A stretch of 34,861 nt of DNA from positions 1 through 34,861 of the forward strand of contig DULZ01000037.1 of assembly GCA_012840125.1 (NCBI GenBank). The letters are read 5' to 3'. This document shows positions 1 to 34,861 of this stretch, in pieces; within the stretch, counting starts at the first letter, position 1; each line of letters starts with the position of its first letter. Under the pieces are notes generated by a model. It was not told where the DNA came from. It made no database searches and worked only from the letters and a program-made list of their open reading frames with translations. The position numbers and the translations under genes are program-made. Origin of the DNA: Clostridia bacterium. GTDB taxonomy: Bacteria > Bacillota > DULZ01.

Positions 1-1
1 C

Positions 2-1642
2 CAATTTCCGGAGATCAGCCGGCCGGTGGCGGATTCCTGGCTGCGGGCCCGGATGAGGGGTGTAGACCCGTACAAAGTTGTGAAGAAACCGCAATTGACT
101 GAACAGGAATTACAAGAAATCCGTCATGATAAAGAGCCCTTGATTGCGGCTACGGAAGCATTAATTAACAGGCTGAAAAACATCCTGAATGATTGTGGCT
201 ACATACTTTACCTGATTGATCCGGACGGGATTATCCTCGTGCATGAAGGTGACTGGAAAAGGAACCGTCCCTTTCCTGAATACGGGTCCAGGGTTGGGAT
301 CATCGCCAACGAGGAAACCATCGGCACCAACGCCCATGAATTGAGTATTAATTTAAAAAGGCCGGTCCAGCTGTTGGGACCGGAACATTATGCGGTAGTT
401 TTTCAAAACAATATCGCTTCCGCCGCCCCGGTGTTTGATGCAGATCGCCAAGTGGCAGGCGCTTTGTTGTTGTTGAGTAGGCCCTGCGAGGGAGAAAAGG
501 ATGGTTTTTTAACCCGCCAGTGCAAGAGTGAGCTGGCCCTGGTGGTTTCCATGGCGTCTGCTGTGGCGGCTGAAATGGTCCTCTGCCGGCCCCGGGTGAA
601 GGTGCAAACCAGCAGCATGGGGAAGGACAAATCCGTTTTGCCCGCCGTGAAGGAACGCCGGCCCGCCGGCTCCGCCGGTGCCGTGTTCAACAAAATCATC
701 GGTGAAAGCGAAGCCATCAAAAAGGCGGTGAAATTGGCCAGGAAATTTGCCCAATCCCGGGAAAACATCTTGCTGACCGGGGAAAGCGGTACGGGCAAGG
801 AGATTTTTGCGGAAGCTATTCATCAATACTATTGTCCTGACGGCCCTTTCGTGGTGGTTAACTGTGCGGCCATGCCCAGGGATTTGATCGCCAGTGAGCT
901 GTTCGGTTACGAAGGCGGTAGTTTTACGGGAGCGGAGCGAAGGGGCAGGCCGGGGAAAATTGAGCTGGCCGACGGGGGCATCTTCTTCCTGGACGAGATC
1001 GGGGACATGCCCCTGGAACTGCAGCCGGTTTTATTAAGGGTACTGGAAAACAAGCAGGTGACCAGGATCGGCGGGTGTACGGCCAAGAAAGTGGATTTCC
1101 GGTTGATTGCCGCCACGAACCAGAACCTTTACCAGATGGTGCTGGAAAACAAATTCCGGGAAGACCTCTATTACCGCTTGTCCGTGCTGAACATCCATAT
1201 CCCGCCCCTGCGCGAAAGGAAAGAAGATATCATCCTGCTGTGCGACTACTTTATTGAGGAATACTGCCAAGAAGCCGGTCGCCCCCGGCCCCAGCTCAGC
1301 CGGGAAACCGTCGAATACATTTTAGCTTACGACTGGCCCGGCAATGTACGCCAGTTGAAAAATGCCATGATCTATGCCGTGAATGTTTGCCAAGGCCAGA
1401 TCATTACGCCCCAGGACCTGCCTCAAAACATCATCCTGGATAAAGTGAGGCACCGGCTGTATCCCAGCCACTTCCCCGTGGACAGTATCGGGGAACTGCT
1501 GCAAATCAGCCATTTGGAGAAGACGGCCATCCAGACGGCTTTGACCTATACTAATCGCTGTGTGCCGGAAGCGGCGAAATTACTGGGTTTGAGCCGGTCC
1601 ACTTTGTATCGCAAAATTAAAGAGTATAATATTACTCTATAA
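2..1642 (+). CDS. Sigma-54-dependent transcriptional activator (AcoR-like), 5' partial
   Basis: Enhancer-binding activator for sigma-54 RNA polymerase. Numbering from the in-frame GTG at 26: a GAF-like sensor with an IGTNAHEL motif near 99-106 and EHY near 120-122; an AAA+ domain with Walker A GESGTGKE (252-259), loop-1 motif GSFTGA in place of the usual GAFTGA (298-303) and Walker B IFFLDEIGD (319-327); and a C-terminal Fis-type helix-turn-helix with AAKLLGLSRSTLYRKI. The frame stays open to base 2 and reads FPEISRPVADSW before the GTG. That resembles the conserved start region of AcoR-type regulators, so the true start lies left of the window. No receiver domain is visible. It converges on the corrinoid gene with a shared terminator. 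The only convincing sigma-54 promoter found is at 15977-15992, upstream of the Mo/W operon, so this is a candidate regulator of it. The effector is unknown. Confidence 0.93.
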   Translation, partial: QFPEISRPVADSWLRARMRGVDPYKVVKKPQLTEQELQEIRHDKEPLIAATEALINRLKNILNDCGYILYLIDPDGIILVHEGDWKRNRPFPEYGSRVGIIANEETIGTNAHELSINLKRPVQLLGPEHYAVVFQNNIASAAPVFDADRQVAGALLLLSRPCEGEKDGFLTRQCKSELALVVSMASAVAAEMVLCRPRVKVQTSSMGKDKSVLPAVKERRPAGSAGAVFNKIIGESEAIKKAVKLARKFAQSRENILLTGESGTGKEIFAEAIHQYYCPDGPFVVVNCAAMPRDLIASELFGYEGGSFTGAERRGRPGKIELADGGIFFLDEIGDMPLELQPVLLRVLENKQVTRIGGCTAKKVDFRLIAATNQNLYQMVLENKFREDLYYRLSVLNIHIPPLRERKEDIILLCDYFIEEYCQEAGRPRPQLSRETVEYILAYDWPGNVRQLKNAMIYAVNVCQGQIITPQDLPQNIILDKVRHRLYPSHFPVDSIGELLQISHLEKTAIQTALTYTNRCVPEAAKLLGLSRSTLYRKIKEYNITL

Positions 1643-1666
1643 GCAAACCGGTGCGGAGCCCGCAAT

Positions 1667-1708
1667 AAAAAAATGACACATCCGTTACAGGACATGTGTC
1701 ATTTTTTA
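1667..1708. terminator. Bidirectional intrinsic terminator
   Basis: A 14-bp perfect stem, with arms 1668-1681 and 1694-1707, carries an A-run on the left and a T-run on the right. It can therefore end both the + strand activator gene and the - strand corrinoid gene that converge here. Confidence 0.9.
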
Positions 1709-1730
1709 TTGGCTGTGGGTTTTCTAAAGA

Positions 1731-2369
1731 TTAAGCGACCCAGTTTTTACAGATTTTCACACCTTCCGCCGCATTAGTGGTAAAAGCATCGGCGCCAATT
1801 TTCCGGCAGGCACTTTCCGTCACCGGGTTCCCGCCGATGATGACTTTGACCGTATCCCGCAAGCCTGCTTCTTCCAGGGCTTTCACTGTTTTCTCCATGG
1901 AATCCAGGGCGAGGGTTAACACACCGCTCATACCGACGATCTGGGGTTGGACTTCCTTAACCTTGTCTACAAAAGCCCCCGGCTTTTGATCAATGCCCAA
2001 GTCGTAAACTTCGAAACCGGCGGCTTCAGCCATGTTCCGGAAAATGTTTTTGCCGATATCGTGCAGGTCCCCCTCCACGGTGCCTAAGACAATTTTACCT
2101 ATCTTTTTCGCGTCGCTGCTGCCTAAAACGGGCTTAAGCATCTGCATCACTCTGGTCAGCAGGTCACCGGCATAAATCAAATCGGCCACATAGTATTCGC
2201 CCTGCTCGAACAAGTCCCCCACTTTGGTCATTCCCTGCTGGCAGCTGTTTACCACCAGTTGAGCCTCTTCCGGCGTGGGGTTGCCCGCCACGAACTCCCC
2301 GATCATGGCCAGCAACTGTTCCTCGTTGAGATCTCCTAAAGCTTGGACCAGGGCCTGTAAATCAATCAT
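1731..2369 (-). CDS. Methyltransferase cognate corrinoid protein (MtaC/MtbC/MttC type)
   Basis: A 212-aa cobalamin-binding methyl carrier. The N-terminal half is the helical cap (MtaC N-terminal-like). The C-terminal half is a Rossmann-type B12 domain with the lower-ligand motif DLHDIG in GTVEGDLHDIGKN, then GMSGVLTLALDSM and VIIGGNPVT, which form the nucleotide-tail pocket. An open frame extends upstream to 2477, but the ATG at 2369 follows a textbook GAGGAGG site and gives the family's normal length and start (MIDLQ). In known systems such proteins are methylated by a substrate-specific methyltransferase and demethylated by a UroD-fold MtaA-like protein. A UroD-family gene sits in the divergent operon, but no MtaB/MttB homologue is in the window. 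Expression is probably controlled from the palindromic intergenic region shared with the operon at 2707. Confidence 0.93.
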   Translation of the reverse strand: MIDLQALVQALGDLNEEQLLAMIGEFVAGNPTPEEAQLVVNSCQQGMTKVGDLFEQGEYYVADLIYAGDLLTRVMQMLKPVLGSSDAKKIGKIVLGTVEGDLHDIGKNIFRNMAEAAGFEVYDLGIDQKPGAFVDKVKEVQPQIVGMSGVLTLALDSMEKTVKALEEAGLRDTVKVIIGGNPVTESACRKIGADAFTTNAAEGVKICKNWVA

Positions 2370-2533
2370 TTGTCCCAACCTCCTCAAAAGTTTGCTCTGC
2401 CGTCCCTGTGTCATGACCCAAGCCACGGGACTTGGTATTACTATCATGGCGAGGTTACACCACCTCAACCGCATCAAACGTTACTGCTGGGGCCTCGGTT
2501 TTCAAGGGATCCCATCTTACTTATGAAGGGAGA

Positions 2534-2678
2534 TTTGTACTAATGCGAACGTTCACATTACCTGGGAAAACTTACATCCCTAGCTAGAATTTTAAACCCT
2601 CCAGCAGCTGGAGGGTTTAAAATTCTGGTTAGACAGGGAGCCCTTCCTTAATGATGTGAACGTTCACATTAGTACAAA
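2534..2678. repeat. 145-bp palindromic element with two operator-like palindromes
   Basis: The element is symmetric about base 2606. The outer arms 2534-2560 and 2652-2678 are inverted copies matching at 25 of 27 positions. The core 2587-2605 / 2607-2625 is a perfect 19-bp inverted repeat around a single A. Between them pairing is patchy, often with G-T appositions. Each outer arm contains a smaller palindrome: TGCGAACGTTCACA on the left and TGTGAACGTTCACA on the right. These have a central CpG as in LacI/GalR-family operators. It sits between the divergent corrinoid and dehydratase-like genes, so it may be a regulatory region, a transcript hairpin or a foldback/MITE insertion. No target-site duplication was evident. 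Confidence 0.8.
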
Positions 2679-2706
2679 CCATGCTGCACAAAGGAGATGA
2701 GACGCC

Positions 2707-3879
2707 TTGAAAACCGAAGACCCAGCGGCAAGGCTTGGAGCGGCTTACGAGGTGTTGGCCCGGGCTTACCGCAACCGGCATGAGCGGGCCCTTCAGTGGA
2801 AGGAACAGGGTGGACGGGTGCTGGCATGCCTGGGAAGCGATGTGCCGGAAGAGTTGGTCCTGGCCGCCGGCTACTTGCCCGTCAGGGTGTGCGGCGAACC
2901 GGGGCAGGCCACTCCCCTGGCGGACCGCTACTTGGAACTGGCTTTTGAGCCCACGGCCCGGTCCAAATTCAACCGCCTACTTGACGGTACTTATGCTTAT
3001 GCGGACGGCTTGGTAATATCCAACTCAACGGATGTGCTGGTGCGTCTTTACTTTTATCTCAGGGAACTGCATCGTGTCGAGCCGGAAATCGAACTTCCTC
3101 CTTTTTACTTCTTAGATCTACTGTTCATGCCGTCCATGATCAGCAGTGAATACAATCTGGGGACTTTAAGGAGCTTTCAGAGGATTTTGGAAGAATGGAG
3201 CGGGCAGGAAATTACTCCGGACCAATTACAGGAGGCCATCCGGTTATGTAATGAAAACAGGGCACTGCTGCGCCAATTGGCGGAGCTTCGCCGGGGAACT
3301 GCTCCGAGAGTAACCGGGGTGGAAGCCCTTACCATCATCGGTGCCTCCTTGCTCATGCCCAAAGAAGAACATAATCGCCTGCTTTGTGAAATCTTAGACA
3401 AAGCTCGCCGGCTGCCTCCTTTAGAGGGGGTCAGGCTCTTTGTTACCGGCAGCGTCCATGAGCAAACGGATTTCTATGAATTGATCGAAGCTTGCGGCGG
3501 GATTGTTGTCGGGGAAGACCATGACTGGGGTAACCGTCACTTCCATACCGATGTGGCTACCGATGTGGAGCCCCTGGCAGCCATCCGGGATCGCTATCAC
3601 CTGCGGCTGGCGTCTCCGAACAAGCACCTGGTGTCGCACCGGGTCAGGGCACTCCTGGACCAAGTGCAAGAATGCGGCGCTGAGGGAGTTGTCTTCTTCA
3701 TGCGAACCTATGATGAAGCCTCCACTTGGGATTACCCGGAGCAGCATCAAATACTGGAAAGTTTGGGGATTCCCAGCAAGTTGTTTGTCAGGCAGCCCTA
3801 CACACTGGCCAACCGCCGCCAGTTGATGGAAGACATCACGGAACTGGTAGCCCAGGTCCGGGCCGGGAGGAGGGAGTGA
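2707..3879 (+). CDS. 2-hydroxyacyl-CoA dehydratase/benzoyl-CoA reductase-like subunit lacking Fe-S cysteines
   Basis: A 390-aa protein of the HgdB/BcrB-BcrC/FldBC family. Family members form heterodimers that carry [4Fe-4S] clusters for radical dehydration of 2-hydroxyacyl-CoA or for ring reduction. The fold is recognisable from VLACLGSDVPEELVLAAGY near 38-56, an ADGLVISNSTDVLVRLY segment near 99-115 and FMRTYDEASTWDYPE near 331-345. Where active subunits have Cys in the second and third of these segments, this one has Ser107/Thr108 and Thr334/Tyr335. The first cluster Cys region (near 80-90) also lacks Cys. It probably binds no cluster and serves as a structural or substrate-binding partner of the next gene. 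The start is TTG at 2707 behind AAGGAGATGA. It ends 3 bases before the next start, so the two are translationally linked. Confidence 0.85.
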   Translation: MKTEDPAARLGAAYEVLARAYRNRHERALQWKEQGGRVLACLGSDVPEELVLAAGYLPVRVCGEPGQATPLADRYLELAFEPTARSKFNRLLDGTYAYADGLVISNSTDVLVRLYFYLRELHRVEPEIELPPFYFLDLLFMPSMISSEYNLGTLRSFQRILEEWSGQEITPDQLQEAIRLCNENRALLRQLAELRRGTAPRVTGVEALTIIGASLLMPKEEHNRLLCEILDKARRLPPLEGVRLFVTGSVHEQTDFYELIEACGGIVVGEDHDWGNRHFHTDVATDVEPLAAIRDRYHLRLASPNKHLVSHRVRALLDQVQECGAEGVVFFMRTYDEASTWDYPEQHQILESLGIPSKLFVRQPYTLANRRQLMEDITELVAQVRAGRRE

Positions 3880-3882
3880 GGT

Positions 3883-5190
3883 ATGACGGCTAAGGAAGAG
3901 GCAGGAAAAAAAGTGCCGGAAAAAGGACAGCGCAGTGTCAAAAGGCTTCAAGTTGCTAAGGAAGCCAGCGCTTATCAAAAAGAATGGTTTATGGGACTTG
4001 GTCAAAGAGTGGCTGCCGGTGAGCCCTTCGCCTACCTCAATGCCGATGTGCCCATGGAAATCTTTCGAGCCATGGACATTCCCTTTGTGGTGAACCAGTG
4101 GTGGGCGTCCATTTGTGCGGCAAAGCAAATGACACCATATTACTTTAACTTGTTGAAAGAAGAGAATTACCGGGACGACGTTTGCCAGTACTGCGTGACG
4201 GCCCTGGCCTGCTCCTTCGATCCGAAACCGGAGGAAGGGCCTTGGGGCGGGCTGCCCAAGCCCTCCATTGCGGTGACCAGGTTAACCTGCGATGCCCAGG
4301 GGAAGATTTTTGAGTTGCTGGCCAAGCGGTACGGCGCCAGTTTTTATCCCATGGAAAACACCATTCCCTTAATTGCCCCTGACAACTGGTGGGAAAAGGC
4401 CCCGTATCGCTGGGAAGAGCTGTATGAACCGCGCCGGTTGGATTTTGCCGTGGAGGACTTAAAGGGGCTGATCCGCTTCTTGGAATTGACCACCGGACGG
4501 GCATTCAGCATGACCAGGTTCGAAAAAGTGATGGACCTGATCAACCAGCAAGAGGAGTATTACCGGCTGACCCGTGATTTAATTGCCCAAACCGTCCCGG
4601 CTCCGGTCACCATCGCCGATGTGGTGGGTCCGGTGATGCAGGCCCAGTGGCAGCGGGGCACCGAATGGGCGGTGGAAAACGCCCGCAAGCTGTACCTGGA
4701 AATCAAGGATTTAGTGGACCGTGGTGCAGCCGCTTGTCCCAATGAACGGATCCGGTTGGGCTGGATCGGCAGGGGATTATGGTTTAACCTCGGGTTTTAC
4801 CAGTATTTCGAAGAAAAATACGGTGCCGTTTTCGTCTGGTCCATGTATCTTGCCATGGGAGCCGACGCATATATCCGCTACGGCGGTGACCCCCTGCGGC
4901 GGTTGGCTTCGCGGTTTATCGGCATGGAAGATTTCCTGCACATGCCGCCCTGGAACAACCAGTGGTTTTTGAAAGAAGCCAAGAACAATCAACTGGACGG
5001 AGTGGTTTACCTGGTCCCGGAAAACTGCATGCAGGCCGTCGAAGGCTCCTACTTCATTGCTAAAGCATTGGAGGATGCCGGTATCCCGGTGCTCATGCTG
5101 AGAGCGGATCCCGTGGATGCGCGCAAATGGAACCAAGCAACCATGACGGCAGCGGTGGAAAGTTTTATCAAAGAGAGACTAGGAGGGTAG
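3883..5190 (+). CDS. 2-hydroxyacyl-CoA dehydratase/benzoyl-CoA reductase-like subunit, cysteines retained
   Basis: A 435-aa partner of the preceding gene in the same family. It keeps plausible [4Fe-4S] ligands: Cys101, Cys104 and Cys110 in CQYCVTALAC, Cys136 in RLTCDAQGK, and Cys382 in VPENCMQAVEGSY. The last matches the family position that typically reads FCxxxxYxxP. The N-terminal ~30 residues are charged and look like an extra tail. The ATG at 3883 follows a purine-rich GGAGGAGGGAGTGAG inside the end of the upstream gene. Classical dehydratases need an ATP-dependent activator (HgdC/FldI type) with an ASKHA fold. None is encoded here, so it is either supplied elsewhere or the reaction differs. 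Placement directly before a family III CoA-transferase mirrors the FldABC and HadABC organisation. The substrate is unknown. Confidence 0.87.
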   Translation: MTAKEEAGKKVPEKGQRSVKRLQVAKEASAYQKEWFMGLGQRVAAGEPFAYLNADVPMEIFRAMDIPFVVNQWWASICAAKQMTPYYFNLLKEENYRDDVCQYCVTALACSFDPKPEEGPWGGLPKPSIAVTRLTCDAQGKIFELLAKRYGASFYPMENTIPLIAPDNWWEKAPYRWEELYEPRRLDFAVEDLKGLIRFLELTTGRAFSMTRFEKVMDLINQQEEYYRLTRDLIAQTVPAPVTIADVVGPVMQAQWQRGTEWAVENARKLYLEIKDLVDRGAAACPNERIRLGWIGRGLWFNLGFYQYFEEKYGAVFVWSMYLAMGADAYIRYGGDPLRRLASRFIGMEDFLHMPPWNNQWFLKEAKNNQLDGVVYLVPENCMQAVEGSYFIAKALEDAGIPVLMLRADPVDARKWNQATMTAAVESFIKERLGG

Positions 5191-5194
5191 TTGC

Positions 5195-6409
5195 ATGTCC
5201 AGGTCTGTCTTAGAAGGCATTAAAGTCCTTGATCTTACCCAGTTCGAATCCGGTACGGTGTGTACGGAAACCCTGGCTTGGATGGGAGCCGAAGTATTAA
5301 AAGTGGAGCGTCCCAGAACCGGTGAAGCCGGGCGCTATTCCGTCGAAGAGCCCGGTGTGGATACCTACGGTTTTATCATTCTCAATGCCAATAAGAAGTC
5401 CATTACTTTAAACCTCAAGAGCGAAAAAGGAAAGGAGATACTCTGGCAGCTGATCGATAAGGTGGATGTATTCATTGAAAATATGGGACCGGGATCCATT
5501 GAACGCCTGGGTTTCGGTTATGAAGCAGTGAGCCGCCGCAATCCACGCATAGTGTACGCCCAGATCAAGGGTTTCGGTACGGACGGCCCTTACCGGGATT
5601 ACCCGGCCTTTGACCCTATTGCTCAGGCTGTAGGCGGTTCAGCCAGCATGACCGGTGAACCTGACGGGCCACCCATGCAGCCGGGCCCCAACCTGGCCGA
5701 CAGCGGTGCCGGGTATTTGACGGCGTTGAGTATTGTGGGAGCCCTGTACCAGCGGTACTCTACCGGTAAAGGGCAGCATATTGAAGTGGCCATGCAAGAT
5801 GTGGTCATCGGTTTTTGTCGTTCTGCCTGGGAGCAGCATTACCGGAACAATCAGGCAGCTCCCCGGGTTGGCAATGGTATGCCCCTGGAGCCGGTGGCCC
5901 CGGCCAATATGTATCCCTGTAAACCGGGTGGTCCTAATGACTATGTCCATATCTATTGTTCACGTCATCCGGGCAGTCATCACTGGCGCACCTTGTGCAA
6001 GATCATTGGGCACCCGGAGGCTGCCGATGATCCCCGCTTTGCTACCCCACGTTCCCGCTACCTGCATCGCCATGAGATTGATGCCATGATCAGCAATTGG
6101 ACCCGCCAATATACCAAATTTGAAGCGATGGAGATTCTCGCCAAGGCCGATATTCCAGCCGGCGCTGTTTTAGATACCATGGACATTACGAATGATCCCT
6201 ATTTGCGTAAGAGAGGGATTATGGCTGAAATTGAGCACCCGCAGCGAGGTAAAATGCTCATCCCCGGTTTTGCACCAAAGATGTCCGGCAACCAGGTCCG
6301 GATTACTTGCTCACCGGGGCTGGGCGAGCATAATGAGGAGATCTACCGGGGCCTTTTAGCCATCTCCCAGGAGGAGTATCGCCGGCTTCAAGAAGAGGGA
6401 GTCATCTAA
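5195..6409 (+). CDS. Family III (CaiB/BaiF) CoA-transferase
   Basis: A 404-aa enzyme, normal for the family, that moves CoA from an acyl-CoA donor to a free carboxylate. N-terminal LEGIKVLDLTQFESGT and GAEVLKVERP are the family's CoA-binding start. The catalytic aspartate is Asp169 in GPNLADSGAG, the same number as in formyl-CoA transferase. The C-terminal region keeps the family pattern (TNDPYLRKRG, then GFAPKMSG). The ATG lies behind TAGGAGGG, only 4 bases after the previous gene. It most likely activates the acid imported by the TRAP system to the CoA thioester used by the two dehydratase-like subunits, in the manner of FldA or HadA. The exact acid cannot be inferred from sequence. Confidence 0.92.
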   Translation: MSRSVLEGIKVLDLTQFESGTVCTETLAWMGAEVLKVERPRTGEAGRYSVEEPGVDTYGFIILNANKKSITLNLKSEKGKEILWQLIDKVDVFIENMGPGSIERLGFGYEAVSRRNPRIVYAQIKGFGTDGPYRDYPAFDPIAQAVGGSASMTGEPDGPPMQPGPNLADSGAGYLTALSIVGALYQRYSTGKGQHIEVAMQDVVIGFCRSAWEQHYRNNQAAPRVGNGMPLEPVAPANMYPCKPGGPNDYVHIYCSRHPGSHHWRTLCKIIGHPEAADDPRFATPRSRYLHRHEIDAMISNWTRQYTKFEAMEILAKADIPAGAVLDTMDITNDPYLRKRGIMAEIEHPQRGKMLIPGFAPKMSGNQVRITCSPGLGEHNEEIYRGLLAISQEEYRRLQEEGVI

Positions 6410-6445
6410 GGCTTCCTGACAACCCAGGCAGGAGGGGATGCCAGC

Positions 6446-7585
6446 ATGGATACTAATCTGTATAATGCCAGGTTTGAGAGATTTCAAAAAGCCTACCATG
6501 TGGAAGTGCCGGACCGGATCCCCATCGAGGGGCAGTTTACTCCCACCTTTATGCTGGATTATTGCGGTTATTCTTTAAAGACATGGGATCCGGCCGTAGT
6601 GGACCGGGCCGTGGACCGGGTCCTCGGTGAATTCGACTATGATTACGTGCGGAGTATCTTTTACCGGTCACCTCAATATTTCATTCAACTCGGGGCGAAG
6701 ACTTTTGTGCAAAGCGAAGACGGGACAATGCAGCACCCGGATGTGCACGGGTTAGAGCCGGAGGAATACCCGGAGTTCATCGCTGATCCTTTTAAAACTA
6801 TCGTAGAAAAAATCGTGCCCCGTCTCTACACGGAATTGGCGAAACCGTATCCTTATAACGCCGTTGCTGTCGCGAAGGCAATTTATACGAACCACATGCT
6901 GCGGGAAAAATTTAAAGCCATTCAGGATAAGTACCGGGAAAAATACAGCATCCCTTATACCGGTGGGGGTATGCTGGCGGCACCCTTTGATTTCGTCGCT
7001 GATTTCATTCGCAGTTTCAGCGGCATCAGCATCGATATCCGGCGGCGGCCCGATCAAGTGGCGGCCGCTTGTGAAGCGGTGCTTCCCCTGCTAATTAAGA
7101 AAGGAATGTCCGGTCCTAACGGGATAACCAAAACGATTTCCATGCCTTTGCACATGGCTCCCTATTTAAAGGAAGCCGATTTTGAGAGATTTTACTGGCC
7201 CACGTTCAAGAAATTGTGCGATGTTATGACGGAAAATGGGTACTATCTATATATTTTCTTTGAGCAAGACTGGACCAGGTTCCTGGACTACCTGCAGGAA
7301 CTGCCCAAGGGCCGGATTTTGGCCAAGTTCGAATACGGGAATCCCAAGTTGATTAAAGAAAAATTGGGCAAGAACGTATGCATTTCAGGTTTGTACCCGG
7401 TGGAGCTGCTTAAGAACGGCACCAAACGAGAATGCATTGAAAAAGCCCAGGAGCTAATCGAGATCCTGGCTCCGGGAGGGGGATATATTTTCGGCCTCGA
7501 CAAATCGGTGATGAAAAAGAGCGACATTAATCCTGAAAACCTTAAGGCGGTTACCCAGTTTATCATTCGTGAAGGAAAGTACTAG
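6446..7585 (+). CDS. Uroporphyrinogen decarboxylase-family protein (putative corrinoid methyltransferase)
   Basis: A 379-aa TIM-barrel protein of the UroD superfamily. It resembles the MtaA/CmuA and O-demethylase branch more than haem-pathway HemE. Visible elements are an N-terminal VPDRIPIEGQ, a central ISMPLHMAPYL with a candidate zinc-ligand His, KNVCISGLYPVELL with a candidate zinc-ligand Cys, and the C-terminal PGGGYIFG turn. HemE function is unlikely because of the catabolic setting and the lack of its arginine-rich N-terminus. With the corrinoid protein divergently encoded nearby, the best inference is methyl transfer between substrate, corrinoid and tetrahydrofolate or thiol. Start ATG 6446 follows AGGAGGGG. 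It lies 36 bases after the CoA-transferase in the same operon. Confidence 0.83.
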   Translation: MDTNLYNARFERFQKAYHVEVPDRIPIEGQFTPTFMLDYCGYSLKTWDPAVVDRAVDRVLGEFDYDYVRSIFYRSPQYFIQLGAKTFVQSEDGTMQHPDVHGLEPEEYPEFIADPFKTIVEKIVPRLYTELAKPYPYNAVAVAKAIYTNHMLREKFKAIQDKYREKYSIPYTGGGMLAAPFDFVADFIRSFSGISIDIRRRPDQVAAACEAVLPLLIKKGMSGPNGITKTISMPLHMAPYLKEADFERFYWPTFKKLCDVMTENGYYLYIFFEQDWTRFLDYLQELPKGRILAKFEYGNPKLIKEKLGKNVCISGLYPVELLKNGTKRECIEKAQELIEILAPGGGYIFGLDKSVMKKSDINPENLKAVTQFIIREGKY

Positions 7586-7597
7586 GAGGCTGGGACT

Positions 7598-7744
7598 ATG
7601 AACACGAAGGAACCGGTACTGTTGTCATGGGAAGAGTTTATCGCCCAGGTGGGAGAGAAGGTGACGGATGATCCCAAAGCGCCGGAACTTTGGGAACGAG
7701 TACAGACTGATGTATTTAACTTCTTTATCTCACTTTTGATGTAG
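7598..7744 (+). CDS. Small 48-aa protein of unknown function
   Basis: A short gene in the operon between the UroD-like gene and the TRAP genes. Start ATG 7598 has a good AGGAGG at 7584-7589, and the gene ends at TAG 7742-7744. The product begins MNTKEPVLLSWEEF, is acidic in the middle (TDDPKAPELWERV) and ends in a hydrophobic FNFFISLLM tail. No domain is recognised. Good ribosome site, operon position 12 bases after the upstream stop and amphipathic composition argue that it is translated. It might be a small subunit or assembly partner of the neighbouring enzymes, but nothing in the sequence proves this. Confidence 0.6.
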   Translation: MNTKEPVLLSWEEFIAQVGEKVTDDPKAPELWERVQTDVFNFFISLLM

Positions 7745-7797
7745 ATCTAATGACCGGTCTGTCCGTGTGAGTAAATATCCCGAAAAGGAGGACCTCG

Positions 7798-8280
7798 ATG
7801 AGTAAGTTCGGCAAGTTTTATGACGGCTTAATGCGCTTTACCCTGTATTTGTCCAGTATCGGGCTGTTCTTGCTGGTGGTACTGGTGACGGCGAACACCA
7901 TTGGACGCGGCTTCCGGCATCCCATTCCCGGAGGGTATGATTTAATTACTCTTAGCGCGGCGGTATGCGGCAGCTTGTCCATAGCCTATTGCACGAAACT
8001 CAAAGGGCATGTCCATGTTGATATCGTCGTCAACGTGTTATCGCCGCGGGGTAAGAAGATACAAAAGATTATCTGCGGCATTATGGGTATTGCTCTATGG
8101 TGTCTTATTGCTTGGCAGAGTGTGAAGGTCTTCCTCACCCGGTTGACTACTGAAGTGACGGAAGTGTTGAAAATACCCTATGCCCCCTTTAGATTCCTCT
8201 TTGTGTTTTCCATGATACTCACGGTAGTGATCTTAGTTGAACAATTAATCGAAGACATGCAAGGGGGTAAAGAAGCATGA
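7798..8280 (+). CDS. dctQ: TRAP transporter small permease (DctQ)
   Basis: A 160-aa inner-membrane protein with four hydrophobic spans, typical of the small membrane subunit of tripartite ATP-independent periplasmic transporters. Family signatures are the first helix followed by NTIGRGF, the second span after GGYDLITLSAAVCGS, and KLKGHVHVDIVV before the third. It partners the large permease encoded next, with which it overlaps by 4 bases (ATGA). The ribosome site AAAAGGAGG precedes ATG 7798. These importers use an ion gradient to take up organic acids. Its place directly after the enzyme genes implies that the operon's substrate is an imported carboxylate. Confidence 0.92.
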   Translation: MSKFGKFYDGLMRFTLYLSSIGLFLLVVLVTANTIGRGFRHPIPGGYDLITLSAAVCGSLSIAYCTKLKGHVHVDIVVNVLSPRGKKIQKIICGIMGIALWCLIAWQSVKVFLTRLTTEVTEVLKIPYAPFRFLFVFSMILTVVILVEQLIEDMQGGKEA

Positions 8281-9578
8281 GTCCAGTCACTATAGGGATT
8301 ATCGGCATGATCGCCTTGATTGCCTTGATGGCATACGGCATGCCTGTAGGTTTCGCGATGGCTCTTGTCGGCTTTGTCGGCATGGCGATACTCATCAGCC
8401 CAACGGCCGCCATCACTAAACTGGCTACCACTCCTTTTGGTTATGTGGCCAGCTATGACTATGCCGTTGTACCGATGTTTATCTTAATGGCAAACATTAT
8501 TGTCGTTTCGGGACTTGGAACTAATCTATTCAATATTGCTGAAAAGTTCCTTGGTCGCTTCAACGGAGGCATGGCCATGGCCACTACCGGCGGTTGTGCA
8601 GGTTTTGCCGCCATCAGTGGTTCTTCTTTGACCACCTCCTTGACCATCGGTACTGCAGCAATCCCGGAAATGAAGAGATACAAATATGACCTGGATTTTG
8701 CCGGGGCGACGATCGCCGCCAGCGGAACCCTGGGGCTTCTCATCCCCCCCAGTACCGCCTTGATGCTCTACGGGATTGTTACCGGTAACTCCATTAAGGA
8801 TTTATTCCTGGCCGGGTATATTCCGGGTATCCAGCAGGCTTTATTCTATCTCTTGGTTATTTACCTGCTGACCAAAATCAATCCGGCTCTTGGGCCCCGT
8901 GGTCCTAAATACAGTTGGAAGGAAAAGTGGGATGCACTGAAACAAGGTGGAGAAATACTTCTCTTGATTACTTTTGTGATTTTGGGCTTGTTTATGGGGT
9001 GGTTTACGGCCACGGAAGCCGGGGCGGTCGGGACCGCCGGCGCCCTTTTGATAGTCTTGCTGCGCAAGCGGTTGACCTGGGAAGGTTTCCTGAAAGCGAT
9101 TAGCGATACGGTGAGGGTATCCGGTATGTACTATGTAATCATTATCGGTGCCCAATTGTTCATGAACTTTACAACAGTTACTACCCTACCGACCATGTTG
9201 GCCCATGGGATTCAGAATTCCGGACTGTCCCCCCTAATGGTTGTTTTCCTGATTGTGGTGATCTATCTCTTCCTCGGTATGTTTATCAACGGTACGGCGA
9301 TGATGCTTTTGACTCTGCCGATTTTCTACCCGTTAATCATAGACCTTGGCTTTAATCCCATTTGGTTTGGTGTCTTGGCTACGAGGGTAAGTGAAACGGG
9401 CCTTTTGACCCCGCCGGTTGGTTTGGGCGTTTACAGTATGAAAGCTATTATGCCGGACCTGAATCTGGCGAGAGTGTTCAAATTCACAATGTACTTTGTG
9501 GTTACCGATATCATCCATGCGATACTGCTTGTGCTCTTCCCGGGGATGGTCACATTCTTACCGGACATAGCGAGGTAA
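8277..9578 (+). CDS. dctM: TRAP transporter large permease (DctM)
   Basis: A 433-aa polytopic membrane protein, the ion-coupled transport channel of the TRAP system. It has about 12 hydrophobic segments and the DctM/GntP-like signatures VPMFILMANI, GCAGFAAISGSS, ASGTLGLLIPPSTALMLYG and TEAGAVGTAGALL. The C-terminal half repeats the same topology, with FINGTAMMLLTLPIFYPLI and TGLLTPPVGLGVY. Length and order are normal and no break is seen. It is translationally coupled to dctQ by an ATGA overlap. The solute-binding partner gene follows after 133 bases. Confidence 0.95.
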   Translation: MSPVTIGIIGMIALIALMAYGMPVGFAMALVGFVGMAILISPTAAITKLATTPFGYVASYDYAVVPMFILMANIIVVSGLGTNLFNIAEKFLGRFNGGMAMATTGGCAGFAAISGSSLTTSLTIGTAAIPEMKRYKYDLDFAGATIAASGTLGLLIPPSTALMLYGIVTGNSIKDLFLAGYIPGIQQALFYLLVIYLLTKINPALGPRGPKYSWKEKWDALKQGGEILLLITFVILGLFMGWFTATEAGAVGTAGALLIVLLRKRLTWEGFLKAISDTVRVSGMYYVIIIGAQLFMNFTTVTTLPTMLAHGIQNSGLSPLMVVFLIVVIYLFLGMFINGTAMMLLTLPIFYPLIIDLGFNPIWFGVLATRVSETGLLTPPVGLGVYSMKAIMPDLNLARVFKFTMYFVVTDIIHAILLVLFPGMVTFLPDIAR

Positions 9579-9711
9579 AGTGTCTTCCCGGGAGCCGTAG
9601 AAGGGGGTGTGAGACGGTTCCAAATGCCGCTTACTGAGTTTCCGGTTAGATAGGAGAGGGCTGGCTGGTTTGGAAAACTGACTCTAACTTTGACCAAAGG
9701 GGTGTATCACA

Positions 9712-10818
9712 GTGACAAAAGTCAGGGGTAATTGGTTGCTCACGATTATCTTAAGTGCTGTGCTCATTCTGACCGGTGTGGCTTTAGCCGGGTGTTCCGG
9801 CGGCTCCGATGGCTCTGCTGACACTTCCTCCGGTGACAATGACGCGGCGGAGCAGGAAGTGATCACGCTGACGTTTACTTCTTTCAGCACTTTGCCCCAA
9901 ACTGCTGCCAAAGTGGACCATGAGTTCATTAAACGAATTGAAGAAGTGACCAATGGTAGAGTGAAGTTCCAGTATTACGGCGGGGGCACCCTAATTAGCG
10001 GTAATGATGCTGCAGCTGAACTAGGCAGCGGGGTAGCGGATTTCGGTATCCCGCGGGTGGGATATTCTCCCCATGGTTATGATTTGAATAAAGCATATAT
10101 GACTTTTATGTTCAACTGCGATCCCTATGATGCAGAAATGGAATTGGATATTGCCCATCAAATTTTTGCACAGTACCCGCAGTTTGACCAGGAGTTCTTG
10201 GAGAATGGGATGGTCCCCTACGCCGGTAATGCCAGCGGTACTTCCCGGGCCCTGTTTACCACCAAACCGATCAAATCTTTAGATGACCTGAAAGGCGCGT
10301 CCATCCGTGCCACCGGAAACTGGGCGGAGATCGTGAAAGGATTAGGTGCCGAGCCGGTTAACATTCCTATTTCTGAAACATACTTAGCGCTGGAAAAAGG
10401 TACCGTTGACGGTGTCATCGGCCTGGCCACCTTCACCCTGGAAGCTGACAAACTGGCGGAAGTGGTCAAGTATTGTTATGACTTAAAAGTCAACTTTGCA
10501 CCGATTTATGAATGGGCCTTCTGCAAGGCCACTTGGGACAAGCTGCCCGATGACATTAAGCAGGTCTTTATTGACAACAGGGACTTCCTGGAAATGAAAT
10601 CCGTAGAAATCAACGTTGCCGATACTCTACCGGCGGAAGAGTATGCCAAGAGTTTAGGTGTGCAATTCTTAGAGCTCAGTGATGAAGACCAAGCCAAACT
10701 ATATGATGTTATTGATAAAGTGAACAGGCAGGTGGCGGCAGACCTGGACGCCAAGGGAATTCCCGGCACGGAGATTTATGAAGCAACGCAAAAGCTGATT
10801 AAGGAATACAAAAAGTAG
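9712..10818 (+). CDS. dctP: TRAP transporter solute-binding lipoprotein (DctP)
   Basis: A 368-aa extracytoplasmic binding protein. The N-terminus has basic residues, a hydrophobic core and a lipobox ending LAGC, so it should be a membrane-anchored lipoprotein as expected in a Gram-positive. The mature part follows the DctP pattern: FTSFSTLPQT, a mid-domain GASIRATGNWAEIVKGLGA, then NIPISETYLALEKGTVDGVIG, whose region in characterised members holds the carboxylate-binding arginine (here probably that of SIRATG). Start is GTG 9712 with AAAGGGG upstream. The ligand cannot be deduced, but DctP proteins nearly always bind a carboxylate. Binding proteins are commonly expressed more than the permeases, and this gene has its own 133-base leader. 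Confidence 0.93.
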   Translation: MTKVRGNWLLTIILSAVLILTGVALAGCSGGSDGSADTSSGDNDAAEQEVITLTFTSFSTLPQTAAKVDHEFIKRIEEVTNGRVKFQYYGGGTLISGNDAAAELGSGVADFGIPRVGYSPHGYDLNKAYMTFMFNCDPYDAEMELDIAHQIFAQYPQFDQEFLENGMVPYAGNASGTSRALFTTKPIKSLDDLKGASIRATGNWAEIVKGLGAEPVNIPISETYLALEKGTVDGVIGLATFTLEADKLAEVVKYCYDLKVNFAPIYEWAFCKATWDKLPDDIKQVFIDNRDFLEMKSVEINVADTLPAEEYAKSLGVQFLELSDEDQAKLYDVIDKVNRQVAADLDAKGIPGTEIYEATQKLIKEYKK

Positions 10819-10918
10819 AATTTAACTATTTCCAATCTTGGCTTTCCATGCAGTGAAATGACGGGAAGGATGGGGGCATACCAGAGGTTGGCATGAAAAC
10901 CGGAAGTGTGAATAATGA

Positions 10919-10957
10919 AGAAAAAGCCATTGATCGGTACAGATCAGTGGCTTTTTC
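10919..10957 (+). terminator. Intrinsic terminator after the TRAP operon
   Basis: A 15-bp stem with one mismatch, arms 10921-10935 and 10942-10956, a 6-base loop, A-run upstream and T-run downstream. It closes the + strand operon and, given the flanking A/T runs, could also end the opposing minus-strand operon. Confidence 0.9.
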
Positions 10958-11013
10958 TGATAGGAGGTAGTGAAGCCTAAAGCAGTCAAAAGGGAGGTGC
11001 TTGAAGCTGTGTT

Positions 11014-12771
11014 TTATGGTTCATGCTTAGAAAAAGCTTCCGAAACAGGTTTGATACAGCCAAAAGGACAGGTTTGGGCGCAGGCGCCGCATTTGATGCA
11101 CAGCCGGTCGTCGACGAAAAAGCGGACGGTGCCCTTCCGGTTCTTTACTGCGCCGGAAGGACAGACCAAATAACAGCAGCGGCACTGTTTACATTTCCCC
11201 TGGAGAATTTCAAAACGAATGAGATCCTTGCACGCGATGGTGGGACAGTATCCCGCGGCGTGGGCGGCAAATTCTGAGCGGAAATACCGCAGCCCGGATA
11301 GAACGAGCTGCGCCGGAGAACAACCGGTGGGGCACCGGGTTTCCCGGGCCACCTGCCGGGCTATTGCTTCGATTTCTTCGAGCACTCCCCCATAGCCCTG
11401 CCCTTGGGTCAGCAGGGAGAGTTTGGTCTTTAATGCAGCGATACCTGTCTCGCAGGCAGGGCTGCCTGCACAGTACCTCGGGGTTTGCGTATTAATCGCG
11501 GCCAGAGTCCGGTCCACGATACAGCGGTGCCTGTCCAATACCACCAGCTCATGGAACATGAAGCCGGTAGTGTTGGCGCTTTTGGTGGTTTGGTTGTCAA
11601 AGGGAAGAAAGGTACCGTTAGGGAACTCCACTTGTAAAGCTTTCCAAGAGCCGGATGATTTATTGGTTATGGTTTGGACCAGCGCCGGCAAGTCTTCCTC
11701 CGCCGGCACTTCGACGAAACCGTGGCTTTTGAGGTCACCGCTTAAATAAAAAACGCGGGTATCCGGTTGCTCAGGCCCGGAGCCGGCGGCCCGGCGTACC
11801 AGCCCCGGGATGTGGGCCAGGGGCTGCAAGGGTTCCAGGGTAAGGCCGTGCGGTGCCGTCGCACCACCGGAGTGAGTTTGGTTATGGGCCACCGCTATTT
11901 CCAGACCATAATCCGTCCCCAAGATGTGGTCGCCCACCAAGCCGTATTCCCTGGCGGTGGCGATGGCCCGCTCCAGGAGGGCGGCGGCCAGGGCGTGTTT
12001 GGCGGGTATGTAAATCACTGCTTGCGAAAAGCCCAAAGCATAGCCTGTTAAGAGCAGGCTTTCCAACAAGTGGTGGGGGTTGTTTTCCACCAGGGCCAGT
12101 TCCAGGGGAGTGAGCTCTGTGGAACTGCCAACAGTCATGCATGGGGCCTCAAGAGGAGCGGGAGGCTGCCGGTCATCAAGGTTCAGCAAGGGGGAGGCGG
12201 TAATTAACTGCCGCAGCTTTTCCGGCGAGAATTGTTGTAACGCATCCCGTAGGGTAAAATACCCGCCGGTGGCGATATATTCGGCGATGTCTTGGGGATC
12301 GATGAAACCCCAGCTGTGGCTGATAGACCGCCGTTGGAGCTTGAAGAAACGAGCCAGGGAGGTTTGGCGGTCGCCGGTGATGCTTAAATCCGAGAAGCCC
12401 TGCAGCCTGCCCGGTTCTTTTTCCACTGCGGTTAACCACAGGTAAGAGGTAGGTTGATGTCCCTCCACCAGCCGGATTACGTGCCAAAGGGATTTACCGT
12501 CCACCCGGCCGAAGAAATAATGCCTCCCATCGGGCAGGCGCACATGGATTAACGGCTCGGCAAAGCAGGCGCCTAAGCAGCCTACGCCGGTTACCTTGAC
12601 AGGGAGCGCCCAGTCCCGGCGGGCGGCCAGCTTGTCGCGCAAAAGACCTGCTCCCTTGGCCAATCCGCAGGAAGAGGTGCCCACGTTAATCCTAACGGCA
12701 GAAGAGGGACATAAGCTCCGGCGACCGGTTTCCGCTAAGTGTTCCAGTATACCTGGGTTGTACTGAACCAT
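11014..12771 (-). CDS. NuoF/HymB-like iron-sulfur protein lacking the FMN/NADH site, with C-terminal 2[4Fe-4S] ferredoxin
   Basis: A 585-aa protein laid out like HndC/HymB-type NADH-binding subunits. It has an N-terminal thioredoxin-like [2Fe-2S] part (GTSSCG, then GVGCLGAC), a middle with FIDPQDIAEYIATGGYF and LLESLLLTGYALGF, the subunit-type cluster region (YCAGSPACETG, TRCPTGC, SGLRYFRSEF) and two [4Fe-4S] ferredoxin motifs (CKQCRCCYLVCP, CIKCGACAQTCP). What should be SGLRGRGGAGFPTG reads SPLLNLDDRQPPAP. The GAGAYICGEETAL segment is also absent, so FMN and NADH binding look lost while every cluster region remains. It is probably an electron relay for the Mo/W enzyme rather than an NADH dehydrogenase. 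ATG 12771 has GGAGGTTAGGTAG upstream. It is the last gene of the operon. Confidence 0.85.
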   Translation of the reverse strand: MVQYNPGILEHLAETGRRSLCPSSAVRINVGTSSCGLAKGAGLLRDKLAARRDWALPVKVTGVGCLGACFAEPLIHVRLPDGRHYFFGRVDGKSLWHVIRLVEGHQPTSYLWLTAVEKEPGRLQGFSDLSITGDRQTSLARFFKLQRRSISHSWGFIDPQDIAEYIATGGYFTLRDALQQFSPEKLRQLITASPLLNLDDRQPPAPLEAPCMTVGSSTELTPLELALVENNPHHLLESLLLTGYALGFSQAVIYIPAKHALAAALLERAIATAREYGLVGDHILGTDYGLEIAVAHNQTHSGGATAPHGLTLEPLQPLAHIPGLVRRAAGSGPEQPDTRVFYLSGDLKSHGFVEVPAEEDLPALVQTITNKSSGSWKALQVEFPNGTFLPFDNQTTKSANTTGFMFHELVVLDRHRCIVDRTLAAINTQTPRYCAGSPACETGIAALKTKLSLLTQGQGYGGVLEEIEAIARQVARETRCPTGCSPAQLVLSGLRYFRSEFAAHAAGYCPTIACKDLIRFEILQGKCKQCRCCYLVCPSGAVKNRKGTVRFFVDDRLCIKCGACAQTCPFGCIKPVSEAFSKHEP

Positions 12772-12795
12772 CTACCTAACCTCCACAAAAGAGAA

Positions 12796-12828
12796 GCCAT
12801 AATGGCTGCCCCAGGCAGCCATTATGGC
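12796..12828 (-). other. Perfect 15-bp intergenic hairpin inside the redox operon
   Basis: Arms 12796-12810 and 12814-12828 with a 3-base loop lie in the 77-base gap between the ferredoxin-subunit gene and the NuoF-like gene. There is no T-run, so it is not a standard terminator. It may protect or process the mRNA, or adjust expression of the last gene. Confidence 0.7.
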
Positions 12829-12848
12829 AAGCACCAAGGTACAGGAAT

Positions 12849-13184
12849 CTAGGGGATGAAAAGGGCCATTTTCCTTCCTTTAGCGTTCATTTTTTCAATC
12901 AGTTCTTCTACGGGACCGTACTCCATGCATTGACCGAGGCAGTGGTGGACACAGGAGGGCTTTTTCCCCTGGGCCACCCTCTCGCCGCAGAGGTCGCAGA
13001 GTGAAGTGGGAACGGGAACATAATTCCATTCCCACTTTTCATCGTCAATTTTCCAAGGCCCAACTTCCATCAACTTAATGCCCCATTTTCCTTTGGGAAT
13101 CTGCTTTTCCATTTTACAGGCTACTTCACAGCTGTGGCAGCCGGTGCAGTATTCGTAATCAATCAGCAAACCGTTTACTGACAT
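12849..13184 (-). CDS. Small ferredoxin-type electron-transfer subunit (DmsB/HybA-like, short)
   Basis: A 111-aa iron-sulfur protein with eight cysteines arranged for two [4Fe-4S] clusters: CTGCHSCEVAC near residues 13-23, then CDLC and SCVHHC in the second half. It is like the beta subunits of DMSO-reductase-family enzymes but with only one pair of clusters. It should pass electrons between the catalytic subunit, whose gene ends 48 bases upstream, and the NuoF-like protein. The open frame extends to 13232, but ATG 13184 directly follows GGAGGGAGCTCA and begins MSVNGLLIDYEYCTGC, the normal start of such subunits. No Tat signal is seen, so a cytoplasmic location is expected. Confidence 0.88.
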   Translation of the reverse strand: MSVNGLLIDYEYCTGCHSCEVACKMEKQIPKGKWGIKLMEVGPWKIDDEKWEWNYVPVPTSLCDLCGERVAQGKKPSCVHHCLGQCMEYGPVEELIEKMNAKGRKMALFIP

Positions 13185-13232
13185 TGAGCTCCCTCCATTC
13201 ATGTAGTAGTTTTCCGCCGTGGGGTGACACAC

Positions 13233-15476
13233 TTAAATGCCTTCGTCAGTTTTGGTGACTTTACAAATGACGCTCTTCAGCGGTGCGCCGAAACCGAGTT
13301 TCCCGATGTGCTTGTGCGGGACCATGGTGTTGATGTTGGATTCCCACACGCCGAACAAGCTGGGTTCTTCACCGGGTTTTTCCGGGTACCACCAGCCGTG
13401 GGTAGCATGGACCACTTTCGGGTGAATCGTGGGTGTCAGCTTGGCCTTCAGTTTTGCTTTACCGAACATGTTCTCAATGATGACCCAATCCCCGTCTTTA
13501 ATGTTGTATTGAGCGGCAGTTTCCGGGTGGATCTCCAGCTCGGGCCAGGGATCGATTTCTCTTAAGGTCGGTATTTGCCTGTGTTCTGAATGGAAGGAGG
13601 TAAACTTTCTCGCGCCGGTAGTGAGGATCAACGGGTACTCCTTCGCTAGTTCAGGTGTGCTGTACGGGCTGTAATGGGGTTCCTGGTAGTACGGCAGCGG
13701 ATCGTCGCCCCACTGTTCAAAGAGAACGGAACGCAGCTCCACTTTACCGGTGACGGTGTTAAAGCCCGGCTCCCCGTCATCTCTGAGCAAGCCTTTTTCA
13801 TATTTCCTGTATTCCACCGGGGTCTGGTAGACGCCCATTTCTCGCAAGTCGTTGAAACTAATCCCCAGCTCGGGTTCAAGTTGTTTAGTGAAGAAGTCTT
13901 CCACGCTGTCATAAGGCCACATGTGCGGGTACAGTTTCTTGCCTAATTCAATGCAGACTTCGATGTCAGACTTGGTTTCACCGACGCGCAGGGCTTCATT
14001 GATGGCCCCCAGGAAGATGGCGTTCCGGCCGAAGTGGGTGAGTACCACACCGTCCATTTCGGCGAAGGTGGGCAGCGGCAAGAACACGTCTGCAAAAGCC
14101 ATGGCGGTGGGGGTCATGAAGGTATCCTGTACCACGCAGAATTCTAATGATTGCAGTGCCCTATACCAGCGGTCCGGCTGGGTGGAGCAGGTGGGGGTGA
14201 TGAAGTTGCTGCTGTTGAACCATCCCATCCTGAGCTTGTAGGGCTTGCCGGTCTCCAGGCAATCCAGAGTCACGTCCGGGTGAGTGGTGGCCAAAGCATT
14301 GGCCAGGGCAGGATATTCCTTGGCACCGATTCTTTTCTCCCATAATTCCTCGGACAGGTTGTAACGGGTTTCAATGCGCCACTTGCCCAGCAAGGCCGCT
14401 CTGGGACCTAAGGTAATGCCGCCGGGGATATCCAGGTTGCCGGTAATGGCTACGATGGACAGGAGGGCATGTCCCAGCTGCACGCCGTTGGGGTTGGTGT
14501 CCACGGCTAATCCCCATTGAATCGGGCAAGGTTTGTTGGTAGCAATGATCCTGGCTACTTCGATGATTTTTTCTTTCGGTACCCAGGTGATTTCCGCCAC
14601 TTTTTCCGGCGGGTATTCCTGGACACGCTGCTTTAAGTCCTCGAAGCCGAAGCACCATTTGTCGACGAATTCCTTATCATAGAGTTCTTCGTTGATGATG
14701 ACATGGAGCAGGCCTAGAGCCAAAGCCGTGTCGGTGCCCGGTCTTAGCTGCAATACGTGTTCCGCCCGGCTGCCCAGCCAGGTGATTCTCGGGTCCACAT
14801 GGATGATCTTGGTGCCTCGCTTCATCATGTCGATGAGGGAGTGACCGTAGAAACCGTCGGGGTTGGACATTAAGGGGTTCTTACCCCAAACGACGATGTA
14901 TTTGGGCAACTGGTAATTGGGGTTGTCATAGCGATCCGGGAAGTGCCCGGCAAAGTCGATTTCCGGGTAGCCGGCGCCCAGGATGTAGTCGGTGATAGCA
15001 CACCTGGGGCCGTAGCAAGACCAACCGCTCAGGGGATAGCAGACGTTGGGTGTGCCCAGGGAGGCAAATCCTAACGGGTAGTAGTACAAGCAGGCTTGTC
15101 TACCGGTGCCGCCGAAAACGATAATGGATTCGGCGCCGTAGTTCTCAGTGTAATACTTGACCTTCGGAACGATAATGTCCCAGGCTTCATCCCAGGAGAT
15201 TCTTTGCCACTTATTCTCCCCGCGCTTGCCCACTCTTTTCATGGGGTAGACAATTCGCTGGGGATGGTGGACGTATTCAGGCAGCGACAAGCACCTGATG
15301 CAGAGCCGGCCTTGGCTGATGGGATGCTCTTCGTCCCCTTCGACTTTAATCAGCTTGCCGTTCTTGACATGGAGTTTCATGCCGCAGCCGACGGGGTGGT
15401 CACCCGGCGGGGACCAACCGCAGGTTCTCACGATATATTCGCCGTCAGCAATTTCCTTTTTCCATTGTTTATCCAT
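13233..15476 (-). CDS. Mo/W-bisPGD oxidoreductase, DMSO-reductase superfamily (acetylene hydratase/BamB-like)
   Basis: A 747-aa catalytic subunit carrying a bis-pyranopterin Mo or W centre and one N-terminal Fe-S cluster. The cluster motif reads Cys19-x6-Asp26-x4-Cys31-x27-Cys59, so one usual cysteine ligand is Asp26. Cys154 in GWSCYGPRC sits where the metal-ligand Cys of acetylene hydratase and similar enzymes lies. Pterin-domain segments include KNPLMSNPDGF, IIHVDPRITW and RPGTDTALALGLLHVI. The C-terminal barrel carries LILTTGARKFTSFHSEH and HPETAAQYNIKDGDWV. Length fits the superfamily. There is no Tat signal, so it is cytoplasmic. Starts at ATG 15476 behind AAGGGTGG. No molybdenum or tungsten cofactor genes are in the window. 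The reaction cannot be assigned; a hydratase, hydroxylase or ring-reduction role linked to the CoA operon is possible. Confidence 0.9.
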   Translation of the reverse strand: MDKQWKKEIADGEYIVRTCGWSPPGDHPVGCGMKLHVKNGKLIKVEGDEEHPISQGRLCIRCLSLPEYVHHPQRIVYPMKRVGKRGENKWQRISWDEAWDIIVPKVKYYTENYGAESIIVFGGTGRQACLYYYPLGFASLGTPNVCYPLSGWSCYGPRCAITDYILGAGYPEIDFAGHFPDRYDNPNYQLPKYIVVWGKNPLMSNPDGFYGHSLIDMMKRGTKIIHVDPRITWLGSRAEHVLQLRPGTDTALALGLLHVIINEELYDKEFVDKWCFGFEDLKQRVQEYPPEKVAEITWVPKEKIIEVARIIATNKPCPIQWGLAVDTNPNGVQLGHALLSIVAITGNLDIPGGITLGPRAALLGKWRIETRYNLSEELWEKRIGAKEYPALANALATTHPDVTLDCLETGKPYKLRMGWFNSSNFITPTCSTQPDRWYRALQSLEFCVVQDTFMTPTAMAFADVFLPLPTFAEMDGVVLTHFGRNAIFLGAINEALRVGETKSDIEVCIELGKKLYPHMWPYDSVEDFFTKQLEPELGISFNDLREMGVYQTPVEYRKYEKGLLRDDGEPGFNTVTGKVELRSVLFEQWGDDPLPYYQEPHYSPYSTPELAKEYPLILTTGARKFTSFHSEHRQIPTLREIDPWPELEIHPETAAQYNIKDGDWVIIENMFGKAKLKAKLTPTIHPKVVHATHGWWYPEKPGEEPSLFGVWESNINTMVPHKHIGKLGFGAPLKSVICKVTKTDEGI

Positions 15477-15657
15477 TTATCCCACCCTTTCTTGAAAAAT
15501 TTTTGCCGTCCGATTGAACATTGCAGGTGTTGAAAAGATGTGGTTGGTTTTTGCTGTCTTCGATGCCCCCTTGTCGATGAGTTTTGTTTCAGGTTGTTCC
15601 AGGCACAGGGTTAAATTGGCGGAGGGAACAGCCCCGGGTTAGGCGACGGAAAAGGGT

Positions 15658-15819
15658 TCAAGGTTTCTTTTGTTCCGGTTGCTGCCCGTCTTTAGGCTGT
15701 TCCAAAGAAGCACCGCAGAAAGGACATTTCTTTTGGACAACGCCGCCGATGAATTGGATCTTTTTTTGGCAGTTTGGGCATACTGCCCCTTTGGCAGCCG
15801 ACGCCGGTCTGAAGCACAT
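15658..15819 (-). CDS. Small zinc-ribbon protein
   Basis: A 53-aa protein, first gene of the minus-strand redox operon. Two CPxC knuckles (CPNC at about residues 14-17 and CPFC at about 32-35) form a zinc ribbon, followed by a charged, Gln/Pro-rich tail. Start ATG 15819 has GAGGAGG 9 bases upstream. An open frame to 15933 exists, but its upstream part overlaps the structured leader and lacks a ribosome site. It might be an assembly factor or regulator for the Mo/W enzyme encoded 181 bases downstream. That is inference from position only. Confidence 0.72.
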   Translation of the reverse strand: MCFRPASAAKGAVCPNCQKKIQFIGGVVQKKCPFCGASLEQPKDGQQPEQKKP

Positions 15820-15882
15820 AATTTTTAACCTCCTCACGCTGGCATGGAATAGAATATTTTGAGATAATGAATAAAGAGTCTT

Positions 15883-15939
15883 AGCTATTTGCCCTGGGTG
15901 GCTGGTGAGGATTCCAGCAGTCCGCGCCGGCAAACAGCT
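15883..15939 (-). promoter_or_regulatory. Structured 5' leader of the redox operon (riboswitch-like candidate)
   Basis: On the minus-strand transcript, arms 15939-15929 and 15893-15883 form an 11-bp stem whose only non-Watson-Crick pair is G-U (a mismatch on the + strand). Inside is a second 5-bp stem (15918-15914 with 15905-15901, 8-base loop) separated by an asymmetric internal loop. It lies between the sigma-54 promoter and the first gene. No known riboswitch class was recognised. Confidence 0.5.
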
Positions 15940-15976
15940 GAAGACAAGTGCAGCAAGCTGGCTATGAGCTTAATAA

Positions 15977-15992
15977 AGCAATAATTATGCCA
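15977..15992 (-). promoter_or_regulatory. Sigma-54 (-24/-12) promoter of the redox operon
   Basis: The minus strand reads TGGCATAATTATTGCT, matching TGGCAYR-N4-TTGCW at every defined position with the required GG-N10-GC spacing. Transcription would start near 15965, giving a leader of about 146 bases before the zinc-ribbon gene. It fits control by a sigma-54 activator such as the one at the left edge. Confidence 0.8.
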
Positions 15993-16010
15993 AAAGGTAC
16001 GTATTACCGG

Positions 16011-16055
16011 TACGGTGCTCCAGGAAGATAATACAGCGGGTTTTGCTGCACCGTA
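16011..16055. promoter_or_regulatory. Inverted repeat upstream of the sigma-54 promoter, candidate activator site
   Basis: TACGGTGC (16011-16018) and GCACCGTA (16048-16055) are perfect inverted copies 29 bases apart, with an inner CAGC/GCTG pair. They lie 19-63 bases upstream of the -24 element, a region where sigma-54 activators may bind, although classical sites are often farther upstream. Confidence 0.45.
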
Positions 16056-16173
16056 GGCATGCGGGGCCTGGGCGGGGGGAGGTTTTCCGATATTTTTTTA
16101 GGACAGCAGTGTCTTTTTAAGATTCACGGTTTCCGGCGTGAAGCTGCCAATGGTAGGTAACCGGGTTTTACAC

Positions 16174-16202
16174 TTGAGGCTGAGAAAAATTTTTGATATA
16201 AT
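16174..16202 (+). promoter_or_regulatory. Sigma-A-type promoter of the tRNA-Sec gene
   Basis: TTGAGG (16174-16179), 17-base spacer, TATAAT (16197-16202), about 32 bases before the mature tRNA 5' end. Confidence 0.8.
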
Positions 16203-16233
16203 CGGAGAGCGATATAAGGAGCACTTATTTCTT

Positions 16234-16330
16234 GGGAGCGGATTGGGCCTGGTGGCTCGCCTGGACTTCAAATCCAGTGGGACGCAGTGGACCTGCGTTC
16301 GGTGAGTTCGATTCTCACACGTTCCCGCCA
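16234..16330 (+). tRNA. selC: tRNA-Sec (anticodon TCA)
   Basis: A 97-nt tRNA including encoded CCA. The acceptor GGGAGCG pairs with CGTTCCC with one G-U. The anticodon arm CTGGA-CTTCAAA-TCCAG is that of bacterial selenocysteine tRNA, with TCA at 16268-16270. A long extra arm (GGGACGCAG...CTGCGTTC type) and T arm GTGAG-TTCGATT-CTCAC complete the molecule. It reads UGA as selenocysteine with SelA, SelB and SelD, none of which are in this window. It has its own promoter and terminator and stands alone between unrelated genes. Confidence 0.96.
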
Positions 16331-16413
16331 TTGATACATAAGGCTTTCAGGATTCCCAATGAAAGCCGGCACAATAAAAACTGGGTGCGAAATTCGTTCA
16401 TGCCCAGCCCATG

Positions 16414-16469
16414 CCCAACAAGAATCAGGTTCTTCTCCGGTGGAAAGCCTGATTGTTTGTTGGGTTTTG
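16414..16469 (+). terminator. Intrinsic terminator after tRNA-Sec
   Basis: A stem pairing CCCAACAA (16414-16421) with TTGTTGGG (16457-16464), continued by AATCAGG/CCTGATT inside, and followed by a T-rich run. Confidence 0.8.
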
Positions 16470-16541
16470 TCTTTGTTGGCAGGAACACCATCAGGCTAAA
16501 TCGAACTAGAATGCTATATTTACCTAGGGGTGGTGACAGGA

Positions 16542-17405
16542 ATGAAGCTGGTAAATTTCAAGCTGGGGGATGAAGTAAGGTTAGGTGTTAAAGTGGAAAC
16601 CGGTATTGTGGACGTGAAAAAAGCGGCCGCTTCTTTAGCCCTGGATGTGCCGGCGACGATGGAAGAAGTGATGGCCGGCGGGAAGGAAGGTTTGGCCCGG
16701 TTGGCTGAACTGCTCAACCATGAAGTGGAAGTTGTGCCCGAAAGGGAAATTGTTTTTGCCCCCTGTGTGACTAATCCCGAGAAAATTCTCTGTGTCGGTT
16801 TGAACTATTTAGATCATGCCAAGGAGCTTAACGCCCCGATTCCCGATACACCTGTTTTGTTCAGCAAATGCAACAATGCCCTGGCGGCCCACAACCAGGT
16901 GATTAAACTGCCGGCAACGGCGGAGAAATTCGACTATGAAGCGGAGCTGGTCATTGTCATCGGCAGGGAGGCCAGGCGGATCAGCGAGGAGGAAGCGCCG
17001 GCATACATCTTCGGTTACACCGCGGGCAATGATTTGACGGCGCGGGACCTGCAGTTCCGTACGCACCAGTGGCTGCTGGGCAAGACCTGTGACGGCTTTG
17101 CTCCCACCGGCCCATACCTGGTGACGGCCGACGAAATCAATCCCGGCAACCTCCGCATCAGCTGCGAAGTAAACGGGGTGGTGCGGCAGGATTCCAATAC
17201 CGGCAACCTGATTTTTGACTGTGCCGGCATTGTCAGCTACGTCTCCCAGTACATGACCCTCAAGCCCGGCGATCTGATTTTCACCGGTACTCCGGGGGGT
17301 GTCATGTCCGGTTACCCGCCGGAGAAACAGCAATGGTTAAAACCGGGGGACGAAGTGAAGGTGACCATTGAAAAGATAGGCACCCTGGTCAATATCATGG
17401 GTTGA
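16542..17405 (+). CDS. Fumarylacetoacetate hydrolase (FAH) family protein
   Basis: A 287-aa enzyme of the FAH/HpcE superfamily: divalent-metal-dependent hydrolases, decarboxylases or isomerases acting on 2-oxo or beta-diketo acids. The metal-binding region is FDYEAELVIVIGREA (glutamates near 133 and 135), followed by GYTAGNDLTARDLQF, the WLLGKTCDGFAPTGPYL loop and GDLIFTGTPGGVMSG. The first ~70 residues form the small N-terminal domain. ATG 16542 is preferred over GTG 16530 because AGGGGTGGTG lies just upstream of it. Substrate specificity varies widely in this family and cannot be read from the sequence. It has no clear operon partner: the next gene is on the other strand. Confidence 0.92.
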   Translation: MKLVNFKLGDEVRLGVKVETGIVDVKKAAASLALDVPATMEEVMAGGKEGLARLAELLNHEVEVVPEREIVFAPCVTNPEKILCVGLNYLDHAKELNAPIPDTPVLFSKCNNALAAHNQVIKLPATAEKFDYEAELVIVIGREARRISEEEAPAYIFGYTAGNDLTARDLQFRTHQWLLGKTCDGFAPTGPYLVTADEINPGNLRISCEVNGVVRQDSNTGNLIFDCAGIVSYVSQYMTLKPGDLIFTGTPGGVMSGYPPEKQQWLKPGDEVKVTIEKIGTLVNIMG

Positions 17406-17431
17406 CCGGCCCAACACGGGCTGTGATTAAA

Positions 17432-17551
17432 GGCCGGCCGTGTGCAGGGGCAGGACGGTGCACCCGCCGCCCGGCGGCGCTCATAGGGGGTAACGCCGCA
17501 TTTGGCGGGGGATGCCTGTGGGCATGCACCGCCGGCGGCACATTGCCGGCC
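17432..17551. repeat. GC-rich intergenic inverted-repeat element
   Basis: Two genes converge here. Outer arms 17432-17445 and 17538-17551 pair at 12 of 14 positions, and smaller GC palindromes lie inside (for example CGCCGCCCGGCGGCG). There is no T-run. It may act as a convergent-gene terminator or be a dispersed palindromic repeat. Confidence 0.5.
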
Positions 17552-17567
17552 TCCTCGTCTCATGTAC

Positions 17568-17969
17568 TTATGCCAGGCCTTGGCTGGACAGGTATTGCTG
17601 GTAGACCCTGATGTTTTGCGGTAATGCGCCGACAATTTTCAGGATGGCCCCCATGTCCCCTTCCGTTTTGATTCTGCCCATGGTAAATTCCATCATGGGA
17701 TTGCCCTTGCCCGTAAAGAGCTTGTGGAAAGTATCGCTGGACAGGTTCAGCCCCACATCCGGCTTGTCCGGGTAACCGTGGGATGCGGCCAGCCCGTCCG
17801 CGGAGCACTGCAAGGTAAAGCCTAAACCTAAGTCGTTCAGCTTGATGCCGACGGTCCGGTTCAACTGGCGCCAGCTCTGGGCGGCTTCCTCATCATTAAT
17901 AATGGCTTGAATGTAGCCGTACAGGAATTCTTTGGCTTGCTCCGGGTCATTTTTCAGGGGAAAACTCAC
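17568..17969 (-). CDS. SCP2 sterol-binding domain protein
   Basis: A 133-aa single-domain protein with the SCP2 fold pattern: NRTVGIKLNDLGLGFTLQCSADGL in the first half (an amphipathic strand pair), then DVGLNLSSDTFHKLFTGKGNP and MGRIKTEGDMGAILKIV, which resemble the lipid-tunnel end of bacterial SCP2 proteins. These bind hydrophobic ligands, and in anaerobes they often sit beside acyl-CoA or aromatic degradation genes. The start is GTG 17969 behind GTAAGGAGGG. It is divergent from the ferritin-like gene. The ligand is unknown. Confidence 0.85.
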   Translation of the reverse strand: MSFPLKNDPEQAKEFLYGYIQAIINDEEAAQSWRQLNRTVGIKLNDLGLGFTLQCSADGLAASHGYPDKPDVGLNLSSDTFHKLFTGKGNPMMEFTMGRIKTEGDMGAILKIVGALPQNIRVYQQYLSSQGLA

Positions 17970-18051
17970 TGGAAACCCTCCTTACAATTCTCAATAGTCT
18001 GAAAGTATCTTAACACTGAATAAGTACTCAGTCAACCATGGCCGGGTTGGT

Positions 18052-18080
18052 CTGATAAATTGACGGAAACAGGCTATAAT
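18052..18080 (+). promoter_or_regulatory. Probable promoter of the ferritin-like gene
   Basis: A perfect TATAAT (18075-18080) with CTGATA 17 bases upstream (18052-18057, 4 of 6 matches to TTGACA), 35 bases before the start codon. Confidence 0.55.
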
Positions 18081-18114
18081 AACAATAAACACTGCCTGGA
18101 GAAAGGAAGATCTG

Positions 18115-18579
18115 ATGGAGCCCGGCATGGTGCAGGATGCCCTGCATAAAATGCTTATATTGGAAAAAAGTCAAGTGACGCTGTATTCTTCTCTTGCGGC
18201 TAAGGCGCCTAATGAAGAGCTCGTCCACGGTTTGCAAAGGCTGGCCAAAATTGAAAACGATCATGTGCTGGCCATTGAGCAAAAGCTGCTGGAGTATTTC
18301 CCGCATCAAAACGGTACCCTCCGGCAGGTCAAAGACTCCGTTGCCGGTTTGGGGCTCAAGGGTTTTAGCACCCTGATCAACACCGCCGGGGGATTGGCCG
18401 GCCTGGGGATTTTAATGAAAGCGGCGGCTGCTGCGGAGGAAAGGGCTATGGCTGACTACCGCAAAGCCATTGCCCATCTCCAGGACCAGGCCATCATAGA
18501 CATCTTTTGGGAACACCTCATTGATGAAGAGCTTCACTATTTATGGCTTAAGGAAAAGGCAGCACAGCTTATGAATTAA
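18115..18579 (+). CDS. Ferritin-like four-helix diiron protein
   Basis: A 154-aa helical protein of the ferritin/rubrerythrin/COQ7-like superfamily. Likely diiron ligands come in the expected ExxH rhythm: Glu17 in LEKSQVTLYSSLA, Glu47 and His50 in ENDHVLAIE, Glu107 in AAAEERAMADYR, and Glu137 with His140 in DEELHYLWL. A hydrophobic Gly/Ala-rich middle (GLAGLGILMKAAAAA) resembles the membrane-facing helices of COQ7-like proteins. It probably handles oxygen, peroxide or iron, as is common in anaerobes. There is no rubredoxin domain. Start ATG 18115 follows GAAAGGAAGATCTG. It is monocistronic with a terminator at 18618. Confidence 0.8.
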   Translation: MEPGMVQDALHKMLILEKSQVTLYSSLAAKAPNEELVHGLQRLAKIENDHVLAIEQKLLEYFPHQNGTLRQVKDSVAGLGLKGFSTLINTAGGLAGLGILMKAAAAAEERAMADYRKAIAHLQDQAIIDIFWEHLIDEELHYLWLKEKAAQLMN

Positions 18580-18617
18580 GCTGCGCCGGTTATTCCGCCG
18601 GCGCCTGCTGCCCCCCC

Positions 18618-18643
18618 GGCGTGAATGCACCACGCCCTTTTTT
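18618..18643 (+). terminator. Intrinsic terminator after the ferritin-like gene
   Basis: GGCGTG (18618-18623) pairs with CACGCC (18631-18636) over a 7-base loop, followed by CTTTTTT. A second GC hairpin lies just upstream (18582-18604). Confidence 0.82.
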
Positions 18644-18653
18644 GCTGTGACCG

Positions 18654-19772
<1,119 letters not shown>

Positions 19773-19850
19773 TTATAAAAGAGGTGAGCGGAAAAATAAA
19801 GACGCGGCCGCAACTATGCTATAATAAAGCTAGTCCAAGAGGCAAGGCAG

Positions 19851-20789
19851 GTGTTCCGGTTGGAGAAGTATCAATATATTTTCGGCCCGCTGCCTTCCAG
19901 GCGCATGGGATTGTCCCTGGGTGTCAGTCCCATCCCCAAGAAATGCTGCAATTATTCTTGCGTGTATTGCCAGTTGGGCCGGACCCCGAAACTGGAAAAG
20001 GAACCGCGATGGCATTTTCCCGCGGCGGATATTCTCAAGGAAGTGGCGGATTACCTCAGTTCCGGGGTGCATTTTGATGTGTTAACCGTGGTGGGGGAAG
20101 GGGAACCTACCCTCTATGCCGGGCTGGAGGAACTGCTGGCCGGGTTGAAGAAGCTCACGGATAAACCTATTGCGGTGATTACCAACGGTTCTTTGCTGGG
20201 CGATGCAAAGGTGCGGCAGGCTTTGCAGCAAGCCGATATCGTTATGCCTTCCTTAGATGCCTATGATGAGCATAGCTTCAAGAAAATAAATCGCCCCTGG
20301 AAAGACCTCCGCTTTGAAGAAGTTTATCGAGGGCTGGTGACCTTTTCCCAAGCATATACCGGGCAGCTGTGGCTGGAAGTGATGCTGGTCCGGGGCTTGA
20401 ACGATGATGAGACTTCATTATTAAAACTCAAAGATTTGCTCGCTGGGATCCGGTATGACCGGTTGTTTATCAATTCTCCCGTGCGCCCGCCGGCGGAAAG
20501 CTGGGTGGGAGAACCGGAGGAAGCTGTGCTGAAACGGGCGGAGGAAATCCTGGGCGGGGTCTCCATTGCCCAAGCGCCCGCGCCGGATTTTTACAGCGAA
20601 GAAGTGGACGACTACGAGGCAGTGCTCAGTATTATTAAAAGGCACCCCATGAACCAGCACGAGATCAAGAGTTTCCTGGCAGGCAGGAACTGCGGGGAGC
20701 CGGAAGAGGTTTTGCGGCGATTGCGAGAGAACCCGCAAGTGGAAGTGATTGATTACAAGGGCTATCAGACTTATCGAGTAGTCCGTTAG
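19851..20789 (+). CDS. Radical SAM protein (COG0731-like)
   Basis: A 312-aa radical S-adenosylmethionine enzyme. The cluster motif is Cys33-x3-Cys37-x2-Cys40 in CCNYSCVYCQLGRT. Further SAM-fold features are VVGEGEPTLY (the GEP-like motif), VITNGSLL and MPSLDAYDEHSF. The last ~60 residues (PMNQHEIKSFLAGRN...) look like a small winged-helix-type domain. It resembles the uncharacterised COG0731-type group distantly related to TYW1, with no assigned reaction. Start is GTG 19851; TTG 19860 is an alternative. A TATAAT at 19820-19825 may be its -10 box. It is followed after 33 bases by pyridoxal kinase on the same strand, but the genes need not be functionally linked. Confidence 0.85.
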   Translation: MFRLEKYQYIFGPLPSRRMGLSLGVSPIPKKCCNYSCVYCQLGRTPKLEKEPRWHFPAADILKEVADYLSSGVHFDVLTVVGEGEPTLYAGLEELLAGLKKLTDKPIAVITNGSLLGDAKVRQALQQADIVMPSLDAYDEHSFKKINRPWKDLRFEEVYRGLVTFSQAYTGQLWLEVMLVRGLNDDETSLLKLKDLLAGIRYDRLFINSPVRPPAESWVGEPEEAVLKRAEEILGGVSIAQAPAPDFYSEEVDDYEAVLSIIKRHPMNQHEIKSFLAGRNCGEPEEVLRRLRENPQVEVIDYKGYQTYRVVR

Positions 20790-20822
20790 CAGTGAATTAA
20801 ATCTCTTTGAAAGGAGCTTGCC

Positions 20823-21704
20823 ATGAAAAGACAAATTAAAAGAGTGGCGGCGATTCACGATCTCTCGGGCTTTGGCAGGACATCCCTGGCGGTGGTGATT
20901 CCCATTCTCTCCACCATGGGCATGCAGGTCTGCAGTCTGCCGACGGCGGTCCTGTCCACCCATACGGGAGGTTTTGAAGGGTATACTTTTGTGGACTTAA
21001 CGGAGTTTATGGATAAGTCCATTAACCATTGGAAAGAGCTTGGCATAGAATTTGATTGTATCTACAGCGGTTTTTTGGGCTCCCCCCAGCAGATTGATAT
21101 CATCTCCCGCTTTATTGATGACTTTTCCGGTAATGACCCGCTGATTGTGGTGGACCCGGCCATGGGGGATAACGGCCGCCTGTACAGCACCATGACGGGA
21201 GAAATGGTGGTGCGGATGCGGCACCTCATCACCAAAGCGGATATTATTACTCCCAATTTCACCGAGGCAGCCTTCCTGCTGGATGAGCCTTACCGGACCG
21301 GTATCACTTTGGAAGAAATGAAAGACTGGCTGGTCAGGCTGTCCGATATGGGGCCGCAAATCTCGATCATCACCAGCGTGCCTTACCGGGGCAGCAAGTA
21401 TCCCAAGCACCAGACCAGTGTTATTGCCTATAACCGGGAAGACGGGCGTTTTTGGAAAGTGACCTGTGAGTATATCCCGGCCCATTACCCCGGGGCGGGG
21501 GATACTTTCACCAGCGTTTTGACGGGCAGCCTCCTGCAGGGCGACAGCCTGCCCCTGGCGATGGACAGGAGCGTCCAGTTTATTACCACGGCTATCAGGG
21601 CCAGCTACGGCAGCCAGTACCCGGAGCGGGAAGGAGTGCTGCTGGAAAGAGTCCTGGGCGTCCTGAACTTGCCGGTAGTTTCCTCTAGTTATGAAGTGCT
21701 TTAA
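20823..21704 (+). CDS. pdxY: Pyridoxal/pyridoxamine kinase
   Basis: A 293-aa ribokinase-superfamily enzyme that phosphorylates pyridoxal, pyridoxamine or pyridoxine in the B6 salvage pathway. Features are the N-terminal IHDLSGFGRTSLAVV substrate loop, LSTHTGGFEGY lid residues, VVDPAMGDNGRLY at 109-121 (metal and ATP site) and the anion-hole motif PGAGDTF with its catalytic Asp near 227. Length fits PdxK/PdxY proteins of Firmicutes. The N-terminal NDxSG is replaced by HDLSGFG, as in many clostridial members. ATG 20823 follows AAAGGAGC. The symbol is by family resemblance; PdxK and PdxY cannot be separated by eye. Confidence 0.88.
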   Translation: MKRQIKRVAAIHDLSGFGRTSLAVVIPILSTMGMQVCSLPTAVLSTHTGGFEGYTFVDLTEFMDKSINHWKELGIEFDCIYSGFLGSPQQIDIISRFIDDFSGNDPLIVVDPAMGDNGRLYSTMTGEMVVRMRHLITKADIITPNFTEAAFLLDEPYRTGITLEEMKDWLVRLSDMGPQISIITSVPYRGSKYPKHQTSVIAYNREDGRFWKVTCEYIPAHYPGAGDTFTSVLTGSLLQGDSLPLAMDRSVQFITTAIRASYGSQYPEREGVLLERVLGVLNLPVVSSSYEVL

Positions 21705-21740
21705 TCATAGGAGGGAGGAAAGATTAACCCTGTAACCGGG

Positions 21741-23015
21741 ATGGAGTTGGAGCGGGCGATTGTGGTTGGATTGGACACGAAAAAGCCTTCCCCGGGGGAG
21801 TTGAGTGCCCAGGAATCCTTAAGAGAGCTCAGGGACCTGGTGGAAGCAGCCGGGGCCTGCGTAGTCCGGGAGTTCCTGCAGAAGAGGGAAGCGGTGGACC
21901 GGGCTTTGTACATCGGTAAAGGCTTAGCAGGAGATCTGGCGCAGTTCGTCGAGGCGGAGCAGATAGATCTCGCCGTGTTTGATACGGAACTGTCGGGTAC
22001 CCAGCTGCGGAATTTAGAAGAAATCCTGCAGTGCAAGATACTGGATCGGACGGGGATTATCCTGGATATCTTTGCCCAAAGGGCCAAGAGCAAAGAGGGA
22101 AAAATCCAGGTGGAGCTGGCCCAGTTGGAATACCTGCTGCCCCGGTTAGTGGGGAAGGGTACGGAATTATCCCGGTTGGCCGGGGGCATCGGTACCCGGG
22201 GCCCGGGAGAAAGCAAGCTGGAGCGGGACCGCCGCCATATCAAGAGGCGTATTGCCGATCTAAAAAGGCAGTTGGCCCAGGTCAGCAAGCAGCGGCAAGT
22301 GATGAAAGCCAACCGGAGCTTGTCCCTGGTTACCCTGGTGGGATATACGAATGCGGGGAAATCTACCCTGCGCTATAGACTCTTGGAAGTGGCCGGCGGC
22401 CTGCAGGTGGATTTAACGAAAGAAGATGCGGGTACGAACCAGCTGTTTGCCACCCTGGACTCCACCGTGCGCGGGATTGAATTGCCCAATGGGCGCAGGA
22501 TTCTGCTGGCGGATACCGTGGGCTTTATTCAAAAACTGCCTCACCAGTTGGTTTCCGCTTTCAAAGCGACGCTGGAAGAAGTGCAGGAAGCGGATCTCTT
22601 GCTGCATGTCGTCGATGGCACCTCTCCCCATGTGGAAGAGCAGGTCCAGGCAGTGGAGCAAGTTTTAGGGGAATTGGATGTGCTGGATAAACCGGTGGTG
22701 ATCGTCATGAACAAGATGGACTTATTGCCGGAAGGGATGATACCCTACCGGCACCCGCAGCACCCGGTGGTCCATTTGTCCGCCAAAACAGGTGAAGGCA
22801 TTGACAGGCTGCTGGCGATGCTGGCGGAGATGCTGGGCACGGCGGGGCGCCGGGTGCAGCTGCTGCTGCCCCATGAGGAGAGCCGGCTGCTGGGAGAGCT
22901 GTTCCGCCTGGGACGAGTGCAGGAAATCGTGTACCAGGAAAACGGGATCCGCTTAACGGCAGAAGTGCCGGATTCCCTGTATGCCAGGCTGCATCCCTAC
23001 CGGTGTTTTCATTAA
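21741..23015 (+). CDS. hflX: Ribosome-associated GTPase HflX
   Basis: A 424-aa GTPase that binds and splits stalled 70S or 50S complexes under stress. The N-terminal HflX domain shows ALYIGKGLAGDL and FDTELSGTQLRNLEE, then the linker signature GGIGTRGPGESKLE (148-161) and a coiled segment. The G domain has G1 GYTNAGKST (201-209), G3 DTVGF, G4 NKMD and a late SAKTGEG. The first ATG, 21741, is about 22 bases from the strong AGGAGGGAGG at 21709-21718, which is too far. An in-frame ATT at 21723 lies 4 bases after it, so a rare ATT start adding MNPVTG is possible. The pdx gene ends 36 bases upstream, so they may share a transcript. Confidence 0.95.
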   Translation: MELERAIVVGLDTKKPSPGELSAQESLRELRDLVEAAGACVVREFLQKREAVDRALYIGKGLAGDLAQFVEAEQIDLAVFDTELSGTQLRNLEEILQCKILDRTGIILDIFAQRAKSKEGKIQVELAQLEYLLPRLVGKGTELSRLAGGIGTRGPGESKLERDRRHIKRRIADLKRQLAQVSKQRQVMKANRSLSLVTLVGYTNAGKSTLRYRLLEVAGGLQVDLTKEDAGTNQLFATLDSTVRGIELPNGRRILLADTVGFIQKLPHQLVSAFKATLEEVQEADLLLHVVDGTSPHVEEQVQAVEQVLGELDVLDKPVVIVMNKMDLLPEGMIPYRHPQHPVVHLSAKTGEGIDRLLAMLAEMLGTAGRRVQLLLPHEESRLLGELFRLGRVQEIVYQENGIRLTAEVPDSLYARLHPYRCFH

Positions 23016-23057
23016 CTTCGTTGTCCTGTAATCAAGGGCGGTGAAATGGGATGCCCT

Positions 23058-23088
23058 CCTGCCGGTGTTTCCCTTAATCACCGGCAGG
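23058..23088 (+). other. Hairpin after hflX
   Basis: A perfect 10-bp stem (23058-23067 with 23079-23088) and an 11-base loop. No T-run follows, so it may be a weak terminator or an mRNA 3'-end stabiliser. Confidence 0.55.
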
Positions 23089-23146
23089 CCGGGGTGTGTA
23101 TATCCCGCAGGAGAAAAAGAAATGCTAATATGTGAACAAATTGGTG

Positions 23147-23175
23147 CTGACAAAAGGGCCGTAACCGTGTATAAT
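23147..23175 (+). promoter_or_regulatory. Upstream promoter of the tRNA-Ser/SRP RNA region
   Basis: CTGACA (23147-23152), 17-base spacer, TATAAT (23170-23175). Confidence 0.7.
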
Positions 23176-23204
23176 GTTTAGAGCCGGGAGTTATTATTTT
23201 ACTG

Positions 23205-23233
23205 GTGACAAAGATTTGATTTTGTTGTATAAT
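23205..23233 (+). promoter_or_regulatory. Proximal promoter of tRNA-Ser
   Basis: GTGACA (23205-23210), 17-base spacer, TATAAT (23228-23233), 50 bases before the tRNA. With the upstream copy this gives tandem promoters, as is common for stable RNAs. Confidence 0.75.
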
Positions 23234-23282
23234 AGCTATCGTGATATCTTCCTTGTAACTGTATATTAAGGTTTTTTGATGC

Positions 23283-23378
23283 GGAGAGATGGCTGAGTCT
23301 GGCTGAAGGCACTCGACTGGAAATCGAGTAGACGGGCTAAAACCTGTCTCGAGGGTTCGAATCCCTCTCTCTCCGCCA
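23283..23378 (+). tRNA. tRNA-Ser (anticodon GGA)
   Basis: A 96-nt class II tRNA with CCA encoded. Acceptor GGAGAGA/TCTCTCC, anticodon arm CTCGA-CTGGAAA-TCGAG giving GGA, a long variable arm (GACGGGC...GCCTGTC-like) and T arm GAGGG-TTCGAAT-CCCTC. It decodes UCC/UCU serine codons. Confidence 0.96.
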
Positions 23379-23399
23379 TTTTCATTTGTTTTGAATTTG

Positions 23400-23666
23400 G
23401 CCGTGCTAGACGGAGAGGTAGCGGTGCTCTGTAACCCGCAATCCGCTATAGCGGGGTTGAATTCCTGCCTGCGGGTTGTATCCATGAGGACTGCCTCCGG
23501 TAAGTGGCGTTGAGGGTTGGGTCCTGTGCAACGAAAATTCATGAACCCCGTCAGGTCCGGAAGGAAGCAGCGGTAAGTGAAACCTTTCGTGTGCCCCAGG
23601 GTAGCCTGGCCTGAGTTAACTGCCGGAGTAACGCTTGGGGGTGCAATTCAAGGGTAGGTGCACGGC
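23400..23666 (+). ncRNA. ffs: Signal recognition particle RNA (long Firmicute type)
   Basis: About 267 nt. The termini GCCGTGC (23400-23406) and GCACGGC (23660-23666) pair to close the long rod. The conserved Ffh-binding helix 8, with GTCAGGTCCGGAAGG followed by AGCAGCGGTAAG, lies near 23550-23577, and the Alu-type 5' region (helices 2-4) is present as in Bacillus scRNA. It starts 22 bases after tRNA-Ser, so the two are probably transcribed together, and it precedes dnaX in the usual Firmicute order. Confidence 0.95.
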
Positions 23667-23783
23667 CGTTAATCTTATAGAATTAGCAGCATAGGATTAT
23701 TGGGATGTTCCCGATAATCTTATTTTATATATGCCTCTAAACAGGAAACTCAAGGCGGGCGGAGAATTACCATTTGAGGTGGC

Positions 23784-25436
23784 ATGATGAGTTACATAGC
23801 GTTGTACCGGCAGTACAGACCCCAGACTTTTGATGAAATCAAGGGACAGGAGCATATCAGCAGGACCCTGAAAAACGCTTTGGCCTCAGGCCGGTTAAGC
23901 CACGCCTATTTATTCTGCGGGCCCCGGGGAACCGGCAAAACCAGCACCGCCAAAGTGCTGGCCAAAGCGGTGAACTGCCAGCATAAGGAACAGGGAAATC
24001 CCTGCAATCGCTGCCCGAATTGCCGGCGGATTACGGCGGGAACTTCCATGGATGTCCTGGAAATCGATGCTGCTTCCAACCGGGGGATCGATGAGATCAG
24101 GGACTTGCGGGAAAAAATAAATTTGAGCCCTGTGGAAGGCCCGTATAAGGTATATATTATCGACGAAGTACACATGCTCACTTCAGAAGCTTTTAATGCC
24201 TTGCTTAAGACACTGGAAGAGCCGCCCCGCCATGTGGTTTTTATCCTGGCTACGACGGAACCCCGCAAAATTCCGGCCACCATCTTGTCCCGGTGCCAGC
24301 GGTTTGATTTCCGCCAGATTGCCGTCGATGTGATTTTGGAGCGGCTGCGGGAAGTGGCGGCTGCGGCGGGGGTAGCCGTAGAAGAAGAAGCATTGTATCT
24401 CATCGCCCGGCAAGCCCAAGGGGGCTTGCGGGATGCCTTGAGTCTCCTGGACCAGTGCTTAGCCGGCGGGGAAAAGTCGGTATCTTTAAAGGAAGTGGCC
24501 GCCTTACTGGGTGCCGTGGAAGACGAGGTCTTGTTACAATTCCATCAAACCGCCTGCAGCGGTGCTACCGGGGAGTGTCTCTTGCTATTGCATGAATTCC
24601 TCAGTGCCGGGCGGGAGCTCAAACAATTTGTGGCGGATCTCACTTTGTTCTACCGCAATTTGCTGCTCATGCGGTTAGGCGGCCGGGCGGAAGAAATCGT
24701 GGCCGCCGCCCCGGAAATGCGGGAACGGCTAAAAAAGGCAGCGGGGCAAGCTTCAGGGGCACAGCTGAAGGCAGTGCTCCATATTCTAAACCAGGTTGAG
24801 AATGACATTAGATGGTCGAACCAAGCCCGGACGCTGGTGGAGCTGGGGATTCTTGACTTGGTGGAGGCACTGGCGGGGATGCCACCAGAAGAGTTCAGGC
24901 CGGTGAGCCCACAGCCGGCGGCGGAGCTGAGCCGTGCCGGTGGGGAGTATCAAGTGAAAGAACCGGTGAAACCCCAGCCGGTTACCAGGCGGGTGCCGGA
25001 GGCCGGTGCAGCCGGGCCATCCGGTGAACCGGGGGCGCCGAAAAGCCAGGCCGGCGCTGCGATGCCGCAAACCTCCCAGGGTCCGTTGGATTTGGAGACG
25101 GTTCAAAGCCGGTGGCCCCGTTTCCTGGAAGTGCTGCGCAAGAAAACCCATATCAGTTATGAGGCTTTTCTCAAAGAAGGAACGGTTACTCATTTGGAAG
25201 GAAATACGGTTGTCTGCCGGTTTCAACCGGATCATAAATTTCACAAGGAGCGGTTGGAGCAGCCTCAGGTCAAAAGAGCGGTGGAGCAAGTGTTGAGTGA
25301 GTTTTTCGGCCAACCGTTACAATTGCAGTGCCGTTTGGAAAATGAAATGAACCAAAGGGATACAGGGGAAAATGAGCTGATCAAAAAGGCCATCGAACTT
25401 TTTGGCGGTGAATTAGTGGATATTATTGATGAATAA
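23784..25436 (+). CDS. dnaX: DNA polymerase III subunit gamma/tau
   Basis: A 550-aa clamp-loader ATPase. N-terminal YRQYRPQTFDEIKGQ, Walker A GPRGTGKT (46-53), zinc cysteines 65, 74, 77 and 80, Walker B IIDEVHML and sensor motif LATTEPRKIPATILSRCQRF. The linker after ~370 is Pro/Ala-rich, and a C-terminal region (~430-550) corresponds to the tau-type polymerase-contact part. An E. coli-like slippery heptamer A_AAA_AAG lies in frame at 24731-24737. A -1 shift there would add 20 residues and stop at 24797-24799. Two adjacent ATGs (23784 and 23787) follow GAGGTGGC. It is the first gene of the dnaX-ybaB-recR operon. Confidence 0.97.
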   Translation: MMSYIALYRQYRPQTFDEIKGQEHISRTLKNALASGRLSHAYLFCGPRGTGKTSTAKVLAKAVNCQHKEQGNPCNRCPNCRRITAGTSMDVLEIDAASNRGIDEIRDLREKINLSPVEGPYKVYIIDEVHMLTSEAFNALLKTLEEPPRHVVFILATTEPRKIPATILSRCQRFDFRQIAVDVILERLREVAAAAGVAVEEEALYLIARQAQGGLRDALSLLDQCLAGGEKSVSLKEVAALLGAVEDEVLLQFHQTACSGATGECLLLLHEFLSAGRELKQFVADLTLFYRNLLLMRLGGRAEEIVAAAPEMRERLKKAAGQASGAQLKAVLHILNQVENDIRWSNQARTLVELGILDLVEALAGMPPEEFRPVSPQPAAELSRAGGEYQVKEPVKPQPVTRRVPEAGAAGPSGEPGAPKSQAGAAMPQTSQGPLDLETVQSRWPRFLEVLRKKTHISYEAFLKEGTVTHLEGNTVVCRFQPDHKFHKERLEQPQVKRAVEQVLSEFFGQPLQLQCRLENEMNQRDTGENELIKKAIELFGGELVDIIDE

Positions 25437-25451
25437 AGGAGGAAATGATTA

Positions 25452-25769
25452 ATGGGAATGGGCAATATGGGTAAGATGATGAAGCAGGTCCAGAAAATGC
25501 AGGCGGATATGGCCAAGTTGCAAGAGGAGCTGGCCCACAAAACCGTCAATGCTACGGCCGGCGGCGGAGCGGTCGAGGTTGTAGCCAACGGGAAGCAGGA
25601 GATTGTTTCCATTAAGATCAGCCCTGATGCCGTGGATCCGGACGACGTGGAAATGCTGGAAGATTTGGTACTAGCAGCGGTGAACGAGGCTTTGCGGAAA
25701 GCCCAAGAAATGGTAGCCGCAGAAATGAGCAAGATCACCGGCAATCTGAGGATTCCCGGACTGTTCTAA
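25452..25769 (+). CDS. ybaB: YbaB/EbfC family nucleoid-associated protein
   Basis: A 105-aa DNA-binding dimeric protein of the YbaB/EbfC family. It has an N-terminal Met-rich helix ([17 protein letters not shown]), the long coiled helix, then [20 protein letters not shown] and a C-terminal helix ending in GLF. Located 15 bases after dnaX with GGAGGAAATG as ribosome site, and just before recR, the widely conserved order. It is thought to organise the nucleoid and to act with RecR or the replisome. Confidence 0.95.
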
Positions 25770-25777
25770 CCGCTGCC

Positions 25778-26377
25778 ATGCTGTATCATGCTAAGCCATT
25801 AGCCAATCTCATTGCGGAATTAAATAAACTGCCGGGCGTCGGTCCAAAAACAGCTCAACGGCTGGCCTTTCACTTATTGTCTGTTAGTACTGAGGAAGCC
25901 AGGGCCTTGGCCCAAGCCATTATTGAAGCCAAGGAAAAAGTAAAGTATTGCTCCGTCTGTGGAGATTTGACGGACCAGGATCCATGTGCCATCTGCCGGA
26001 ATGAAAGCAGGGACAGGACCATTATCTGCGTGGTGGAGCACCCGCGGGATGTGGTGGCTTTGGAGCGGACGCGGGAGTACAAGGGACTTTATCATGTATT
26101 ACACGGGGTTATTTCTCCCATGGACGGGATTGGACCGGAGCAGCTAAGGATTAAAGAATTGCTGGACAGGGTCAGGGACCATCAAGTAGAAGAGGTAGTT
26201 ATCGCCACGAACCCTAATGTAGAAGGAGAAGCCACGGCCATGTACCTGGCCAGACTCCTGGCACCTTTGGGGATTAAGGTGACCAGGATTGCCCACGGGT
26301 TGCCCGTGGGCGGGGAGCTGGAATATGCCGACGAAATGACCCTGGCCAAAGCATTCCTCGGCCGGAGGGAAATGTGA
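25778..26377 (+). CDS. recR: Recombination protein RecR
   Basis: A 199-aa recombination mediator that acts with RecF/RecO to load RecA on gapped DNA. N-terminal helix-hairpin-helix [18 protein letters not shown], a C4 zinc finger with Cys58, 61, 70 and 73 (CSVC...CAIC), a Toprim domain with [14 protein letters not shown] and [16 protein letters not shown], and a C-terminal [17 protein letters not shown]. Length is exactly typical. Start ATG 25778 lacks a strong ribosome site, so coupling to ybaB translation, which ends 8 bases earlier, is likely. Confidence 0.97.
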
Positions 26378-26447
26378 GCTAAGCGCATTTCCATGGGCGT
26401 GTGATAGATGATTTAGAAAGTTGCTATAGCAGGTACTTATTCCAGTG

Positions 26448-26488
26448 CAGCCTTGACTGTTATCCAAACGTCAAGGCTGGAATTTTTT
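26448..26488 (+). terminator. Intrinsic terminator after recR
   Basis: A perfect 10-bp stem (26448-26457 with 26470-26479), 12-base loop, then TTTTTT. It ends the dnaX-ybaB-recR transcript. Confidence 0.92.
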
Positions 26489-26537
26489 CCCGGCTTTGTT
26501 GGATAAAATACAAAGACAACTAGGAATTTAATGGAAG

Positions 26538-26954
26538 ATGTTCCTTTTGTATGATAACATAGAAATAACAAATTCCCGCGGGGTGATTGAGGTGGGCAAA
26601 CCGCACCTTGCGAAGGTAGACCAGTATTCCGCTCTGCCGAAGGTTGTGGATTATCTGGTAAGGAGACTTAGTCCGAGGTTAATTATTCTATTTGGCTCCT
26701 GTGCCAGAGGCGTTGCCACGCCCAACAGCGATATAGACCTGTGTGTGGTACTGGAAGACCGGCTCGATGTGAAAGAAAGGGTCACGCTGAGAAGCAATTT
26801 ACTACCGGAAATTCTTGAGCTAACGGATTTTGAGGTTGATTTGTTCCTCTGCGGTATCCAAGAGTGGGAGGAGCATAAAGGCAACCCAGGCACGCTAATT
26901 GGCAAGATAAGCCGGGAGGGAAAAGTGCTCTGCCATAGACAGCCAGAGCTATGA
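26538..26954 (+). CDS. MNT-type nucleotidyltransferase (antitoxin-like)
   Basis: A 138-aa minimal nucleotidyltransferase. The catalytic motif LFGSCARGVATPNSDIDL is at 51-68, with GSCARG at 53-58 and metal-binding Asp65/Asp67. A third acidic residue lies in FEVDLFL near 100. In MNT-HEPN pairs this enzyme adds AMP to the HEPN ribonuclease and neutralises it. The true start may be GTG 26592 behind GGTGATTGAG, since the first ~18 residues are not family-like. The stop TGA overlaps the frame of the downstream HEPN gene. The setting is more A/T-rich than the housekeeping genes, which suggests an acquired module. Confidence 0.85.
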   Translation: MFLLYDNIEITNSRGVIEVGKPHLAKVDQYSALPKVVDYLVRRLSPRLIILFGSCARGVATPNSDIDLCVVLEDRLDVKERVTLRSNLLPEILELTDFEVDLFLCGIQEWEEHKGNPGTLIGKISREGKVLCHRQPEL

Positions 26955-26961
26955 AGATTGG

Positions 26962-27305
26962 GTGGTTATGGCAAGGAAAGACCTGGAAGCAGCTAAGATA
27001 CTGTACGAAGCGGGCGGGCTAGAGGAATTAGTGGCGTTTCATTGTCAACAAGCTGTAGAAAAATACTTAAAAGCCTTTCTCATAAAAAAGCGGGGATTTT
27101 ACACAGCGGGCACTTCTTAATGGGATTATTGCAAAGATGCTATCGAATAGATGAAAACTTTAAGCAATTCATTCCGCAGGCGGCCTTTTTGAATTCTTAT
27201 TACATAGAGACCAGGTATCCGACTCAGGAGAGGCTTGTTGTAGTTAGAGAAGATGCCAAAAGATGTATTGAATACGCACATCAAATCCTGAATTACTCTT
27301 TTTAG
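26962..27305 (+). pseudogene. HEPN-domain protein, frameshifted
   Basis: The partner of the MNT gene. The first half (frame of GTG 26962/ATG 26968) reads MARKDLEAAKILYEAGG... FHCQQAVEKYLKAFLIKK, a clear HEPN domain, then stops at 27118-27120. The second half continues in another frame as AGILHSGHFLMGLLQRCY... to 27305. Adding one A to the six-A run at 27084-27089 joins them into one normal ~113-aa HEPN protein. So the gene is inactivated by a single-base deletion, is phase-variable at the run, or contains a sequencing error. Confidence 0.8.
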
Positions 27306-27435
27306 CCTAAGGGAGAGCTTTCTTGAACTGCCAGAAAGTGGGCAAGGGGTAAAGAAATGCCCATGCTCACGTGAGACATGAAAGATACTGGATAGTTAAT
27401 TCAAGCAGCCGTCACAGGCATTATCTTTTGACGAT

Positions 27436-28143
27436 TCAATAGGTGGCAAAGTGTATTATTAAGAACACTACCACTATTATGACTAAGAAAGGAAGAACGT
27501 AACCGGAAAGACGAGGAAATAAGAATACTCCTGCCAATAACGCAATCAATACAGCCGCGATAGACATGGAGTAGCTGTTACCGTCGCTTTTATGGAGTTG
27601 AAGCCTATTGCTCCTGAAATTGTCTATGATTTCTTCATTACCTTCTAATAATATGTCACCAGCGACTATTACCGCTTGGGCAAAGCCAATGTTTCTGGAA
27701 ACTAGATATGCTCTCCAAGTTTCGCCTGTACGCCGGTCAGTTGCACTAAATCCAAATTGTAATTCTTTTTGGGCATAACTGGCAGCAATATTTTCCCGTC
27801 TAGTACTGTGCCGTGGCATATTGAAGGAAGATATCGGATGGTTGTGAGCTATGATAACATATTTACACTTTAGCGCTTCGGCGCGATTGCCTACATCTTG
27901 GACTGTGAGACCCAAACGTGCTTGTGTATGATCTGAACCTTTATTGAACCAGATAGATTTACAGACAAAATTTGCGTCAAGAAAACAGATAGCTACCCAT
28001 TCATGTTTCTTTCTGTAAAAAAAAGCTGCTAATGCTCTTAACGTTTCATAAACATTGTCGATTTCAATATTTACGTAATTTCCGGAAGGTTTTGCCTGTT
28101 TCTTAAAATAATCACCCAACCGCTGGCTGTTCAAGGAAAGCAC
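27436..28143 (-). CDS. JAB/RadC-like domain protein with C-terminal membrane anchor
   Basis: A 235-aa protein. Residues ~25-165 form a JAB/MPN (RadC-like) domain with IIAHNHPISS (His100, His102) and a downstream STRRENI where RadC has an SxxD-type motif, so the metal site is partly degenerate. Residues ~190-235 contain two hydrophobic helices separated by FPRLSGYV, so the protein is membrane-attached, unlike RadC. Start is GTG 28143 with only a weak ribosome site. The gene is A/T-rich and adjoins the MNT/HEPN pair on the opposite strand. A role in defence or signalling is possible but not shown; RadC function in repair itself is unproven. Confidence 0.7.
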   Translation of the reverse strand: MLSLNSQRLGDYFKKQAKPSGNYVNIEIDNVYETLRALAAFFYRKKHEWVAICFLDANFVCKSIWFNKGSDHTQARLGLTVQDVGNRAEALKCKYVIIAHNHPISSFNMPRHSTRRENIAASYAQKELQFGFSATDRRTGETWRAYLVSRNIGFAQAVIVAGDILLEGNEEIIDNFRSNRLQLHKSDGNSYSMSIAAVLIALLAGVFLFPRLSGYVLPFLVIIVVVFLIIHFATY

Positions 28144-28287
28144 CTACAATATTTTATCTTTTGTGTCATGTTTATTGTACATAAATTTTGCTTTCTCTAA
28201 GCAATACCCGGCTAATGTTTTCTGCTTGCATGTTTCTTTTCATTCCTAAGAAGAAGGCAAACACAAGAATGCTTATCCTGTGATTAG

Positions 28288-28303
28288 CAGTGGTCTACCA
28301 CTG
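28288..28303. promoter_or_regulatory. Palindrome upstream of phosphofructokinase
   Basis: CAGTGG and CCACTG flank a 4-base centre, 36 bases before the start codon. It could be an operator or a short hairpin in the leader. Confidence 0.35.
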
Positions 28304-28338
28304 TATCAAACTATTTTGCCTAGGGAGGTGGGCCAACA

Positions 28339-29379
28339 GTGCGTTTAGGTATTTTAAACGGCGGTGGCGACGCACCGGGCCTCAATGCCGTTATCCGGTC
28401 GGCGGTGAGAACGGCGATTCATCGCTATGGTTTTGAGATTATCGGTTTTAGAAACGGCTTTAAAGGTGTTATCGAAAATGATTATCTAACTTTTACTGAC
28501 CAGAGCGTCAGTGGGATCCTGCACCGGGGCGGGACGATCCTTGGTACCACCAACCGGGATAATCCCTTTAACTACCGGGGCAGGGATGTAAGTGATCGGG
28601 CGGCAGATCATATCAAGAAACTGGGTTTGGATGGGCTGCTGGTGGTCGGGGGAGACGGTACTTTGAGTATCGGTATCGATTTGATGGAACGGTACGAGCT
28701 GCCGATGATCGGGATTCCTAAGACCATTGACAATGATCTCATGTCCACGGATTACACCTTCGGTTTCCAAACGGCGGTACAAACGGCGGTCAATGCATGC
28801 GATATTCTACATACCACGGCGGAGAGCCATCACCGGGCCATGATTCTGGAAGTGATGGGGCGGAATGCCGGGTGGATCGCCCTCCATGCCGGCCTGGCCG
28901 GCGGGGCGGATGTAATCTTAATCCCGGAAATTCCTTTCACCCTGGAAGGTATCTGCCGGAAAATTGAGGAGCGCCGGGCGATGGGGAAGCAATTCAGTAT
29001 AATTGTTATGGCCGAGGGTATTAGTCTTCCGCCGGGCAGCGCCTGCCGGGTGGACGGCGCCGGTATGGCGGGAGGTAAAGCAGGGGTGTTGGCGACCATG
29101 ATTGAAGACCGCACCGGCATCGAAGCCCGGGCCACCGTGTTGGGTCATCTCCAGCGGGGCGGGACCCCTATCGCTTATGACCGGATTCTCGGTACCCGCT
29201 TAGGTTGCCATGCGGTGGAATTGGCCGCGAACAAGGATTTCGGCAGGCTGGTGGTATTGCGGGGCGATAAAGTATGCAGTGTGCCGTTAAGCAAGCAGCT
29301 TAAAGAGCAGCGATTGATTGATCCTGACCATGATTTAATCAAGACAGCACGGTCTATTGGTATTTCGTTTGGAGAGTAA
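28339..29379 (+). CDS. pfkA: 6-phosphofructokinase (group III-like)
   Basis: A 346-aa glycolytic enzyme that phosphorylates fructose 6-phosphate. Motifs: LGILNGGGDAPGLNAVIR, HRGGTILGTTNRDNPF, VVGGDGT (Gly at 107, the ATP-type residue) and PKTIDND (Lys at 128, the residue common in PPi-type enzymes). MGRNAGWIAL and LGHLQRGGTP follow. The Gly/Lys combination is that of the mixed group III clade, whose members may use ATP or PPi. Length and termini look complete. Start GTG 28339 follows GGGAGGTGG. It seems monocistronic. Phosphoryl donor cannot be decided by eye, though Gly107 favours ATP. Confidence 0.93.
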   Translation: MRLGILNGGGDAPGLNAVIRSAVRTAIHRYGFEIIGFRNGFKGVIENDYLTFTDQSVSGILHRGGTILGTTNRDNPFNYRGRDVSDRAADHIKKLGLDGLLVVGGDGTLSIGIDLMERYELPMIGIPKTIDNDLMSTDYTFGFQTAVQTAVNACDILHTTAESHHRAMILEVMGRNAGWIALHAGLAGGADVILIPEIPFTLEGICRKIEERRAMGKQFSIIVMAEGISLPPGSACRVDGAGMAGGKAGVLATMIEDRTGIEARATVLGHLQRGGTPIAYDRILGTRLGCHAVELAANKDFGRLVVLRGDKVCSVPLSKQLKEQRLIDPDHDLIKTARSIGISFGE

Positions 29380-29749
29380 GGCTGGGTTGGAAACTGCAAA
29401 CGCAGTCTTTTCAAGTTGAACCGGAAAACGGGCAGCATCCGTCCCAGAGTGTGTCACAGTCTTATGAACGATAGGGAGAGCACCGGTAAGCATTTCATTC
29501 GAATATTTGGCATACCGGTGGTTAGCTCCGGAATCCGGATGGGGGATCGGAAGGCCAAGCTGCTGCCATACTGCCGGAAAATGCCGGTAAGACGGAACTT
29601 CTATCTTTAAGTTGTTACTCCTCGTCTATTTTGAACGAGGAGTATTTTTGTGTGACCAAAAAGGATAGTATTTTTCAGCAAGTGAGAGGAATCGGCAGAT
29701 ATTTGCCGAACTTGTCAGGACAAATAAAAGTATCAGGGGTGATTACGCC
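29380..29749 (+). other. Non-coding stretch with hairpins, upstream of the surface-protein gene
   Basis: No convincing gene. It contains a perfect 8-bp inverted repeat CACCGGTA/TACCGGTG (29481-29488 and 29513-29520), a CCGG-rich repeat zone to ~29600, and the terminator at 29616-29649. It might be a leader RNA ending in a terminator, but no known riboswitch class is recognised. Confidence 0.4.
29616..29649 (+). terminator. Intrinsic terminator before the surface-protein gene
   Basis: A 10-bp perfect stem (29616-29625 with 29635-29644), 9-base loop and TTTTT. It either ends the pfk transcript or attenuates a leader of the gene at 29750. Confidence 0.85.
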
Positions 29750-30964
29750 GTGAACCCTCGTAGTCCTGATTCTTACAAGCTTTGCCGGCAGTTTGCAGTG
29801 TTGTTGCTGGTAATCGGTCTGAGCCTGTTCTTTTCCACCGGATACCTACAGGCAGCTGAAAGTGATACGGGTCCACCTTTTCGAGATCTTGACGTTACTG
29901 ACGAGAGCTTTCGCTATGTAAGATTCCTTCAGAGCAGGGAGATTATTAACGGGTATCCTGACGGCACCTTCCAACCCTACGGCCCCTTGACCAGGGCTGA
30001 GGCCGCCAAGATTATCATCACCTCCATTGACCCACCTCTGGACCTCCCGGTGAACCTCCCGGAAGAACCTTCCTACTCTGACGTTTCCCCGGAACATTGG
30101 GCTTATCCCTACATTGAAACCGCCACTAGCCTCGGCCTTCTAACCGGTTACCCCGACGGTACTTTCCAACCCCAGCGCCAACTGACCCGTGCGGAAACAG
30201 CCATGATCCTGTTTAGAATCTATGGCGTTGACTATCAATGGTCCGGCGCTTCCCTTGCCGTGGACCTGCCCCAATGGGCCTATGATGCCGTAAACAGTAT
30301 CATTGATGCCGGGCTCATGGGTACAGATGCCGAGAAACGTTTCCAACCCGATTGGCCCGCCACCCGGGTGGAATTCGCCCGCGCTTTCGCCTTACTACAT
30401 ACCATCCACGAAGATTGGCGCCTGGTGCCCTTAAAAGCCACCCTGGTACCTAAAACCGGCGTTGTCCAAGTCCAGAAACCGGGCCAGAAACCAGTGACCG
30501 TGTCCGGGCCCATAGAATTAGCCGTTGACGACCTCATCATTACCGGGAACAAAGCCGAAGCGGAAATCCGCTTTGAAGACGGAAGCGGCATGCTGCTGCA
30601 GCCTAATTCGGAAATGAAAGTATTGAAGCTGGTGGGTTCTCTCTTCATCCTGCCCGACGGCAGTGCTGCCAGTGCCGTGGAAGATTTGGAAGTGCAGTTT
30701 TTAAGAGGGACCATGTTCGGTGCCCTTGCCAGCCGGGGAGTGGAAGGTGAAGCATTGCTCCAAGAAGCAGGCGCCGGCAATTGGACCAGGTTTCCCTTGT
30801 TAGCCTTAGCCGGAGACGACTGGGCCGCCGCCGGCTATGCCGACCACGCTGCTTTGACCACCAAAGTCGCGCAAGTTGAGCCCATTGATGAGAATTCAGA
30901 AGCCTTTAAACAGCTTCCCCCCGTGGAAGCAGCTGCAGTTGAAGAAAGTCAAGGTAAAAGTTAA
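29750..30964 (+). pseudogene. SLH/FecR surface protein, part 1 of 3 (signal peptide, three SLH repeats, FecR start)
   Basis: The first segment of a ~1570-residue exported protein. GTG 29750 (AGGGGTGA upstream) is followed by a signal peptide with a hydrophobic core LLLVIGLSLFF and a cleavage region YLQAAE. Three SLH repeats follow (FRDLDVTDESFRYV, YSDVSPEHWAYPYI and AVDLPQWAYDAV type, with INGYPDGTFQP and LTGYPDGTFQP loops) that bind the cell-wall polymer. A FecR-type domain then begins (VVQVQKPGQKPVTVSG). The frame stops at TAA 30962-30964. Skipping one A of 30945-30947 continues it as EEVKVKVNMPHGVAAVRGS, the core FecR signature, so this is a frameshift and not a natural end. Confidence 0.85.
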
Positions 30965-32123
30965 CATGCCCCACGGCGTGGCCGCAGTACGAGGCAGCTT
31001 CTGGAAGATCCAGTTAGAGCAGATTGGTAACAGAATTAGGGAAATAATCAACTTCCTTCACGGTGAGGGAGAAGTCCAAAGCGGTGACTACACCGTGCCC
31101 ATCAAAGCGGGCGAGAGAACCGCCATCGAAGAAGCCGGTGCTCCGCCCACCGAACCCGAACCCATGACCACCGAAGAAAAGCAAGAATGGGTAGCCATGA
31201 AAGAATGGATCACCGAGCGGATTGAGGAGATCCAGGAAAGATTGGCAGCACCCCCTGCGCCCATGCCGCCGGTCCAAGCCGGGCAGCTGCCGGCACCGCA
31301 GGAGCCCGGGCAAGAGCTGCCAGCGCCTCCGCCGGTGCTGCAGCAGGTCATGGAGTCCTTGCAGGAACTATTGAATACCATGGAAGCTTTAGAGCAGGAA
31401 TTTGGGCAGCCTAGTGCTCAGACTCCACCGGCAGTAGTTGATGATGACGACGATGACGATGATGGCGGTGGAGGGGGAGGAACCGGCCCGGTGGATGAAG
31501 AGCCGGAACCGGGCGACGAGGAACCCCAGCCGGAACCCGACCTGGAGCTAATATCCCATACATTGCAAGATGATAATATTCGCACGAGTTTCCCTGTGGA
31601 TGGAAGTATTGTGTTGAACTTCAACAGGAAAGTCGTAGTGAATGCGAATCAGATTTTGTTACGGGCAGGGGCGGAGCACATCGGTATTCATGTAACGTTA
31701 GCAGCAGATGGGATGAGCATGAAAATTAGTCCGCGAGATCGGCTGCCCTATGGTTCCGTCTGCAATTTAACGATCCAGAAAGGTGCTATTAAAGACACGG
31801 ACGGGAATAGCTTGCCGGAAACAATCCTTACCTTTGCCACTGAGTCCTTTGCCGGTTCGACCCAGGACAGAATTATTGCCAGCGGGCATATCAATATCAA
31901 GCCTGTTTATGAGTGGTACTATAATTGGATTTACTCACACGACGAAATGGAAGTTCCCATTTATTTCGCTAGGGCAGTCGAAGTTCGATGGGGAGAAATA
32001 TTTAAGGCGGAAGACTATATCTCCCGCGTGCCTATGTACGTAGACGATGAGGAGTACTTGCTGGAGATTTGCGCCGGACATGAGCCGTTACAGTTAGAGA
32101 GAGAGACTCCTAGAATACTATGA
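30948..32123 (+). pseudogene. SLH/FecR surface protein, part 2 of 3 (FecR end, Pro-rich linker, Asp tract, Ig-like domain)
   Basis: Continues the FecR domain (MPHGVAAVRGSFWKIQ, GEGEVQSGDYTVPIKAGE), then a helical region, a Pro/Ala/Gln linker and an eight-residue Asp run followed by a six-Gly run. An acidic Pro/Glu segment leads into a bacterial Ig-like (Big_5/SbsA-type) domain with FPVDGSIVLNFNRKVV and DTDGNSLPETILTF. The frame ends at 32121-32123. The shift to part 3 is within the AGAGAGAGAGA tract at 32096-32106: one missing GA or one extra base would rejoin the frames as ERERLLEYYERYVAPF. Confidence 0.82.
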
Positions 32124-34461
32124 ACGTTATGTAGCTCCTTTCGAGGCAGATGAGTTAGCCAGTTTAGTTCTTGTATCGGAAGAACCACTGCAAACTGACA
32201 AAAACTACTTTGCCAGAATATGGAAGGAAGGAGTGGCGGGAAGCCAGCCTGTTTTGGTGGATGAGTACAACCTGACCTCCCTTGGTTTCGTTACTGTTAA
32301 TCTGAAGCCGGGTGATTTAACGGAGTTCGGGTTCGAGTATGTTTTGGAAGATATGTTGATTCTGTCTGCTACCCTTAGAGCGAAGGAGTCCTCCCAGTTT
32401 TCTACCGTTTACTTGGTCCGGGACTCCGAAAGCGAGGAACTGACGTATTCGGCCACTATCCCGCTACATCCAGGCATGACTCCGGGAGAATGGGAGTTAG
32501 TGTATATAAGTGATTATGAATTTGGCATGGATCGCTACAGCAGTTGGTATTATCATCCGGGAGATAGCGCCGGAAAGTTTATGGTAACTAATGTGCAATG
32601 GGACCCGCATCCTGTAGAGGTGATAATTGACCCTAACGAGACTATTTTGACAAGAAATAGCGATAACCAGTTAATCCTTTCATCGCGGGTATTTGCTTCT
32701 GACGAAAGCGGAGTAGACTTCCTGATGGGTATTTTCGAGAGCCCCATCGGCGAATTGGTGGTCGTGGAGTATCTCCCGGTGGATGTATCTCTCGGTTTGT
32801 GGAAAGCGGAAATGGAAGTGGAATGGGACGGCCAGTGGACTTTGGTTGGCCTGCTGTCCAAGGATGGGGCCGACAATTGGGTGGTGCCGGAGGTAGCCTT
32901 TGAAGCCGGTCTGTTCCCAGTGCTGGTTCACGAGTGGTATGTCCCCCACGACAGCTATCCTGCGGGGCTTAACCCTGACGCTTATGACAGCGAGCTGTTA
33001 GCCGAAAACGGAGCGTATCGAGTTTTTGCCTTTGCTGACGCGAATCCACCCATGCTGGTGAGCGCCAGTTTAAGCACTCCCTTGCTGCCCGTTGACCGCA
33101 CGCTGGAGGTAGTAGTCCGTCTCGGGGACGAATTGACTGGTATCGCCACGGTTAGTGCCGAATTGGTCATGGGGCAAGATTTTGTTGAATGGTATGAAGA
33201 TAATTATGACGTTGAAGTCGAAAATGATACTCTGGTCGTCGGCCGGAGCGAGATCATTTCAGCAGGCAGCCGTGATTACGAATTATCGATCCAGTTGGGT
33301 GTCGACAATGAGCACCGTGAGATTCTAGATTCTTATCTGCGGGAAGTGAGGGAGGGCGGTTATGAACCGTATGCAGTAATCATTAAGGCTGAAGACTATA
33401 GGGGCAACTTGCTGGAAGTTGATGTTAATCGCGCCTTGGACGGTAAGCCCTATTCCGTGATGATGTCTGCATCCGTGGGAGCCCTAAGTATTGAAGAAAC
33501 CTATCCCGCTGTCGGTGCCGAGAGGGTGGGGAGTGACGAGACTATTATGGTGAAGTTTAGTCACGATATAATAAGGAGCGGAAGTCCATCTGATAATGTC
33601 GAGCTCCTCAAATGGACTGGCGAGAACTGGAATACGGTCAGCGTGATAGAAAGCGTGTATATCGGCGATACCTATTTGTCCATTGACTTAAGCAATTTAG
33701 AGATCCCGGACTTTACGTGGGAGGACGGGCAGTGGTATGCCATCGGGATTCCCGGTCCCTTCGTACTGCCTCAGGATAGCCTCGATGTTAGTGATCTGTT
33801 AACCGAGTATGTAAGGCTTCCTTTCCGTATAGACACCGATGCCCCCGGTGAGCTGAGCATCGAACTGAGGGATTGGTATTCAGATCCTCTTGGCTTCTGG
33901 CTGCAGGGCGACGGTGAAGGCGGGTATGTCAACCCCGGAAACGTTTATATCAACGAGCGCTCGCAAGATGAGTACTGGCTCTGGGTCCAGTACGGCGAGC
34001 GCGCGCCAAGGATCATGCGGTCCTCAGAGAAAATTCCGCTTCTGCCGACTAACATCAAGATCTGGCCGGTCGGAGTTGATCCGGATGAGACACCTTCGTC
34101 GGTGGCGGAAAAAGCTTTGGGTACCGTCTATCCACCGCGGGGGTTTCCCGTTTTGGAAGGCCGGGCGGTCGACATCCCGCTCAAAGCGGCTAATGTGCCG
34201 GAAGATACGGAGTGCGAGATTGTTTATTCCACCCATGATGATGATTATGACGGGCAAGGGGCTAAGGCATCTATTGAGAAAGGGTTCTTAACAATACCTA
34301 TTCCTTCCCTTTCCTTCGATGAAGATGGTTCTTTGCTCGGCTATGTTGAATTGGATGTGTATTTGGATGATGATAAACTGGGTTTATCTCATTTCGTGAG
34401 AGTATTCAAAGGAACCGGAACCCCGGCCATAAGCGTAGAAGGCCCTTTCATCAGCCGATAG
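32101..34461 (+). pseudogene. SLH/FecR surface protein, part 3 of 3 (extracellular beta-rich region)
   Basis: Open from about 32098 through 34461; the first GTG start inside it is 32233, but no good ribosome site supports separate translation. The segment is beta-rich and acidic. It contains at least one further Ig-like (Big_5-type) domain, with SIEETYPAVGAERVGSDETI and VKFSHDIIRSG, and several looser repeats of about 100 residues with PPMLVSASLSTPLL-type starts, suggestive of Ig-like or cadherin-like modules. Probably surface-exposed and attached through the SLH repeats of part 1. No enzymatic motif is recognised. Confidence 0.8.
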
Positions 34462-34700
34462 GGGGTCTGAATAAAGCTTGCCGGCGCCGCAAGTCCATGG
34501 GGGTTCCCGGTGGCTCCGGCGGTGCGGCCGGTAGTGTCAAGCTCTGCCAGTCGTATGGAGAATTCCAAGGGACCTATCCGACCGCTGGAGTAGCTTGCCG
34601 AGTGTAGCTGGATTCGGTGCTGTGTCCGGTCGGCAAGCTATTCACCCGGCTTGTAGGCCGTAGGCACCGGTCGCGCCGGGGAGCATTAGATGAATGCTGG
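34462..34700 (+). other. Non-coding GC-rich spacer with hairpins
   Basis: No gene seen. A perfect 10-bp inverted repeat AGCTTGCCGA/TCGGCAAGCT (34592-34601 and 34630-34639) and a second smaller hairpin AGCATT/AATGCT lie here. AGCTTGCCG also occurs near 34475. Function unknown; a structured RNA is possible. Confidence 0.4.
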
Positions 34701-34739
34701 AAACGCCCGGTGTCCCGGGAGGGGTCCGGGTGTTTTCTT
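34701..34739 (+). terminator. Intrinsic terminator at the group II intron insertion site
   Basis: AAACGCCCGG (34701-34710) pairs with CCGGGTGTTT (34726-34735) with one G-T pair, followed by TTTTCTT. The intron begins at the next base. Confidence 0.85.
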
Positions 34740-34861
34740 GTGCGCCCGGCATGGGCGCTGTCTATAGGGTGAAAGTCCCGAACGGCGAAGGTAGCAGTAG
34801 CCGTAGCTTAAGACAAGGGTGTCCGTCGTGAGGCGGAATCTGAAGGAAGTCGGCGGCAAAC
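34740..34861 (+). mobile_element. Group IIC intron, 5' end (domain I), cut by the window edge
   Basis: Starts GTGCGCCCGGCATGGGC and continues with TCTATAGGGTGAAAGTCCCG, then CAAGGGTGTCCGTCG, GGAATCTGAAGGAAG and CGGCGGCAAAC. This is the domain I signature of bacterial class C introns and is nearly collinear with the Oceanobacillus iheyensis group IIC ribozyme. Insertion directly after a terminator stem and T-run is the hallmark of this class. The reverse transcriptase/maturase and 3' end (domains V and VI) would lie to the right. Confidence 0.93.

Follow-up and report, generated by a model that had tools for sequence, protein, structure and literature searches.

Dehydratase-like subunits lacking relay-cluster cysteines, and a corrinoid gene tied to them by an inverted promoter duplication, in a Clostridia bacterium

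Gene content and the divergent promoter region

The window, the whole 34,861-nt stretch of Clostridia bacterium DNA that was analysed, contains a plus-strand run that begins with two subunits of the 2-hydroxyacyl-CoA dehydratase/class I benzoyl-CoA reductase (HAD/BCR) superfamily, called here HG1 and HG2, and continues with a family III CoA-transferase, a UroD-fold protein, a 48-aa ORF (P48) and the three components, DctQ, DctM and DctP, of a complete TRAP transporter (Table 1). The original prediction had described these same genes (two HgdB/BcrC-like genes, CoA-transferase, UroD, 48-aa protein, TRAP importer and a divergent corrinoid gene), and ORF, Pfam and family searches confirmed both the inventory and the order. 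The run is tightly packed, with intergenic gaps of 3, 4, 36, 12, 53, -4 and 133 nt, its genes have ribosome-binding sites, and the operon ends at 10818. A relative of P48 was sought in all compared loci and none was found. DctM was 57% identical to the TRAP counterpart adjoining HG1-HG2 in Spirochaetales, and the PDB relatives of DctP are too distant for its ligand to be named. Paralogs of the sigma-54-dependent activator encoded at the start of the window adjoin other methyl/CoA catabolic loci of the same genome.

Table 1. Features of the locus and the evidence for each.
Feature	Position	Strand	Evidence
Sigma-54-dependent activator with Fis-type HTH, candidate regulator	26..1642	+	Pfam PF00158, PF02954
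Corrinoid (B12-binding) methyl carrier, divergent from operon	1731..2369	-	PF02310, PF02607
Inverted copy of HG1 promoter with the initial ~49 bp of the gene, upstream of corrinoid gene	2457..2605	-	local alignment
Palindromic operator (predicted), copy 1	2541..2560	.	TAATGCGAACGTTCACATTA; none in 100 shuffles
Perfect hairpin with 20-bp arms, between operator copies	2586..2626	.	sequence
HG1 promoter region and gene start, partner arm of inverted duplication	2607..2755	+	alignment
Palindromic operator (predicted), copy 2	2652..2671	.	TGATGTGAACGTTCACATTA
HG1, beta-type HAD/BCR subunit without any cluster cysteines	2707..3879	+	PF06050, 182 bits
HG2, alpha-type HAD/BCR subunit, putative [4Fe-4S] ligands C101, C136, C382	3883..5190	+	PF06050, alignment
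Family III CoA-transferase, Asp169	5195..6409	+	PF02515, 366 bits
UroD-fold corrinoid methyltransferase (MT-I type)	6446..7585	+	PF01208
48-aa ORF (P48), good RBS, not conserved	7598..7744	+	ORF list, RBS, locus comparison
TRAP small permease DctQ	7798..8280	+	PF04290
TRAP large permease DctM	8277..9578	+	PF06808
TRAP solute-binding protein DctP	9712..10818	+	PF03480; nearest PDB entry 4n6d

The divergent region carries a 149-bp inverted duplication whose arms lie 1 nt apart and gave a local alignment score of 138, as compared with a maximum of 32 in 300 shuffles. Each arm contains the same predicted palindromic operator, and the exact core of this operator is absent from the rest of the genome. 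The start of the corrinoid gene is most likely at 2369 (RBS GAGGAGG) and not at 2477. Because a copied HG1 promoter with the same operator lies upstream of it, the corrinoid gene is tied to the CoA operon. The window has 18 weak matches to a sigma-54 promoter, as against 19.0 expected by chance, and the divergent region has none; scans for sigma-70 promoters and terminators did not exceed the counts in shuffles.

Residue changes in HG1 and HG2 and conservation of the gene trio

Both subunits have the HGD-D fold, as judged by PF06050 and by Foldseek matches to 3o3m and 3o3n. HG1 is closest by sequence to BzdN (E 2.3e-42), and its AlphaFold model matches BzdN and HadC; these models served for fold comparison only, and our readings of individual residues rest on sequence alignment. 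The [8Fe-9S] cluster of BzdN is ligated by Cys36, Cys73, Cys100, Cys263, Cys293 and Cys327 (PMC11971306). All six are absent from the HG1 of the window, from that of locus L116 and from 41 of 46 family rows, a count that includes a single partial sequence. In all, some 45 relatives have lost this iron-sulfur site, at which the related enzymes take up their activating electron. E81, T108 and D336 occupy the positions of the HadC and BzdN cysteines, leaving no Cys at the [4Fe-4S] ligand positions of HadC. The pairs located near an activator (L117, L118, L101) retain all six cysteines, and one divergent paralog (L074:2421) retains two of the proximal positions. The distal three alone remain in four Chloroflexota copies, which suggests that the proximal ligands were lost first. 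HG1 may well have become a cluster-free partner, a reading to which we give an even chance, and the route from activase through the beta cluster to the alpha cluster would then be gone.

HG2 was aligned to MbdO, HadB and BzdO, and the match of its AlphaFold model supports the fold. The three-cysteine set expected for an alpha-subunit [4Fe-4S] cluster is present as C101, C136 and C382, which are equivalent to BzdO Cys95, Cys128 and Cys380 and were kept in 47-48 of 50 relatives. Residues Y103 and Y322, invariant in alignment A1, correspond to BzdO Tyr97 and Tyr298, the two residues that bind the oxygen of the thioester (PMC11971306). At the position of BzdO Glu65, beside the water ligand of the cluster, HadB and MbdO carry Glu and HG2 carries Gln (Q72, Gln in 48/48 relatives). 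We propose with moderate confidence that the acyl-CoA pocket of HG2 houses a [4Fe-4S] cluster with three cysteine ligands. An additional cysteine, C104, was conserved in 47/50; it might be a fourth cluster ligand closing the open site, and as such it counts against the explanation that we favor below.

The HadBC-HadA-HadI system ((R)-2-hydroxyisocaproyl-CoA dehydratase, PDB 3o3m) has the same fold in both subunits, the same three-cysteine site in its alpha subunit and likewise a family III CoA-transferase partner. However, HG1 lacks its beta cysteines, the locus lacks its activator, and HG2 has Gln followed by Trp-Trp in place of the catalytic-position Glu. The class I benzoyl-CoA reductases BzdNO and MbdON (PDB 8s02 and 9g87; PMC11971306) are the nearest by sequence (HG1 to BzdN, HG2 to MbdO/BzdO), and their thioester-binding tyrosines are retained in HG2, whereas the BzdN [8Fe-9S] ligands, BzdO Glu65 and a BzdPQ-type activator are all missing.

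The CoA-transferase belongs to family III, as originally predicted, since it has both the CoA_transf_3 domain and the catalytic Asp169, kept as Asp in 36/36 aligned sequences. Its best PDB matches were YfdW/Frc (E 9e-80), and it shares its fold and Asp169 with formyl-CoA transferase/YfdW, but it scored under the NCBIfam Frc cut-off (374.6 vs 504.2 bits). HG1, HG2 and the CoA-transferase formed a tight trio in dozens of genomes of Clostridia, Paenibacillaceae, Spirochaetes and Chloroflexota, each gene being common to 38-43 of 49 loci. Chance neighbourhood was therefore rejected, and a conserved gene order, which the original prediction had proposed looking for, was found for these three genes far above chance expectation. 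We consider it an evenly balanced case that the trio is a distinct branch of the superfamily. A glycyl radical enzyme in related loci matched the glycerol dehydratase/choline lyase group and names no substrate. Searches of open-access papers found neither this branch nor this combination of genes described.

Activators and possible electron donors

ATP-driven radical catalysis is a textbook property of 2-hydroxyacyl-CoA dehydratases and benzoyl-CoA reductases, and the radical dehydratases to which HG1-HG2 is related are oxygen-sensitive. As had been claimed from the window earlier, the run yielded neither an archerase nor an MtaB/MttB gene, and no archerase activator was present in the window or in any of the 50 loci compared. 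Three host genomes (G063, G067 and G072; two isolates and one metagenome-assembled) had no archerase over the cut-off. TIGR00241 gave no match in Paenibacillus fonticola or the Spirochaetales MAG and just a 21-bit fragment in Cohnella; HG1-HG2 is the sole HGD-D pair in all three. The suggested search for an HgdC-type activator elsewhere in the window's own genome did return archerases, among them those on contigs C101 and C29; two are full, one of these lying beside a double-cubane-type reductase, and one is a fragment at a contig end. Because the beta-cluster cysteines have been lost across the family, no activator occurs in 50 loci and three hosts have no archerase over the cut-off, the HG1-HG2 branch probably works without ATP-driven reductive activation. 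The activator-free variant chemistry of the original prediction is thereby supported, on firmer grounds than the sequence of the window alone could give.

Alternatively, HG1-HG2 might still be a reductively started radical enzyme, in which HG2 would receive its electron from a remote archerase, a ferredoxin or a RACo-type protein without any beta cluster. The two full archerases of the window's genome could act in trans, and in locus L048 a RACo-like reductase directly follows HG2, possibly as another electron donor; both observations count against the explanation that we favor, and the distal cysteines of the four Chloroflexota copies also speak for a retained reductive start. However, electrons from the activase come in through the beta cluster and are kept there (PMC11574389), and neither the hosts with no archerase over the cut-off nor the 50 loci without an adjacent activator fit a remote donor well. 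We regard this alternative as rather unlikely.

Methyl-transfer genes and the proposed pathway

The single PDB match of the UroD protein was CdmB (9rui, E 4.6e-33), which relates it to a proven MT-I. The corrinoid carrier has a DxHxxG motif and shares 66-74% identity with carriers that accompany UroD relatives. The CdmBCA chloromethane methyltransferase and the MtvB-type O-demethylases (PDB 9rui; PMC13222342) likewise pair a UroD-fold MT-I with a cognate corrinoid protein; unlike them, the locus in the window combines its pair with a CoA module and a TRAP importer and contains no MT-II. Elsewhere, relatives of both genes adjoin MT-II and RACo in complete methyl-transfer operons. Here the carrier adjoins the operon, no dedicated MT-II or RACo was found in the window, and homologs of these (MT-II at best 41% identical) lie only elsewhere in the genome, which also encodes CODH/ACS. 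The substrate methyltransferase is probably the UroD protein, as an MT-I of the CdmB/MtvB type, so that a separate MtaB/MttB would not be needed. For a second UroD-like family (c16), which occurs near some loci, neither a relative in the PDB nor a corrinoid partner was found.

The joining of dehydratase-like and corrinoid genes did not stand as a general feature: 1 of 50 loci, L071 of Chloroflexota, has both (HG1, HG2, CoA-transferases, TRAP, UroD and a corrinoid gene consisting of a C-terminal fragment alone), and the Paenibacillaceae carrying the trio have one UroD-family protein each, presumably HemE. In the window the joining is backed by the duplicated promoter and common operator. The truncated corrinoid gene of L071 and the lack of a dedicated MT-II or RACo in the window count against the pathway proposed below, whereas the combination of genes in L071 and the CODH/ACS, RACo and MT-II homologs of the genome count for it. 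The UroD and corrinoid genes could be unrelated in function to the CoA core and simply its neighbours, given that nearly all relatives have the core without them, that the UroD-corrinoid pair also occurs without the core, and that these bacteria have up to 28 UroD-family genes per genome. Yet UroD sits within a tightly spaced operon, the corrinoid gene is preceded by a duplicate of the operon promoter that has the same operator, and L071 has a similar combination, so that we judge mere adjacency to be unlikely. The two modules are each conserved separately; that they make up one catabolic unit here is a proposal about which we are evenly divided.

In the pathway that we propose, the TRAP system would bring in an O- or N-methylated carboxylic acid, and the UroD-fold methyltransferase would transfer its methyl group to the corrinoid carrier, from which it would pass to a remote methyltransferase and then to the Wood-Ljungdahl pathway. 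The CoA-transferase would form the CoA ester, and HG1-HG2, active without an archerase, would carry out the elimination, its cluster acting as a Lewis acid that takes a hydroxyl or similar group off the acyl-CoA. A methylated or methoxylated acid is a plausible substrate. This sequence of import, corrinoid demethylation, CoA transfer and non-reductive [4Fe-4S] elimination is our best explanation and has, in our estimate, about equal chances of being right or wrong; gene order, residue changes, the absence of activators and the operator shared through promoter duplication were observed, and cluster binding, reaction type, step order and substrate class are the parts that we infer. Somewhat more tentatively, we suggest that a third widespread HAD/BCR branch has shed the relay cluster and the ATP-driven activator and performs non-reductive [4Fe-4S] acyl-CoA elimination, and that in this organism an inverted duplication of its promoter has linked it to a corrinoid demethylase, for demethylation and then dehydration of a methylated acid. 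An ordinary FldABC/HadABC-type 2-hydroxyacid fermentation operon with a merely remote activator would agree in gene kinds (a family III CoA-transferase and two HGD-D subunits), but it was rejected as very improbable because all beta-cluster cysteines are lost, the catalytic Glu is replaced by Gln, and the activator is absent, in some hosts from the whole genome.

If the non-reductive explanation is true, the HAD/BCR scaffold would be capable of other chemistry without its electron entry site and activator, and many proteins would be flagged as likely misread 2-hydroxyacyl-CoA dehydratases. The duplicated promoter offers a readable example of a corrinoid gene wired into a CoA pathway. The trio branch occurs in gut Lachnospiraceae as well as in Paenibacillaceae, Spirochaetes and Chloroflexota.

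Gene run and its distribution

Pfam and NCBIfam assignments across the window confirmed the predicted gene run, in which HG1 and HG2, beta-type and alpha-type HGD-D (PF06050) subunits, precede a family III CoA-transferase. The intergenic gaps from HG1 onward were 3, 4, 36, 12, 53, -4 and 133 nt, Shine-Dalgarno-like sequences were present at the gene starts, and Asp169 of the CoA-transferase was kept in 36 of 36 aligned sequences.

Features of the window
Feature	Position	Strand	Source
Sigma-54 activator	26-1642		Pfam, NCBIfam
Corrinoid carrier	1731-2369	-	Pfam, NCBIfam
Inverted duplication, arms	2457-2605, 2607-2755
Perfect hairpin	2586-2626
HG1, HGD-D protein	2707-3879	+	Pfam, NCBIfam
HG2, HGD-D protein	3883-5190	+	Pfam, NCBIfam
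Family III CoA-transferase	5195-6409	+	Pfam, NCBIfam
UroD-family protein	6446-7585	+	Pfam, NCBIfam
ORF of 48 aa	7598-7744	+
TRAP DctQ/DctM/DctP	7798-10818	+	Pfam, NCBIfam
Molybdopterin oxidoreductase with NuoF-like and ferredoxin-like subunits	11014-15476
tRNA-Sec gene, close to the oxidoreductase	16234-16326
RAMA-domain DNA adenine-type methylase	18654-19751
Group II intron start (RF02001), truncated by window end	34822-34861

Genomes were scanned at one per species, which yielded 50 loci with HG2 relatives, mostly of 41-76% identity, and showed a conserved trio: HG1, HG2 and the CoA-transferase were mostly adjacent and in the same order, their clusters being recovered in 43, 42 and 38, respectively, of the 49 loci with clustered neighbours. 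The remaining neighbours differed between loci and included CapA-like proteins (14 loci), PucR-type regulators (11), oligopeptide ABC transporters (about 10), a glycyl radical enzyme with its activase (8), MatC (7), CitMHS carriers (6), TRAP (6) and a different UroD-like family (5). In Spirochaetales a TRAP system likewise adjoins HG1-HG2, its DctM being 57% identical to that of the window. Because the distribution of the three-gene core is patchy (missing in both same-family genomes, with a high-identity copy in 1 other of 399 phylum genomes), acquisition by horizontal transfer is suggested.

At five loci (L034, L035, L045, L047 and L080) a glycyl radical enzyme, activase and MatC-like carrier lie upstream of the trio. 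The usual active-site Cys motif of glycyl radical enzymes is GCxE; these have GCLDL and are likely of an uncharacterised type. The CapA/PGA_cap-like proteins (family c3; L050, L038, L034 and others) weakly resemble the lasso peptide epimerase MslH, and could be pathway epimerases or hydrolases.

Cluster ligands and the activator

In HadBC, an electron passes from the activase to the beta cluster, which stores it between turnovers, and then to the alpha cluster (PMC11574389). None of the six beta-cluster ligands known from BzdN (Cys36/73/100/263/293/327; PMC11971306) was present in HG1 of the window, in that of locus L116, or in 41 of the 46 rows aligned, the partial L039 among those 41. Four Chloroflexota copies (among them those at L071, L074 and L079) had the distal three double-cubane cysteines only, and a divergent paralog (L074:2421) kept two proximal ligand positions. 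All six were kept in the homologs encoded close to an activator, namely those of L117 and L118 and one of double-cubane type on contig C101 of the window's genome. In a FastTree phylogeny of HG1, the Chloroflexota group and one deltaproteobacterial copy branched beside the remaining sequences. This pattern is compatible with stepwise loss of the beta-cluster cysteines, with the Chloroflexota copies as apparent intermediates.

HG2 kept all three alpha-site ligands (residues C101, C136 and C382, in 47-48 of 50 sequences), equivalent to BzdO Cys95/128/380, and its Y103 and Y322 correspond, in a by-eye reading of the alignment, to BzdO Tyr97 and Tyr298, which bind the thioester oxygen (PMC11971306). 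The BzdO Glu65 position is Gln in 48 of 48 HG2 relatives, followed by Trp-Trp. An additional conserved cysteine, C104, could be a fourth cluster ligand, which would change a Lewis-acid reading of the site. AlphaFold models of HG2 and HG1 (mean pLDDT 89 and 94) matched BzdO/MbdO/HadB and BzdN/HadC, respectively.

No homolog of the ATP-dependent activator (archerase, TIGR00241) was found in the 50 loci, several of which are short contigs. TIGR00241 had 0 matches in the whole genomes of Paenibacillus fonticola and a Spirochaetales MAG, which may be incomplete, and in Cohnella caldifontis nothing beyond a fragment scoring 21 bits within a long frame; none of the three genomes has HGD-D proteins other than HG1 and HG2. 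A trans-acting archerase can be excluded in the isolates that lack one. In three other genomes (G061, G062 and G064) an archerase adjoins the classical HGD-D pairs. The window's own genome has none at the locus but two full archerases elsewhere, on contigs C101 (beside the double-cubane-type reductase) and C29, and a third as a fragment at a contig end, so that one may act in trans in this organism. At L048 (11472-13172), a gene for a RACo-like [2Fe-2S] ASKHA protein directly 3' of HG2 hints at a possible alternative electron donor.

The beta-ligand loss, the 50 loci lacking archerase and the three genomes without a full one favour the activator-free variant chemistry of the original prediction, and by its sequence the HG1-HG2 pair is not a normal dehydratase. 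Because it lacks two defining features of 2-hydroxyacyl-CoA dehydratases (HAD; beta cluster and activator) and two of class I benzoyl-CoA reductases (BCR; BzdN ligands and Glu65), we file it as a newly recognised variant within the HAD/BCR superfamily. The open-access literature (subscription journals lay outside the search) yielded no description of this branch or gene combination.

Duplicated promoter region

A 149-bp inverted duplication (local score 138, versus a maximum of 32 among 300 shuffles) was identified between HG1 and the corrinoid gene; it takes in ~49 bp of the HG1 5' end and is centred on a perfect hairpin with 20-bp arms. Each arm carries the palindrome TAATGTGAACGTTCACATTA, with one mismatch (0 matches in 100 shuffles). 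Its exact core, TGTGAACGTTCACA, has a single genomic occurrence, in this region, and the only further one-mismatch sites are the second arm copy and one on contig C41. On the simplest reading, the operon promoter was duplicated in inverted orientation, and the copy has become the promoter of the corrinoid gene. A candidate regulator is the neighbouring sigma-54 activator, but a promoter scan of the divergent region detected no sigma-54 promoter.

Corrinoid module and proposed pathway

The predicted union of dehydratase-like and corrinoid genes is present in the window, but elsewhere these are separate modules: the window's corrinoid and UroD families were absent from every HG2-relative locus except L071, and the window unites the two. 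L071 (Dehalococcoidia) carries, in series, HG1, two CoA-transferases, HG2, a CapA-like gene, TRAP, a corrinoid-domain fragment and a UroD protein. It is supportive, rather than proof, of an independent recurrence, because its corrinoid gene is incomplete (a C-terminal domain fragment) and its UroD gene extends to the contig end.

UroD relatives in same-phylum genomes (41-46% identity) lie beside a corrinoid protein of 66-74% identity, and most such loci add an MT-II methyltransferase homolog (PRK07535 type), a second corrinoid protein, a GntR regulator and a RACo activator. The sole PDB match of the window's UroD protein was CdmB, a methyltransferase of the UroD fold whose methyl acceptor is its own corrinoid protein (PMC13222342). 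By-eye sequence reading placed CODH/ACS on contig C61 of the window's genome, with RACo and an MT-II homolog, one of six in the genome (best 41%). Since the genome encodes these components, the Wood-Ljungdahl pathway could take up the methyl groups. As the most likely course we infer import of the substrate, its demethylation, CoA transfer and, last, a non-reductive elimination or lyase reaction of the acyl-CoA, aided by a predicted [4Fe-4S] cluster.

A second UroD gene in this genome, on contig C93, is accompanied by two corrinoid proteins and an MT-II homolog; this set adjoins acyl-CoA dehydrogenases, ETF, a CoA-ligase and a CoA-transferase, together with two relatives (43% and 55%) of the window's sigma-54 activator.

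Follow-up and report, generated by a model that had tools for sequence, protein, structure and literature searches.

A conserved HGD-D protein pair with cluster cysteines in only one subunit and its possible departure from radical chemistry

Introduction

Can a pair of subunits of the benzoyl-CoA reductase/2-hydroxyacyl-CoA dehydratase (BCR/HAD) type work when cluster cysteines are present in only one of them? The BCR/HAD family is described as consisting of extremely oxygen-sensitive radical enzymes needing two clusters and an ATP-driven activator. The question was raised by the preliminary description of a 34,861-nucleotide stretch of DNA from a Clostridia bacterium (contig DULZ01000037.1; the whole stretch is called the window here), which pointed to two neighbouring HgdB-like subunits, A and B, with Fe-S cysteines in B only, and proposed a one-cluster mechanistic variant. 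It also held that characterised dehydratases carry clusters in both subunits, which agrees with the literature: one cluster is found per subunit, and the electron passes from the ATP-driven activator to the cluster of one subunit and then to that of the other, thioester-binding subunit (PMC8473912). Single-cluster mutants of BzdNO were reported to be unstable (PMC11971306). The fold and the family of the pair are already known, but searches of open-access papers gave no relevant description of cluster-free HGD-D proteins or of a CaiB-linked group, and a conserved branch lacking one cluster, in some members both, was not found in the papers searched.

Organization of the locus and predicted fold

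Both ORFs were intact at the coordinates in Table 1, and both scored above the curated cut-off of the Pfam family PF06050 (HGD-D, 28.4 bits). They lie in the same frame, B beginning one codon past the stop of A, with a Shine-Dalgarno-like stretch for each (2691-2696 for A, about 3866-3875 for B). Selenocysteine read-through at the TGA stop of A, which would fuse A to B, was considered because a tRNA-Sec is present in the window, and was rejected on inspection: B starts at an ATG with a ribosome-binding site of its own, and the fused orthologues have a long linker with no Cys at the place of the stop. Upstream of ORF A, a 16-bp perfect palindrome at 2654-2669, ATGTGAACGTTCACAT, is a possible regulator site.

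Table 1. Coordinates of the A-B pair, its aligned residues, and related genes (window positions unless a locus is named)
Feature	Position	Strand	Description	Profile or conservation
Sigma-54 activator	26..1642	+		Profile matches
Corrinoid (B12-binding) protein	1731..2477	-	MtbC/MtgC-like; divergent from A	
ORF A	2707..3879	+	390 aa, TTG start; BzdN/HadC-type HGD-D protein, no cluster cysteines	PF06050, 182 bits
A Gly43	2833..2835	+	BzdN Cys36 column, distal ligand	
A Glu81	2947..2949	+	BzdN Cys73 column, proximal ligand	Asp/Glu in 7 core members
A Thr108	3028..3030	+	BzdN Cys100 column, proximal ligand	
A Asp273	3523..3525	+	BzdN Cys263 column, distal ligand	
A Ser303	3613..3615	+	BzdN Cys293 column, distal ligand	
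A Asp336	3712..3714	+	BzdN Cys327 column, proximal ligand	Asp/Glu in 13/13 family members
ORF B	3883..5190	+	435 aa, ATG start; BzdO/MbdO/HadB-type HGD-D protein, Cys101/104/136/382 present	PF06050, 170 bits
B Gln72	4096..4098	+	Column of BzdO catalytic acid Glu65 (role: PMC11971306)	
B Cys101-x-x-Cys104	4183..4194	+	Cys101, conserved ligand; Cys104, subfamily-specific	
B Cys136	4288..4290	+	BzdO Cys128 column	
B Cys382	5026..5028	+	BzdO Cys380 column	
Class III (CaiB/formyl-CoA transferase type) CoA-transferase	5195..6409	+	404 aa; NLAD in catalytic-Asp motif region	PF02515, 366 bits
URO-D superfamily protein	6446..7585	+	Possible corrinoid methyltransferase	PF01208, 39 bits
TRAP transporter DctQ, DctM, DctP	7798..10818	+		Profile matches
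Shortened sphingomonad A	L092:11012-11890			
Shortened sphingomonad A	L093:10991-11875			
Shortened sphingomonad A	L095:7021-7908			

The pair was modelled with AlphaFold as one read-through chain with the TGA taken as Gly, and the model was of moderate confidence (pLDDT 75.8, pTM 0.52). Its top Foldseek matches were BzdN, BzdO, HadB, HadC, and MbdON (TMt 0.76-0.86); with the double-cubane cluster protein DCCP among the leaders, the range was 0.70-0.86, followed by a sharp drop to nitrogenase-like folds. A-B is predicted to be a heterodimer in which both HGD-D subunits adopt the BCR/HAD fold, with a likewise predicted interface. The best solved relative of A was BzdN (E 2.3e-42). The NCBIfam equivalog cut-offs were missed for bzdN (146 against 454), HadC (89 against 700), HadB (62 against 750), and bzdO (59 against 449).

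The orthologue family

Orthologues were taken from a Dethiobacter MAG (L031), a Bacillota MAG (L032), L090, the partial L091, L077 from the window's own phylum, the Dehalococcoidia MAG L033, and L088 and L089 (two more genomes to which L033 led in the same phylum search). Further orthologues lie on plasmids of Novosphingobium, Croceicoccus, and Rhizobium, genera known to be aerobic. The pair formed a clade spanning Bacillota, Chloroflexota, and Alphaproteobacteria, and the B clade of the family stood apart from the reference rows used in the tree with 100/100 support. A and B were fused into a single ORF of 848-897 aa in L031, L032, and L090, and L091 held a partial fused ORF with its start masked. 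Fusion in three to four orthologues supports a 1:1 partnership of the subunits.

The plasmid proteins of Novosphingobium and Croceicoccus, annotated as "2-hydroxyacyl-CoA dehydratase family protein", belong to the same subfamily. They were 40-44% identical to window B and, like it, lay beside CoA-transferase and TRAP genes, whereas Cys382 was lost, the A subunit was only 292-295 aa long, and the hosts are aerobic. These shortened A subunits, annotated as "hypothetical protein", were recognised by the A profile, and one of them by the Pfam HGD-D profile. A P450 gene was found beside the family pair in L089, a Chloroflexota locus. The pattern hints at a link between cluster loss and oxygen.

Subunit A lacks the cluster cysteines

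The [8Fe-9S] cluster of BzdN is held by Cys36, Cys73, Cys100, Cys263, Cys293, and Cys327 (PMC11971306). Alignment with BzdN (8S02) and HadC showed that A has no Cys at any of these six columns, while B has Cys101, Cys136, and Cys382 at its own ligand columns, and the early observation of Fe-S cysteines in only one subunit therefore stands. The Ser/Thr/Tyr replacements first placed at 107-108 and 334-335 were right as to the absence of Cys, but 334-335 should read 336, an Asp, and two of the proximal replacements, Glu81 and Asp336, are acidic. None of the 13 family A subunits had a Cys at the three proximal ligand columns, against all 6 references, so its absence from A is not due to chance, and the loss is conserved among the orthologues.

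None of the six cysteines of A (41, 62, 181, 227, 263, and 323) falls at a ligand column. Cys41 lies two residues ahead of the BzdN Cys36 column, at a position that is also Cys in HadC, and Cys62 and Cys263 were not conserved across the family. The preliminary description would have been refuted by an alignment placing Cys41, Cys62, or Cys263 at the cluster position; this was not the outcome, and the three were rejected as substitute ligands because they are off the ligand columns and unconserved. The three distal cysteines (BzdN 36, 263, and 293) were kept only in the A subunit of L033 (L033:8995-10173) and in one A copy of L089 (L089:7509-8690), both without all three proximal ones; the B subunit belonging to this L089 copy has none.

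Could A still hold a cluster through the non-Cys ligands Glu81, Asp273, and Asp336, giving two clusters after all? The Asp/Glu residues conserved at the Cys327 and Cys73 columns (Table 1) would fit such a site, but all six cysteines are replaced, three of them by Gly, Thr, and Ser, and most such positions are also lost in the sphingomonads. To our knowledge, no cubane with Asp-only ligation exists, and we consider this arrangement very unlikely. That A is simply a decaying gene, as the loss of family-defining residues might suggest, is hardly credible: the ORFs were intact in all complete loci, and A is fused with B in three to four. A was under purifying selection (L090/L091 dN 0.027, dS 0.137), and pseudogene decay was rejected since dN/dS was near 0.2 where dS was unsaturated. 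Because electrons enter through the cluster of one subunit (PMC8473912) and A is without cluster cysteines, the window pair would have no entry cluster. A may act as a structural partner or as one that bears carboxylates.

Subunit B retains a candidate cluster site

The [4Fe-4S] cluster of BzdO is held by Cys95, Cys128, Cys380, and a water, with Glu65 and His131 alongside (PMC11971306). The three B cysteines named above align with the ligands of BzdO, HadB, and MbdO. Cys104, which the preliminary description had not singled out, forms a CxxC motif that is absent from the reference proteins and was found in every family member that retains Cys101. Cys110, in contrast to these members of the originally proposed set Cys101/104/110/136/382, is unlikely to be a ligand and was rejected, since four close orthologues have Ser or Glu in its place. 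The Glu65 and His131 columns of BzdO hold Gln72 and Gln139 in window B.

Cys101, Cys104, Cys136, and Cys382 were all retained in all six anaerobe-type B subunits with a complete sequence (window, L031, L032, L090, L077, and L033), a pattern of sequence conservation that suggests a functional, possibly redox-active cluster. In window B, Cys101/136/382 probably hold one [4Fe-4S] cluster, to which Cys104 might contribute a fourth ligand, and the subunit would bind the CoA thioester.

All B cluster cysteines were gone in L088, in both copies of L089, and in L094, where the QWxRGT/S region and other B residues were still conserved. The genes lie at L088:9978-11471 (B) and 12300-13709 (A), in two pairs in L089, and at L094:8784-11248. 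The L088 protein is 51% identical to window B, yet has no cluster Cys; in the sphingomonad B subunits, the equivalent of Cys382 was lost. In the B tree, in which several supports were below 95 and some branches were long, L088 fell inside the Cys-bearing group and not with L089 or L094; the cluster cysteines of B have therefore probably been lost completely more than once. That distant members have lost the cluster is no proof that the window enzyme works without one.

Among the known systems, the BZD-type class I benzoyl-CoA reductase BzdNO (8S02) has in common with the window pair the heterodimer, the fold, the subunit types, and the three Cys ligands of the O/B subunit, but differs in the six [8Fe-9S] cysteines missing from A, in Glu65 and His131 missing from B, and in the activator genes missing from the locus. 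(R)-2-hydroxyisocaproyl-CoA dehydratase, HadBC (3O3M), likewise shares the heterodimer, the fold (TMt 0.83-0.86), and the HadB ligand cysteines in B, whereas the HadC ligand cysteines are missing from A. Among solved structures, B was closest to the 3-methylbenzoyl-CoA reductase subunits MbdON (9G87; MbdO, E 3e-15), at low identity; in the window, the cluster of the partner subunit is missing, and the locus carries no genes for an activator partner. DCCP (6ENO) belongs to the same fold family but needs double-cubane cysteines, which are absent from A; the window's own genome holds a separate HGD-D protein with an activator at C101.

Gene neighbourhood and activators

In each of the 12 usable loci, a CaiB-type CoA-transferase stood next to the pair or close by. 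CapA-like genes occurred in nine family loci and CocE-type hydrolases in L089 and the sphingomonad loci. TRAP genes were close to the pair in the three sphingomonad loci, in L033 and L091, in L032 (distant type), and in the window itself. In L092 and L093, a double CaiB-type CoA-transferase of about 700 aa stands beside the HGD-D gene (L092:11887-13974, L093:11872-13974).

The constant pairing with CaiB would fit a non-catalytic A-B that binds CoA esters for the CaiB transferase or acts as its scaffold, as would the persistence of the fold in cluster-free members and in sphingomonads with A shortened to 292-295 aa. That many B residues and the anaerobe Cys set are strongly conserved suggests an active site instead, and we regard a non-catalytic role as improbable.

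In L031 and L032, a pair of tandem genes for PFL2/glycerol dehydratase-type glycyl radical enzymes lies near the fused A-B gene (L031:3-4427, L032:654-5630); none of these enzymes reaches the NCBIfam cut-off of a named equivalog. In L032 and L033, a glycyl radical enzyme activase is also present. Neither enzyme nor activase is found beside the window pair, so no common substrate follows, and reading one from the neighbours was rejected. A methoxylated acid would suit the methyltransferase-like neighbours in the window, but most other loci are without them, and no substrate is concluded from them.

No BadF/HgdC-type ATP-dependent activator (PF01869) was found in the window operon or in any other family locus. 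The window's own genome has two full-length activators elsewhere, at C101 (by the different HGD-D protein) and at C29 (by DUF2229/HGD-D proteins), and four further weaker or partial matches; activators were also found in the genomes of G246, L031, L032, and L033.

Proposed function of the pair

The asymmetry proposed at the outset is real and conserved, and the entry cluster is lacking. The one-cluster mechanism attached to it fared less well, as some relatives lack the B cluster cysteines, several occur in aerobes, Gln72 stands in the place of Glu65, and the loci are without an activator. The main rival to our reading is nevertheless such an asymmetric radical dehydratase or reductase, in which an activator from elsewhere reduces the B cluster directly, without a relay through A. 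The three site-differentiated ligands kept in all complete anaerobe-type B subunits would suit it, as would the activators in the window's own genome and in the related genomes. The possibly redox-active cluster suggested by the retained B cysteines speaks against our own reading; so do the two full-length activators in the genome, which could act in trans. Electrons are reported to enter first through the cluster of the other subunit (PMC8473912), and the missing locus activator, the loss of Glu65, and close B homologues without any cluster Cys all tell against this enzyme, which appears unlikely.

The lost entry cluster, the absence of a co-encoded activator, the Gln in place of the BCR acid, and the cluster-free near relatives together favour non-radical chemistry; likewise, the members in aerobes, cluster-free B, Gln72, and the lack of a locus activator make it more plausible that the ATP-driven radical mechanism was abandoned than that it runs with one cluster. 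We therefore lean, with about even confidence, towards a CoA-transferase-linked acyl-CoA enzyme on the BCR/HAD scaffold, without ATP-driven electron injection and with probably one [4Fe-4S] cluster in window B. A carboxylic acid would be imported by the TRAP transporter, loaded with CoA by the CaiB-type transferase, and converted by A-B. The conversion would most likely be an acyl-CoA elimination, hydration, or isomerisation and not an ATP-driven ketyl radical reaction, and the B cluster, if present, could act as a Lewis acid or a structural centre.

The branch has probably left the radical chemistry of its family. We tentatively suggest, with somewhat less confidence, that it gave up radical Fe-S chemistry in two steps, first the entry cluster of A and then the catalytic cluster of B, and that it persists, in anaerobes as well as in bacteria that respire oxygen, as a non-redox acyl-CoA enzyme coupled to a CoA-transferase, with conserved carboxylates in the former cluster pocket of A. 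If so, its members with one cluster and those with none would provide a natural series in which to study the role of each cluster, the annotation "2-hydroxyacyl-CoA dehydratase" in aerobes such as Novosphingobium would be misleading, and an undescribed acyl-CoA reaction linked to class III CoA-transferases would be hinted at.

Other features of the window

A tRNA-Sec lies at 16234-16326, near a minus-strand operon at 11014-15476 (molybdopterin oxidoreductase, ferredoxin, NuoF-like). Directly upstream of dnaX is a large bacterial SRP RNA (23401-23665), and another tRNA is found at 23283-23375.

Follow-up and report, generated by a model that had tools for sequence, protein, structure and literature searches.

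Results

Genes and features of the locus

The window that we analyzed, a stretch of 34,861 bases, is the entire contig C37 of a MAG of 2.47 Mb in 106 contigs (97.2% complete). Its minus strand carries a redox operon, the first gene of which (15661-15819) encodes a zinc-ribbon-like protein of 53 amino acids, with a weak match to PF18912 below the cut-off (E 1.1e-4) and a GAGGAGG ribosome site preceding its ATG. The following minus-strand genes encode a Mo/W bis-MGD oxidoreductase assigned by Pfam (13233-15476), a 4Fe-4S electron-transfer protein whose gene adjoins the Mo/W gene in relatives as well (12849-13232), and a NuoF-like flavin/Fe-S subunit (11014-12771). An intergenic region of 414 bp (15820-16233) separates this leftward operon from the rightward tRNA-Sec gene (16234-16330, plus strand), which has a sigma-70-type promoter, TTGAGG-17-TATAAT, at 16174-16202 on the plus strand, divergent from the redox operon. 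Left of the redox operon lie a CoA operon (2707-10818), a corrinoid (B12-binding) protein gene (1731-2369, minus strand) and, at the far end of the window, where the first-pass annotation had placed a sigma-54 activator gene, indeed a gene of that kind: a PF00158 gene at 2-1642 on the plus strand, also matching PF02954, that encodes a sigma-54 activator (bEBP) with a GSFTGA variant and a Fis-type HTH, open at the left contig end, where its 5' end is lost. At the right contig end (34822-34861), a group II intron domain (RF02001) begins and is interrupted by the edge.

We fetched 80 homologous loci and made promoter counts on the closest 23 (72-83% identity), with 50 more distant homologues that have a usable upstream region as the contrast set. 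The 23 relatives include Peptococcaceae MAGs, Sporomusa, Desulfosporosinus, Moorella, Syntrophomonas, Desulfuromonadaceae, Malonomonas and one Acidobacteriota MAG; they are not independent, several of the Sporomusa being near-identical, but they span several families nonetheless. Since none of the 23 relatives' loci, several of which are incomplete, holds a tRNA-Sec gene, the adjacency of tRNA-Sec is no conserved trait.

Among solved structures, the best relative of the Mo/W enzyme is acetylene hydratase (PDB 2e7z). Homologues of 56-60% identity occur in Gordonibacter and other Coriobacteriia. Because the best matches in the two genomes of the same family reach 38-41%, the gene was likely acquired from outside, as judged from these sequences. 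Homologues of the zinc-ribbon protein occur in the cassettes of many relatives, and an aromatic acid/H+ symporter family protein is found in those of Sporomusa ovata and Desulfosporosinus. Catechol dehydroxylases, which are present in many anaerobes, are described in the available text of PMC7028382 as having acetylene hydratase as their nearest relative. Based on the acetylene hydratase likeness, that published relation and the aromatic-acid symporter in the cassettes, we suggest, as a reasonable guess and no more, that the Mo/W enzyme may be a reductive aromatic enzyme.

A conserved sigma-54 promoter precedes the redox operon

The first-pass annotation had read a -24/-12 element on the minus strand at 15977-15992, and the element proved real. 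The sequence there, TGGCATAATTATTGCT, is an exact match to TGGCAYRNNNNTTGCW, with the GG at -24, the GC at -12, the fixed spacing and the consensus flanks all present, and if the T before it is included, the element is identical to the Clostridiales consensus TTGGCATNNNNNTTGCT in the available text of Nie et al. (2019; PMC6615313). The transcription start predicted by rule falls near 15966, ~147 bases ahead of the zinc-ribbon ATG. With a weight matrix built from the relatives' sites and the 15 other sites of its own genome, the promoter scored 23.3 bits compared to 13.4 for the runner-up in the window. Genome-wide, there were 16 occurrences of the exact pattern (reversed control, 0). We had also tried a strict form, TGGCAC-N5-TTGCW with up to two mismatches, which gave 18 matches in the window compared to 19.0 expected, and thus no enrichment; it was replaced by the exact Y/R form. 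Because this strict form with two mismatches was at chance level, loose-pattern statistics on the window prove nothing.

Conservation was the stronger argument. On the coding strand, an exact site lies no more than 1200 bp upstream of the homologous Mo/W gene in 18 of the 23 close relatives, and a loosened pattern does so in 21 of 23; the reversed controls gave 0 of 23 for both the exact and the loosened pattern, and the opposite strand upstream of the 23 genes held a single site. Only 1 of the 50 more distant homologues has an exact site, and therefore the promoter belongs to the close subfamily. Judged by these sequences, and chiefly through its conservation, the promoter is beyond chance.

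Paired dyads form a candidate enhancer upstream of the promoter

When the relatives' upstream regions were read side by side, common tracts were visible. We ran EM on the 23 upstream regions, with the window's genome excluded and with one coding-region sigma-54 match of L035 (-936) omitted, and obtained a 34-bp motif, TCCTAAAATGAnAtTnTGaTCnCAAAAAagGATT, which lies 179-186 bases (mostly about 181) before the TGG in 16 of the 23 regions. In a scan of both strands of the window, the best match to this motif was 16089-16122 on the minus strand (18.7 bits), with a runner-up of 2.2; none of 300 column-permuted matrices (best 16.5) and none of 200 shuffled windows (best 17.4) reached 18.7 bits. The candidate enhancer (UAS) at 16089-16123 on the minus strand, ATCTTAAAAAGACACTGCTGTCCTAAAAAAATATC, consists of paired dyads of the TCCTAAAATGA...TCnCAAAAAAGGATT type, starts 130 bp upstream of the TGG, which puts it ~125-155 bp ahead of the predicted start. 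In most relatives the enhancer lies 51 bp farther from the promoter, and the window copy has a degraded right half-motif; by eye, the window has no counterpart of the third, near-promoter dyad of the relatives (ATCTCAAAAAGAGAT type).

To search the genome we used a profile, R1, trained on 17 of the 23 upstream sites, with those that were weak or shifted, and a single near-duplicate, set aside. In the 2.47-Mb genome at E up to 5, this profile gave two matches among the 150 of 684 first-look candidates that were scored: the top match at 16093-16123 (15.9 bits, E 0.041) and a second at C103:14088-14115 (15.0 bits, E 0.079). Both matches, out of these 150 of 684 candidates, lie 120-130 bp upstream of an exact sigma-54 site on the same strand, one of the 16 in the genome. 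The single profile scores are modest, and what weight they carry as sequence evidence comes from this co-location with sigma-54 sites. In the relatives, a profile match lies upstream of the gene in 18 of 23, 16 of these being in the training set and two, L039 and L040, outside it; upstream of the Mo/W genes of L042, L044, L049, L050 and L066, there was no profile match. By sequence, the paired dyad at 16089-16123 fits the role of an activator site, and the promoter site conserved together with this motif supports the sigma-54 control of the redox operon that the first reading had suggested.

In several relatives the enhancer occurs a second time (L033:9170, L035:14169, L041:17199, L045:17233, L047:15708, L048:15735 and L072:17234), a few hundred bases upstream of a gene homologous to the small zinc-ribbon gene that heads the Mo/W operon in the window.

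A second operon has the same type of enhancer and promoter

The C103 match lies 120 bp upstream of its exact sigma-54 site, before a Mop aldehyde oxidoreductase operon (L127, C103 4197-13884, minus strand) that thus has the same enhancer type together with a sigma-54 promoter. The operon encodes a molybdopterin-dependent aldehyde oxidoreductase (NF045668), an NF045663 protein, a TrsS radical SAM protein, a DVU_1556-type methyltransferase and a DVU_1553-type ligase. From the shared site, the activator of the redox operon very probably also switches on this C103 operon.

Exact sigma-54 sites were also noted at C41:758-773 and C53:35857-35872, directly before two bis-MGD Mo-enzyme paralogues (C41:954-3098 and C53:33727-35652). 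Neither site is accompanied by a strong match of the window's enhancer. Several bis-MGD enzymes of this genome would seem, from their upstream sequences, to be sigma-54 controlled with different enhancers.

The activator gene in the window belongs to the clade linked to this enhancer

In 8 of the 23 relatives, the gene immediately upstream of the Mo/W gene, on its strand, encodes a bEBP, and in all eight the enhancer lies between the two genes. In a tree of 34 activators, an 18-row starred clade (99/99) includes all eight linked bEBPs, and of the 13 canonical sigma-54 activators of its genome, the window bEBP alone falls inside it. Within the clade it is not the closest sister of the enhancer-linked bEBPs; it pairs with a second bEBP of Sporomusa ovata (85/93), on a long branch (0.91). 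The GSFTGA form of the loop is common to nearly all members of the group and, according to the available text of PMC6615313, is compatible with activation.

The association of activator and redox operon, which the first-pass annotation had proposed from their presence on one island, is thus supported, in that no activator of its genome other than the window bEBP belongs to the clade found next to this enhancer in relatives. On this sequence evidence, the window bEBP is likely, although not proven, to act on the redox operon via the enhancer. Clade membership does not fix the site, since in Syntrophomonas (L051) two further members of the clade stand before sigma-54 sites that have no copy of this enhancer close by.

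This variation in sites within the group leaves some room for a promoter that is sigma-54 dependent with another bEBP as its activator, either L025, L027 or one lost in the gaps of an assembly of 106 contigs and 97.2% completeness. Over 42 HTH residues (L024 omitted from the comparison), the window bEBP is, with 26.5, the nearest of its genome's activators to the linked ones, followed by one at 22.9; over the 20 of the recognition helix, however, it is no closer than L025 (13.9 compared to 14.8). Against this, both L025 and L027 fall outside the starred clade, and no such enhancer accompanies the exact sigma-54 sites close to the genes of these two (L005 and L014), the upstream region of L014 showing, by eye, TGTACC-CAAAAA-GGTACA instead. 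We therefore consider another activator unlikely and retain the window bEBP as the probable one.

The CoA operon has a control region of its own

Because the bEBP gene adjoins the CoA region on the same contig, the two operons had been thought to form one sigma-54 regulon, but the interval between the activator gene and the CoA operon speaks against it. Within 1642-2707, the best listed sigma-54 score is 3.8 bits, inside a terminator hairpin, and the enhancer scan gave no match. Instead, the CoA promoter region holds two palindromes of another type, TGNGAACGTTCNCA, at 2544-2557 and 2655-2668, which are the sole copies in the genome (control, 0). A common sigma-54 regulon of the CoA and redox operons is thus very unlikely.

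Both palindromes, together with a central hairpin, lie in a 223-base imperfect palindrome (2495-2717; 111-base arms, 75% complementary) located between the corrinoid-protein gene and the CoA operon. The layout of 2495-2717 suggests a divergent control region with mirror-image halves that serves another regulator, perhaps a LacI-like one. The terminator-like symmetric hairpin (1668-1707) is common to the activator gene and the convergent corrinoid-protein gene. The island that holds the corrinoid-protein gene also contains a URO-D-type methyltransferase-like gene (6446-7585), and a methyl-transfer function of these two genes is possible.

The inverted repeat near the promoter is probably fortuitous

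A perfect 8-bp inverted repeat, TACGGTGC at 16011-16018 and GCACCGTA at 16048-16055 with a spacer of 29, does exist upstream of the promoter as first reported, but the regulatory role given to it did not hold up. It is conceivable that TACGGTGC-N29-GCACCGTA serves as the activator site, or as the site of a second regulator, in view of its perfect arms, its position between enhancer and promoter, and the three copies of the arm in the window (0.5 expected), although two of the three are the repeat itself. However, when the 414-bp intergenic region was shuffled 1000 times with its dinucleotides preserved, 15% of the shuffles contained at least one such repeat (chance 0.15), and the arms have no exact copy in up to 1300 bp upstream of the genes of the 23 relatives, most of which retain the promoter. 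In the whole window, 23 inverted repeats of the same type were found compared to 14.8 expected. We found no support for 16011-16055 as the enhancer, which it probably is not, and we regard either regulatory role as highly improbable; the paired dyad at 16089-16123 remains the candidate site.

The absence of rpoN probably reflects an assembly gap

With two models, we detected no rpoN in the genome itself. Both same-family genomes have rpoN, and in one of these it stands in a row that, named from the translations, we take to be rapZ-yvcK-whiA-rpoN-gap-pgk-tpi. In the genome of the window, searches for rapZ, whiA, gap and pgk found none, with the source genome as the positive control for the rapZ and pgk searches. 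As the loss of near-universal glycolytic genes is implausible, the whole stretch is probably missing from the assembly, and the absence of rpoN is probably an assembly gap, although the existence of rpoN is not thereby proven. That the promoter is a relic in an organism without sigma-54, as the lack of an rpoN match by both models and in 14 of 40 other genomes examined (E 0.001) might suggest, is scarcely credible with 13 intact activators, 16 exact sites against none in the control, rpoN in both same-family genomes and its neighbors rapZ, whiA, gap and pgk missing from the MAG along with it. A completeness figure of 97.2% can therefore mask the loss of core genes such as this rapZ-whiA-rpoN-gap-pgk block.

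Discussion

We consider it probable that the redox operon is under a sigma-54 promoter and an enhancer, is driven by a bEBP, and is co-regulated with the C103 operon. This reading draws on the sequence of the promoter, its conservation, the enhancer motif, the uniqueness of the enhancer in the genome (150 of 684 candidates scored), and the clade of the activator; from these we infer binding, looping, an inducer and the exclusive use of the window bEBP. In the mechanism that we propose, a bEBP, most likely that encoded at 2-1642, would bind the paired dyads at 16089-16123 as an oligomer, loop from the enhancer to the closed complex, and open this complex by ATP hydrolysis upon stimulation of its N-terminal sensor region. 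The redox operon would then be transcribed leftward from 15977-15992, in the order zinc ribbon, acetylene-hydratase-like Mo/W enzyme, 4Fe-4S protein and NuoF-like subunit.

It is possible, if slightly less than an even bet as a whole, that a transferable cassette is spread across Bacillota acetogens and syntrophs, consisting of a bEBP, a paired-dyad enhancer, a sigma-54 promoter, an acetylene-hydratase-like Mo/W enzyme and a 4Fe-4S protein, often also with an aromatic-acid symporter and a zinc ribbon, and that in this organism one activator serves two types of molybdoenzyme in response to a single substrate, perhaps an aromatic one. If so, a bis-MGD enzyme and an unrelated aldehyde oxidoreductase of the xanthine-oxidase family would be coordinated by one activator, so that the acetylene-hydratase-like enzyme would be tied to another molybdoenzyme of its own cell. 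The inducer of the activator would offer a handle on the substrate of a widespread, uncharacterized acetylene-hydratase-like subfamily. What began as a pattern read by eye is now a promoter that has been put to the test, with an enhancer assigned to it and a regulon small enough to be tested in turn. For readers of genomes the analysis also holds a lesson: the site of an activator is not necessarily the inverted repeat that lies closest.

Systems of this kind are well known. The regulon itself does not appear under recognizable names in Table 1 of PMC6615313, where an acetylene-hydratase-like operon is listed for none of the 39 groups, although the abbreviated gene names of that table could hide one. 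In the literature, we found nothing joining sigma-54 with acetylene hydratase or with Sporomusa (the spelling "sigma-54" may miss some, making this weak evidence), and nothing on acetylene hydratase with Sporomusa or on rpoN with aldehyde oxidoreductase, where the lack of papers is likewise weak evidence. In the available main text of the Desulfovibrio sigma-54 regulome (PMC4641369), none of the terms aldehyde, mop, molybd and tungst occurs.

The closest comparison is with the Clostridiales sigma-54 regulons (Nie et al. 2019; PMC6615313), for which the available text gives the same promoter consensus as here, functional GSFTGA activators, enhancers 100-250 bp upstream and activators mostly near their targets; the system described here shares the GSFTGA activator, the enhancer distance and the proximity of activator and target. 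Among these regulons, MopR acts on mopR, mop and hyp-moeA, and AorR on aor-moaD. The AorR enhancers, as given there, are TGT-N10-12-ACA repeats, whereas the window enhancer is of the TC(C/T)T-AAAA-GA type, which sets it apart from AorR. Nevertheless, the MopR and AorR groups are sigma-54 activators of molybdo- and tungsto-enzyme operons, as we propose for the activator here, and the C103 site also stands before a Mop-type gene.
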